Source: Undaria pinnatifida (Eukaryota; Sar; Phaeophyceae; Laminariales; Alariaceae). Taken from it: a stretch of 64,000 bases of DNA. Below are positions 1-64,000 of this stretch, piece by piece. The notes under the pieces were generated by a model. The model saw nothing but the letters and a program-made list of their open reading frames with translations. It was not told the origin of the DNA and searched no databases. The translations under genes and the position numbers were made by a program. The stretch spans positions 14,687,016 through 14,751,015 of the forward strand of contig JABAKD010000013.1 in NCBI GenBank assembly GCA_012845835.1, read 5' to 3'. Each line of letters begins with the position of its first letter. Position 1 is the stretch's first letter.

Positions 1-1930
1 AGAAGTCAGGGCGGTCTTATGCTATCTTGTGACGGCCATTAGATCATGCAAGCTTGCCACTCGACGGCCTCCTGCCACCTTGGCACCACGCGCACGTTGC
101 GCATGCTGGAGCATTTTTATTGGTGGATTGGCATGAGTGTGTGTACCCGGTGGTGGCTTCGCCACTGCTTGAAGTGCCAAGCGCGGAAAACCCCACGGCT
201 GACTGTCCGCTGGCCCATCATCACAATGCCTCTGCCGGAAGGTCCAGGTATCGCCGCCAGTGTTGACTACTTCGGCCCCCTTCCGGTCACACCACGAGGC
301 AACACCTACATCCTGCTGTTCACCGATCGCTTCAGTAGGGGGGCCGACATGTTCCCCGTCACTGCCGCTGAGTTCACCGCGGAAGGTACAGCCAATATCC
401 TGGTGAACCAATACATCCCCTTGTGGGGGTGCCCGCGCACCATACTCTCAGACAACGGACTGCAGTTCTGCTCCAAGCTTTCACAAGCTGTATATCAGCT
501 GTTAGGTGTACACAAGCTTGCTACAAGCTCATATCACCCCAACTGTAACGGGGGCGTTGAGCGGGTAAATCACACTATGGCACAAATGCTGGCTATGGTC
601 GTCAACGAGTGACAAGACGACTGGGACTTGCATCTGCCCCACGTAGAATTCGCTTACAACAACTCTGTCAGCGCGGCGACGGGTTTGGCGCCCAACGAGG
701 TCCACATGGGCAGACTCCCACGGCTCCCCCTGACGATTTTCGACCGCACAGGTGTCGTGGGACACCAGAGTCTGGCCCGTGACCACCTGGCCTATTGCGA
801 TTTGGCCACCGACCGGCAAAAGCGCGCAAACGACATTGTCCGCGCACACCACGCCCTCACCGTTTCCCGTGTTAACCGCAGAAATTCCGCCCTCGCCAAC
901 GCGCTGCGTCCAGCACCTAACTTCACTGTGGGTGGTTAGGCATGGGTATACAATTCTGCCTCTACCATCCGCTAGCGTGTGAAGGCGAATACCGACGCCA
1001 AAGTACTCAAGGCCAAACTCGCGCTTAACTGGACGGGCCCATACAAGGTCCTGGCCGTCGGTCCCTGCTTCGCCGCCAAGACCCAGGACGGCTCGCCGCT
1101 CGGGAGCAACCTCCTTTATTTGGATCTCCCTTCCGACCTGCCTGGTTCGGACGCTCGTCGGCGTGTGGCCATCGAGCGCTGCAAACCCTGTGCCAACCCC
1201 CACGACAGCGGGGACATGCCCAAATACCTACCGGCTGGGCTGACACAGTATGTGCTCAACAAATTTTCCAAGAAGTCCCCGCCGTACCACGTCACTCAAG
1301 ACGACGTTTCGACTCCCCTCCAACGGCTAGAGGTGGAGCAGATCACTGGTCATCAGTCGGTACGGGGGTGAGGTGGCGTCATCGCGGTGCTATACAAGAC
1401 GCATTAGGCGGGACTCTCCGAACCGTCCTGGGAGCGGGAAATGGACCTTCACCTCTCCCGCTCCCACATCTTGCGTTATTGGGATGGAACCCCGGACCAG
1501 CACCGCCAAACCAACCGCCTTTACCGCCGAATGCGGATCGGAGCGGCACAGCGTGAGCTCTCCCGCAACAACGGGGAACGTTTCCTAGCACCGGGCTACG
1601 CCTGTGTTCCCCCCACCGATTGGTTCCGTCGCTACCACGACACAGTACTCCCTAAGGGAGCTCACGTTTGGTACAAGGGAGACGATGGTTTATGATGGCT
1701 AGGAAAAATTAGCGCGAGCACTATCGAGGACGAGGTATACCTGGTCCGCTTTCTGGACGACCCGGGACCGATTGAACTCCCTCTTCCCCCGGCGCGCTAC
1801 ACGACTTCAACGGGAGCCGTACGAGGTTCTTGGTGCTTGCAAGTTCACATCGCCAGTGCGCTTCCTCGGGGAATCCAACGTAACGTAGACGAATCTCGAG
1901 GCGCGGCCGTGGCCAGTTGACTTCCAAGCC
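1..1930 (+). mobile_element. Ty3/gypsy LTR retrotransposon, 3' part, broken fossil
   Basis: Remains of the pol end of a Ty3/gypsy element that enters from beyond the left edge. Seen in order: a zinc-binding H-H-C-C region of integrase (about 46-190, with a CLKC pair), the integrase catalytic core (about 260-600, with DYFGPL, SDNG and a later Glu in GGVERVNH, the D-D-E layout of the family), the downstream integrase part (NNSV, TGLAPNEV; about 630-900), a C-terminal segment (about 980-1370), and a tail at about 1640-1870 with a WYKG/GKIS pattern like the chromo- or Tudor-type modules some gypsy integrases carry. It is open only in pieces and is broken several times, so it is an inactive fossil. 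Reverse transcriptase is not in the window. No 3' LTR edge was identified. Confidence 0.85.
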
Positions 1931-2474
1931 ACCACCGCTCCTCGATAGTTCTTCATTTTTTTTAGTTATGAGTTTTGCGTCTTCGTCTTTGGGTCGTTCG
2001 TAGTGTCCTGAGGGTCTTCATCGAGTTTTGGGGCGGTTCTTTCCATTTTTTTTTTGCTGTCCTGCCGAACTCCCTGCTCAGTGCCGGGTCAGGGTTCGGG
2101 TAAAACGCCGCTATCTGAGGCGCAGGGCTGTCGCCTTTTTGTCATTGTTCAATTTCGCCCTGCCGACGCCCCCCTCAGCCCAGAGCCGGGGGGCCACCAG
2201 TGTACGGGTCTGTGTGTCTTCTTTTATGTTTTGTGTGTTGTATTTGTTCTGCTTTGTTTTTTCTTCGTCTTAACACTTCCTCCCCTAGCGGGGCTGTAAG
2301 GGGTTGACACCTTCCATCCCGGGTATTCGTCGTTTCTTCGTCTAACCCCAAGCCTTGCCGATGGCCCGCGGGTGTTTTTTCGCATGATTTCTCCCTTGTG
2401 TTAGCGCCTGTGTTCCCCTCCATATCGACGAGGGCTCGCCTCGCCATAGTACCTTTTCTGTGGTTGGTTTACCG
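1931..2474. other. T-rich stretch without a recognisable gene
   Basis: Runs of T and pyrimidine-rich sequence follow directly after the gypsy remains. This may be the element's untranslated end or its LTR, but no second copy exists in the window to define LTR edges. No gene seen. Confidence 0.4.
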
Positions 2475-2572
2475 TAGAGCCTTTCCTGCCCCCCCCGCCA
2501 CACCGGCGGCATGCGGCAGGTTCTAGAGCCTTTTCTGCCCCCCCCGTCAAACCGGCGGCATGCGGCAGGTTT
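2475..2572. repeat. 49-bp tandem duplication, two units
   Basis: Two adjacent units (2475-2523 and 2524-2572) begin TAGAGCCTTT, pass through a C-run and end ACCGGCGGCATGCGGCAGGT with few differences. CCGGCGGCATGCGGCAGG contains the palindrome GCATGC. A simple local duplication of unknown role. Confidence 0.85.
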
Positions 2573-3036
2573 TTGATGGGTGACTATTGCCTTGCTGTAG
2601 GGTCTGCTTTTCTTTCTACTGCTTTTCTTCGCGTGTTCCTGGCTCCATAGCCAGACGGTTAGAGGTGTGGGAGTGTGGTTTGAGGAGCCGCATCTTCGAC
2701 TCATGGTCTAGTTCGTAGAACCGGAGTTTCCCCGAATCTCCCATATTTCTGCATATGCGACTCATCATGGTGGGCTAGTGTTAAGATACGGCCTCCAAAG
2801 GCCTGTAGGTATCCGAATTTGAGATCATTTGGATGGGTTTCGTATGATAAGGTTGGCGGTTTATATTCGAGGAAGTTAGGAATTAGATCGGAGGCACGCA
2901 CCTCCGATCTCAGAAGCTATCCCGGGCTCTGGTGGAAACGAATAAAGCTACATATCTACGAAGGAACGAAAGTGAGTACTCTCCGAGGACCTGCTCAATT
3001 GGCAGACCTGGAGGGGGCACTCTGTGTCCCCCACCT
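2573..3036. other. No gene seen; contains one perfect hairpin
   Basis: Ordinary-looking sequence between the 49-bp duplication and the first FB arm. The one notable item is a 10-bp perfect stem at 2885-2910 (AGATCGGAGG, six-base loop, then its complement). Confidence 0.4.
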
Positions 3037-3920
3037 TTAATTTAACATTAATACGCGCGATCGGAGGATCACACACAATGTTGCGAAGATCAGTGTCGAC
3101 CAAATCCTTGATCTCATAGCTGGAGTGTATTTTAATATTTTATGTGACCTAAACCTCTTGATCCCCCCCCCCCCTCCTTTTTTTTTGTTTTCTTCTTTTT
3201 TTGTATTTTCCTCGCTATCTCTTGCTTCAACGCCCCACCTAATATCAAAATCCGCCAGAGTAATAAACACTTCCACGTACTGGACATCGCCTCGTTATCG
3301 TTTTAGAACCGTCCATGCCGCTGCTGCAATTCCCACCCACCCCCGCCCTCAACGCCCCCTCCTTCCCCACCACCCGCATCATCGCCTAGACCTAGCACCA
3401 CGTGTATAGCAAATCCCTACATCTATACGACCTGAAACCCTTCCCCCCGCCCCCCGCTCCCCCCGGCACATTTCCCCCCCCTCCCCCACAAGAAGGATTT
3501 ATAGTTTCCACGCACAAATCGACCTGCCCCACCCGTCCCCTCCCCCCCCTCCCCCCCTCCCGCCCCCCTTTTGATCAAACTCAGGCCCCCACGTCCTTCA
3601 AAACTCCGCCCTCCCCTCACCGGTTATTCGACTTACAGGATTCCCTTGATAAACTGATGCATTTCCTTCCACAGCTGTCAGATTTTGTCCCCCTCAGGAA
3701 CGGGTTATATATTTTCCGCGCACAGACTGCCTAACATCACCCTGTTGACCCTGATAGCTACACTGCTGTGGTTGCAAGGGGAGTCGCCGACCTATATCCT
3801 TAATGAGGACACACAACCTGTAATACGCGCGATCGGAGTATCACACACAGCTTGCAAAGATGAGTTTCGACAAATTATTCGATCTCATAGCTGGAGTGTT
3901 TTTTTTTTTCATACTAAATA
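3037..3920 (-). repeat. FB-family modular repeat arm (reverse orientation)
   Basis: First copy of the window's main repeat family, C-rich on this strand. At its right end (about 3785-3900) is the family terminus, read here as its complement: GCTTGCAAAGATGAGTTTCG, then the AGCTGGAGTGT tip. Inward (leftward) come conserved modules such as the block ending in GGTTATATATTTTCCGCGCAC, separated by C-runs. A second terminus-like block (about 3048-3150) lies at the inner side. Near-identical blocks recur at 35.0-36.0 and 42.6-43.6 kb in this orientation and at 15.0, 16.7, 19.2, 30.1, 33.4 and 55.3 kb in the other. Proline-rich open frames here follow from the C-runs and are not taken as genes. Confidence 0.85.
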
Positions 3921-4620
3921 CAGACAAGGGCATGAAAACACGTTTGTTTTTTAAGCTGCACCAAGCGAAGGTCGTAGTAAACGTCATCCATGGAAGAAAC
4001 CAGCTGTTTGCATGCGTTCGTCCCGGTGTCGCATCGGGGGGGGCGGTTTTTTCCACAGTACTATTTAGAGCAGCATAGGAGGCGTGGAAGACGTACTGTA
4101 CGTGCTGTTGCTGTGGTGCCTGTGTCTGCGGTTCTGCTGGTTTGTTTGATTGCTTGTCGGTCAACCGGAAAATAGGGCGTCGTCGTGTTTTAATACGAAC
4201 ACAATGCGTAGTTAGTTGACAGTTGATTGCGTGTTGCTTCCTGCTTGACTTTTTGTTCTCCTCGCTACCGGTTGCTGTATGATCATCTTGTGATGAAGTG
4301 GATTTATTTCTGCTGCAACGATGTCCAAGCAAGTAGTTGCACCGATCTCGCACTCGATTGGGACTGAACTATGGCATTGGTCCATGTTGATTGTGCAACT
4401 TCTTCAATAATCATAGGCCGATATATCATGAGATGATAGTCACTAAGCTTTCTTAACTTCTTGGTGGTGTTCTGCGTTTTCCACGAACCCTAGCAGGGCC
4501 AATCAATTGAGTACCCACCGTTTGCGGGGCGGTATTGAGGCGGGGGGTCAAATGAAATGTTGATGTACCGGGGTTAGGGTGTACGAATAAAAAATACAGC
4601 AGTACGAACGGCCCCGTTTC
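3921..4620. other. No gene seen
   Basis: Moderate-complexity sequence with open frames on both strands, none with recognisable features. No repeat relation to the rest of the window was found. Confidence 0.35.
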
Positions 4621-5510
4621 TTTCATTTATTTTATTGGTTGTAGATACCTCGAAGGATTATCTCCGAACCGGTGGTTGGACCCTGTACTTTGTGGCGCTG
4701 GCGTTATATCAAATTCAGCTAAGGTTTTCACACCATGCAGGAGCTGTGTCGACAGGGAGAACTCGGTTTTTGTCCCCGGTTTGTTGGGGTTGTAGATCGT
4801 TATTGGAAGGACTTCTGAAACGGGCATGGGGCATGGGACTATATATATGTATATCATTTCCCGTGGTCACGATGCCCGATATCCGAGCCCTATCCAATCA
4901 GCGGTGAGCCAATATCTATCGTTGGTGTTTCCACATCGTGCGAGGCGGTGTCGAAGCGGATGAATATCGTTAGCGTTCCCGCGTTGTTGGATCTGTAGAT
5001 ATTCGCGGATTTTATTAACCGGGGATATGACCCTATCTCCCCCGTTTGCGACGGAACTGCCTCCCATTGCTGGGGCCTCCTTCTAAGGTGGCGCTGTGGA
5101 GCTCAAATCATGTTCAGCGATTAGCCAACGGGACTGGGGTTTCCAGACCGTGCGGGGCGGTGTTGACCCAAGAAAACTCTGTTTTCTTGCCCGGTCGGCC
5201 GAATGTGTAGATATATGGGACGACATCTGGACCGGGGATGGGACCTTATCCTCTCCCAGGGTGGAGCTGGCTCAGTATACGACCTCCACAGCCAATCAGA
5301 GACCGGCCGGTGTGGGGTTGGGATTTCCACATCGTGCGGGGAGGTATTAACCCCGGTGATGTCCGTGTTCGTCCCCGGGTCGTCGGATTTGTAGATGTAT
5401 GGATGGATTTCGATCCCGGAATGAGGGGTCCTATCGTCCCCGGGTGGTGCATATACTATATGTACAAGCTTTGGCCAGCGATCAGTCAATCAGGCGAAAA
5501 AGCCATATAT
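4621..5510. repeat. Degenerate satellite, about 200-bp period, four units
   Basis: A block like TTTCCACATCGTGCGGGGCG recurs at about 4725, 4928, 5139 and 5322 (spacings about 203, 211 and 183). Each is followed about 30-60 bases on by a CCCGGT/TCG...TTGTAGAT block and then by a CCGGGGATGGGACCCTATC-like block. Three of the four also carry a CAATCAG- or GCCAA-like box. Units are strongly diverged, so the array is old. Open frames in it are by-products. Confidence 0.75.
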
Positions 5511-5888
5511 TTCTTTTTTCGCCTAAACCTCGAGCATGAGTACTAAATAACTGCCAAAATCTTAAGTGCTGTTGCGTGTTGTGTGTGAGCGATCTACTGT
5601 ACCATGCACGGTATAACAGAAGCTGGCTCTGTGCGCGCCTCTCAGTGGTTACGAATAGAACATGCAGAAGACGCGGTCAGTCACCTTGCTGGCCCCGGAT
5701 GCTTGACAGTCAAAACATAATGTGAAACACACTCAACACATATCTTCGTGGCCCGACTAAAGGGTTGGTCGGCGTATACACGGATTTATCGATCGAAATC
5801 AGATTAAGCTCGGAATCATTTCACTTATTTAAAAACGGCAGCAAGTAGTCCATTCTTAGGCTATATCGAACTTTTGGCATTACCTTAA
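5511..5888. other. No gene seen
   Basis: Unique-looking sequence between the 200-bp satellite and the first palindromic element. Nothing recognised. Confidence 0.35.
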
Positions 5889-7388
5889 CGGTCTCCTGCA
5901 CTACTTGCATTTCGCGTGGAAACTCGTGAAAGCTTCCGTGGAAGCTTTCTCTGCTTCCATGGAAGCTTCCATGCAAGATATAGAAGCTATGGAACCTTCC
6001 ATGGAAGCAATGGAAGCTTCCATGGAAGCTTCCGTGAAAGCTTCCATGGAAGATATGGAAGATATGAAAGCTTCCACGGAAGTAACTTCCACGGGAGCTT
6101 CCACGAAAGCTTCACCGAAAGCTTCCATGGAAGTAACTTCCACGAAAGCTTCCATTCCACGGAAGTCTTCATGGAAGCTTCCGTGGAAGCTTCCATGGAA
6201 GATATGGAAGATATGAAAGCTTCCACGGAAGTAACTTCCACGGACGCTTTCATGGAAGCTTCCGTCAGCTTCCGTGGAAGCTTCCATGGAAGGTATGGAA
6301 GATATGAAAGCTTCCGTGGAAGTAAGTTCCACGGGAGCTTCCACGAAAGCTTCAACGAAAGCTTCCATGGAAGTAACTTCCACGAAAGCTTCCATGGAAG
6401 CTTTCATGGAAGTAATGGAAGCTTTCGCGGAAGTTATGGAAGCTTTCATGGAAGTAACTTCCACGGAAGTCTTCATGGAAGCTTCCGTGGAAGCTTTCAT
6501 GGAAGATATGGAAGATATGAAAGCTTCCACGGAAGTAACTTCCACGGAAGCTTTCATGGAAGCTTCTGTCAGCTTCCGTGGAAGCTTCCATGGAAGGTAT
6601 GGGAGATATGAAAGCTTCCGTGGAAGTACATTCCACGGGAGCTTCCACGAAAGCTTCCACGAAAGCTTCCATGGAAGTAATGGAAGCTTTCGTGGAAGTA
6701 ATGGAAGCTTCCACAGAAGTTACTTCCATGGAAGCTTAGGGTTAGGGTTAGGGTTAGAGTTAGGTTGCTTTCGTTGAAGCCCCCGTGAAAGCTTTCATGG
6801 AAGCTTCCGTGGAAGTTGTTTCCGAGGAAGTTGCTTCCGCGGAAGCGTTCGTGAAAGCTCCCGTGGAAGTTGCTTCCGTGGAAGTTGCTTCCGTGGAAGT
6901 TGCTTCCGTGGAAGTTGCTTCCGTGGAAGCTTTCACGAAAGCTTTTATGGAAGCTTCCGCGGAAGCAACTTCCACGGAAGCTTCCATGAAAGATTCCACA
7001 GAAGGGCTTCCGTGGAAGTTGCTTCGGTGGAAGCTTCCGTGGAAGCTTTCATGGAAGCTTCCGTGGAAGTTGCTTCCGTCAAGCTTCCGTAGAAGCTTTC
7101 GTGGAAGTTGCTTCCGTGAAAGCTTCCGTGGGAGCTTACGTGGAAGTTGCTTCCGTTGCTTCCGTGGAAGCTTTCATGGAAGCTTCCGTGGAAGTTGCTT
7201 CCGTGGAAGCTTCCATACTTCCATGGAAGTTTCCAATGCTTACACGGAAACTTCCACGCTTCCATGGAAGCTTCTATGGAAGCGATGGAAGCTTCCGTGG
7301 AAGTCGTAGAAGCTTCCATATCTTCCATGGAAGCTTCCATGGAAGCTTTCACGAGCTTCCACCAAACATGAAATAGTGCAGGTGGCCC
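5889..7388 (+). mobile_element. Palindromic-unit element 1 (B end left, A end right)
   Basis: A 1.5-kb block made of variants of a self-complementary 12-bp unit, GGAAGCTTCCAT, mixed with GGAAGTAACTTCC. It is bounded by related inverted ends. The left (type B) starts CGGTCTCCTGCACTACTTGC. The right (type A), read inward on the minus strand, starts GGGCCACCTGCACTATTTC. Both ends continue into GTGGAA and a TCGTGAAAGCTTCC stretch. The 12-bp unit has a length divisible by three and contains no stop, so all six frames stay open for long stretches (MEAS, GSFH and WKLP repeats). These are not treated as genes. A higher-order repeat of about 304 bp is visible (6251 and 6555). No target duplication was found at this copy. 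The same element recurs at 57568-58741 and 61253-62643. Confidence 0.85.
6736..6765 (+). repeat. Interstitial telomere-type repeat (TTAGGG)n
   Basis: Three to four TTAGGG copies and degenerate TTAGAG/TTAGG units sit inside palindromic element 1, with palindromic units on both sides. Read from the B end to the A end it is TTAGGG, the same polarity as in the other two copies. Confidence 0.95.
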
Positions 7389-8510
7389 CGCCGGCAGGGC
7401 GGCCGAGGCCGGAGGTTGGAGAGCACGCCCCCGAATCAATCGCGACCAAATACAATTCCTGCGACGAGCGGTGTGGGTCAAAACGCTAAGCGCAAGGCTA
7501 GAAAAATGGATTTATAGATATACATACATACATACAAAGACTCCGCATGTGTAGGGCAGGGTAGCACCCCGAATTGTTCGATTCCATATTTGATAGAGAC
7601 TAAAACAAATACTTCACACGTAAACATAGTCTACGCGTACAGTGTTTAAGATAGGGCCACCTGCATTACCTGCCGGCGCCGACCTCGTGGGGACCTGTGC
7701 GGGCGACAGCAAGGTCGAGATCTACGGCATGCTTAGCCCGCTGGGACAAACATGCCGTCCACGTCTCGGGGCGATATATATATGTATATATATGTCAGTA
7801 AACATGGGATAACTCAGCGAGGTTCCTTTTTCGTCTTTTCAGACAAGGCGTACAGCCTGCAACTTCCGACAACTGGGACGAGGTCTTGGGGCATAGGCCA
7901 CTACAGCGGGTAATACCAACGGGGATGTTGAGGCATGGTGCATGGCGCCTAAGATCCTGCTAAGCATCTGCTTGGGTGCAAGCTCAACGTCACTTTTTAC
8001 AACAACTACTGCGCTGTGTTCCAGGCATCAGTCAATCGACAGTCGACAATCCAGCGGTCAATCGAAAAAAATGTCGATTCAGCCGATTCCACAGACATAA
8101 TCATTTTTGTATACGGGGTTGTGTTTTGTTGCTGTTCGTTGCTGTTTGCTTTTGGTGCGTGCAGATTGTCTTGAATGGAGTGATTCACGCGTACATATCG
8201 TGTGTCCTTTCACACCTCAAAATGTGTACCTGTTGGTGAAAAAAAATCAGCTGTACTGTTGTGCTTCGCGGTGCGGGACATAACGCCCGCTATGTCAAAC
8301 TTTCTTTTAGATGTTGTCGACCACCGCCCAGCAGCTGCCACGACCATCGCCAGCACACTGCTGAGCACTACAGCGGCAGTAGTACTCTCCCACTCTCTCG
8401 CATCTGTCGACTGCCCAGCTCTCCATATGGACCCGCTGAGTCGGTCTCCGGCCAAGGGATCAAACACAGCCGAGGTCGTGGAAAACGTCGGCTGTGGGCG
8501 TAAATTATAG
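7389..8510. other. No gene seen
   Basis: Holds CATA and TATATATG microsatellite-like stretches (about 7520-7540 and 7770-7795). No coding sequence or repeat relation recognised. Confidence 0.35.
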
Positions 8511-8513
8511 CGT

Positions 8514-8572
8514 GGAACTCATATTTGCAAGCTGTGTGTGACACCTCGATCGCGCGTACTACGGAGAGTGTA
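8514..8572 (+). repeat. FB-family terminus fragment
   Basis: Short match to the family terminus: AACTCATATTTGCAAGCTG followed by TGTGTGACACCTCGATCGCG. None of the internal modules follow, so this is a solo terminal piece. Confidence 0.75.
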
Positions 8573-8599
8573 GTTGTTTAGATAGCGTTTTACAGTTTC

Positions 8600-10806
8600 T
8601 GGTGGTCTTCGTACCAAACAAACTCGCCACCTAAAGAGAGCATTCTCAACTCCTGGCATTAAGTGTGACCTCCATTTTTCATCACATCCATAGCTTCTTC
8701 TAAAATTTTGGGCACGACGCGACCGGCGGCCGTTCAGGCCACCGGCGAAACCCCTTCGTATACTATATAATGTATTTGCTGTTCTTCTTGCAGCCTTGAC
8801 CATAACATCAAGGGGCTGCTCGTCTATGGCGGCCTGCCGCTCGCGGGCGAGAGCGGATGACAATGGCTGCGCGCTTTCGGCAGATATGGTCATTTTCTTC
8901 AACCTCTCCGTAGAAGAGGCTACATCTACCAAAGACGGAACTTGCCGTTTTAGAGTTTGTACCGCTTTGACGTCAGGGGGAGGTGACCCGACTTCCCCCC
9001 CTCCGAAGAATCGAAGGGTGGGGCCAAGGTGTAGTAGCCAGCCTCCCGACCCGAGTTCTAGCGGCTCGACTTTCCCCCAGAAGACCTGATGTGGCCTCCT
9101 CCTCCTTACCGCGGTGCATTGAGCCCATGCGGCGCCCCTTCCCACCACCCACGCTGCTGTGGCCGGAGCCGCTTTGGTGATTCCTGCCGGAACCGCCCCC
9201 CCGATGGTCGCGGCCATTGCTCCCGCCACCCCCACGACGGTCGCGGCCACCACCGTCTCCGCCGCCGCCGTCGCGGGCGTGGTTGAGATTGGCGATCTGG
9301 TTCACCAAACCTTCGACGTACTCCGAGAGGCTCGGCCAGAGGATACGCTCGGATGTGGACGCGTGGGCGCTTCTGAGCGCGTCACAGAGGGCGAGAACGA
9401 TGACGGTGAGGTGCTGAGTGAAGTATGAAACAGGGCCCGTCTTGCCTCTCGCGTCGCGCACCGATAGTCGCTGATCAGGTATCTGGGACAGCACTGCCGA
9501 CGCTGCTGCTACAACCTGGCCCGCTTGGTCCGTGCCCAAATGCGCGCTCCTGTCCACTGCCGCCATGCAGTGGACACTGCCGTCCAGGAAGGCCCCGTCC
9601 TTCGAGATGGTCGGTGTCGCCGGGGCGGGACGGGTCGCAGCCGCCGGGGGAGGGGCTCCCACGGCATCGGCGGGCGGGTCTCCTAGGATACCGCAGCCGG
9701 GTGGTTCCCAGCGCCCGTGGCAGGGGCTCCCTGAGCAGGAAAAGCGCCCGAAAAAGATATGGGTTCCAAACCCGTCAGGGGAGAGGGGCGCGACGTTGAC
9801 TGTGCGACAGGGTAGGCCAGGGGGCTGAGCTGGGGGTTTCGTGGAAACAGCGGCGGGGTAAGGCCCTGGACCCTTGTACGGGGTTCCCGCCGCAACAACG
9901 GCAGGAACGCCCGAAGAATAGGGCGCCACCGCAGCTGTAGCGGCGGGAACACAACCACTCCGTCGGTGCTTGTCGCCGGGCTTGGCGATAACTCTTTTAG
10001 CGCGCAGGACGGCAGCATCTGCCTCCTGCGACTTTCGAGCTGCCGCCGCACCTCTGATGCTCTAGCGCGATCCCCCTCCTCCCACTCCCGCATGACGCGG
10101 GATTTCTCCTCGGCTGCTGCTCACGTCCGCCGCTCCGCTGCCGCGTAGGAGGTGACGGCTTTGGCTTGTGCCACCTCGACGGTGGCTAGCGCCTCGGTTT
10201 GGGCACGGGTGGCCTCCTTTTGAGCTAAAGAGGCCTTTCGGGCGGCGTTGGACAGCACCAAATCCTGGACAGCACCTGTCCCTAGAGGGAGGCCGAGGAA
10301 ATTTCGGACGTCGACCGGGGTCCTCTGCCAGTGGTCCTCAGTGAGGACACCCTGGAACATGGGGGGCAGGGCCGGAGGGGGAAGGAGCTCTGGTTGGAGG
10401 GATGACCCCTCGCCATGGTCCCGGTGGGCCGGCCCAGATGGCTCCAGCTCCTAGAGTAGCAGGGAGCCCGTCCTCGCCGGGGGGGTGGTCGGTGGCGGCG
10501 CAACCCCGTCCCCCTTTCACGGAGGGGAAGGGTGTCGTTGCCCGTGTCGCCATGCGGGGCGAGGGCGTCGTCAATTTCGCCCTCCGAGAGGTAGGACGAG
10601 GCGCTCCCCTGGTCCTCGAAGGGTTGGTAGCGAGCGCCGCGGCGTCGGCCGTACGTGTCCCTTCCCCGAACCTCGTCCGATCCCGTAGATATCTGGGTAG
10701 GGGGGGGAGGATAGGGGGGTGGGCCGGAGGGGGGGCAGAGGGGGGTGCAGCGGTGAGCGGTACTCAGGCGTAGTAGTATCACGAGACGTGGTCGTGCAGG
10801 GCGCAA
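8600..10806 (-). pseudogene. Unrecognised minus-strand coding-like locus, in pieces
   Basis: Several overlapping minus-strand open stretches look protein-like rather than random. The most upstream (about 10800-10300) includes an acidic stretch (YLSEGEIDDAL). Next (about 10360-10120) is an Ala/Lys/Glu helix likely to form a coiled coil (AARKASLAQKEATRAQTEAL). Further on (about 9930-8970) is a Pro-rich region, then a helical stretch (SEYVEGLVNQIANLNHARD) and an RGG-type Gly/Arg/Ser-rich tail. They do not form one continuous frame. That could mean introns, decay, or that this is an old gag-like protein. I do not recognise the family. No zinc knuckle, protease or transposase motif is visible. Confidence 0.3.
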
Positions 10807-10994
10807 CGAGATCTACTGCAGCAATGCGCGCGCCCGACGCGCGCATATCAGTACAGGGGGCGTCGCTCCCAACCCCATCGGCAGTACAGAGCGCGATCGC
10901 AAAGGTGGCTGCGCTCGCAGTAGCGGCAGCAGCGCTGTGGGGTGCTGGAGTAAACCCATATGGGACCGAAGACTCGTGCACCGCCTGTGCTCGT

Positions 10995-11320
10995 CACAGC
11001 AGCAGCAACGACATTGCTAGGTGCTGACGAAAAATCATCTGCGGTCACAACAGCGGCGGCAGGCTCATGTACAACAGTGGGTACGCTCGATACAGCAGTA
11101 CCAATGGCACTGCGAGGCGCTAACACCTAAGCATCTGCGGTCGCATCAGCTACGGCAGGCTCATGTACAGCAGCGGGCACGCTCGCCACAGCGGTACCAA
11201 CAACACTGCGAGGCGCTGAGGCCGAAGTATCTGCGGTTCAAACAGCGGTGGCAGGCTCGTGTACAGCAGTGGCTACGCTCGCCACCGCAGCAGCGGCAGC
11301 AGCCGCTTCTGCGGCTGCTA
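10995..11320. repeat. 96-bp tandem repeat, about three units
   Basis: The block (C/T)ATCTGCGGT followed by CAGCGG, GGCAGGCTC and TGTACAGCAG recurs at 11036, 11132 and 11228, exactly 96 bp (32 codons) apart. In one plus-strand frame the units read as Ala/Thr-rich peptides, interrupted by a stop. The reverse strand is also partly open. Strand of any real coding is undecided. Confidence 0.85.
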
Positions 11321-11770
11321 GGCGCCTGAGGCGACGAGCGCTCCGAGCCGAGGGCTCCCGTAAAGCGGGGGCAGTCTCGACATCTAAAACCGTACTACCA
11401 ATGGAGCGTTCAATACTGTTTGCAAGTGGTACTGGGTCGCCCGAACATAGCCGGTGGGCACAGCAGCGTTACTATCCGCAGGAAACAATATCTCAGTGCG
11501 ATCTGATTTGTATATATCAGAGGTTGTGCGGGGATTCGCCCCAGCCACGGGCGGGGGGAAATTCCCCGAGAGCAGACCCTCGAGCCTCCCTACCAGGGCC
11601 AGCTCCGACCGTCCCTCTACCAGGAGCGGCTGCTGCGGTGGGTGGAGGGTATGCCTCGGCAAAACTGTGCTTGGTTTGGCTCGTATGGCTTGATTATGCA
11701 TCGGCTTGTGTACAAACTCGCATCTGAACCAGGGCCGAGGCCAAGGCTATCTGCCAAAAGGGTGTACATG

Positions 11771-12148
11771 GACCACAACGCTACCCCAGCGGTGCTGGGT
11801 AGTGCCAGGGACAGAGGCATGGCTGATGACTTCAACGGCAGTGCTCCACCAGCAGAACTTGGAAGGGTTCGGAAAAGAGGCGTGGTCGGTGGCGTGAACG
11901 GCAACGCTACACCAGCAGGACTGGGTATGGCTCGGGACAGAGGCGTGGCCGATGGCGTGAACGGCAGCGCTACACCAGCAGGACTGGGTACGGCTCGGGA
12001 CAGAGGCGTGGCTGGTGGCGTGAACGGCAACGCTTCACCAGCAGGACTGGGTATGGCTCGGGACAGAGGCGTGCCTGGTGGCGTGGACGGCAACGCTACA
12101 CCATCAGGGCTGGGTATGGCTCGGGACAGAGGCGTGGCTGGCGGGTTC
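11771..12148. repeat. 63-bp tandem repeat, six units, open on both strands
   Basis: Units of exactly 63 bp (21 codons), for example starting AACGGCAACGCTACACCAGC at 11897, 11960 and 12023. The first two units (from about 11771) are more diverged, the last four nearly identical. Plus strand reads NATPAGLGMARDRG-type repeats within a 218-residue frame (11642-12298). Minus strand reads Pro/Ser-rich TPLSRAIPSPAG repeats within a 191-residue frame (11617-12192). Differences between units are not concentrated at third codon positions in either frame, so selection for coding is not evident. Confidence 0.85.
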
Positions 12149-12159
12149 GCGCAACAGAA

Positions 12160-13434
12160 GGCGCGTATGGTTGTTGAAACCTCGGCGTGCATATTGATTC
12201 AAAATCATGTCTGGGTCAAAATATCTAGCTTCGCCGGAGGCGCGGCCCTCCTCGCGAACGTGGTCGGTGGGGGGGTGGCTCACTGGCACCGTGGGTGAGC
12301 TGGTCTATGGCAAGGGGCTCTTCCAGGGGCGCCCAGCTTGTTTCAGAGGGACGTGGGGAGCCCGTGCTAGGTTGGTTCATCGGTGGACGGGGAAAGAAGC
12401 GAGAGCTAGCTGCATACTCTACTCGTAAGTTGGTGAAGTGAGCGATCGATGGGAAAGCTGCGAAGGGAGAGTGCCCAAAACCGCAACGACGCCATGTATA
12501 AAAGTATTAAAGGGCAGTTACAGGCACAGGCCACCCTTTCCAGGTTTCTGTACTATTAATAGGCAGGTTCCACGTTGGCCACTCACTTGTACTAGATAAG
12601 CTATTGTATTAGTTCCACAAACTCCACGGACGAACTGAATAGCATCCAATTCCGCGAGGCAAAAGCAGCATCCCCTATTTCCCATACGCACATGCCTTCA
12701 AAGGCATGTGAAACCCTTTTACATCCAGCCATATCCCATATGTTACGCCTTGTTAGGCTCCCAGGGGAATACCATAACACCTTTCTGATCTTCTTGCACC
12801 ATATTCTTCAGAACGCTTCCTCCTGCCGTTTTTTTGGGGGGGATTTTTCTTCTTTTTTCTCTCTTAGTTCTTATTTTACTGGTTTGTATGGTCTGGCTTG
12901 TAATGTTGTGAAATTGGGGTATTATTGCACCCGGTACGTTAGCATTTCAATTTCTTTACCTTGATAAATTGTGATTTTGTTTTATGTTTGCTCTTGTCTC
13001 AGTCTGTGACCACATCTTTGTATCTCTCTAGGATGAAGAATCAGCACGGCCACTGGATATACTGATGATGTCTTTGCGTAGAAAGAACGGCTTAATGTGA
13101 AGACAACCCTTTCGAGACTAGACTATATATTTTATGGTACTTTGTGGTTTAAAGTTTTGGTATACGTCATTAATTGCAGTTATTCAAAAAATCATCAAAC
13201 ATGAAATGTACAAATAAATACGAAAAACACAACGCACGAATGCACAATACGAACACCACAGGCAAGAGGTACAAAAACAGCGAATCTGCCGGCACGGCAC
13301 CATTGACTAATGGCTAAAGAGCGTGGCGGAGCAACCAGCTATACCACCACCGCCCACCGCCTTAGCCACCTTTACCAAAGCACAAGAAGAACAGCCATAA
13401 TAAGCACCAAGTGTGTGTTCGGTACGGTACGTAA
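12160..13434. other. No gene seen
   Basis: From about 12450 to 13300 the sequence is AT-richer with T-runs (about 12830-12880). No recognisable coding sequence, and no repeat shared with other parts of the window. Confidence 0.35.
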
Positions 13435-13870
13435 CGAGGCGTACCGGCGGTATATGCCGCCGGTATTACCGGTACCGGACACTTCGGTAAGTTCGGTACG
13501 GCTTCAATACCGGTACGACATCAATACTGGTACCGGAAATTTCGGTAAGTTCGGCACGACATCAATAGCGGTACTGGCGGTGCCAGTACAGACTTTCGTA
13601 CCTGTACCGGACAAATCGGTAAGAAGTTCGGTACGACGTCAATACCGGTACCCGACATTTCGGTAAGTTCGGTACGACATCAATACCGGTACCGGAAACT
13701 TCGGGAAGTTCGGGAGGACATCAATACCAGTACCGGCGGTACCGGTAAGCACGTATGCACCGAGCCGGTGCCGGTATTGGTACAACACCGCTACCGGTAC
13801 CGGACACCTCGGTAAGATCGGCACAACAGCAACCCGGTACCGGACATTTCGGTTCGTTTGGCACGATATT
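13435..13870. repeat. Minisatellite with ACCGGT/GGTACC palindromes, 41-48 bp
   Basis: Degenerate units of the type CCGGACACTTCGGTAAGTTC, then GGTACGACATCAATACCGG, repeat about every 41-48 bp. The joint between units is the palindrome CCGGTACCGG. Open frames (CPVPV or YRYR repeats) are by-products. Confidence 0.85.
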
Positions 13871-14440
13871 AACCCGATTCCACCACATTGTGACGTCATC
13901 CCTTGGAGCTTTGGCTCCAGGCAGCACCCCAGGCCACACACACCCTGGTCCCCAAGCATCTTCTAGTACGTTCGGTATGCCGAGACTCTGAGCACGCATG
14001 AACAACGACGCAAAATCCCAGAGGGAGGTGGCCTCCAGCAGTGGTGTCACCGCCTCTGGTGGAGGGTCATCTGTAAAGTGTGCCAGCTCCCACACACACC
14101 AGCGCCGGCGGCAGAAGTTATTGACAAGGACGCGGAAAAGAAAGCCGTGTCGGTGATTTTGCCTGCTCCTGTGTACAACTCGCTCACAGGAGACGTGCAC
14201 GAGTTGCCGGCGGAGATTATCAAAGCCGTCGATGGTTTCCCGGGGCCGGCCGGTTTTTGGGGGGGAAGGGACGCATGAAGCCTCGTTTATGTACTCGATT
14301 GGCGTGTACGTCGAAAAAAACGACGGGAAGACGGCGCCCTGCTGATAATCCAAATCGTACCTTACCTTTTGATCACCCTATCGAGGCGAAGAGAAAATAA
14401 GAGAAAAATGTTGAAAATATAAGAACCAATTATAGCTCAG
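13871..14440. other. Unique segment between two related minisatellites
   Basis: Both strands are open over much of this stretch. Minus strand 13880-14340 includes PEAVTPLLEATSLWDFASLF. Plus strand 14078-14278 includes AVSVILPAPVYNSLTGDVHE. Either could be a remnant of a host or mobile gene, but I recognise neither and cannot choose a strand. Confidence 0.25.
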
Positions 14441-14740
14441 TACAATTTTATACCTCAGCGGGTACCCCCGGCCAATACCGGACATGCTCTGTACATGTAC
14501 CATGTACCGCCAGTTAATGTCCAGTTTATGTACCTAAGCACAAGTGTGCGTCGGTACCTTACCGGCGATCTTTACCGCCGGTACTGCCGGTATATGTATT
14601 CAAGTGTGTGCCGGTGCCGGTAACGTTACCGGTACCGGACGCTTCGGTAAGTTCGGTACGACGTCAATACCGGTACCGGACACTTCGGTAAGTTCCGTAC
14701 GACATCCATACCGGTACCGAGAATGCCTGTACCGTACCTA
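14441..14740. repeat. Second copy of the ACCGGT/GGTACC minisatellite
   Basis: Same unit as 13435-13870. Two clean units at 14642 and 14683 are 41 bp apart. More diverged units precede them from about 14460, with TACCGCCGGTA and GTACATGTAC variants. Confidence 0.8.
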
Positions 14741-14967
14741 ACACACCCTTGATAAACACAGCCGACCACCAGCACCACACCGCAAGCACAGCCACTAGAA
14801 AGAAAGATTACCACATGGTACAATCGTTCTTGCGGCAGAGTTCGGAATACTCCATAAGAAGACGTCGCCCGTGTGGAAACACTTGTCGAAGTTTGAGCCG
14901 ACACAGTGCTCTAAAATTAAAACGTGAGAGCACGGTAGCCGCGACGTTTTCTGCCAAAAATAATATA

Positions 14968-16530
14968 TATATTATAAAAAATGAAAATACACTCCAGCTG
15001 TGAGATCGAAGATTTCGTCGAAACTCACCTTTTCAAGCTGTGTGTGATACTCCGATCGCGCGCATTACGAGTTGTGTGTCCTCATTAAGGATATAGGTCG
15101 GCGACTCCCCTTACAACTACAGTGTAGCTATCAGGGTCAACAGGGTGATTTTAGTCAGTCTGCGCGCGGAAACTATAAAACCCGTTTCTGAGGCGGACAA
15201 AATCTGACAGCTGTGGAGGGAAATGTATCCTTTTATCTAGTGAATCTTGTAAGTCGAATAACCGGTGAGGGGGGGGGGGAGTTTTGAATGACGTGGGGGC
15301 CTGGTTTTGATCAAAAGCGAGCGGGTTTGGAGGGGGAGGGGGGGGGGGAAGGGGGGGCAATTTGTGCATGTAAGCAATGAATCCTTTCGAGGGGAAAAAT
15401 CTGACGGTTTTGGCATCAGTTTATTATTGGGGCGGGGTTGGGGCGGGGGTGGGGCGTGTGGGGCAGCTCAATATGTGCGTAGAAACTATACATTATTTTG
15501 AGGGGATAAATGTGACGGTTTTGGAAATAATGCATCAGTTTATCATGTATATCCTGGGGTAAGTCGTACAATCAGTGAGTAGAGAGAGGGTGGAGTGTTC
15601 GAGGGGGTGGGGTTGGGATGGTTTTGGGGGGGGGGAGGTGGGGGGTGGGGGCGGGGGGGGGGCGGGGGAGGTGGGGGGTGGGGGCGGGGGGGGGGCGGGG
15701 GGGGGGCGGGGAAAGGAAGGGTTTTAGGTGAGGAGTTTGTTATACGTGTGGTGCTAGGTCTAGGCGATGGTGTGGGTGATGGGGAAGAAGGGGGCGTTCG
15801 GGGCGGGGGGGTGGGGAAAGCAGCGGCATGGATGGCTCTCGAAAGATAATGAGGTGATATCCTGTGCGTAAAGTGTTTATTAATCTGGCGGATTTCGATA
15901 TTTATTTGGTGGGGCGTTTGAGTAAGGGAGAGCGAGAGGGGGGGGGGGGGATTTTTTAGCAGGTTTAGGTCACAAATAATATTCAAATACACTTCGGCTG
16001 TGAGATCAAAGATATGTAGGGGCTTGTTGTACGCGTGGTGCTAGGTCTAGGCGATCGTGCGGGTGGTTGGAAAAGAGGGGGCGTTGAAGGGGGGGGGTCG
16101 GGGGGAAAAGAATTGAAAATTACGTCATGGATGGTCAGAAAGGTAATGACGTGATATCAACTGTGTATAGGTGTTTATTACTCTGGCCGATTTCGATTGT
16201 GAGTGGGGCGTTTGGACAAACTAGGCGGAAGGGGGGGGGGGATCGGGGGACGGGGGGGGGGGGGCGGGGGGGGGGGGGGGGAAGGGTTGGGGTTTTTCAT
16301 GAACAAGAGGGGTCAGGGGAGAGGGAGGGGAGGGGGGGGGGGGGGCGGGGGGCGGGACATTTCAATATGTGCGCGGAAACTATAAATCCTCGAAGGGGAC
16401 AAACCTGACGATTGAAGCCCTTTATATCATCTGGCTTGTAATGTTTACTATTCTAGAAGGTTTGATGTTCGATGCAGCATGCAACCCAGTGTTTATGTGT
16501 AGTAAATAAAGTGTTAAATCTTCATAAGTC
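14968..16530 (+). repeat. FB-family modular repeat, long copy
   Basis: Starts with the AT-rich lead (ATATTATAAAAA) and tip ACACTCCAGCTGTGAGATCG, then the terminus through TTTTCAAGCTGTGTGTGATA and CCGATCGCGCGCATTACG. Modules follow: GCGCGGAAACTATAAAACCC (about 15165), related ones near 15375 and 15475, then the GTGCTAGGTCTAGGCGATG block (about 15752) and the ATGGATGGCTCTCGAAAG block (about 15828). A second terminus-like block lies at about 15985-16015, then the GTGCTAGGTC block again, and an inner end at about 16360-16530 shared with 20.3 and 34.7 kb. Modules are separated by G-runs, always G on the strand read inward from the tip. Confidence 0.85.
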
Positions 16531-16689
16531 GTTGTTTATATACCGTCGTCCCGTTCCACCGTGAGAAATATATACCTTCCCGCCCCCCCAGCAAAAATTA
16601 TATGAAAAGATTTCAAAGATGAGTTCGACTATAGCATTAAATAAATATTCCACCTACTGCTGTGCGGTATTAAGGGTAGCGCTTTTTTT

Positions 16690-17545
16690 CTTGTAATATG
16701 TTATAAAAATAAAAATACGCTCCAGCTGTGAGATCAAAGATTTTGTCGTAAACTCATCTTTGCAAGCTGTGTGTGATACTCCGATCGCGCGTATTACTGG
16801 CTTTGTGTCATCATTAAGGATATAGGTCGGCGACTCCCCTTGGAACTACAGTGTAGCTTGTGCGACAGTCAAACAGGGTGATGTTAGTCTGTCTGTGCGC
16901 GGAAACTATAACGCCCTTTTTTGAGGGGGACAAAACCTGACAGCTGTGGACGGAAATGCATCAGTTTATCAAGTGTATGCCGTAAGTCGTGCAGCCAGCG
17001 AGGAGAGGGCGGAGTGTTCGAAGGGGTCGGGGGGGGGGGGTTGGGGAAGGGGGGGGGGGGGTTGGGGAAGGGGTGGGGGGTTGGGGAAGGGGGGGGGGGG
17101 GTTGGGGAAGGGGGGGGGGGGTTGGGGAAGGGGGGGGGGAGAGGATTTCCGACAGTTTTCGGTCTTATAGATGTAGGGACTGGCTATACACGTGGTGCTA
17201 GGTCTAGGCGATGGTTCGGTTCGTGGGGGAGGAGGTGGCGTTTGGGGGAGGGCGGGGGAGGGGAATGAGTTGGAGCTACGGCATGAATGGCTAAAAAACA
17301 TAATGAGGTGATATCAACTGCCTGGTAGTGTTTATTACTCTGGCATATTATGATATTGGGCGGGGTGTTTGAACAAGAGGGAGCGGGGGAAAATAAATTA
17401 AAATAAAACAAAAGGGGGGGGAGGGGGGGATGTGGGGGGGGATCGGAGCTACGACACGGATGTCTAGGAAGATGATGAGGAGCTGTCAGCTGCCTGGTAG
17501 TGTTTCTTACTCTGGCAGAATTTGATTTTAGGTGGGGCGTTTGCC
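16690..17545 (+). repeat. FB-family modular repeat copy
   Basis: AT lead and tip at about 16700-16720 (TACGCTCCAGCTGTGAGATC), terminus to about 16880, then the GCGCGGAAACTATAAC module. A G-run block, the GTGCTAGGTCTAGGCGATGG block (about 17198) and two successive GGAGCTACGGCATGAATGGC-type blocks (about 17265 and 17450) follow. It lies head to tail behind the previous copy. Confidence 0.85.
17025..17140 (+). repeat. G-run array with TTGGGGAAGG spacers
   Basis: Runs of 4 to 13 G alternate with TTGGGGAAGG about every 22-25 bp, at least five times. On this strand it has the pattern needed for G-quadruplexes. It is the longest ordered version of the G-runs that separate modules in the FB family. 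Confidence 0.9.
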
Positions 17546-19235
17546 ACGATGGTACACTGTCTCGTCCGGGTTCGTGGTGAAACAGTATTGACACCGGCCA
17601 CAGCTGTGGGGAAACCAACAAGTCGTTGTGCGATACCGTCCCGTCATGTTCAGAGTTTTTACTCCAACAGTCCCGTCCCGCCCCGCCAATAGTTATATAT
17701 ATATATATCACCGTCGTCCCGTCTTCAATTTTTATCCCGTCAAACGGGTTAAAACTTTCCCGTGCCGTCCCATCTCAATAGTTACTCAAAGTGATAGGCC
17801 TTAGACGGTTCCGCCAGTCCCCCGTGGCCTTAAAAACGTGAATGGGATGAACGTAAGCTCTCTTCATGTATCCATACAGAGGGAACTAAGCTGTGGTTCC
17901 CGAGGTTTGACGATTTCCGTGAGGCGTTTTTCATAGGTCATTCTACCGGGTATGATCCTGGAGACATGATAGAGCTGTTGCGGAAAAGACAAGTTAAACA
18001 AAAATACAATAAAATAGGGAGCAAAACGGTATGGCCTGCGCGACCCCTTAAACGCCCAGCCATGTACATTCTAGTATAATGCTATCAACCGATATGTCCC
18101 TTGGGCACGTGCCCACCTGTCGTGCAAAACTGCTGCCTGCCACGGGCACGCTTGACGCATCGTTAATCAACCGCGACGCTTGTTCCAAACAATCGGGAAC
18201 AAAGATGAAAGTATCTCGTGCAGCTATATTTTGAAAATAAAAAGTTCACTCCAGCTGTGAGATCGAAGACGTTGTCGAAACTCATATTATTCGCACACTA
18301 CTAACTGTGTGTGATTTGCAGCTATATATCGTTACTGCTACTATTATTTCTGTAGAAGAAAGTGGTGACCAGTGCTAACCAAGGCTGACCAAGGCTGTGC
18401 TAGGCCAGGCTTAGCTACGGTAGGGTAGGGTAGGGTTCCCCTATTTCCCCTATTTAATAGCTGGTTTGAGCCACCGGTATCACTGAATCCGTGTACCTCA
18501 CGGACGAATATATTTTTGGCGGTTATTTCATGGCAGAGAAGCTTACCACTCCATCGCGGATTTTTTCATATCGCAGTTTGTTTAAAAACAGCACGAAAGC
18601 TTAAGGCCAAAGAGGCACCTGGGTTAGCTTACTAATGCGGTTACTGGCGCGAGGGACCTCGAGCAACTGCAGGTAAGCCCCCTAAACGTGACCAAGTGAC
18701 GTCACAAAATACATACGGTAGCCTGGGTCCCTACTGCTAATACTACTACTACTACTGCTGCAAAAAAAAGAAAGCGCTCAACTGTCTGATCTCTCCGGGG
18801 AGGTGGAGACATCGAGGTCGAGACATCGAGGTCGAGACATCGAGCGAGGTGGGCCCGCCTGGCAAGTAGCGATCCTGGTCTGGATCTTGATCGATCGAAA
18901 GCTCCACCGCCTCATGTGGACCGGACGTTTGAGTTTGTTTGCAATTAAGTCAAAAATCAAAGGGGTCAACAGCCTCCAGCGGCGTGTATCTAGGCGCAAT
19001 TCGATGCGAGTCGAACAGGAGGGGAGAAAGGGCTGAGTTATTTTCTGGACAGAAATGAAGGCGCTCACCCTCACACCGTAGTGGGGAGGGGGAAGAAGAG
19101 CCGCCCCAACGCCGGATCTGAGATACAGCTCCTTCATGTAGGAAGGGAAGGGGGAAGGAGAAAATAAAAGCGCGAAGACAATAACAATAGAAGGGATGAT
19201 GAGCACAAGAACGTACATCCCAGGTACCGGGTGTT
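17546..19235. other. No gene seen
   Basis: Contains an FB terminal fragment (listed separately), repeated TGCCGTCCCGTC-like words at about 17620-17770, a short GGTAGGGTAG run (about 18418) and a 15-bp direct repeat, CGAGGTCGAGACAT, about 18806-18845. A 146-residue minus-strand frame (18778-19218) has no recognisable features. Confidence 0.35.
18228..18325 (+). repeat. FB-family terminus fragment
   Basis: TTCACTCCAGCTGTGAGATC and GTCGAAACTCATATT match the family tip. The following part is altered by a short insertion, and no modules follow. Confidence 0.75.
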
Positions 19236-20516
19236 ATGATGAAAAAAAATATATACTCCAGCCGTGAGATCGAATATTTTGTCGAAACTCATCTTTGCAA
19301 GCTGTGCGTGATACTCCGATCGCGCGTATTATGGGTTGTGTGTCCTCATTAAGGATATAGGTCGGCGATTCCCCCTGCAACTACAGTGTAGCTATCAGGG
19401 TCAACAAGGTGATGTTAATCAGTCTGTGCGCGGAAACTATAAAACCCGTTTTCGAGGGGGACAAAATCTGACAGCTGTGGAAGGAAATACATCCATTTAT
19501 CAAGTGTATCGTGTAAGTCGAATGACCGGTAAGGGGAGGGCGGCGTGTTCAAGGGCGTGGGGGCCTGGGTTTGAACAAGAGGGGGCGGGGGGGGGGGACT
19601 CAAAACGTGCGTGGGGAAACTATAGATCCTTTAAAGGGATAAATCTGACGGTTTTGGAAGGAATGCGCCGGTTTATTATGTATATCCTGTATGTCGTATA
19701 ACCAGTGAGACGAGGGCGGAGTGTTCGAGGGGGTGGGGGGTGGGGTGGGTAGGGGGGGGGGGCAAAAGGGGTTTTGACAGCTTTAGGTCGCATAGATGTA
19801 GGGACTGACTATACGCGTGGTGCTAGGTATAGGCGATGGTGCGGGTGCTGGGGAAGGAGGGGGCGTTGGGGGTTGGGGGGCTTTAACAGGTTTGGGTCGC
19901 ATAGATGTAGAGGCTTGTTGTACGCGTGGTGCTGGGTTAGGCGATCGTATGGGTGGTGGGGAAGGAGGGGGGGGGGGGGGCGGGGGGGGGGGGGGGGGAT
20001 TAAAGCTACGTCATGGATGAATGGCTAGAAAGATAATGACGTGATATCAATTGCGTAGAAGTATTTATTACTCTGGCCGATTTCGATTTTAGGTGGGCCG
20101 TTTGAACAAGAGCGAACGCGGAAAAACGAACGGGGGGGGGGCGCGGAAATGAATTGGAGCTACGGCATGGATAGCTAAAAAGATAATGAGGTGATATCAG
20201 CTGGCTGGTAGTGTTTACTACTCTGGCAGATTTTGATTTCAGGTGGGGCGTTTGAACAAGAGGGATCGAGGGGGGCGGGGGGCGGGGGGCGGGGGGCGGG
20301 CGAGACACTTCAATATGTGCGCGGAAACTATAAATCCTTGAAGGGGACAAATCTGACGGTTGCAGCAATTATACATCCCTTTATATCACCTGCCTGGTAT
20401 TGTTTACTGAGTATTATTCTCGCGGATTTGATGTTATTATACAGTGTATAGCTTCATAATTTGTTACTACTGTAGTACATGGATCGCAAGATGGAACATT
20501 TCAATCGATAGGTACA
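19236..20516 (+). repeat. FB-family modular repeat, long copy
   Basis: Tip at about 19255 (ACTCCAGCCGTGAGATCGAA), terminus, GCGCGGAAACTATAAAACCC module (about 19428), a second related module (about 19610), two GTGGTGCTAGGT blocks (about 19817 and 19924) and two ATGGATGGCTAGAAAG-type blocks (about 20010 and 20166). The inner end, AATATGTGCGCGGAAACTAT (about 20312), runs into CATGGATCGCAAGATGGAAC. The inner end matches 34.66-34.98 kb, so it is a genuine part of the element. Together with the following duplication this is the most extended copy in the window. Confidence 0.85.
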
Positions 20517-21255
20517 ACCATGTAATTGCCATGGTTTTACCGTGCCGGTGTGGGGCTCTGACATTGCTAATTATATGAAAGAGATACATCTTGCAAAATA
20601 CAACAGGCGTGGTGATGTGGTCATGTAATGTCACCACCATTGGGCACAAGGGCGAGAAGTGCAAATCGTCAGCGTTTTGAAAGGAACGCGTGGTGTACCC
20701 GCGCTCACCTACGGTACTTCGTTAGTCATGCTTCGTTTGGCATAAGTTGGGAGGCGATCAAGCTGAGGGTAAGTACGAAATACCCTACGTAATAGGTTGG
20801 TACTGTGGTCTACCGCAATTTCAATTTATCTGCCCGTACTTCCTTTCCCATTATTATTAGCTCAAATGTACGATTTTACGCCCATGGTTTACTGTGCCAA
20901 TGTGAGGCTCTGAGGTCGCCAATTCCAGGACAGAGATACATCTTAAAAATACAGCAAGCGAGGTGATGTGGTTATGCTATGTCACCACTACTGAACACGA
21001 GGGGGAAAGGTGCAAATCGTCATTGTTTTTATTGGTGCGCTTGATGTTCCCGCGCTCAATGACGTTACTTTGGTAGGCATATGCTACTGCGTTTGGTAGA
21101 GGTTGTCAGGCGATCATACAGACGGCAGGTAGACACGAGATGCCCTGCGTAATAGGTTGGTTGTGTGGTCTACTGCAGTTTTAACATATCTGCCTGTACT
21201 TCCTCTTACTTCACATTATTATGTTCTAGTTTACGATTGTACGCCCTGTTATTAG
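20517..21255. repeat. 353-bp tandem duplication at the inner end of an FB copy
   Basis: Two diverged copies start at CCATGG (20529 and 20882). They share blocks such as TGTGCCAATGTGAGGCTCTG, AGAGATACATCTT, GTGATGTGGT, CCCGCGCTCA, CGTAATAGGTTGGT and TATCTGCC...GTACTTCCT. A partial third copy occurs at about 34865-34990, again at the inner end of an FB copy. No coding potential seen. Confidence 0.8.
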
Positions 21256-23388
21256 ACTATATACCAGGTGATAACATACCAATAACAGATAGATCGTCAC
21301 AAATCGTTGGGGACATGCTTTCGTACATATGAAAGACGTAGGTGTATAGACCAGTCTAATATATGGTGATGATGGTACCAAATGAAAAGGTCAAGAGAGC
21401 TTGAGACGGAAATAACGCTCAAAGGCTGTCAATACTTTCCACCGATCGGGCTGTTCAAGAATATATGACAATCAATAGCGAAAAATGGTTGTTTTCGGCC
21501 CGCCCCGCCAGAGTCGAGAAGGGTGAGGGGCGGGCGGTGTTGGTCATGCATTCATGTTTTGTTTGTCCCTGTGTCGTCTGAGGGGAAAAAAAAAAAGGCG
21601 AAAAGTTCGTCGCGCGACATAAACACTAAAAACCAGTTCGTGCGTAGCAAAGCAGAACGTCTTCTTCTACGTATGCATGCACGCCCACTCATCTTGGACG
21701 AGGTACTATCGGGTGACCTGCCTGGCTCTGAACGAGTGGCCACGCTATCACCAAAACACAGAGTCTAGGAGAAGACACTGGAGTGCAGACCACAGGACTC
21801 GCACACGCGGTCCTGGTCTGGGTATTTCTGCGGGGGTGGGTACACGCTGAGACCGGTATAAATTCGTCACTTTCAGGTGAGACTGGCCTCTCTCTGCGTA
21901 CGGGTGCTTTTACGACGTCTCCACCTGTTCAGCATGACGAGCGCCTTGCAGGCCACCTTCTCGTCTCAGCTAGCTCCTAAGAAGGGGACTCGCACATAGC
22001 ACCTAGATTGAGGAAGGTGACAGGAGGAGGCAGGGTGTCACAGTCACAGCAGTCACAGCACACACTGGTGGTAGAGACAACACTGAATGGTGGCATCCCA
22101 CACGTGAGGTGGGATAGCTTTGATGAAAAACAAACGAGAAAGTACCAGTAATCGGTAGACGAAACGATTGCCATTTTTTTTTACTAGGTCTACAATACAG
22201 GTAGTAGTAGCAGCTTTCTGAACGCAGACATGTTTTCTGATGAAACGAAGGGGCTCCTTAAACCCTTTACAGCTGGAACCCCTTTTTCGGGGACAAAATT
22301 ACTTGGAATTAGTGTAGGTGGAGAGGTTTGGGGGCTGTAAAGGAGTTGACTCAACAATCGTCGGAAAAGTCATAATAATAGATAGGCTGTACCTGGTATT
22401 TAATACAGCTTTTTTAGATGATTTTCGTTGTGTACCTAGGCCATGGGATTTTTCAATTTTCGGGAGAGAGGCCTTCAGCTCCCAAATCGAGGAATCTTGG
22501 AAAAAAAACAGTGGTGTACCTCTTTCGTAGCACGCGTGCTCGTTCGATTTTCGTTCGTGTGTTGTTTGACGGTAGGGGCGGAGCAGAAAGTATCTGAACT
22601 CTTGACATGAGGAGCTCAACACCATCATCACCCCCCGAAACATGCCTTCGAAGGCATTCGTTTGCGCAACCCGACCAACCTTTCTACCCCATAGCCCGGT
22701 AAAAAAAAAATACTCACTCGTAGAACAATTGGAATAACCGGTAGTTCCCGTACTACTTGAGGAGCTCAACCGGACAGAGGGAACACCTTTTTTTGGCTCA
22801 AAAAGTACAACCCCTACCGCACATTACCGCACTATGAACGGATGACTCCTTTATTACCGAACCTTCTCTACTCGTCGTTTTGTTATGGAATCATCGATTT
22901 TACTCTCGTTCTTAACTCGCAGGAGGCTTTACCCTCAGCGACCTGCTGGACAAGCCGTGGTCACAGGAGGTGTCATTCCACCCCCCCCTTTGCTCCTTGC
23001 ATTGAATTATTATCGCGCATGGGGTTCACAGCATTCCCGCTTTCATGTTGTATAGGCTCGCTCGTCGATTTGCATCGAATTTCACCAATTCATCATGCTC
23101 TTCGCGCTGTTAGCCTGTCAATTGGTAGGAAATAACCCCTCGTGAGATTCAAGCCTACAACCGCGACCTCAAGAGTTACGCGGCTTACTAATGGGTCACC
23201 GGGGACACCGGCTCGTCCACAATTATAATAACCATGGGCATACAATACTCCCAAGAATACATTATTAGTCACACGATGGAACACGCCCGTGCGCATTGTA
23301 AAGAAAAAAGTGTCAATTTGGCGCCCAGGCTCGAATCATGACGTATGCTCCCTCTCCAACGTCACAAGCAAGCATAATCTTGCATTAC
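21256..23388. other. No gene recognised
   Basis: Two kilobases of mixed sequence. A 156-residue minus-strand frame at 22299-22769 begins with a Ser-run and has no recognisable domain. GAGGAGCTCAAC occurs twice (about 22609 and 22750). A stretch at about 23145-23215 vaguely resembles a tRNA on the minus strand but does not fold as one. Confidence 0.35.
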
Positions 23389-24057
23389 ATCAAGGGAGCA
23401 CAAAAAAAAAAAAAAACGGACCCCCCCCCCTCCCAGTCAGTCGATCGAAAAACAACAACAACTAAAAAGTAAACATTCGATTTGCAGCCTTTCTTTGAGC
23501 CCTTTGCTATATTATAGCTTGTTGGTCAGCAAGATAGCACGATGCACTGTCGAAACGACATATCCAGCATATTAAACAGTGTGTTCGGGCTTGTGTTGTT
23601 GTGTACTATCAAGCGCTATTGATATTTTGGGTTGTTCATCGAAAAGGGTTCTGGTTTGCTTGGCAATTGACAAAAAAAGCACGAAGCCTCGTCACGTTTG
23701 AATTTAGTTTTTTAGCAACCATCCCCAACCAACTCAATCAAAGCTTGTATTACTAACAATTAGATGGACGCCATAGATAGGCCATTGGCAGGCGGATGAT
23801 CTTGCTGTACTACTTCTCCTCGCCCCCCCCAAGCTGGCTCCCCTCGACTTGCTTCGGCTGCCAATTTAGGCAGTTGAAACAAGTTGCAATAGTAGTCGCT
23901 GCGTTCAGACGCGGACACGTGTCATCAGGCGTTTCGCCAAAACTGCCCTCCCCTCTTCCGCTCCAGGCAGAGGGCTTCCCCCCCTTCTCGTCTCACTCTA
24001 CTTCGTTCCATCTAATTTTCCTATACCTAATCCGACCCGTCAAACTTATTCCCGAAA

Positions 24058-24348
24058 TTACGCTAGAGGCAGCCCCCCGGCCGCGCCCCTGGCCGCCCCC
24101 GCAGCCTCCCCGCTAAGGTTTTCCTCCTCCTCCTCCTCCTCCTCCTCCTCCTCCTCCTCCTCCTCCTCCTCCTCCTCCTCCTCCTCCTCCTCCTCCTCCT
24201 CCTCCTCCTCCGCCTCCTCCTCCTCGTCTCCATCCTCGTCGTCGCTGTCACTGCCGTTGGATTCGCTCGAATCACCGGAGCGGTCTCCGGGAACCTTGCT
24301 ACCCTTCCCGTCTTTCGCTCCTGCCTTGCTTTTCTCACGAACTACCAC
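24058..24348 (-). CDS. Small acidic protein, polyglutamate tract (hypothetical)
   Basis: An open minus-strand frame of 96 residues. It has a basic start (MVVREKSKAGAKDGKGSK), an Asp/Ser/Glu-rich stretch (SSESNGSDSDDEDGD), a run of about 30 Glu, and an Ala/Gly-rich end. A graded basic-to-acidic layout is common in nuclear chaperone-like or ribosome-biogenesis proteins, but acidic runs alone are not diagnostic. The Glu run is entirely GAG/GAA from a (TCC)n microsatellite, and the adjacent frame reads poly-Arg, so slippage of non-coding DNA is an alternative. No splice sites were identified with confidence. Confidence 0.3.
   Translation of the reverse strand: MVVREKSKAGAKDGKGSKVPGDRSGDSSESNGSDSDDEDGDEEEEAEEEEEEEEEEEEEEEEEEEEEEEEEEEEEENLSGEAAGAARGAAGGLPLA
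24121..24215. repeat. (TCC)n microsatellite
   Basis: About 95 bp of near-perfect TCC repeats, with a few CTC/TCG variants just outside. Confidence 0.97.
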
Positions 24349-24707
24349 CGTGATTGCTTGAGTACCGCCTGCTCCAAGCGTTCGCTTCCAAAGAAGACGT
24401 GCAAAGCTCGTGATGTCACTAGCCTCACACTTGCTCGCACAACCTATCTATGTTGCCTCGGTCCCGGGCTTTTGTTTGACTGTGTATATTCTCCGAGAGA
24501 AGAACTCCCAACACGGGCTCGAGTCAACCCAGTCTAAGATCGAGTCACTTGATTTTTATAGCAATTAGCGTTGCGTCAAGCTGCGTGGTTGTTTATATAG
24601 AAGTTAGTGTACAAGGAGCATCACCCCCCCCCCCTTCCTCCTCGGCCGGCCCAGAGTGAAAAAAGTGGAGTGTGGGTCATGATTTGTTTTTTTTGTGCTC
24701 CCTTGAT

Positions 24708-26162
24708 TACATGATTTGTTTTTTTGGTTCTCGACTCAGATCGCCCGTTTTCAGAGTTTCTGGATTCTAATCTATTTGTATAGACTATGCTGTGATTCCA
24801 CATTTCGCTCTGCATGTCTGACGTTGTACCGTGGGACTAGGGGCGGATCGTTGAGAGGACAGAACCTGGCCCCGTCCTGGGGCCAAGGCGATCGATTTTC
24901 CTTCGATACCTCCCCGGTGGGCTATTTTTTGTTTGTGGCGAGGTCGGATCGGACGAAGCATTCGCCTCGCCAACCGCGACAACACAGTATTATAGGCCCG
25001 CCAACAAAAAACTCCAATTTAGAGTCAGCCCCAGGTTCTTAATGTGGCACCACTCTTAAACAACCTTGAGATCATATAGGCTATAATATAGGCTAGTTTG
25101 TAGGGTAATTCAATGGCCATTATGTACGATTTAGTGCAGCTGTCGCCGCTGAGCACGATTTCTTCGTCCAGTTTTCTTGTTAATAGTGTCCGCCCAAAAG
25201 TGAGCATCACTTTCTTATTGGGCGCTTTCTCATTGGCAGCCGCATATTGCTGTATGTAGCAGTGCACCCTATGCATTGCGTGCCGAGGATGAACGTGGCG
25301 TTATGCGCGGGTGGGTGGCGGTTGACCGCATTGTAATGGCACCTAGTCACCAGCATTGCGGTTTGTGTTCGAGGCGAAACAGTAGGCTACCAAGCACAAA
25401 AGAGGTCGGTAGTCATGCGAGCACGCGACGACACCTGGGGCGCGCGTTCCGGGGTAGGAGCAGATTACGATGCCGTCGCTCTCATGGCGGAGGTGCTCTC
25501 GGCGTATCCGACAATGCCGGAATGCGACGCCCTGTCGTCGCATCGGTACAGTAACGAGGTTACGAACTGTGGAGGACCTCTGGGCACTTCTCCAAGTAAG
25601 TAGTAGCGAAGCAGGAGTTGACTCGGGGAGGTCGTCCTCCACTCATTGCACGGCGGCGCAGCCACAATGCCGACGGTCGGGGGGGGGGGAGGGGGGGGAG
25701 CAGAGGGTTAACCAGGGGCATGGAGAGAAGCTAGATGGGAGTCTCCAGAGTCTCCCAAGGTGTACACCCCTAATACTCCAAAAGACCGGGGCGAAAATCT
25801 CGTACTAGCAGAGACTTGGAACACAGGGCATAGAATAGGCAGCCAGGCTTGGGTATTCTCCGGGGCTAAACATCGCGGTGTCGACGCGATCTCGACGTTG
25901 GTGTTATTCGAAACGGTACGCATTACGGCAGTAATCGTGCAGCCATCTGTTCAATGCCGGATAACACATAGTACGCACGACGTGCGGAAACAGCGTACAG
26001 ATTACGCGTGGAATAGAATCGCTGCACAAAGTGGTCCCTTAGTACACCTCAGTACATAGCTTAGGACTGGACCTGGTGCCTTGTCTACAAATCAAAATAC
26101 ATGACGCACAACAGAACAGCTGTTTACTTGCTGTGAAAAATATAGACTAAAGTATATTACAG
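24708..26162. other. No gene recognised
   Basis: A minus-strand frame at 25025-25276 (83 residues, including KKVMLTFGRTLLTRKLDEEI) and a plus-strand frame at 25415-25603 ending next to CCAAGTAAGT, which resembles a splice donor, are the most protein-like stretches. I recognise neither. A short G-run array lies at about 25678-25698. Confidence 0.3.
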
Positions 26163-26335
26163 GTACCAACAACGCAGCTTGCAAAGATGAGTATTGACCT
26201 GAAATTCGTCAAACTCGCGGCTGACGTCCTTGATATATTTTTTATAAAATATATTATAGAAATTGAATTACACTCCAGCTGTGAGATCGAATATTTTGTC
26301 GAAACTCATCTTTGCAAGCTGTGTGTGATACTCAT
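26163..26335. repeat. Back-to-back FB termini (subfamily B minus, A plus)
   Basis: Left half (26163-26240) is the reverse complement of the subfamily B terminus also found at 29.8, 33.3 and 38.4 kb, reading GTACCAACAACGCAGCTTGC then AAAGATGAGTATTGACC. Right half (26262-26335) is the subfamily A terminus in plus orientation, ACACTCCAGCTGTGAGATCG to CAAGCTGTGTGTGATACTC. An AT-rich bridge joins their tips. Because A and B are related to each other, the unit is a small imperfect palindrome like a MITE. Confidence 0.8.
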
Positions 26336-28277
26336 AATACATGCATGTGTAAAATGTATGTACGTGTGTTCTATGCACGTATCATACGGAGACTTGATCA
26401 TGGCCGTACCCTTGTAGTCCGGTAAAAACGCTTTTCTCCACTGTTGTTGTTGTTGTTGTTGTTCTCCCATTAACTCGCATAATCAAGTCCGTGGTCACAG
26501 GACAGGCTCCAGTCACTCTGGAGCTGAGCAATACCCCAGGGAAAAACACACACAACCCAAGGTGGTACACGCATATATCACAGTTGACGCAATTCATGCC
26601 TCCACCAGAAACATATAAAAGTGAAATCGGGAGTCAGTCTACGATGTGCCAGGTCCAGGCCGGTGCATACGTCTCACTACTCACGCCTGGAGAGACCAAA
26701 TATATATTCCGATTGCCACCCAAGGAAGACTACCACGTATATATTACACGTAGTATCTATCACTACGCATACGCACAACAGGCATAAGTCAATTGGAGAA
26801 AAAGAAACAAAAAAAAGAAAAGAAGATAAAGGAAAGGAAAGAAAAGAGAAGAAAAAACGAAACAAGACGAAAAAGGCAAGCAAAGAGAAGAAAAAGACAA
26901 GAAAAGCAGGAAAAGACAAGACAGGAAAGCAAGGAAAGAAGAAGAGAAGAAAAGAAAAAAAAAAATAGAAAAAGAAAAGAAAGAAAAATGTCATACTAGC
27001 AGACCCTAGAAACTGGCTAAGGATGGCATTGGGCTAACAGAGGGTATCACGTCCATCATCAATGGCACCTGGGAGGGAACGCATTAAGGGTGGGGGGCAC
27101 TGCAGACCCGATTGTGAACCATCACTTGGTGTTGAAATCCGACCAAAAAGCTATACGGGATACGGGCCAATGAAATGCTGCCGCATGCTATGAGTATACG
27201 GTGATCACAGGGTCTGGGAGATATATCGCTGGGTGGGGTTAACGAGAGCATCAAGGAGGTCGTACAGCCTGCGTCGTGGCGTCCACAGAAGGTACGAGCA
27301 TGACTATGACTAGGGTCCTGATACATATCCATGGTGAAGGTATGGGTTTTTCGGATGCTCTGTCTGGGTTTTTATCGAGAGTCTCCTATTGGCAGTCCGA
27401 CGAGTTGCGTTCTGCGAGCCCAGCCCTCCGCCAACCTTACCAGCATATTGGTTCACCAAAACAAAGCGGAAATCCGTCACTGAAGGGCTAGTTCCTTTGT
27501 AGGACTGTCCTCGTAGGCCATGCAATTGATGAGGGGACTTTTGAAGCGTGCAGGCTCGTCAAACAGAGGAGCGTGGCGTAAGCTTGCAGAGAGCTACTCC
27601 TGCGGTACCCGTTGGCAAACGCCTGTACAACAGCATGTATCAGACCTTGTTTGCATGTCATTGTGCATCGTTACGACGAAGCGCGGCCTATGACGATGCA
27701 CGGCCATAAACGAGAGCAGAATCACGTGTGAGCTGTTGCGGGGGGTAGATGTAGGTTGGAAATGGCGCTGAACAGAAATAAGGCGAAAACGCCACGTTTG
27801 GGACGGGTTGTGCGGGATTCACTGTTGTTGCGCGGAGTTCAATAGAACAACTTGCACGCCTTCCTGCCTCAAGACTCCTAGTTGACGCTCGCTGCTAGGT
27901 GTAAACCCGAATTCGAATTACAGACTATGCAGTGGTCGCGCTCAAAAGATGTCTGATGTGCTGGTGCGTTCATAAATCTTCAAAAAAACAGAAAACGCTG
28001 ATATTGGTGTCGAGGGAAGAATGCCGATACCGTACTGCCAAAATATCGGATCTGGGTATTTTTCAGAAAATAGTCGGTACCAGCGGTAGTTACCAGGTAC
28101 TGGTATAGTCTATATCTTTATGCACTGCAGTTCAGTGTACACAGACACAAACCACCCGGCGCGGCAAATCTTTGTAGTAGTATGTTTTGATAGTGTAGAA
28201 CTAACTACTATGCGGTAAGACTACCGCTCGCTCCCGCCAGTGCGTTGACGTTTCTAGTTTTAACATCTATCATCATG
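26336..28277. other. No gene seen; simple-sequence stretches
   Basis: Includes a (TTG)n run at about 26443-26463 and about 200 bp of almost pure purine (A/G) sequence at 26790-26992, which yields Lys/Arg- or Phe-rich false frames. A TACCAGGTACTGGTA palindrome lies at about 28095. Nothing coding recognised. Confidence 0.4.
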
Positions 28278-28279
28278 TA

Positions 28280-29657
28280 CAGTCGACCCCGCTTTAAAGA
28301 CGCACATGGGTTTTTTTTTCAGGGCGTCTTTAACCCGGGGAATCGTCTTTAACTTTCCGGGGACAATAACTCCCCTTCCCCGGGGTCAACGGAGACGTAA
28401 CCTACGTCAAACGACGCGCCATTTCAGCAGGAATACTGGCATGACAGGCAAACGCCGAAAAAGAATCACCACGCCGTTGTAGGTATGTAGAATTTAAGTT
28501 TTCGCGGACATCACCTCCACCCGCGCCAACCTGAGAAACTACAACCTTGGCGCTGCACACAGACTACTTGCGTGTGTGGACTGCGCGTGCTTTGCGTTCG
28601 TATTTACAAACAAGGGAACCTGTATTCGAGTACATTTAGTCTCTCGTTGGCCCACTTGAAAATCACTCCTCTGAAGCCTACGCTTGATGTAGTCACCACA
28701 TGAAAAATATGCGTACTGCCGTTTCAACGTCACGTACCAACCAGAGAGCCACCTGCGCCCGAAACCACACAGCTCGAGTACAGGGGAAAAATAACACCAT
28801 GAAGCACGAAACACGCACAACGCTGAAACAAAGAGAGCTCACTCCACTGCAGTTTTAAAAACCGAATCCACACAGAGCATGAAACATGTTTGCCGAGCGA
28901 AGCAAAATCACAGATCGCACCAGCGACCTTAGCCCAAAGAACGGCATTCCCAAACTACGACTTCCATGCATCACGAAGGGTGGACTGCACCTCACCCCTC
29001 CCCTTCGCTCTACGCTTGACTTGAGTTTCATGTGTAAACGAATGAACGGCTCTCGAAAGAAGGAATAGCAATTCGCTGTATTCGCCGTTTCCCCCTTTCG
29101 CGTACAAGTAGGAACGAACTTCCTCAAGACGAGAGCGGACTTCGGCTTCTGAAAGGGAGGTTGTGACGCACGAGTCTGGGCTAAGGTCGTCTTCCTCGTC
29201 ACCCGACTCCCCGTCAGCAAGTTCGATGCCGTTGAAGTTGTCCTCTAGATCCTGGAGTTCTAGCTCCTTCTCTTCGTCCAACACCTCTGGGTCATCCTCA
29301 ACACGAAGCCAAATCTTGACTGCCTGCCGTACTTCGCTCTCAGAGAGGCCCGCGCCTCTCTCGACAAACAAGTTCTCGGTCAACACCTTCGGTGTACTCT
29401 TAGCGTCCATGTCTACGACCCGCCAGTAGACGGGAGGAATCTCTCCATACCCACAGGTAGCAGCGTCGAAAGCAGCAGACCGCTGTCTGAGCAGCTTCGC
29501 GAGATGAATTTTGGGGGGGCCGTGGAATGGAATTGGAAAAAAAACGACACCCCCCTACTGTATGTCCTATCTGCGGGCCACCATGGTTCTGTAAAAAATG
29601 TCGTCTTTATAGCGGGGAGTTGACTTAAGCCGAGCGTCTTTAAAGCGGGGACGACTG
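28280..29657 (-). mobile_element. Pogo/Tigger-like DNA transposon, internally deleted
   Basis: The ends are inverted repeats of about 26 bp with two mismatches, starting CAGTCGACCCCGCTTTAAAG on the left and CAGTCGTCCCCGCTTTAAAG on the right. A TA dinucleotide directly flanks each end (28278-28279 and 29658-29659), as expected for Tc1/mariner-pogo target duplication. Subterminal CGTCTTTAA/CGGGG motifs repeat inside both ends (28323 and 28344 on the left, about 29600 on the right). CAGT...TTTAAAG termini are typical of the pogo/Tigger group. It is 1378 bp long with only a transposase C-terminal part, so it could move only with enzyme from a complete relative. Confidence 0.85.
28955..29512 (-). 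pseudogene. Pogo-type transposase, C-terminal remnant
   Basis: A continuous minus-strand frame runs from about 29512 to a stop at 28955. The upstream part includes KIHLAKLLRQRSAAFDAATC. The region after the first Met (29410) includes a helical stretch (LSESEVRQAVKIWLRV), an acidic linker (DDPEVLDEEKELELQDLED, GDEEDDL) and a second helix (SLSEAEVRSRLEEVRSYLYA). This matches the tail that follows the DDE catalytic core in DDE_1/pogo transposases, with an acidic linker and then short helices. The N-terminal DNA-binding region and the catalytic core are absent: the frame starts about 145 bp from the right inverted repeat. Assignment rests on position inside TA-flanked pogo-like ends plus this layout. 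Confidence 0.6.
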
Positions 29658-29744
29658 TAATGTATGGATGCTGCTGCCACTGGTGTTTGTATTTTGTTAT
29701 ACAAAGAAAAACATCAGCTGTGAGTATGACCGATTGAACGGTTG

Positions 29745-29900
29745 AATTCGTATTTTTTTATCTCAATATTTTACTGAGGTCAACCGTGAGTTCGACGAAT
29801 TTCGGGTCAATACTCATCTTTGCAAGCTGCGTTGTTGGTACCTGCAATATACTATGTGGGCGAGTTTTCCTTAATAGGAGGGGTCCTATTATTTAGTTTC
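29745..29900 (+). repeat. FB subfamily B terminus
   Basis: Contains CCGTGAGTTCGACGAATTTC, then GGGTCAATACTCATCTTTGC, AAGCTGCGTTGTTGGTACC and the follow-on GGAGGGGTCCTATTATTT, matching 33283-33415. It is directly followed by a subfamily A terminus in the same orientation, as at 33.3-33.5 kb. Confidence 0.8.
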
Positions 29901-29916
29901 AAAAAATATATTATAA

Positions 29917-31060
29917 AAAATGAAAATACACTCCAGCTGTGAGATCGAAGATTTCGTCGAAACTCATCTTTGCAAGCTGTGTGTGATACTCCGATCGCGC
30001 GCATTACGAGTTGTGTGTCCTCGTTAAGGATATAGGTCGGCGACTCCCCCTACAACTACAGTGTTCAAAAACAGTGTTCAAAAAATATATATATTATATA
30101 TATATATATATATTATAAAAAAAAAATACACTCCAGCTAGCTGTGAGATCGAAGATTTTGTCGAAACTCATATATATTTGCAAGCTGTGTGTGACACTCC
30201 GATCGCGCGTATTACGGGTTGTTGTGTGTCCTCGTTAAGGATATAGGTCGGCGACTCCCCTTGCAACTACAGTGTAGCTATCAGGGTCAACAGGGTGATG
30301 TTAGTCAGTCTGTGCGCGGAAACTATAAAACCCGTTTCTGAGGGGGGACCAAAATCTGACAGCTGTGGAGGGAAATGTATCCGTTCATCAAGTGAATCCT
30401 GTAAGTCGAATAACCGGTGAGGGGAGGGCGGAGTTTTGAAGGACGTGGGGGCCTGGTTTTGATCAAAAGGGAGCGGGGTTGGAGGGGGGGGGAAGGGGGG
30501 GGGGGGGGACTGAGGGGGGGGGGGCGGACGGGTGGGCAATTTGTGCGTGGAAGCTATGAATCCTTTCGAGGGGATAAATCTGACGGTTTTGGGAAAGAAA
30601 AAGAAAAAAAATGCACCAGTTTATAATGGGGGAGTTGGGGCGGGGGTGGGGCGGGTGGGGCAGCTCAATCTGTGCATGGAAGCTATACATTCTTTTAAGG
30701 GAGTAAATGTGACGGTTTTGGAAAGAATGCATCAGTTTATCATGTATATCCTGGGGTGAGTCGTACAATCAGAAAGTAGAGGGCGGAGTGTTCGAGGGGT
30801 TGGGGGTGGGATGGGGTGGGGGGGTGGGGAGGTGGGGGGTGGGTGCGGTGGGGTGGGGGGGGGGGGGGGGGAAGGGAAGGGCTTTAGGGGGCATAGATTT
30901 AGGGGGTTGTTATACGTGTGGTGCTAGGTCTAGGCAATGGTGCGGGCGGTGGGGAAGGAGGGGGCGTTCGGGGCGGGGGGAGGGGGGGGGGGATGGGGGG
31001 GGGGAAGCAGCGGCATGGATGGCTCTAGAAAGATAATGAGGTGATACCCAGTGCGTGAAT
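29917..31060 (+). repeat. FB-family copies, a short one followed by a long one
   Basis: A first terminus (29917-30060) stops after CTACAACTACAGTGTTC. A second (from about 30100) follows a (TA)n lead, starts ACACTCCAGCTAGCTGTGAG and continues through the CGGAAACTATAAAACC module (about 30317), related modules near 30545 and 30675, the GTGGTGCTAGGTCTAGGC block (about 30918) and the CATGGATGGCTCTAGAAAG block (about 31013). G-runs separate the modules. Open frames are Gly- or Pro-rich artefacts. Confidence 0.85.
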
Positions 31061-31128
31061 ATATCACACCCTGTACAAATACAACTAACAAATACAAATA
31101 TTAATTGCGTGTATTTGTCCAGGGCACA

Positions 31129-31465
31129 TATTTGCCTCCAGACAAATAGTTGCGCAGGATTTCAAACGAGTATTTGCCTGCAGACAAATATTTGCGCAGG
31201 GTTTGAAAAGGGTATTTGCCTGCAGACACATAGTTGCGCAGGATTTCAACAGAGTATTTGCCTGCAGACAAATATTTGCGCAGGATTTGAAAAGAGTATT
31301 TGCCTGCAAACACACAGTTGCGCAGGAGTTCAAAAGAGTATTTGCCTGCAGACACGTAGTTGCGCAGGATTTCAAAAAAGTATTTGCCTGCAGACAAATA
31401 TTTGCGCAGGATGTGAAAAGAGTATTTATTTGCCTGCAGACAAATAGTTGCGTAGAATTTCAGAA
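31129..31465 (+). repeat. 42-bp tandem repeat array 1 (eight units)
   Basis: Units start TATTTGCCTGCAGACAAATA, a near-palindrome, and end TTTGCGCAGGATTTCAAAAG. They begin at 31129, 31171, 31213, 31255, 31297, 31339, 31381 and about 31427, a strict 42-bp (14-codon) period. In one frame they read VFACRQIFAQDFKR-type repeats and run without a stop into the hAT transposase remnant. Confidence 0.93.
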
Positions 31466-32261
31466 CAGCGAAGACACGGACTACTTGTTCGACATGCAGA
31501 TGGCCTTGCACCCCCACTCGGCTGACCTGGCGTGCGTGAACAAGCTAGCCCCGACGTCAAAGCGCGCTACCGCTGTCAAGTCGATCATCGTCGAGAAGGT
31601 GATCTCTTTGGCTGTGGAGCTAGCGGAGGCGGCGGCAGCCGCCAAGGAGGATGGGCCGGCGGGGCCTGCCGAGCCTGCTGCCGACCAGCCCGCTGCTTAA
31701 CGGGCTCGTCAAGCGGCTGCTCCCGGGAGTGTGCACCCCCTCTTCAGCGCCCCCGTCAACAAAAAAAAAAAGGCAACGGCAACCCTGTACGCCAGCCCCG
31801 GCTTGTTTGGGGTGGGGGGCGACGGGGCGGGAGAGGAGCCGCCGTCTTTCGAAGAGACTGCTCGTGCGGAGCTCACCAAGCTCAGGGCTGTCAACACCCT
31901 GACGGCCGAACTGAGCTGCGAGGATGTGCTCCTGTGGTGGAAGAGGTGGGCCGACTCGCACCCGCTGTTGGCCAGGATAGCACGCGTGATTTTCGGGGCT
32001 CCTGCGTCGGCGGCAGTGCTTGAGCGTGACTTCAGCGCTGCTGGGCGTATGATGACGTCCTCCAGGAGCACCATGGACAGCAAGTACGTGTAGATGATCC
32101 TGTTCCTTCACAGAAACCTAGACCTTATCCCTCAAGACATCCCGAAGCTGACCGAAGCTGTTGCGCGACACAAGATCCCCGGGCGACTGGTGGTCCCTGC
32201 GGAAGGGCTGGAGGAGCTCGACGGCGCTTTTGCGCCGGAGGACCTCACCGCCGAGCAGTAG
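31466..32261 (+). pseudogene. hAT-family transposase, C-terminal remnant
   Basis: One reading frame runs from the 42-bp array to TAG at 32259-32261, with in-frame stops at 31698-31700 (TAA) and 32091-32093 (TAG). The first part (TDYLFDMQMALHPHSADLAC, SIIVEKVISLAVELAEA) fits the helical region before the dimerisation domain. The region at about 31900-32130 matches the hAT C-terminal dimerisation domain: PLLARIARVIFGAPASAAVL then ERDFSAAGRMMTSSRSTM, corresponding to the family's P-L-x-x-xA, ipaSsa-xERxFS and R-x-x-M/L signatures. The stretch after the second stop (MILFLHRNLDLI) continues the domain, so that stop is a true interruption. The N-terminal zinc finger and catalytic part are missing, apparently replaced by the repeat array. 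Confidence 0.8.
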
Positions 32262-32774
32262 GCATCGGGGGAGGAGGCGGACGTTGAAACAGCATGGGAC
32301 AGCAGTATTAGCTTCATGGTGATCAGGCCCGCAGCGAGAACGAGTAGCAACATGTTGATGGTGTATGCAATAAGAGTTGATACAATCTCTCGTGTGATGC
32401 GGAATGAGTGGAGTTGCGGGGGGCTTGTGGCGTCGGCGTGTGTTGTGGTCTGTTTGTCTTCGTTCCAGGTGGCTTCGACTATTGTAGATGGCAGAAGTAA
32501 GAGTCGAGGGGGATGGCATGGCTAACTCGTGCAAATATTAAATATTACTGCCAAGTGGTACTGTTACTCCTACCTATGATATGCTAGTTCAATTTTCTCC
32601 CGGTTTGATATTATTTTTCTTCACCTCAATCCAAAGATACTTCAGACGCACGCTTCAGGGATTTATTTGCGCCTGTATATCCGAGACCACTCTCCCATTG
32701 CATGATGTACGGCTACGCTCTCCCTCCAACCCTCCCCGCAGTAGCTGTTTTTTCTTCAGAAACGTTGTCAGGAC
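32262..32774. other. Non-coding stretch between hAT remnant and array 2
   Basis: No coding sequence recognised. It may be the 3' untranslated part of the hAT element. Confidence 0.4.
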
Positions 32775-33225
32775 AAATACAAATAATAGTGTTTGCGCAG
32801 TATTTCAAACAAGTGTTTGCCTGGACAGGCAAGTATTTGCGCAGTATTTCAAAAGAGTATTTGCCTACAGACAAATATTTGCGCAGGATTTCAGCAGAGT
32901 ATTTGCCTGCAAACAAACATTTGCGCAGGATTTCAACAGAGTATTTGCCTACAGACAAATAGATGCGCAGGATTTTAAACGAGAAGTTGCCTGCAGACAA
33001 ATATTTGCGCAGGATTTGAAAAGGGTATTTGCCTGCGGACAAATATTTGCGCAGGATTTCAAACGAGAATTTGCCTGCAGACAAATAGTTGCGCAGGGTT
33101 TCAAAAAAGTATTTGCCTGCCAGACAAATATTTGCGCAGGATTTCAAACGAGAATTCGCCTGCAGACAAATAGTTGCGCAGGGTTTCAAAAACGTATTTG
33201 CCTGCCAGACAAATACCAAAAAATG
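32775..33225 (+). repeat. 42-bp tandem repeat array 2 (about ten units)
   Basis: Same unit and orientation as array 1, with unit starts at about 32858, 32900, 32942, 32984, 33026, 33068, 33110, 33153 and 33195 and more diverged units before. Both arrays are preceded by ACAAATACAAATA. Units vary in the palindromic half (TATTTGCCTACAGACAAATA and similar) more than in length. Confidence 0.92.
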
Positions 33226-33282
33226 TATTGTACATATTTCGTTTTTCTTCACTGTAATGGTTGTTGTTGGTGTTGTATAAAA

Positions 33283-33415
33283 ATATTTCAAGGACGTCAG
33301 CCGTGAGTTCGACGAAGTTCGGGTCAATACTCATCTTTGCAAGCTGCGTTGTTGGTACTTTTAATATACTCTGTGGGTAAGATTTTCTAATTGGAGGGGT
33401 CCTATTCTTTTGTTT
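33283..33415 (+). repeat. FB subfamily B terminus
   Basis: ATATTTCAAGGACGTCAGCC, then GTGAGTTCGACGAAGTTCGG, GTCAATACTCATCTTTGCAA and GCTGCGTTGTTGGTACTTTT. The A terminus of the foldback copy follows immediately. Confidence 0.85.
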
Positions 33416-33437
33416 TTTAATATATACTCCGGAGTAT

Positions 33438-35971
33438 ATATTATAAAAATAAAAATACACTCCAGCTGTGAGATCGAATATTTTGTCGAATCTCATCTTT
33501 GCAAGCTGTATGTGATACTCCGATCGCGCGTATTACGGGTTGTGTGTCCTCATTAAGGATATAGGTCGGCGACTCCTCTTGCAACTACAGTGTAGCTATC
33601 AGGGTCAACAGGGTGATGTTAGGCAGTCTGAGCGGGGAAACTATAAAACCCGTTTCTGAGGGGGACAAAATCTGACAGCTAGCTGTGGAAGGAAATGCAT
33701 CAGTTTATCAAGTGAATCCTGTAAGTCGAATATCCGGTGAGGGGAGGGCAGAGTTTTTGAGGACGTGGGGGCCTGATTTTGATCAAAAGGGGGGCGGGAC
33801 GGGGGGAAGAGGGGGAGGGGACGGGTGGGGCAGTTCAATTTGTGCGTGGAAACTATAAATATTTCTTGTGGGGGAGGGGGGGGGGATGTGGCGGGGGGGG
33901 GGGGGGGGGCGGGGGGGAGGGCTTTAGGCCGCATAGATGTAGGGGTTTGCTATACGCGTGGTGCTAGGTCTAGGCGATGGGGCGGGTGGTGGGGAAGGAG
34001 GGGGCGTTGAGGGCGGGGGTGGGTGGGAATTGCAGCAGCGGCATGGACGGCTCTGAAACGATAACGAGGCGATATCCAGGGCGTGGAAGTGTTTGTTTCT
34101 CTGGTGGATTTCGATAGTAGGTGGGGCGTTTAAGCGAGAGAAAGCGAGGAAAAAAAAAGGCGGGGGGGGGGGGGGGGGCGGGGGGAAGGGTTTTCAAGAT
34201 GTTTGGTCACATATAATATATAAATCACGGATTTGGTCGACACTGATGTTCGCAACATTGTGTGTGATCCTCCCATCGCGCGTACTAATCCTATATGTAG
34301 GGGCTTGCTATACGCGCGGTGCTGGGTCTAGGCGATCGTGCGGGGTGTGGGGAAGGAGGGGGCGTTGGAGGGGGGGAGGGGGGATTAATGAAAGCTACGT
34401 CATGGATGGCTAGAAAGAATATGACGTGATATCAATTGTTTAGAAGTGTTTATTACTCTGGCCGATTTCGACTGTAAGTGGGGCGTTTGAACGAACTGGG
34501 CGGGGAACAAAGGGGGGGGGGGGGAGATGAGTTGGAGCTACGGCATGGGTGGCTAGATGGATAATGAGATGATATCAGCTGGCTGGTAGTGTTTACTACT
34601 CTGGCAGATTTTGATTTTAGGTGGTGCGTTTAAACAAGAGGGATCGGGGGGAGGAGGCGAGCATTTCAATATGTGCGCGGAAACTATTGACCCTTGAAGG
34701 GGACGAATTTGACGGTTGCATCCAGAAGACACCCATATATATCACCCGCCTCGTAATGTTTATTTTTCTAGAAGGTTTGATGTTACATGTAGTATGCAAC
34801 CCAGTTCTTAGGTATAGTAAACAACGTGTTAAAAGCTTCATAATTTGTTATTGTACATGGATCGGAAGATAGAATATTTCAATCGATAGGTACAATCATG
34901 CAAATACCATTATTTTCTGACATCGCTAATTATAAGAAAGAGATGCACATTCCCAAATACAACAGGCGAGGTGATGTGGCCTTGCAATGTTGGAAGGTGT
35001 ATATACATCCATGACGTAGCTTTCATTAATCCCCCCTCCCCCCCTCCAACGCCCCCTCCTTCCCCACACCCCGCACGATCGCCTAGACCCAGCACCGCGC
35101 GTATAGCAAGCCCCTACATATAGAATTAATACGCGCGATGGGAGGATCACACACAATGTTGCGAACATCAGTGTCGACCAAATCCTTGATTTTTATATTA
35201 TATATGACCTAAACCTCTTGAAAACCCTTCGCCCCGCCCCCCGCCCCCTCCGCCTTTTTTTTTTTTTTTTCCTCGCTTTCTCTTGCTTAAGCGCCCCACC
35301 TACTATCGAAATCCGCCAGAGTGATAAACACTTCCACGCCCTGGATATCGCCTCGTTATCGTTTCAGAGCCGTCCATGCCGCTGCTGCAATTCCCACCCA
35401 CCCCCACCCCCAACGCCCCCTCCTCCCCCACCACCCGCCCCATCGCCTAGACCTAGCACCACGCGTATAGCAAACCCCTACATCTATGCGACCTGAAGCC
35501 CTCCCGCCCCCCCCCCCGCCACATCCCCCCCCTCTCCCCTCCACAAGAAATATTTATAGTTTCCACGCACAAATTGAACTGCCCCACCCGTCCCCTCCCC
35601 CTCTTCCCCCCCTCCCGCCCCCCTTTTGATCAAAATCAGGCCCCCACGTCCTTCAAAACTCCGCCCTCCCCTCACCGGATATTCGACTTACAGGATTCAC
35701 TTGATAAACTGATGCATTTCCTTCCACAGCTGCCATATTTTGTCGCCCTCAGAAACGGGTTTTATAGTTTCCGCGCACAGACTGCCTAACATCACCCTGT
35801 TGACCCTGATAGCTACACTGCAGTTGCAAGGGGACTCGCCGACCTATATCCTTACTGAGGACACACAACCCGTAATACGCGCGATCGGAGTATCACACAC
35901 AGCTTGCAAAGATGAGTTTCGACAAAATCTTCGATCTCACAGCTGGAGTGTATTTTTATTTTTATAATAAA
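33438..35971. mobile_element. Foldback-structured FB element with 0.97-kb inverted arms
   Basis: Left arm 33438-34408 and right arm 35006-35971 are near-perfect reverse complements over their whole length. Both carry the tip ACACTCCAGCTGTGAGATCG, the terminus, the CTATAAAACCCGTTTCTGAG module, the GGTGCTAGGTCTAGGCGATG block, the GCATGGACGGCTCTGAAACG block and the inner terminus-like block (TTTGGTCGACACTGATGTTC). They differ mainly in the lengths of G/C-runs. The spacer (34409-35005) is the normal continuation of the left arm and matches about 20030-20650. So a full copy is followed by an inverted partial copy. Long arms with internal repeated modules recall foldback (FB/Galileo-type) transposons. 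No coding sequence was found, and no target duplication is evident. Confidence 0.85.
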
Positions 35972-38382
35972 TATATTGCAGTCGTTTCCACTATACTACT
36001 CTACCATATGTATGCTGGATGGTTTGCGGATGGATGGCTTGGTCAAGGTTGTCGATACTTGTGGTTGAGTGCGTAGGTAAGCTTTCTCTACCTGGGGGTG
36101 GTCTTATTATTTTGTTTTTGCACTACAGTGGCGGGTTCTGGTATAGACTACTACATCGGGAGTATGAAGACAGTAGTAGTGATGTACGAAGTGATGTAAT
36201 GGATATAATGTAAAACTCCCACCCTAAAATAACAAACAAACAGAGAAACAGAGCAAAATCTGTGAGACTCGAACCCACGGTTCCAAATTGACACGCTGTC
36301 ACCCCATCATTTTAATTACAGATAGCATGTACGCGTGAAGACAAATAAATTGTGTTTTTATAAATAACCCTATTTCCGCTCTCTCATTTTTTCGGGTTAA
36401 TTATATTACGAGAGATTTTTGTTGGCAACAGTAGCTGATCGCACTGAATATTCATCTTAATATGATACCATTTATATACTCAGTAATGTAATCATGCAAA
36501 AAATTGTTTAGTTATCTCCCCGCATGGGGAATAAATTTTAATCACCTGTTAACTACACTGGCTATTTGCACTAGGTTACTGAGTCTCAGGTCATATGCAG
36601 AGTCGATGAATTGGAAGTACACCACTCATCATGGAAAGTCGACGAGTTGTAAGCATGGCTTGAGGGCCGATGAGTTGTGAGCATGACCTGTGATCATCAT
36701 CAGCATGTTGTGGTATACTCATGGTATTTTATTTGTATAGGCAGTGCACAGCAGCAGTGTATATCCGGTCCATCCCGTCCTTCCTGACTTGTTATATGAA
36801 TGTTTGTAACCCATCCATAACATATCATTCTCGTTTTTCTCGGACCGCACTTCTTTTCAGTTCTATTCACTCGAATATGGAACTCCTTCGTCACCAAATG
36901 TTCAACTGTATGTTTGCCGCATATGAAGGAAGCCTTTCAGTTTGTCAGCACGTGAACAGCTTAGCAATGCTTTTGAATATGTCACCAAGGCTCCCTGGTT
37001 CCCCCCGGTCACTACCGGACGGTACTATATCACAAATAGCTGAGGTCAAAGCCTTGATCCCGCACACAGCGAAGGTTGAGGCAAGAAGCCAATACCGACC
37101 GAATGTACAAGTGCATTGCTTTTTGTGTGTAGTTGTTTTCCATCACCTTGATTGAAGTACTTGTGCACGAAAAGGAAGTACAAAAAGATCAGTTCATCCG
37201 TTTCACGGCTGTATTTCGTGTATACGTACTAGACAGTAAGAGGCAGATAATTGGGGACACCAGTCATAATGTTACTTATTGTTGAATTTTGCAAGGGTAA
37301 AGTTAGTTCTGTTGATAAGTAGATACATTGAACAATCTTGAGGTTGGTTCTGTTGAGAATTAAATAAGTTAGAGGTTCATAGTAGATAATGGTAATGCAT
37401 TCTTTTGAATCTCCTAACCAAATGGTGAGCGACATTTGGGTTTCCAACGTTCCCCCTCACAGTCAATTCAGGTGTAAAGTACTAATACTCTCAGGAATAA
37501 TATTGTGTAATATCTTCCTTGATTTACTATGCTATTATTCATTTTGTGTGTCACTTAGGTGCTACGAATAGGAGATAATTTTTAGGGGGTTGATTATGAT
37601 ATGCCTCAAAGTATTTCATCAGTGGATCATGGATGCATTCATGCTCCTGTATTTGAACAATAGTTCAATCTCATTTATGATAATAACTTCATTAATCCGT
37701 TAACCTTTGGATGAGGCTATATTTTTCTCAACAACGCATGTAATTACTTTTCTACTGCTTAGGCATGGCTGTCTAATTATTCCTAAAGGGGACCCTGCAC
37801 CCATTCTACGAAATTTGATGGTCTACCACGTCAGCCCTTCCTTCGTAAATAAGTAGTACACGTGTATTCCGAAATGATGTATGTAGTTGATATGGGAACA
37901 TGGTGGTGAGTACGTAGGGTGGGCGGGGGGGGAGGGAGGGGGGGGGCTATTCCCGTATGTACATTTCATTATATTAGTTGGATAAGGTCAGTGTCGGTTT
38001 CAATCATAGGTTTAATACCTATTTTATGTTTGCAAATTACATCAATCGTCACTTTCACAGTTTCCTGAAGTTGAATTTAGACAATGATAGAAACGGGTCT
38101 ACATTTATATCGTAATATTAATGCATTTTACCGACAATCGCAGCTATCAGAAAATTGTGAGCGAATTACAACAGTATCACAATTCTGGATCGATTCCAAC
38201 ACTGGTAGACTTCTGTAACTTTAAAAATTCCGTGGGGTGTTGTTAAGAAATACCCAAATAGATCGATACTCATAGGAGTCAAATAGCGGCAACGGGATGC
38301 ACTTACGTGACCATTGCTCTCCATGAAAAACAATTTGGTTACTTGGGCTACCGCGTGGGGCTGACTCCAAGGGCTTGAATGT
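35972..38382. other. AT-rich region without recognisable genes
   Basis: Low GC compared with the rest. A plus-strand frame of 144 residues (36721-37155) is the longest and has no recognisable features. A G-run with short A interruptions lies at 37920-37947. Contains one tRNA-like pol III box pair (listed separately). Confidence 0.4.
36255..36325 (-). other. tRNA-like remnant or SINE head (pol III A/B boxes)
   Basis: On the minus strand, GTGGGTTCGAGTCTCAC forms a perfect T-arm (5-bp stem with one G-T, loop TTCGAGT), the classic B box. Upstream TGATGGGGTGACAGCG loosely fits an A box. The anticodon and acceptor stems do not pair, so this is not a working tRNA. A decayed tRNA gene or tRNA-derived SINE is more likely. 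Confidence 0.3.
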
Positions 38383-38490
38383 TTTACAAAATATATTTCA
38401 AGGACGTCAGATGTAAGCTCGACGGATTTCGGGTCAATACTCATTTTTTCAAGCTGCTTGTTGGTACTTTTAAAATACGATGTGGGTAGA
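38383..38490 (+). repeat. FB subfamily B terminus, solo
   Basis: ATATTTCAAGGACGTCAGAT, GTAAGCTCGACGGATTTCGG, GTCAATACTCATTTTTTCAA and GCTGCTTGTTGGTACTTTTA. No A terminus follows, unlike at 29.7 and 33.3 kb. Confidence 0.8.
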
Positions 38491-38890
38491 GCGCGTTCTC
38501 CTTACCCGTACAACCGGAATTTCGCTGAACCACTTGTGCCAGATGTCCCGTAGATAATGCTCCGAAGGGCAGCTGCCGCTGAATCCCAGGCGGTCCTCGA
38601 ATTCTCTAAACGCGGGGAAATCACCGTCATCAACGCCTGGGAACAACGCCTCGCGTCGCCGTCGACAGCCGTTTGCTAACGACACGTACGAACGGTGTTG
38701 TTTAATGTACGTTGTCATATGCGCCTGATGAATGAAATTCCCTGTGGCCGAAAATCATTTGCTCGCAACAAGATTGTCTCCTTAACGATGTGCCAGGCTC
38801 TTGCTTACGGCGTTGACCCTTGATACAATGAACGGAAATTCGTTCGCTACGAATTGTCCATTCTAGCCAAAACCTCAGCATCCCACGCAT
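38491..38890 (-). pseudogene. Unrecognised coding remnant, possibly transposon-derived
   Basis: Two minus-strand pieces in different frames read as convincing protein. The upstream piece (about 38890-38735) contains RFWLEWTIRSERISVHCIKG and EQMIFGHREF. The downstream one (38718-38491) contains SYVSLANGCRRRREALFPGV, DDGDFPAFREFEDRLGFSGS and EHYLRDIWHKWFSEIPVV. They meet at a single-base frame change near 38730. The Trp/Arg/His-rich character resembles transposase tails, but I cannot name a family. The FB subfamily B fragment abuts the 3' end. Confidence 0.35.
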
Positions 38891-39894
38891 TGAAAGAGGC
38901 GGTACATCGGGTGGGATCGTCGACCGACTACCCCTTGTTGGCCGCGCTGCACCGGTTGTATATATACCTACCGGGTGGACGACGAAGTTGCAAGGACGCC
39001 TTCGAGCGCTTACATTGATAATGCAGACTGTTTTTGATGTGCAACATCACCCAAATAGTGATCACGTACGAGTGCAAAGAATGACGACACCCAGTTGTAG
39101 TTGTAACTGCATTCTTTTTACCCAGTGTATATCGTGTATTACGGCAGTAGTAGTAGGCCGCATCATCCAACGAGATAAGCACCGAAGGACACTAAACAAT
39201 CTAGACTCGGCGTGCAAGGTGTCAATTTCGCACCTGAATCCGATCGTGTACCCGACATCCCCCTACAAGAAGATTCGACGTGGCCGAGCAGGATTCCACC
39301 CATCAGGCTGCCCGCGACCACCACAATTCGGACACGGTATGTGGTCGGTGCCCGGCCAAATGTACTCCGGTACCCACACGAGCACCTTCTTGGGGTGAAC
39401 GAGTTCCACGGAAAGGATACCTGGCGCATTTTTGACGAAACATACTGCTCTTAGAACCGTCTTGTTGCAGAGGCCAGCACATGCGCTCTGGGCATGCACA
39501 TATGCAGGTGTTTACACAAGGGCAAGCAGCTCGTAAGACATTCGAGCAACACGCAAGTAGACCAGCAAGTTTCGGAATACACGGTGAGAAGAGTCCACAG
39601 TAACGCGGGTACACACGGAAAATTTGGCCACACAGCAGTAGTCAATGCTTGCAAACTCGATACCTGTACTTGCACAAGATGTATGCCAGGTATATGTGCA
39701 CGTATATAGTACCTACCAGGTACTGGTTGTGTATACCAGGTACAACTATATATATATCATTTTGGACGTAAATGTTATGACCTTTAGGTATTGGTAATTA
39801 TGAAACAACGGCGCTTACATTTGATGTTAGAGTGGGAGGTATGCTAGCACTACACGTACTGCAGCACGGCAGGCTCTCCCTTGCCTACATACTC
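38891..39894. other. No gene recognised
   Basis: Overlapping open frames on both strands at 39160-39700, none recognisable. Several TACCAGGTA-type words and a TATATATA run lie at 39685-39760. Confidence 0.35.
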
Positions 39895-40611
39895 TTATCC
39901 TTTACAAATACCTGAACCCGATTGCGTCGACGGTAGAGGAGGCCATGCCCATCCTTCATTGAAAGGAAAGCCGGTTTGATCGAGCTTCACAATCTTCCCT
40001 TTACGATGGACGATGAATGCGTTGATCTTCTCCTTTATTTTGCCTACCCACTCCGGCTGGCGGGAGATATTCGCCAAAAATCTGTAGGTGGCGAGGGTTC
40101 ACTCGCGGCACCGGTGGATGCACCCCCTGAGTTGTCTCCATCAGCCCCGCAGTCTCCACCCACCCCGCCATCTCCACCGCCCCCGTCATCTCCGCCGGGT
40201 CCATGATCCCCGCCGGTCCCTGCTGTGCGAGCCAAAGCTCTGAGCTCCAATAGAGATGTCTGCGCCGCCGTCATCGCCAGCAGCACCAGCACCAGCAGAT
40301 GAAGCCCACATCTTGTCGAGACGTTGCGTGTCGGCGAGGGTTTTCGTTTGCTCTCTGCCCTCTCGTTTGGTCTCGGCTTCGCAGACCCTGGCCCACTCGT
40401 AGCACCCGGCGGTCGCCCAAGCCTCTTGCCGATGATATTTTCTGTGCTGGTCCCTTTGTGTTTCAAAACGAGCGGCCGGTTTCGACGGGGAGGGTATGGG
40501 TTCGGCACTGGAGCCGGCACCGCTTCCATGAAGACAAAAAGGACAGGGAAGCAACACACAAAATTGCCGGCAAGCAAAGCTCAACCCTTGTCGACACACC
40601 CGACGCGACAT
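39895..40611 (-). pseudogene. Unrecognised minus-strand coding locus, frame-shifted
   Basis: Three minus-strand pieces look coding. An upstream charged helix (about 40480-40320) reads RFETQRDQHRKYHRQEAWAT and ETKREGREQTKTLADTQRLD. A middle piece (about 40290-40090) reads SLLELRALARTAGTGGDHGP and then an Asp/Gly/Ser-rich linker. An end piece (40077-39895) reads RQPEWVGKIKEKINAFIVHR and KGKIVKLDQTGFPFNEGW. The last recalls the W...R.GK...LD..GF pattern of helicase-associated or related HA-type repeats common in algae and stramenopiles, but the match is weak. The pieces lie in different frames; introns or decay could explain that. Confidence 0.3.
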
Positions 40612-41130
40612 GAGGCGCTAGCCACAAGACGGCGTGGATGTACCGCAACACCACGATGGCGGGATCCACGCGCCAGGGTGTCTCTGGGTCAAACACATTA
40701 CTGTGCTGCCAGAGCTGCTGCCAAAACTGCTCTTGTGTAGGCTGGCTCGGAGAGGGCTTGCTGCTGGTGGTGCGGTCGGCCGGAAAAACATTTGCAAACT
40801 AGGCCAGGGCCGACCGCTCTATCCTCGGTGATAGATTGCAGGTTCCGATGTACGCAACTAGCCGTAGTACAACGTGGATGTACCGCCACACGTGCATGGT
40901 GTTACGTACTGCTGAGCTGTAGGGACGCTTCTCCTCCCTGCTCCTCTTGTGAGCGGGCTGCCAGCTCTCGCCGCAGCAGCGAGCAGCGAGCGGCGAGCGG
41001 CGAGACTGTTGACCAACCACAGACAAAGTGTCAGTCGTAATACCAGTCATGACTCGAATTTGATTGGTTCATTGACTTGCATGCCACTCATAATTTGTAA
41101 GACTAGAATCCAGGCGTTTACCTTATCACA
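40612..41130. other. No gene recognised
   Basis: GTGGATGTACCGC followed by (A/C)ACAC occurs twice (about 40633 and 40875). A GAGCAGCGAGCGGCGAGCGG simple repeat lies at about 40980-41000. Confidence 0.35.
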
Positions 41131-41325
41131 ACTTGTCAGGTGAGCTCACCTTATCCGCTGGCCCCGTACCGATTTCATGAAATCGAAGAATTCTCCGACC
41201 AGGGAGTGCTTTTTGCTAGCAAACGCGAACAGCCCACCGCCCCAAAGGTCCGAGCAGCCGACTTGTTAGGTGAGCTCACCTTATTATCCGCAGGCCCAGT
41301 GCCGATTTTATGAAATCGAAGAATT
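41131..41325. repeat. 130-bp duplication, each unit with two palindromes
   Basis: ACTTGT(C/T)AGGTGAGCTCACCTTAT at 41131 and 41261, followed about 20 bp later by CGATTT(C/T)ATGAAATCGAAGA. AGGTGAGCTCACCT (41138-41151 and 41268-41281) is a perfect 14-bp palindrome in both copies. GATTTCATGAAATC (41171-41184) is perfect in the first copy and has one change in the second (41304-41317). The sequence between is less conserved, so the palindromes are the best-kept part. Confidence 0.85.
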
Positions 41326-42564
41326 TTGCGACCGTAACAAGAGAAATCCCCTTGATTAAAAAATTGCCTGAAGAGTCCCTCGCCCTTTTAGGCACAATTT
41401 TCCGTTAGAGTTAGCAGGACCTACAGCTGGGTCCAGCGAGTTAGACAAAACCACGCAGATCGTGTAGTTTAGTTTGGGACGACAGCGCTCACGTGCCCCG
41501 CCCCCATGTGAAAACTCCTCCTGTACTCCTCCTGTTCTTTCGCCCCTCATAAAAAAGACATGCCAGGAACAACGAGTCAATCACTGGCCTTGAGCCGCCA
41601 GCAACATACATATTCTCTCTTCTGCTGAAGCTTTCACATTATACAAGTTCACCTAATTAACCGTAATTTGCGTAAAGCCTCTCGATAAAAAATCGGCTGT
41701 GCATTGCCGGCCGTCGGCAATCGAGTCTGCGCCATATATACATCAGCCGCGACCTGGTACACACGCCAACGCCACACCCAATAGGGATATGTCAATGGTT
41801 TACTACTTTTGAGGGTCTCGGTCGTCCAAGACTTCTTGTGTTTGAGCCCCGGGATAGTTCGATGTGGGGGGGTACTGGCAGTACGATAGGAAACCTGAAT
41901 CATCGGCCAATGCCGCGGCTCTCGTACCACGCCAGTGGGTCCCCCCACCCGGCGTCCCAGAAAATAACCACAACATGGCAATTCGAAAGATACACGAAAA
42001 AAACATAACATCTCAAGTTTGCAGAACAAACGAGAAATCAGTTAAGGATACGACATAATTAGCTATTATTATTAGTGGTCATGCGCTCTACGAACGTACG
42101 TAGCTAAAAAAGCAAGAAGCAGAAGGAGAAAAAAGGTGTGCCCCTTCTCGCGTGCAGCTAGCTAGCTGAGCAAGTATAGCAGAGGCACACGAGCGGACGG
42201 CACGACACTGCCTGCTGCAGACTGCTGCTGCAGACTGCTAGACCTAGAGCATAGGTCTACTGTTGTGGTTTCTCCCGCCTACCGCGCCCTCCTTTCGGGA
42301 GTGGGTGGAACGAAGCGGCCACGCGTATATGGTGTGGGTCGCACCGTATTAGAAAGAACTACTGACAAATATCAATTTCCTGAGCGCCCTCCTTTTTTTT
42401 ACTTTCACACACTCTCTTTATTATCTCCTCCTTTCCGGACCGCTGAGCAGGCTCGGATGCCTGAAACAGGAGCTTCTCAGAGCATTCCCACCTGGAACCC
42501 GCCGTTTTTTGCACCTTGATCCTTGGGTTCTCTTTTTTTGTTTTGTTTGCGAACAGCGAAGTAT
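41326..42564. other. No gene recognised
   Basis: Contains GCTAGCTAGCTGAGC (about 42157) and two CTGCTGCAGACT copies (about 42218-42240). Frames on both strands are short or featureless. Confidence 0.35.
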
Positions 42565-43642
42565 CATAATCAAACGCCTCCTTCTTCCCCACCACCCGCA
42601 CCATCGCCTAGATCTAGCACCACACGTAAACCAAACCCCAACATCTATGCAGCCTTAAGCCCTTCCCTTCCCCCCCCCCCCCCCTCCCCCCCCCCCCCCC
42701 CCGTCCCCACCCCCCACCTCCCCACCCCCCACCCCCCCACCCCATCCCACCCCCACCCCCTCGAACACTCCGCCCTCTGCTCACTGATTGTAAGACTTAC
42801 CCCAGGATATACATGATAAACTGATGCATTCGTTCCAAACCCGTCACGTTTATCCCCTTGAAATAATGTAAAGTTTCCACGCAAAGATTGAGCTGCCCCA
42901 TCCGCCCCACCCCCGCCCCAACCCCCCCCCCATGATGAACTGGTGCATTTTTGTTTTTCTTCCCAAAACCGTCAGATTTATCCCCTCAAAGGATTTATAG
43001 CTTCCACGCACAAATTGCCCACCGCGTCCGCCCCCCCCCCCCAGCCCCCCCCCCCCCCCCCCTTCCCCCCCCCCCTCCTCCAACCCCGCTCGTTTTTGAT
43101 CATAACCAGGCCCCCACGTCCTTCAAAACTCCGCGCTCCCCTCACTGGTTATTTACAGGATTCACTTGATAAACATATACATTTCCTTCCACAGCTGTCA
43201 GATTTTGTCCCCCTCAGAAACGGGTTTTATAGTTTCCACGCACAAATTGACCTGCCCCACCCGTCCCCTCCCCCCCCTCCCCTCCTCCCGCCCCCCTTTT
43301 GATCAAAATCAAGCCCCCACGTCCTTCAAAACTCCGCCCTCCCCTCACCGGATATTCGACTTACAGGATTTACTTGATAAACTGATGCATTTCCTTCCAC
43401 AGCTGTCAGATTTTGTCCCCCTCAGAAAAGAGTTTTATAGTTTCCGCGCACAGACTGCCTAACATCACCCTGTTGATCCTGATAGCTACACTGTAGTTGT
43501 AAGAGGAGTCGCCGACCTATATCCTTAATGAGGACACGCAACCCGTAATACGCGCGATCGGAGTATCACACACAGCTTGCAAAGATGAGTTTCGACAAAA
43601 TATTCGATCTCACAGCTGGAGTGTATTTTCATTTTTTATGAT
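42565..43642 (-). repeat. FB-family modular repeat arm (reverse orientation)
   Basis: C-rich on this strand. From right to left: AT lead (about 43630), tip and terminus (about 43625-43450), the GGGTTTTATAGTTTCC-type module twice (about 43430 and 43215), then modules near 42995 and 42870, a long C-run block and the CATCGCCTAGATCTAGCAC block (about 42601). Here the first module is duplicated relative to other copies. No opposite arm lies nearby. Confidence 0.85.
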
Positions 43643-44265
43643 ACCAGCGCGCCCAGCGCTAGCTCAGCAAAGTAGAGCCGTGCGGTGCCGTGCTCTGACG
43701 TGCCCTGCCTTGCGGCGCGGTGCGGTACTGTGCAGTGTTGTGCCGTGCTGTGCCGTGCTGTGCCGTGCTGCGTGCTACGCTGCATTCTTTTGTACATGTC
43801 AGGCCCCATTCGACGAAGTATAATCCAGCAGTATCATACCGAGGTACACCACCCTGGGTTTGCATTGCTACATTGTTTAATCGCGTTTAAATGCTCCCAG
43901 CTCAGCTCAGCTGTAGCTCAGCAGCGCGCAGCGCAGCGCAGCGTCGTGCGGTGCCGTCCGGTGCCGTGCCTCGCCCTACGTCGGGGTGCAGAGCAGCGCC
44001 GTGTGGTGCCGTGCGGTGATGTGCGGTGCCGTGCAGTGTCCGTGCAGTGCCGTGCCCTGCCGTGCAGTGCGGTACTGCTGTGCGGTGCTGCGCCATGCTG
44101 TGCCGTGATACGTGCTGCGCTGGACTTACTCTTTTGTACATGCCAGTTCTCATTCGACGAAGTATCATCCAGCAGTACCAAGGTACACCACACCAGGTTT
44201 GTACGTACTACATTGTTGAATCACATTAAATTCTTCAAGCTCAGCTCAGCTTTAGCTCAGCAGTG
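43643..44265. repeat. GTGCN pentamer array inside a 342-bp duplication
   Basis: Stretches of GTGCC/GTGCG/GTGCT pentamers (43676-43790 and about 43946-44128) alternate with a non-repetitive block. That block starts TTTTGTACATG and runs through CATTCGACGAAGTAT, CCAGCAGTA and ACATTGTT to AGCTCAGCTCAGCT. It occurs at 43789 and 44131, 342 bp apart. Cys/Ala/Val-rich frames on both strands are artefacts of the pentamer. Confidence 0.85.
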
Positions 44266-44436
44266 TGTATTGTGCATTTCAACCCAGGAGGGGCTATGGT
44301 TTAGGACCAACCCTGGCCTCAGTCAACGAGAACTGCCCAAACGACCTCCAGATGGAAGAAACTGTATATATAGGCTAATACCTGGTATGTAGGTGGTCAT
44401 GTTTTCTTGTTTCAGGTTTTTATATCACGTGTACCG

Positions 44437-44701
44437 CTGTGTCGTATCTTTAGGCATGTTACCGTACATAGAATGGTTGGACACAAGTCTTCTTGTCAGG
44501 GAGTTCAATGGTCACTATTGGCGTTTCTTGTGAGCTCTTGAGATCTTGACATACAAACGGGAAGGTCCATCGCCGATGGCATGTCACTTCCCCGTGTGAT
44601 AACGAACGAACTATTGCATTGTGGACAAACGTACTCCGAGCCTACGAGGGGAAGTACTCGGAGTTGATATCACCGGGCCTGCGGTCGCGCGAGTCGGTAC
44701 A
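44437..44701 (+). repeat. 5' LTR of the gypsy-type fossil
   Basis: Pairs with 47806-48066. Shared blocks include TTACCGTACAT, GAGATCTTGA, ATACAAACGGGAAGGTCCAT and CACCGGGCCTGCGGTC. The repeat begins near TGTG and ends at TACA, consistent with TG...CA LTR ends. Confidence 0.8.
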
Positions 44702-47700
44702 ATTCAACTGAGTCGGGTAAGTTCCGCTTACTGCACAAAAACGTAACCAATTTGGTTTTCGGAGCCCGGGACGCACTGTTTTGCGTGTTGGTGTGGGACA
44801 CCAGCCGAAAGCATTGGGAGACCCTCCAGCAGCAAGAGGAGCGCGAGCGCAGGGCGTTGGCGGAGTTCATTCTGCAAGCTGGGGCAACGCGAGAGGTGGA
44901 GGCCGTGCCAGCGGCCGGCTGAAGCCGTAAATCAAGGTGACGATCGGAGAAGACAGACCGCCGAGGGTGGGTGGTGATATTGTTACCTTCGAAGGTACAC
45001 GCGAATTTCTTGTTGATTACTCGGAGTACGAGCAGCAGATGCATATAGCAAATCAAGATGGAGGAGACCGGGTCCTCGCGAAGACGTGAGAGCTAGTAGA
45101 CTCGGCGACCCAAATGATGGTGTCTGATGAGTTCTACGATGGCAAGCCCTGGGTCGACCTCTCCAAGGAGGAGCTAATGCACGGGCTCAAAAGGTTTGCA
45201 GGCGTTGATATGCAGCAGAAGAGTGATGAGAATTTTGCCGCCAGATATTCCGTGTGCTGAAGATGGATACGAGCGTGCCGGTAGATGGCAGGGCGTTCAT
45301 GCAAAAGCGTGCCCTGCGGAAATACCTTGCTGACAGCGGGCTCACGGAGGTGGTGAAGCACAACGATCGGCAGTACGTGCTAAAGCATTGCAAGGTGCTG
45401 GTTGAGGCAATAGCGGCGGGTATCGAACCACTCGAGTTCCCACCGCAAGGTGGAAAAGAAGGTGCGTTTCGACCTCGTAACGCATGACCCTGACGTGTTG
45501 TTCAACATTATTGCCAAGCAGCCGGGACCAAGCCGTAATTGAGGCCAATGGTGCTGAATGTTGGCAAACAGCAAAGCGGCGTGACGGTAGGTCGATGGCT
45601 GCTGCGGGGACCAAGCTGCAGGGAAGTGCTGCTGACGAGCACGACTCACGCGAGAAAGTCAAGGTTGCTGGTGTGAAATCAGAGCGGAATCGTCGGTACG
45701 ACAATAACGACTGTTTCGTATGTGGCAAGCAGGGGCGCAAGTAGTGAGACCGCCCCCAAAGCCAGCAGAATAAGGCGGGGGAATGCGTTCATAGACAGAG
45801 CCACAGCTTGACCCCCATACAGCAGCAGCGGTCCACAACCGTCCCGCTCAGCATACCCGGAGCGAGACAACTGGGATGGCCCCTGTCTCTGCCACCCCTG
45901 GAGCTAGTGGGTACCAGACCGCCTCAAAAGCGGTGGTTACGAAGACCGAACCTTCTGCGCCTGAAGCGTCTACGCAGAATGACGACGACTACGTGTACAT
46001 TTACGTACCGTGGGAGAAGATGGGGCCAGTGGATACCGGGTTCACCGAGACGGTGCAACACCAGGTTTCCCAAACCGCTGGGCTGCAGAATGCGGCACCA
46101 GTTCTTCACTCCGTTCCGGTGCAGCCGCCGGCACCCGCGTCACATCGGTGGGGTGGAGATTCCGGCACCATTTATCCCGCGCGTGTTGCGGTCGTGCAAC
46201 CTGGCAGATGTGGTGACGCGATCTTGGATTCGGTAGAGAACGAACCGCATATGGAGGGCCTGACCCAGCATCTCGCGGGGCGTCTTGCGGTTTCCGGTGC
46301 TTCCGTGGCTGCTGAGGTCAGGGTGCTCATAGATTATGGTTCAAGCATCACAGCCATGACGGAGGAGCTGGTACAGGCCCTGCGGAGACAGCCGGGGATG
46401 ACGTAAACCGCGTTAATGCAGGCGTTTGTTGGGAATGCGCGTGTGGTGACGTTGTTGGGCCAGGAGTGTGATATCGAGACGCAATCGTGTCCGCTCCACC
46501 TAACGATTGATACACCATGGGGACCAGTCCCATTTATCATGCCGTTTATCGTGCTCCCTTGGGGAGGCCATGTGTTTATCATCGGGCGGAAGACGCTGAG
46601 AGAGAAACTCGTCATGGACGTCATGGCGCAGCTCAAGGCCTCGGTACTGAAGCCACAAGGACGTCAAGATAGCGGTGGGATGGAGCTTACAGCTCGTTCT
46701 GCGGGCGAGCGCAACGATACTTGTGTGCTGCGAGCGGCGATGGCTGTCACAGCGTTCGTGCCGGGCGGCGACGATCCAGGCGACATGGACAATGAGGTCA
46801 CATTGACGCTACCGTCTCAACGAGCCATGCTATTCCAGGATTCCGAGATGGAAACCCGGGATTGTTTGGGCGTGTTGGAGACGGCTGTCGATAACGCTGT
46901 TGACCATGGCCCCCCGCCGGAATGTGCCAAGATGTTGCGCGATATCGTTTTTCTCACGCACCTTAACGTGCTATGTCGGGCGTTGTTGGGTGATCCACCT
47001 GCACGCAAGAAGCCTGTGGCGGTCCGGCTTTGTTCAGGTGCAAGGGTGGTGCGAGCGAAGCCCCCACCTGAACGTAATCGCCTACTGTGGAATACGGCAG
47101 ATTCTTGCTGCGACTGCCGCTTGGTGGTGACGATGAGTTCGTCATCAAGGTGGCCTGGGAAAGGCCGGAGGAGGCAAGGGGCACCTCGGAGTCGGTGGCG
47201 CGCGTGTTTGATGGCGCGCCGGCCGTGGTGTAAAAATAGTTCACGGCGCTGCGGCTGAAGACGGATCAGCAGCGGGCACTCGTACAGCGGTGTGGACAAC
47301 GTTTGTGATCGCACTGTGGTTTGGGGGGGGCGCGGATTTTGAGTTGCTGATTTTCGGTTTTGTCTGAATTTTGGATTTCTATTTTTCTGAGTTGAAGGCT
47401 TTGCGCAGGGCGCTGATAGCTTCTGACGCAGCCACAGCTGGCGGTTCATCGCCGAGGCTTTGTATGGACAGAGCATGTCCGCGGTTGATGCTTCCGTTTT
47501 AGGGTAACTGTTGTACTAAAATAGACATTCCATGTGTGGTGTGGGTTTCGGCAAGTTGCATGCGCAATTGGAGGTGTGACGCCTGGTGTGTGTTTTCTTG
47601 AAGATCCATTGGTGATGCCGCGGTTGCTGAGCAATCATTGTTCACGGCCAGTAAACGTGGCAGATCTTAGGTCGTGGTGAAACTGACACGAGTTGTTGGA

Positions 47701-47805
47701 TTTGATCATTGCCCAACGTACGGACAGCTATGTTTATAGAGGCTACTCGGTCTGAGCCAGCGTGTGATTGTAGCCCGAGATGGACCTATGGAGGATGCTG
47801 TACAG

Positions 47806-48066
47806 CTGTGGTCGTATATTTGGGCATTTTACCGTACATGGAAGGGTTGGATACATTTTGTCAGTCCGTTCAAGTGTCACTATTGGCGGTTCTTGTGAGT
47901 TCTTGAGATCTTGAGATACAAACGGGAAGGTCCATGGCCGATGGTATGTCACTTTCCCGTGTGATAACGAATGAACTATTGCGTTGTGGACAAGCGCACT
48001 CCGACCCTACCAGGAGAGGTGCTCGGAGCTGACACCACCGGGCCTGCGGTCACGCGAGTCGGCACA
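47806..48066 (+). repeat. 3' LTR of the gypsy-type fossil
   Basis: Partner of 44437-44701 in the same orientation, ending CACA. Substitutions and small length changes separate the two copies. Confidence 0.8.
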
Positions 48067-50944
48067 CACGTTTTACTTTCCGGCCCAACTCGTAAGGGGT
48101 TTTGTGCCAGGAAGGGTACGTGGGCATGGATAAATTATTTTCTAATTGCGGGCGGGTTTCCCGATTGCTTTTTACTACTGGTATGCGTTACAAATCGGAT
48201 GCTACGTTCAAACACCGTGTGCTGCAAAAATGCGAAGCCATCCCAGTTTATTGAAGGCACCTGCATTCACGGCAGCAGCAGTATCTTTGCCCACATAAAT
48301 CAGCGGGGCAACACCAGCGCGGTTCGGCTATAGAAATGTACATGATGCACATGGGTTCAGCACAGGCTATTGACACAGCTGCAAAACACATTACAGGCAC
48401 TATCATGACTCGTGCATAATCCAACCAGTGATAAAGAACCACCGTCCGGGGCAGGAGGCCTGATTGAACCCAATACTTTCATTGAACCATCGGCGGCAGC
48501 GTAAACGAATAGACCCAGGCTACGATAGGGGGTCATTTTTGTGGGTTGTTTGGCAGTGGCTCGGGGTAACTCGTGCGAATGAGCCTTTGCGGTGTTAAGC
48601 TTCCGTCCCGCTTAAACTTTGCATTTAGAATCTGCAATGGAATGGTAAGCTATGCTGCGCCGAAAACGTTTCCCCCGTTTTTTGTCCGTGAAGCACAGGG
48701 TCGCTCGTGCGAGTGGCTCAAACCCGGCATTGAAAATAGGGGTATAATGGAGTATGATACTACAATGATATTACAATACCCTAGCCTTGGTCAATTCTGG
48801 AGAAAAGTCGATAACATCCGATGCGATGGACCCATATTCAAATGTTTAGAACTAAAAACGATTCCAAGGTTTGATGTGAATCGCTAGAAGAATGTGTTAA
48901 ACCCTCTTATATATGGGATGGCACGTGGCGTGTATCAGCTCTTAGCTGGTGTACGCTCGAAGACTCGCTTTCGGATAACCCGATGAAGACAGAGCCTATA
49001 TTATTTAATGCAAACGAAGGACACGATTAGGTGAGCCTGTAAGAGCAGAGCTCCAGATACAGAAAGAAGAGAAGATGTTGCTCGGCGACCCCAAGCCGAT
49101 ATCTTGATTGATGATAAACTTGCTCCGCAGATGAGAGCAGATGGTGAGCAAAAAGGGGTGGTCGAGGTGGGTCTGACCATCACCTGATCGAGACGGCACA
49201 GCGCCTATGCTACGGACAGATGTACTCTACCGGTAGTTGTCTGATCTACCTACAGCAACGTTTTCTGAGGCTTGGTCGTTGTCTACCGTACCTATGACAA
49301 GGTTCCCTGAGGTTTGCTTCTGGGAGTTTAGCTACGTCAATGTCCCGACGATCATCCTAAAATCATATTCCATGAATGTTGCTAACCGTACGTTATTGCG
49401 CCGCAATATTATTCGTACTAATTATACCGCATTCCTCGTACGTACTACATGTACCAGCTTTTGGATATGATTAACCAGTAAACTGGTGTGCATTATATAT
49501 CCAAGTTAGTAGTGCTGAGAGTTCTGCATGCAAAATACCGCATCGATAATCGACACCTTACAGACATATTGTAACCGTCTGTTGTACGAACAACTCGCAA
49601 TGTATACCAGGTTGTTTTCAAGTGTCATCAAGTCAGGACATGATGCTTGCTGACAAATAGCATCTCTAATAGAATGAACGCAATCGCCGGCCGCTCTGTT
49701 GAAGCCTAGTCCCCCTGAGAGAACAAGGAAGAAAGTACAAGAGGAAAAAAGACCTTCCCACCCGCCCTATAAACTTGGTAATTTCTTCTGCGCCGTAATT
49801 CCAATCCCAGCGACGGGCACCTCGCTGAGGACACATTCGACGAAGTTTATCCCGGGCGAGGGCCATCTGTCTGGGGGCTGGATGCCTCACCTTCCCAATA
49901 CTTACATTGATTGTTCGGCGGCAGCGTAAAATACTACTTTATGTATGGCATGCATGAAGAGCTCCCCTGGGCGGAACAAATGAAGGGTTAATTCGCTTGA
50001 GGTCAAATGCATCGAATGAAGGTCCTTCACCACCATCATGTGACCATCGGTCACGGATTTGGAAACTGCAAGGCCCACGTGACATATACTAAAGGCATAA
50101 TCGGCCGACGACACATGGCTTGCAACAGATATCCAACAAATTTATGACCTTCTTCCTTCCAAAAATAGCATTAATTCAGCCTCTTGAATTAGTATACCGG
50201 TACTACCCGCTTCGGGCAAAGCCCCCGTTCCAGCCCGGCCGCCGCACCCCGATTGCCCACGGCGCCACCGTTGGGTTATCGGGAGCAAGTGTCCTCGATC
50301 ACATGCAGCTTTGTCGCTGTCCAGCTGGAGTGCCGACCCTTTCGCTCCACCTAATACTCTAGGTCAAAGCTCGGAGGCTAAATATGAGTGAATGGTCGGC
50401 GCTGTACCACCTGCGCAGCAGACGCAGAGGCAGGCGCGGGAACTGGGGCTGATATGCCCTTTCTCAAGGGTGCCGCTGCACCAGGACGGCACAAACTTCC
50501 TCAAGAGTTTCAGCGGACGCCGACTGCATTATCGGTCCTGGGTACATTGTCGGTGCTGCTGAGCTGCGGCATGGCCAACACCCGCTGCTGTGCCAGTGCA
50601 ATTTGTGAGGGGTGTGTGCGTGTTTTTCTTGCTTTTTGGTGTTGCCTTGCGGGGCGAAAAGACCCGAGATATTTTTCCAGAAAATGCCCCAGCCACATAA
50701 TAAACGCCATGGGTAGCCTTTTCAAGTTTGTACATTTTCTACCCCCTGGCGTTATCACCGCATCCGGCACCATGTATCGGGGTGTGTAGCACAAGGCTCC
50801 GCATGTGTGCGGGCTTTGCCGGCGCATAAGCTCCAAGAAGGGGAGAAAGGGTGACGGCTCATTTTGGGACATTCTTTATTTCTTAGCCTGTACACCCATG
50901 GACTTGATGGAATCATTGTCATACGTTGGAAAGCGGACAGCGGC
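48067..50944. other. No gene recognised
   Basis: The only internal relation found is a 36-bp motif, CCCAATACTTTCATTGA followed by TCGGCGGCAGCGTAAA, at about 48469 and 49895 in direct orientation. A 133-residue plus frame (50388-50789) is not recognisable. Confidence 0.35.
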
Positions 50945-51650
50945 TATATATCCGTAGCCGTACCCACGTTAATACCGGGAGGTGCGCCTTCACGTTTTTC
51001 GTAATATCCGTAGCCGTACCCGCGTGATACTGGCAGGTACGCATTCAAGTTTGTCATGGTCGCCCGGAGGCGCACCCATGGTGTCCCGCGAGCATCCGCG
51101 GGTGCCCGTAATCGTTCCCACCGGCGACCGCGACATCCCGATGAGGTTTCAGTGGGAACTCGCGGGCGCCCATGGGAGGTATAGCGGGCACTCGCGGGCG
51201 CCCGACGGCAACCCGGTGATATCCAGGGGGTGCTCCTATCACGGCGGTTCCAGTACAATGACCCATTCCCGCGATATCTTCCATAGGACTCTCCTCGGGT
51301 GACTGCGATGGTTGAAATGGGTGCCCGCAGCCGGAACATCTCAACCGTTAACTGTAACTGTGTTTACGCTATATGTTCCAGGTTAGGAGTCGTCAGTCCA
51401 ATGTTATGGGGTTTATATGGAGTGATTTCACCGTGGCGTCAACCCTAAGACAGTCAGGTGCCCGCACGGGCGCGCGCGGGAATGCCAGCGAGACTATGGG
51501 ATACCGTGGGTTCCCGCGGAATTCAAGCTGGGGCATTGCGGGTGCCCGAGCGCTCGCGGTCGTAAGATACTGCGGTACATCGCGGGATGCAGTGTGGGCA
51601 CCCGCGGGTGTGCCCACAACGAAGCTACCCAATGTGACATGTTGGCCGTA
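50945..51650. repeat. Degenerate GC-rich array with GCGGGTGCCCG motifs
   Basis: It starts with a clear 57-bp direct repeat (ATATCCGTAGCCGTACCC at 50948 and 51005). It then continues with many short CGCGGG(C/T)GCCCG-type words, some palindromic (CGGGCGCCCG), roughly every 30-60 bp to about 51620. One more GGGTGCCCGC occurs at about 51811. Frames on both strands are Arg/Gly/Pro-rich by composition. Confidence 0.65.
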
Positions 51651-52621
51651 GGGGAAGGAGTGGCAAAACAACTTTTGGACATCTGACACGTTACTTCATA
51701 GTGAGTACGTTTGATGCTAAGATGCTCATATCTTCAAGCACTTTAAATAGAAATACACAGCAATCAAGACTCGCCCTTGCAACGGAAGTATGATAAGTAC
51801 ACTACTAAGTGGGTGCCCGCACTCAAGATGAAATGAAATGTTACTGAAGGAACTCAGGCTGAGACTGATAAAGAAAACAGGAAATAGGTCCCGCAGCGAG
51901 AACATGGCGAACCCGATGTAAAATGACGATTAGTAATCACGAACAACGGCGCATCAAGATTCGCTGAATTCTACGTGTAACGCCCTTACATTTATGTTCA
52001 GAGGGTGTGTATACTAGATATTTTACATTATGCGAAGAAAGCTGTTACTGCACTGCAGCAAGAAACAAACAGCAGACCCATCGATAATCCATTCGCAGCA
52101 GAAACCGCATGTAGTACCTGGCTGGTTTACGACATCGGAAATGCCACTGCTGTTGTTGTGCTTTAGGCCATGTACCGGCGACCCCACGTAGCCCCACTAT
52201 CGACGCGCTTCCCCCGCGAGCACGCTGGCAGCGACGCCAGACGCATGCCACGGTCGAGGTAGCCCGATATTTTTTGAAAGGATGGTTTCTGAATCAAGGG
52301 GCTACTTATCCCGATATCGCCCGAATTTCGTTTAATATTTCTCGCGTTGTATGTCTAGGCTGTGGGAAGCCATGTGTTCAACGGGAAGCAGCTTTTTTTT
52401 CTCTATTTGTGAGTGTTGCGAGACACCGTTGGGAGAGATCAAAAGCTCCTCGAGCAAGAACCTCTCAGGAACAAAATGCTGCACGTCCACCGTAGCATGC
52501 GTCGGCACCAAGCTGTTGCATGGCTGCTCTTGTTTACAATTTCCCCTCGTCTTTCGTCTCACCTGCCGGCGCTTGCTGCAGGTTCCAGGGGGCTACCTGC
52601 ACGTGGGACGTGGGACGTAGA
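51651..52621. other. No gene recognised; may hold the MFS exon's promoter
   Basis: No repeat or coding sequence seen. The plus-strand frame of the MFS exon stays open upstream to about 52520, where another ATG lies, so a longer 5' coding end cannot be excluded. Confidence 0.3.
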
Positions 52622-52847
52622 ATGCCTGCTTGCAGCTCCGACGATGGAGTAAGGGATATATCGCACGCGGAAGCCGCTCACCCAACCCAGCCGGACCCGA
52701 CAGAAAAGGATACTCCCTTTCCTCTGCTGCCTATGGTGGCGATCTCGCTTTGTCTTGTAACTGTCGCGTATTCCATCTGCAACCTGTTTCCCTACGCGGG
52801 CTACATGGTGCAACATCTCGGAGTAACCGACGACAAAGATGAGGCCG
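52622..52847 (+). CDS. MFS transporter, first exon only
   Basis: From ATG at 52622, the frame encodes a short hydrophilic N-terminus (MPACSSDDGVRDISHAEAAH, PTEKDTPF), then a first transmembrane helix (LLPMVAISLCLVTVAYSICN) and LFPYAGYMVQHLGVTDDKDE-AG. This layout (L-P/K-x-x-x-x-x-x-L, a helix, FPY, M-V-x-x-L/F-G-V-T-D-D, E-A-G) is the N-terminal signature of MFS transporters of the ZIFL/TetA-like group, where E-A-G-Y-Y-A-G normally follows. The exon ends exactly there at GCCG|GTAAGC (donor GT at 52848-52849), phase 1. Protein function would be membrane transport; the substrate cannot be read. No second exon was found downstream before repeats begin at 53.6 kb. Either the intron is long or this is a duplicated or truncated gene start. 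ATG at 52520 in the same frame is an alternative start. Confidence 0.5.
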
Positions 52848-53644
52848 GTAAGCTCGCGGGCGTTACGCATGATCAGGCGAATTTCCGGACACCGAAAATA
52901 TTGTCGATATTGCAACATTTGCACCTTATACCTTTGTCAAGGTGTCTGTATGAACACACGTCATGTAACCAAGAAATAAGCGCGCACATCTCTGGGACAG
53001 CGGTAAGACGACAATGAAGCAAGTTGTTTCTGAAAGTACTTTAGGTGCTTCTATGGAAAATTGTAGTGATAACGGTTGATAAAAATGCAAAGGTGGTGTG
53101 GATCAATGTTTCCCTCGCCCCCCGTCGCGCGACAATGAACACGAAAAAAACGCTTAGACGAGTGGGGTCGCGTTAGGGTGTTTTGCTTTTTTAGCAGCAG
53201 CAGCAGCAGGTAATTGTTTAGTACCCGGTAGAAAAATAGTAGTAAAGTGTTGCGCCATACATGAAGAGCAAGAAAGGATGGGGAGGGGAAGAGGAGGAGG
53301 AGGAGGGGGGGGGGGGGGGGGGCGGCTTGTTTCGTTCACAGTCGTAGTCTTGGGGGGAGGAGGAAGGGGGAGGGAGCCACAAGGGCAAGGGCCACTAGCA
53401 AATCGAACCAAAGAGGGGCACGTGAAGAGCATCATGGGCAAAATAGCAAGAAAATCCCCAGCGTGTGGTTCGAATGAGGCTTGTTCGCAATAGGCTTCTT
53501 GGACCTGGGGAGCGCCGTCTGCGTAACATAAGATACGCGGTACGGTATGCGTGTTGGTGTTTGCTCCAGACCGCCGGACTCCGTTTTGTTTTCTTTTTGG
53601 TTTCGTTTTCTGGTTTTTCGTGGCGCGAGTGGGGGGTGGGGGTA
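52848..53644. other. Intron or flank of the MFS exon; no second exon seen
   Basis: Begins with the splice donor. Contains a short (AGC)n run (about 53192) and a GGA/G-run block (53280-53325). No helix-coding exon that would continue an MFS protein was found. Confidence 0.3.
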
Positions 53645-53745
53645 TAATATAAAAATAAAATACACTCCAGCTGTGAGATCGCAGATTTTGGCGAAACTCA
53701 TATTTGCAAGCTGTGTGTGATACTTCGACCGCGCGCATTATTTAT
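53645..53745 (+). repeat. FB-family terminus fragment
   Basis: ATATAAAAATAAAATACACT lead, CCAGCTGTGAGATCGCAGAT, TTTGCAAGCTGTGTGTGATA. It stops after CGACCGCGCGCATTA without modules. Confidence 0.85.
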
Positions 53746-53969
53746 GTAGCCTCAAGAAAGATGCGGTCTCCACTTTTTCGTATGTATGTATGTGCTTCTT
53801 CTGCCACAACCAGCCGCAACAATAGCCCTCACGCCGTTCGTCGTGTTATTCTTTTTCGTTTTCTTTTTCCTTCTTTATTCTTCTGGTCTTTTTATCTTCT
53901 TGTTTTTTCCTTCTTCAACATTTCCTCCTTAATTTCCCGAAGTTACCACGCATCAGGTTAGTATAATCT

Positions 53970-54395
53970 ATCTATCTAATCTATCTATATGCCAAGTATA
54001 TATATAAATATGGTTAATCAATGTAAATATATTTCATGTGCATACTTGTGATTATCCGGAGAGACCAAGACCGAGGTATAGGGGTTACTTTTGGGAACGT
54101 TTTATGCAGTGTTTAGAGGTCATTCGCGCCGGTGGCCTCCCTGTTCGTTTGCGGTCGTGCTGTTCTAACTAACTAACTAACTCACTAACTAACTCACTAA
54201 CTAACTAACTAACTAACTAATGTATTTGCCGAATGGAATCCGAAAAGGAATGTTCAGCCACGATGCGCCAAAAGAATTGCCCGTAGCATAGTCCTTCCCG
54301 TAGTCAGTGAGGTACAGAGTTACTATAGCATATTATAGCATGGCAGTATGATAGTATCGTAGTATGATAGTATGATATGATAGTATGATAGCTCA
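53970..54395. repeat. Microsatellites: (ATCT)n, (AACT)n and ATAGTATG-type
   Basis: TCTATCTA repeats (about 53966-53990), AACT repeats with CACT variants at 54165-54221, and ATAGTATG-like repeats at about 54320-54390. No gene in between. Confidence 0.9.
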
Positions 54396-54519
54396 AATCC
54401 AGTAGTGAATGAAAAAGGGGGCATGATGGCGTCTGATATGTTACTACAATAGTCTAATACCTTAGTCTTGCTGTTCGTTCCTTTTTCCTGGCCATGGGAA
54501 CGGGGGGAACCCGGAACTC

Positions 54520-54620
54520 GTATATATTATAAAAATTAAAATACACTCCAGCTGTGAGATCGAAGATTTTGTCGAAACTCATCTTTGCAAGCTCTGTGTG
54601 ATACTCCGATCGCGCATATG
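54520..54620 (+). repeat. FB-family terminus fragment
   Basis: TATATATTATAAAAATTAAA lead, ACACTCCAGCTGTGAGATCG, then through CATCTTTGCAAGC to CCGATCGCGC, where it ends in a TAG-repeat. No modules follow. Confidence 0.85.
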
Positions 54621-55149
54621 TAGTAGTAGTAGCAGAATGTTGTATTAAACCAGACTGTATTAAACCAAAGATCGCGTTGTAGGTGTTATCTTGTCTAATC
54701 AGAATCAGCACGGTCAAGTACATCAGCATCAGCAAGTTGTCACAGAGGCAGTGCTAGTGGCGGCAGCAGAAAAAAATTTCTCAAAAAATCAAGTGGTGCG
54801 CGACAAGTACCGCCTCCATTAGTATGTTAACCAGGGGGGGGGGGATGTTAGTACATATTTTGTCAATCAGATGATGGATCACGATTGAAGATGGTTAGAA
54901 AGACAAGGCGCTTCGCTCACGAAGAAATATTTCCAAAACATGACAAAAGAAATGTGGGAAGCAGACAGATGTCCACGATTGATCGCAGGTGCAAACTGCC
55001 GACTTTAACAATGCCAAGAGGGCCGACACCATGCTCCAGGAAAACGGCGCGGACGCCACATGCATGAGTATACAGTATGCGCCTCGTATCATACTCGTGA
55101 TGCACATGTCTGTCTGGAGTCCGAAGCAGAAAACAGCTGCTGCTCTGAT

Positions 55150-55270
55150 TTTCTTTAAAAAAGGCGGTAAAAAAAAAGGTCAGGCTCTTTCCTTTCCAGC
55201 GAGAGCTTCAGCCACACACCATTAGCGGCCATCTAACTTGGCAGCAATCCCTCTCAGAGTAATGAGGCAT
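55150..55270 (+). repeat. Partial copy of the 57-kb tandem unit
   Basis: CAGCGAGAGCTTCAGCCACA, CTTGGCAGCAATC and CTCTCAGAGTAATGA match the units at 56945-57559 and 58742-58960. Confidence 0.65.
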
Positions 55271-55334
55271 GCGCTTGGTCTCGACTCGTGCTATTTATGG
55301 CGCCGGAACTATCGGCGCCGGAAATTATTGCGTT

Positions 55335-56130
55335 CATATATATTATAAAAATTAAAATACACTCCAGAAGTCTGTGAGATCCAAGATTTCGTCGAAACTC
55401 ATCTTTGCAAGCTGTGTGTGATACTCCGATCGCGCGCATTACGAGTTGTGTGTCCTCATTAAGGATATAGGTCAGCGACTCCCCTTACAACTACAGTGTA
55501 GCTATCAGGGTCAACAGGACGATTTTAGTCAGTCTGTGCGCGGAAACTATAAAACCCGTTTCTGAGGGGGACAAAACCTGACAGCTGTGAAGGGAAAGGG
55601 GGGCCTGGTTTTGATCAAAAGCGAGCGGGTTTAGAGGGGGGCGGGGGGGGGGGGGGGAAGGGGCAATTTGTGCATGTAAGCTATAAATCCTTTCGAGGGG
55701 ATAAATCTGACGGTTTTGGCACCAGTATATTATTGGGGGCGGGGGGGGGAGGGGGGGTTGGGGCGGGGGGGGGGGGGGGGGGGGGGGGGGGTTGGGCGGG
55801 GGGGGGGGGTTGGGCGGGGGGGGGGGGTTTGGGCGGGGGGGGCAGCTCAATATGTGACTGGAAACTATACATTATTTTGAGGGGATAAATGTGACAGTTT
55901 TGGAAATAATACATCAGTTTATCATGTATATCCTGGGGTAAGTCGTACAATCAGTGAGTAAAGAGAGGGTGGAGTGTTCGAGGGGGTGGGGTTGGGATGG
56001 GTTGGGGGGGGAGGGTGGGGGGTGGGGGCGGGGGGGGGGCGGGGGGGGGGGGGGGGGGGGGGGGGAAGGGCTTCAGGTGAGGGGTTTGTTATACTTGTGG
56101 TGCTAGGTCTAGGCGAAGGTGCGGGTGATG
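55335..56130 (+). repeat. FB-family modular repeat copy
   Basis: Lead and tip at about 55340-55375 (ACACTCCAGAAGTCTGTGAG), terminus, CGGAAACTATAAAACCCG module (about 55542), further modules at about 55675 and 55860, very long G-runs at 55740-55840 and about 56005-56065, and the GTGGTGCTAGGTCTAGGCGA block at about 56096, where it breaks off. It closely resembles the 14.97-kb copy. Confidence 0.85.
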
Positions 56131-56234
56131 GATATATATAGCACATACGTTTTCGTATAATATTTGCAGTAATGGAAATCGTTGGTCATTAGAATGCCCC
56201 CAGTTATTCCACTTTATTTCTGTGAGAATATTAA

Positions 56235-56840
56235 AAAGTGAAAAATACACTGAATGAAGCTGTGAGATCGACCAAAAACGATTTTTTGATCAAAACTCAG
56301 CTTTGCAAACCGCGTGTGGCACTTCGATCGCGCGTGTTACGGGGTGTGTACCCCATGAATTGGTGACTCCCCTACTGATGCCAGGGTCAACAGGACTAAG
56401 ACGTTCGGCCTTGTTCTGCGCACGAAAACTGTATGATAACCCGCATTGAAGAGGACAAAACCAAGCATCATCTGTAGCGTTCAGTATGCATGAAACAATA
56501 TGTGTTTTAGTGTGAGTTAGCTTTTGGAGTGGGCTACTTGGGTCTACTGGGGTTGTACGCAAGTTCCTGTGTACTCCCCGTGTATGTGGCAGGCCAGCGG
56601 AGGTCCAGCCCAGGCCTGATGCTCGGGTTTCTGTGCTGGCGAGTCATGATGGAATATGCGGTGGGCGTCGATCGCCACTGCTCCGAAGTGATCTCTCTTC
56701 TGCTCTTGATGCAATGCAAAGGCAAACTCACACACCTGTATTGATCGAATGAAGACCGACGATTGAGATCTGGCGTTCTGCATCAGGCGTCGGGCAGTGT
56801 ACGCTTGATCCTAAAGCTCTTCGAGTGCCCATCCCACCCA
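56235..56840 (+). repeat. FB subfamily C, left arm of an inverted pair
   Basis: A diverged terminus (GAAGCTGTGAGATCGACC, TTTTTGATCAAAACTC, CTTTGCAAACC, CACTTCGATCGCGCGTGTTA) with diverged follow-on (GGTGACTCCCCT, GGGTCAACAGGA, GCACGAAAACT). A segment at about 56535-56840 (GTGGCAGGCCAGCGGAGGTC, AGGCCTGATGCTCGG, CGTCGATCGCCACTG) is repeated in reverse at 59820-60070. Confidence 0.75.
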
Positions 56841-56944
56841 CTACCAGAGAATACACAAACTAAAGCGTGGATCCATACGAACGAACCGTTAATATAACCT
56901 AATCTTGTTTTCTGTGTTGGAGCAGCAATAATCTACTACTCTAT

Positions 56945-57559
56945 GTTTTTCGCGTGAAAAAAATCGACACTGAAACGGATCACGACCTCCCGTTTGCAGC
57001 GAGAGGTCCAACCACACACGCCACACAGCACAGCGTCCCTCAACGATGACAACGGCCACCCTCGGAGCGATGTCGAATATAACCTCCAAGGTTTGGTGCC
57101 ATCTCGTCGTCTGTCACGCGAGGAATCATCGGCGGCGGATTTTTCTGTGTGTATGCCATTTTGTATTGTGGGTGGTCAAAATAAAAGGCTCATCGTGCCG
57201 TTTTTTTTGTTATCACGCCGTGTTGTATGCCGAGGCAGTTAAGTGCTTTCTTCGTGTGAAAAGGCTCGATACAGAAAAGGATTAGGCTCTTCTCGCGTTT
57301 CGAGCGAGACTTCCAGCGACATAGCATCATCAGCATCCCGCAACCTTGGCAACAGCCACTACTAAACTATCAATAGCAGAGCAGTGGCGAATACAACCTC
57401 CAACGTTTGGTGCCATCTCGTTCTCTGTGAGGCGAGGAATCCTTGATAGCGGATTCTCCTGCGTGCATATGTTTTTGTACGGAGTATTATATTGTGGGCG
57501 GTCGTGAGAAATATCTCATCGTGCCGTTTCGTAGTCCATGCCGTTTTGTGTATCGAAGC
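56945..57559 (+). repeat. Tandem unit of about 310 bp, two copies
   Basis: Units starting near GTGTGAAAA(A/G)...TCGA(C/T)A at about 56955 and 57256 share CGTTT-GCGAGAG-TCCA, GGCCACCCTCGGAGCGATG, ACCTCCAACGTTTGGTGCCA, TCTCGT...GTGAGGCGAGGAATC and CATCGTGCCGTTT blocks. Further copies lie at 58742-58960 (beyond palindromic element 2) and partly at 55150-55270. Frames are not recognisable. Confidence 0.8.
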
Positions 57560-57567
57560 AACTAAAC

Positions 57568-58741
57568 GGGCCACCTGCACTATCTGCATTTTTGGTGGAA
57601 GCTCATGAAAGCTTCCATGGAAGCTTCCATCGCTTCCATGGAAGCACGGAATTTTATCGTGGAAGCTTCCACGGAAGTTGCTTCCACGGAGGCTTCCGTG
57701 AAAGCTTCCACGAAAGTTACTTCCAAGGAAACTTCCACGGAAGCTTTCACGGAAGTAAATTTCTTTCACGGAAGCTTTCGTGGAAGAAAATTAGCTTCCA
57801 CGGAAGCTTTCACGGACGTAAATGTGCTTCTACCGAAGCTTTCAAACTGGAGTAAATTTGCTTCAACGAAAGGTTTCAAAGAAGATTCCACGGAAGCTTT
57901 CATGGAAGCTTTCGTGGAAGTAAATTGCTTTCACCGAAGCTTTCGCGGAAGTAAATTTACTTCCACGGAAGCTTTCGCGGGAGCTTTCACGGAACCTAAC
58001 CCATCCCTAACCCTAACCCTGACCCCTAACCCATCGTGGATGCTTTCGTGGAAGCTTTCGCGGAAGCTCTCTACCGAAGCTTTCAAACTGGAGTAAAATT
58101 GCTTCCGCGGAAATTTGCACGGAAGCTTTCACGGAAACTATCACGGAAGCTTTCGCGGAAGTAGATTGCTTTCAACGAAGCTTTCGCGGAAGTAAATTTG
58201 CTTCCACGGAAGCTTTCGCAGAAGCTTTCACGGTAACCCTAACCCATAACCCTTCGTGGAAGCTTTCGTGGAAGCTTTCGTGGAAGCTTTCTACCGAAGC
58301 TTTCAAACTGGAGTAAATTTTTTTTCACAAAAGTTTTCACGGAAACTTCCACGGAAGCTTTCGTGGAAGTTAATTGCTTTCACCGAAACCTTTTTCGGGA
58401 GTAAATTTTCTTCCACGGAGCTTTCACGGAACCTAAACCTAGCCCTAACCCTAACCCTAACCCCTAACCCTTCGTGGAAGCTTTTGTGCAAGCTTTCGTG
58501 GAAGCGTTCGTGGAAGCTTTCGTTGAAGCTTTCGTGGAATTTGCTCACGGGGAAGCTTCCACTACTTCCATGGAAGCTTCCGTGGAAGCTTCGTGGATGC
58601 TACTTCCATGGAAGCTTTCGCGGAAGCTTTCGTAGAAGCTTCCGGGGGGTCTTTTTCATGGAAGCTTCCATAACTTCCATGCAAGCTTCCACGGAAGGTT
58701 TCATGAGCTTACACGCAAAAAACAAGTAGTGCAGGAGACCG
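57568..58741 (-). mobile_element. Palindromic-unit element 2 (A end left, B end right)
   Basis: Same element class as 5889-7388 but inverted. The left end is type A (GGGCCACCTGCACTATCTGC). The right end, read inward on the minus strand, is type B (CGGTCTCCTGCACTACTTGT). The interior is 12-bp-type GGAAGCTTTC(A/G)(C/T) units with a higher-order repeat marked by CTACCGAAGCTTTCAAACTG at 57830, 58071 and 58291. The 8 bp just outside are AACTAAAC (57560-57567) and AACTATAC (58742-58749), a 7/8 match that could be a target duplication of hAT size. It interrupts a tandem series of units, so insertion is well supported. Open frames inside are artefacts. Confidence 0.88.
57993..58474 (-). repeat. Three interstitial telomere-type tracts (CCCTAA)n
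   Basis: Tracts at about 57995-58033, 58234-58252 and 58430-58472 consist of CCCTAA with CCCCTAA and CCCATAA variants. There is one per higher-order unit, each followed by CGTGGA(A/T)GCTTTCGTGG. Polarity relative to the A and B ends is the same as in elements 1 and 3. Confidence 0.93.
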
Positions 58742-58960
58742 AACTATACCCTAGCGTGATTTTTGTCGTGTGAAAAAACTCGATACAGAATCGGGTCAAG
58801 GTCTTCTCCCGTTTCGCGCGAAAGCTCCAGCCTCACAGCATTCAACTTCAGCGCCCCTCTATCTTGGCTACGGCAACTCTCAGAGCAATGACGAATACAG
58901 CTTGTTGTGTGCAGCAGGGTATAGACCACGAAAAACCCCGCACGCGTGTGTATGAGTTTC
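58742..58960 (+). repeat. Third copy of the ~310-bp tandem unit, after the insertion
   Basis: GTCGTGTGAAAAAACTCGAT, CTCCCGTTTCGCGCGAAAG and CTCTCAGAGCAATGACGAAT match the copies at 56955 and 57256. Palindromic element 2 lies between this copy and those. Confidence 0.75.
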
Positions 58961-59819
58961 GTGAAAAACAACTGTCCTCGCAGGTGGAAACTTGGAAGGA
59001 GTTCAAATTCCACTAACAAAAATCCATAAGATTAATAACAAAGAAAATATGAAGATAAATAATGTCCAGAATCGAGTTGTCAGAAACCAAATTTGAAGGA
59101 AACAGTTAAAAAATCAAGAATAAACTGAAAAACGACGAAAATACAAGAAACAAAGGTGAAGGGAGAAGTCAAAGAATAGCTGGGTGGTTCCTCGCAAGTA
59201 ATGAAAGGAGGTGATGTTCACATGGGAGATCTTGAAAGGCCAGGGAGGTACAAACCGAGCCCGCTAAGGAAAAAGAGAAACATAAGTAAGTGTATACAAC
59301 AGACAGGTTGACTGCAACAACATCAGAGCAGCGTGAGAGGTTCTGAAGTGTACGTTCAAAAGAGCAAAAATGACGGCGGCATGACATACAAAAAGACGAA
59401 GCGTATGGCGGGCAAGAAAGGTTATGATACAAAATAGCATTGACATGCCAGATTGCCGATGACAAAATCAAGAAAGGGGAAGGGAAAGCGAAAGTAAAAA
59501 GCAGAAACGATTCGAAGAAATTCCGAATATCATTCTCGTATTGCGCGTATGAATGTGTGTCATCACCTTACTATATGGCAGCTTTTTCTGGTGAGCTCAA
59601 AATTTGTGGTCAAATGGTGCGCTTCCCAGAATGCATCATGGGGGCGCTCTAAGATACAAAAGTACACAGCTACGCGAGGTGGCGTGCACAATCGAACATT
59701 CATTATGTTTTAGCGCACAAAGTTCCACATGAACATTTTCGGGGCTCTGGCGTTTTTGGATCCGCGCTTTATTTTATGTATTATCTGATAGTGTGTGATA
59801 GTGTGTGAGATGGGCGTGT
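58961..59819. other. No gene recognised
   Basis: Fairly A-rich sequence; no repeat relation or coding sequence identified. Confidence 0.35.
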
Positions 59820-60865
59820 GAACAGCTTTAGGATCAAGTGCACCGCCTGCCGCCTGGTTCAGAACGTCAGATATCACTCGTTGGTCTTCATTCGATCGAT
59901 GCATGGAGGTCCAAGTGTGCGTGTTCCATGCAACACCAAGAACAGAAGAGAGATCACCTCGGAACAGTAGCGATCGACGTCCACCGCATGTTGCGTCATG
60001 ACTCGACAGCACTAGTCCGAGCATCAGGCCTGGGTTGGACCTCTGCTAGCCTGCCACATATACAGGAAGTAAATACGCAGGAAGTATAGCACATCTACAG
60101 TCGGTACGTAGGCTGCGCGTGCGTCGACGGTCGCTGGCTAGTTGTCACCTGCACAAACCCGGCAGACTCAAGTAGTCCACTCCAAACGTTAACCCTCACT
60201 ATGATATGTTCGTTTATGCGTGCGGAATTCCACAGGTGCCTGTTTGTGTCCCCCTCAATGCGGGTTATGTATTTTTTGCGCGCAGAACAAGCCTGAAGGT
60301 CTTACTCCTGTTGACCTTGGTATCAGCAGGGGAGTCACCGACCTGTAGCCTCCACGAGGGCATACACGCCCCGTAATGTAGTGGTACTCCGACAGGGGGA
60401 TGCGTGGTTGGTCGGTGTTGGGAAGCGTGCTCCTCATGGGTTCCGGTGTCTTTGGTTGGTCTCTCCTCATGGCTTGCTGGATAAACTCAAAAGCTTTTAT
60501 GCATTATTTCCCTACATAGAATACTAAAAGACAGACAAAGCAGGGCTGCAGGGTAGCGCAGGGTAGAGCAGGTAGTGCAAGGTATAGCAGGTAGAGCAAG
60601 GTAGAGCAGGTAGAGCGAGGTAGAGCAGATAGTGAGATGTGGGGCGTCCTGCTTGTCCAATCATCGTCACCTACATTATCGCCCATGTATGATGGCCTTG
60701 ACGTGAATGTAACATCTAATGTCACGTGGTTTCAACTCAACCATGGCATGGCTTCACGTCGAATCTATAAACTACCCTTCTACGGAGGGCACTCCATTAC
60801 AGTAACACGCACGATCGAAGTATCACACGAAGCGTGCAAAGACGAGTTTTGATCAAAAGCAAAAA
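59820..60865 (-). repeat. FB subfamily C, right arm of an inverted pair
   Basis: 59820-60070 is the reverse complement of about 56535-56840. 60230-60380 is the reverse complement of about 56340-56470 (TGTTGACCTTGGTATCAGCA, GGGGAGTCACCGACCTG). 60800-60865 is the terminus (CACACGAAGCGTGCAAAGAC, GAGTTTTGATCAAAA). Between the last two, about 420 bp that include an AGAGCAGGTAG repeat (60560-60630) have no partner in the left arm. Confidence 0.7.
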
Positions 60866-61252
60866 ATGTCGATGTCACTCGCGAAGCGTATGTTTTCATT
60901 TTGTAAAATAATACCAGGTAGATATTAATAGAAGAGTTGATAGAGTTGAAGCCGGGTCTTCCGATGGCTGTACCTTGAATTTAGTGTGATATAGCGAACC
61001 TGGATGGACTGCGATCTAGGGCCTCGTGAAAATCGGATTCAACGGCATATGCTTAGATTTGTCGTCTTCATCGACCATGCATGGCCCTTGTGCAGACGAA
61101 CGAAAAAGACCATGGCGGCGACGGTCGTTCATGCCTTCCAATGGGTTCGCGACCAGTACTTCTCAGCATGTACAACCAAACGTAGATGTTTTCGTAGGTA
61201 CCTGCTGTACTGTATCTGGTATTTGGTACATAGGCAATTAGGTGCAACAGCC
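60866..61252. other. No gene recognised
   Basis: Unique-looking sequence up to the third palindromic element. Confidence 0.35.
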
Positions 61253-62643
61253 CGGTCTCCTGCACTACTTGTTTTTGCGTGGAAGTTCATGAAAGCTTCC
61301 GTGGAAGCTTCCACTGCTTCCATGGAAGCTTCCATATCTTCCATGGAAGCTTTCACGGAAGCTTCCATCGAAGCTTTCACGGAAAAAAAATCCCGGAAGC
61401 TTCCACGGAAGCTGTCGAAAGCTTCCATGGAAATAACTTCCACGAAAGCTTCCACGGAAACATCCATGAAAGTAGTGGAAGATGCCGCGAAAGTCACTTC
61501 CACGGAAGCTTCCACGGAAGCTTTTACGAACGCTTCCACTTCCACGAAAGCTTCCACGAAAGCGTGGATGGAAGCTTCCACGGAAGTGCGTCCACGTTAG
61601 CTTTCACGGAAGCTTCCACGGATTCGAAACCTTCCACGAAAGCACTTCCACGTGTTGTCAAGTTTTAGTTCGATGAAAGCAAGCGGCAGCTTCCACGGAA
61701 GGTCGGAAGCTCAGTGGCTTCCACGTAAGCTCCCACGAAAGCTTTTCGTGAAAGCTTTCAAAGTAGCTTCCACGACAAGTTGGAAGCTGCATCCACGGAA
61801 TTTTACGTTTTGCTTCCGTGGAATCTTCCGCAGCTTCCACGGCATCTCAGCGGCTTCAACGACAGCTCCCACGGAGATAATCGTTTTGTACACTACTGTG
61901 TCTCCAGTAGAGCTTACCACTTTTTCGACAACATGGTTGACGCACACTGCGTACGAGACGAATGGAGTTTCACCGTACATGTACAATGGTTGGTTGCTGC
62001 GTTTCATTGGGTTAGGGTTAGGGTTAGGGTGTATATAACTTAAAGAGTATGTCAACAACATGCCGGAAGCCTTCACAGAAGCTTTCGTGGCAGTAATTTT
62101 CGTTCACGGAAGCTATCGCGGAAGCTTCCATGGGATTTGTTTTTTAAAGCTTCTGTGGAAGAAAATTATTATTCATTGTTTTCGATTTATTATTCACTTC
62201 CACGAAAGCTTCCGTGAAAGCTTCCGTGGAGGCAAATATACTTCCACGAAAGCTTCCGTGAAAGCCTCCGTGAAAGCTTCCGTGGAAATAAATTACTTCC
62301 ACGAAATCTTCCGTGAAATCTTCCGTGAAAGCTTCCGTGAAAGCTTCCGTGAAAGCTTCCGTGAAAGCTTCTGTTAAAGCTTCCGTGCAATCTTCCGTGG
62401 AATCAAATTTACTTCCACGAAAGCTTCCCTGGAAGTTTCTGTGGAGGTAACCTCCGTGGAAGCTTTCACGGAAGCTTCCGTGGAAGAAACTTCCGTGGAA
62501 GCTTCCACGAAAAACTTCGGTATAAGTCCACGGAAGCTTCCATGGAAGCGATGAAAGCTTCCGGAGAAGAATTGGAAGCTTTCATCGCTTCCATGGAAGC
62601 TTCCATGAACTTCCACCTAAAATGCAGATAGTGCAGGTGGCCC
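61253..62643 (+). mobile_element. Palindromic-unit element 3 (B end left, A end right)
   Basis: The left end is type B (CGGTCTCCTGCACTACTTGT). The right end, read inward, is type A (GGGCCACCTGCACTATCTGC). This is the same orientation as element 1. The interior is GGAAGCTTCC(A/G)(C/T)-type units, more eroded at about 61640-62060 where unrelated sequence is mixed in. Flanks are CAACAGCC before and AACAGTCC after, which align with one gap as a possible imperfect target duplication. Confidence 0.87.
62009..62031 (+). repeat. Interstitial telomere-type repeat (TTAGGG)n
   Basis: Three full GGGTTA units and a partial one within element 3, in TTAGGG orientation from the B to the A end, as in the other copies. 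Confidence 0.95.
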
Positions 62644-63029
62644 AACAGTCCTCCTAATCCATATCGTAATGAAAAGCAAACCAGTGAAAGGGCCTCGGCA
62701 CGTACGGCTGCTGCTAGTCTACGTATAAGTGCGTACCAACAGTTTTTGTGATTGGCGATGGCGACGCTGTGTGAATTCTCTATCTTGCGATGACCTGCTG
62801 TCTGCCGCCTGCCCCCTGCTGCTGCTCTGGTGTGCTACGATGCTCTGTTTCTATAGTCCATACTATTTTGGACCAAAGACGTGGGGATGTTCGTTTTGTC
62901 AAAAAGAAAACTCAAACGGTATTTGTATAACAGATAGCTCTCTGTCCTTGTTTTTGTTCCGGATACGTATGTTTTGCGGTCTTCGCCTTGCTGAAAAATG
63001 TATATGTTACCGCGTATTTTTTAGGGATT
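62644..63029. other. No gene recognised
   Basis: Unique-looking sequence with no recognisable frame. Confidence 0.35.
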
Positions 63030-63830
63030 TTCACGGGCCACGACCCGACCGGCGGGTTGGACCAGGAGATCTTCAAAACCTTACGGGCCGGGTAGGGTTG
63101 GGTCGAGTCGAGTCGGGTCTGGTCAACAGGCTTTGAAATCTAACGCGTCGGGTCGGGCCGGGTCAAGGGGTTATGAAAACTCGTGGGTCGGGTCAGGTCA
63201 TGACCCGCGAGATACGGGTCATGTCACGGGTCAGGCCACTTTGACCCGAGAGTTGTTTTGTTCTGACGTAAGGGTTGGAACGGTGGATACGACACGCAGA
63301 GCTGGCTCATGAACCTCAATATTTCCTATCCGAGGGTCTCTGTGGTGTTGATACTCCTTTTCGATTGTAGTTGTAGGTTAAAACGCCGCCAATTGAATGT
63401 ATATATATTAATTCCAGATCCATATGTTCCCTTACGTACACGTCACATATCATTGCGGGGTACAAAACATAGACTAAATCATTTCCGAAGAGTCAACCCG
63501 TGGGTCGGATCCACGGGTCGAACCCATGGGTTGGGAAAAAAAAACTCACGTGTCAAAATGACCCGCTCCGCGTCAAAAATTTCTCTCACGGATCAACCGG
63601 GTTGGGTCGAGTCGGGTCAGGTGTGCAAACTGTTACGGGTCGGGTCGAGGGGGTCGTGGTGTTTTGAACTATTGCGGGTCGGGTCGGGTCAGGAGGTATT
63701 GAAATATAACGGGTCGGGTCGAGTGGGTCAAAATGTTCATGAACTCCCATTAATCGGGTCGGTTCAGCTGACCCGACCCGACCCGACCTGACCCGACCTG
63801 ACCTGACCTGACCTGTGAGGTTTGGCCTAA
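63030..63830. repeat. (GGGTC)n-type array with strand switch
   Basis: Pentamer-rich sequence in two blocks (63030-63255 and 63495-63820) separated by about 240 bp of ordinary DNA. GGGTC dominates on this strand until about 63770, then GACCC takes over (63770-63818), so the right end can fold back. Within the blocks, longer units such as AACGGGTCGGGTC followed by TTGAAAT repeat about every 45-50 bp. Confidence 0.85.
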
Positions 63831-64000
63831 CCCGTGAAAAGCGTTGTATTCTTGTCTATGTTTCTGTTACGACTCTCGCAAACTCCTAGTAAATACTGCG
63901 ACTAGGGCTAAGATATTTCAACTGGCGCTCTGCATTATAACCCGTTGATCTATGAATTCCTAAACATGACCCTCGCTCATGGGAGCACACGGGCCGGCCC
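63831..64000. other. No gene recognised
   Basis: Short terminal stretch, nothing identified. Confidence 0.3.

Follow-up and report, generated by a model that had tools for sequence, protein, structure and literature searches.

The three blocks of short tandem repeats detected in the analysed window, a stretch of 64,000 nucleotides from the genome of Undaria pinnatifida, very probably represent a non-autonomous, foldback-type family of DNA transposons that is moved in trans by cut-and-paste. A preliminary description regarded the blocks as discrete units that can spread, and this view is supported by the recurrence of their ends, by 8-bp duplications in most two-ended copies, by variation in length, and by one related empty site.

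The repeat unit GGAAGCTTCC, with at most one mismatch, matches the window at 113 places compared to 2.3 expected in shuffled sequences, and all 113 matches are located within the three blocks. A 14-bp extension of the unit had been noted as a perfect palindrome, and ATGGAAGCTTCCAT is indeed its own reverse complement. The initial wording that the blocks are “filled” with the unit is loose, as the unit mask covers 79% of block 1, 59% of block 2, and 56% of block 3. In addition to the unit, TTAGGG repeats are present in all three blocks, and block 3 also includes a non-repeat centre. According to the centre sequence, blocks 1, 3, and 2 are assigned to subfamilies I, II, and III.

Block 1 (positions 5889–7388, plus strand) is a two-ended copy of 1500 bp oriented from end A to end B. 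Its terminal inverted repeats span positions 5889–5945 at end A (plus strand) and 7332–7388 at end B (minus strand), with approximate inner limits derived from alignments of 28 A ends and 28 B ends. In the centre, (TTAGGG)3 in the A-to-B direction occupies positions 6736–6753 of the plus strand and continues as imperfect units to about 6764. No target-site duplication was recognised in the flanks of this block, TACCTTAA and CGCCGGCA. About 265 bp past block 1, at positions 7653–7672, there is a lone sequence GGGCCACCTGCATTACCTGC, which matches end B in 18 of 20 bases and has no array behind it. This sequence could be left over from a further copy, and it may have a bearing on the missing duplication of block 1.

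Block 2 (57568–58741, minus strand, 1174 bp) is inverted with respect to blocks 1 and 3, with the B end at 57568 and the A end at 58741. It is flanked by AACTAAAC (57560–57567, plus strand) and AACTATAC (58742–58749, plus strand), two copies of a target-site duplication alike in 7 of 8 positions. Three telomere-like stretches are present in this block. The one at 58443–58460 (minus strand) reads (CCCTAA)3 on the plus strand, equivalent to TTAGGG when read from A to B, and another, at 58005–58029 (minus strand), has the same orientation.

Block 3 (61253–62643, plus strand, 1391 bp) is two-ended and oriented from A to B. Its non-repeat centre, at about 61880–62100 (plus strand), is common to other subfamily II copies, and a 300-bp query across this centre revealed 80–86% identity to them. 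The block contains (TTAGGG)3 in the A-to-B orientation at 62012–62029 (plus strand). The copies of its target-site duplication, AACAGCCC (61246–61253, plus strand) and AACAGTCC (62644–62651, plus strand), are alike in 7 of 8 positions, and are obtained only if a one-base slip is allowed at end A.

Abrupt boundaries had been reported for all three blocks, and we located them at 5889 and 7388, 58741 and 57568, and 61253 and 62643 (A and B ends, respectively). Five of the six block ends reach a score of at least 24/37 in the end scan; the B end of block 1 remains under this value owing to a slight shift. The end core GGNCNCCTGCACTA is matched exactly at the six block ends and nowhere else in the window. 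When three mismatches are tolerated, 51 matches are obtained, with 50 expected, and loose matching therefore carries no signal.

The ends are conserved as initially proposed, but the two of them are not alike: they form an imperfect inverted pair in which the outermost 7 bp differ, being CGGTCTC at end A and GGGCCAC at end B. Ends of the family can be described as polarised imperfect terminal inverted repeats, of which A begins with CGGTCTCCTGCACTACTTG and B with GGGCCACCTGCACTATCTGC. Consensus sequences based on alignments of 28 copies are CGGTCTCCTGCACTACTTGCATTTTGCGTGGAAGCTCATGAAAGCTTCCGTGGAAGC for A and GGGCCACCTGCACTATCTGCATTTTTGGTGGAAGCTCGTGAAAGCTTCCATGGAAGC for B. Inward of the outermost seven bases, A and B are imperfect inverted repeats of each other, and the array unit appears already in their inner part.

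To follow the ends genome-wide, as had been suggested in the preliminary description, we searched 511,146,479 bp of the genome. The loose end pattern CCTGCACTAYNTGY matched 798 times, compared to 47 times when reversed. For the 20-base B end, 189 exact occurrences were counted, compared to 0 for the reversed control. The 100 of these 189 places that were listed are distributed on 15 contigs. The same two ends recur in elements of variable length, from 175 to 3657 bp. The exact B-end 20-mer is borne by 18 of 28 sampled copies, as counted by eye, and on the basis of this fraction and the counts of B-end and pattern matches we infer a family of roughly 300–400 copies genome-wide. In viral contigs, no match to a 22-base piece of the array was detected.

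The set of 39 two-ended copies examined further is composed of the three blocks in the window, 25 copies from places matching the loose pattern, partly picked for visible opposite ends, and 11 copies sampled by the B end alone (minus-strand B end, one per contig from C20 to C30). Three of the 39 are short (175, 206, and 333 bp), and the other 36 measure 0.8–3.7 kb. In the sample based on the B end alone, an A end was found in 11/11 copies, ten of them by the scan and the remaining one (L063) by a looser scan that also sought the duplication and is thus not fully independent. Loci left out of the set are L003, with both ends and three bases of left flank, L007 and L047, each with a single end, and L018, with one marginal end (24/37). 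Six of the first 30 pattern matches had no end at 24/37. Of four single-ended loci on contig C1 that were followed up, three turned out to be paired elements of 2.0–2.2 kb, and L007 is still single-ended.

Insertion is reflected in the flanks. With ends fixed, 27 of the 39 copies lie between 8-mers that agree in 7 or all 8 positions, the two 8-mers being identical in 16 of these copies, compared to 2 in 1482 cross pairings. Other duplication lengths from 5 to 11 bp are found in no more than 4/39 copies. The 12 copies without a duplication at fixed ends include blocks 1 and 3, the latter having one when a slip of one base is introduced. When such a slip was allowed in the first 28 copies, the number with a duplication rose from 17 to 23, with 4 of 756 cross pairings. 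Copies sampled by the B end alone show the duplication in 10 of 11 cases, the exception being L064. A 114-bp two-ended piece (L038:142–255; 2/8 positions alike) was left out of the 39; if it is counted, the result is 27/40.

A search with 20 junctions against 51 records disclosed one clean empty site. The joined flanks of the element in L034 show 82.6% identity over 218 bp to L049, where a single TTCATTTC is present and the element is missing. A second spanning match, in L046, corresponds to an eroded junction.

The occurrence of three copies in one 64-kb window, two of them only 2.5 kb apart, could also be envisaged as one local segmental duplication of a minisatellite, with the “ends” being ordinary flanking DNA. 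We consider this scarcely credible, because the 300-bp flanks of the three blocks have no similarity between blocks, a result that answers the refuting condition named in the preliminary description. Similarity between different flanks is confined to block 2, whose left and right flanks match each other over 60 bp at 77% and over 19 bp at 89%. Moreover, the flanking duplications of blocks 2 and 3 differ and block 1 has none, and the B end is dispersed over 15 contigs in the 100 places listed. Recurrent ends, 8-bp duplications, and the empty site therefore identify the blocks as transposons and not as products of segmental duplication.

The general layout, deduced from 20 copies, consists of end A, an array, usually a centre, a second array, and end B; as a rule, this centre consists of (TTAGGG)n. 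With all copies oriented from A to B, the 39 together contain 115 TTAGGG motifs and one CCCTAA. A near-match to two TTAGGG units in the A-to-B direction was observed in 32/39 copies, one of which (J2) has it in the other direction as well, and seven copies are without it. Outside the blocks, the window has no exact double TTAGGG unit and one near-match. Junction sequences of the telomere-like centre are similar within subfamilies, indicating that the centre is inherited and not inserted afresh each time. In a separate case, a stretch similar to TTAGGG/TTGGGG is positioned just outside an element copy (L055:3560–3660), and not inside it.

Single-strand folding, evaluated against 30 shuffled versions of each sequence, gave z-scores of −11 to −24 for five pieces of blocks, compared to −0.3 to −1.0 for four flanks. 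Since the arm unit is itself palindromic, arms can pair with themselves and not only with each other. The 25 longest alignments between different copies show identities of only 74–83%, and the ends and duplications are better kept. This difference suggests either that arms change fast or that the ends have been maintained by selection through many rounds of movement.

Among successive array units at distances of 9–60 bp, 1226 of 1400 spacings are divisible by three (770/941 if spacings of 12 are omitted). Together with a stop-free stretch of 881 codons in one copy, this regularity could be taken as a coding signal, with arrays being a present or former protein gene with a four-residue repeat (E-A-S-M). 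Such an origin is very improbable. The consensus unit is stop-free in all six frames, which accounts for the long open frames, and open stretches switch from one frame class to another. In 20 copies, two frame classes contain few stops on either strand (0.65–0.98%, compared to 5.2–5.6% in the third). The coding explanation was rejected, as the scarcity of stops is much alike on the two strands. Spacing in threes apparently arises because variants of the unit measure 9, 12, and 15 bp.

Returning to transposition, a transposase made elsewhere would recognise the unequal ends, which are conserved among copies. The element would then be cut out and inserted at cuts staggered by 8 bp, leaving the 8-bp duplications observed in the flanks; cut-and-paste is presumed here in preference to copying. 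The arms, seen as the 12-bp self-complementary unit and its variants continuing from the inner border of each inverted repeat, have probably grown from this border by slippage and unequal exchange. The (TTAGGG)n centre, with one orientation and a single exception, and inherited within subfamilies, may have no role at all.

Duplications are present also in the three minimal copies: L056 (175 bp, 8/8), L019 (206 bp, 7/8), and L033 (333 bp, 8/8). These short non-coding members of a single terminal-inverted-repeat family conform to the description of MITEs. They are almost armless and carry the same duplication, suggesting that long arms and the centre are probably not needed for insertion; alternatively, they could have been lost by internal deletion after insertion. 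The opposite possibility, that the arms and the one-way telomere-like centre are functional and not just baggage, is improbable. In that case, hairpins extruded from the self-pairing 12-bp units would either shape the transposition complex or break and re-grow the element, and polarised TTAGGG repeats would recruit telomere-binding or telomerase activity to heal or copy it. If true, the element would be a foldback transposon equipped with a telomere-like module of its own.

In the search for the transposase, the interior of the longest copy (L031, 3657 bp) was screened, and none associated with these ends was found in it. Six ORFs of this copy compared with Pfam gave no transposase, and one match was below the cut-off. 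The copy may hold a nested insertion. Duplications produced by MULEs are 8–11 bp long, commonly 9 bp; KDZ and P elements make 8-bp duplications; hAT elements are known for characteristic termini and a T/A-biased target. An 8-bp duplication fits hAT, P, and some MULEs, and the termini of the kelp family do not fit hAT.

Within the transposon interpretation, a MULE transposase of this genome is a possible mover, and the family would then be of Mutator-like (MULE/Phantom) foldback type, as Tm1. Scoring of 150 out of 172 candidates gave 111 MULE matches genome-wide. According to the available parts of its description, Tm1 shares the plan of units of about 14 bp in inverted repeats, unequal 7-bp outermost motifs, and duplications of 8–10 bp, and its A1 motif CGGTTAA starts as does end A, CGGTCTC (PMC3169594). 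However, duplications in the kelp family are 8 bp long with no signal at 9, the length reported in the same parts for most Tm1 copies, and no MULE match lies closer than 30.9 kb to a listed B end (100 out of 189, up to contig C30). In ten of the 111 MULE loci (eight with 1.5-kb flanks and two of 7 kb), no end of the family was detected; the best scores were 16–17/28, and one shuffled locus reached 16.

A hAT transposase is a rather doubtful candidate for the mover. Duplications of 8 bp are typical of the hAT superfamily, and at least 150 matches to the hAT dimerisation domain were obtained genome-wide when 150 out of 371 candidates were scored. Against it, the termini CGG.../GGG... are unlike hAT ends, and in 15 inspected duplications T is at position 2 in six and A at position 7 in one, compared to the T/A bias expected. 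The hAT match nearest to the 100 B ends listed out of 189 is 25.7 kb away; it is a relic in the window, and the distance is measured to block 2. This relic, a dimerisation-domain match at 31914–32120 on the plus strand with one internal TAG (E 3.6e-12), has an array of 42-bp repeats on either side, at 31129–31462 and 32792–33215. Three ORFs of the region 31129–33215, starting with ATG, GTG, or TTG, gave no Pfam family.

The mover may also belong to a further class that generates 8-bp duplications, either KDZ, a P-like class as in Galileo, or an undescribed one. The combination of 8-bp duplications with unusual termini is in accord with this, and Galileo, in the accessible part of its description, is foldback-shaped and classed with P by its transposase (PMC3573991). 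Merlin (IS1595-like) is unlikely, as PF12762 has 0 matches in the genome.

The kelp family is placed with foldback elements by terminal inverted repeats that enclose a middle part and contain short repeats in varying number, and by dispersed copies bearing an 8-bp duplication. Foldback elements are a structural group and not one lineage, as indicated in the accessible text of PMC3169594. The preliminary description knew of no described family of this composition. A unit of 12 bp that is a palindrome and a telomere-like centre of fixed polarity set the family apart from Tm1, but the class is not new in kind, as foldback elements with internally repetitive inverted repeats have been described, as evident already from the parts available (PMC4079207, PMC3169594).

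Structurally closest are Tm1 and Tetris, and Tm1 is the nearest in plan, down to its unequal 7-bp termini. Tm1 is a Mutator/Foldback family of root-knot nematodes, and the accessible portion of its description reports composite inverted repeats in which a unit of about 14 bp is repeated a varying number of times, unequal 7-bp outermost motifs, one of which begins with CGG, and duplications of 8–10 bp (PMC3169594). As in the kelp family, the copies are mostly non-autonomous and MITE-like, with no two identical. In the same portion, Tm1 differs by duplications of mostly 9 bp and by one copy that encodes a MULE transposase, and no telomere-like centre is mentioned there; in the kelp family, the unit itself is a palindrome.

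Tetris is a foldback transposon of Drosophila virilis, and the part of its description considered here reports an apparently non-autonomous element with modular tandem-repeat arms and a variable middle, 8–9 bp duplications in complete copies, and a shorter MITE-like relative, DAIBAM (PMC4079207). The two are distinguished by scale, as Tetris has units of about 220 bp and three complete copies in that part, compared to a 12-bp unit in the kelp family, of which one end occurs in 189 exact copies. In addition, Tetris units gave rise to kilobase-long satellite arrays (PMC4079207, same part). Galileo, of the P superfamily, and the founding FB element of Drosophila share with the kelp family long inverted repeats with internal tandem repeats and a variable middle. 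Galileo encodes a P-type transposase, whereas none was found in the kelp family, where L031 was screened.

The motif TTAGGG is the telomere motif of Ectocarpus according to the available section of PMC11541908. The subtelomeric satellite described there is likewise a brown-algal repeat, with TTAGGG motifs in each monomer, and the likeness is one of description only. Its arrays are almost exclusively subtelomeric, and that section reports no dispersal with ends and target duplications (PMC11541908). Among the listed literature matches, no title or beginning of an abstract pointed to a foldback element from a brown alga, or to one that contains telomeric repeats. A text search for the array and end sequences gave one paper, which is unrelated.

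In Drosophila, foldback-type elements have been linked with inversions of chromosomes and with the origin of satellites, as stated in the parts available of PMC3573991 and PMC4079207. In the kelp family, the palindromic unit is so short that the unit, the arm, and the whole element can each self-fold. Ends shared by copies from 175 bp to 3.7 kb offer a natural series in which to follow how foldback arms grow and whether they act. The family is also a possible marker for strain comparison in farmed kelp.

Other repeats were noticed in the window as well. At positions 13407–14750, a second element-like block is composed of ACCGGTACCGGT-type palindromic arrays with a 41-bp period, flanking a non-repeat middle. 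A candidate imperfect inverted repeat is located at its ends, CCAAGTGTGTGTTCGGTACGGTACG and TCAAGGGTGTGTTAGGTACGGTAC, and the block is possibly a member of another foldback-type family. A retroelement-like ORF at 46416–47258 has 243 relatives at E 0.001 or better, and two of the 120 relatives listed contain PF00078, which we take to be reverse transcriptase. Finally, ACTCCAGCTGTGAGATCGAA, followed by G-rich runs, is located close to one end of a further dispersed repeat, which occurs many times and in both orientations, at 3200–3920, 14960–15830, 19230–20270, 29900–30990, 33430–34650, 35000–35970, 42570–43640, and 55340–56170.
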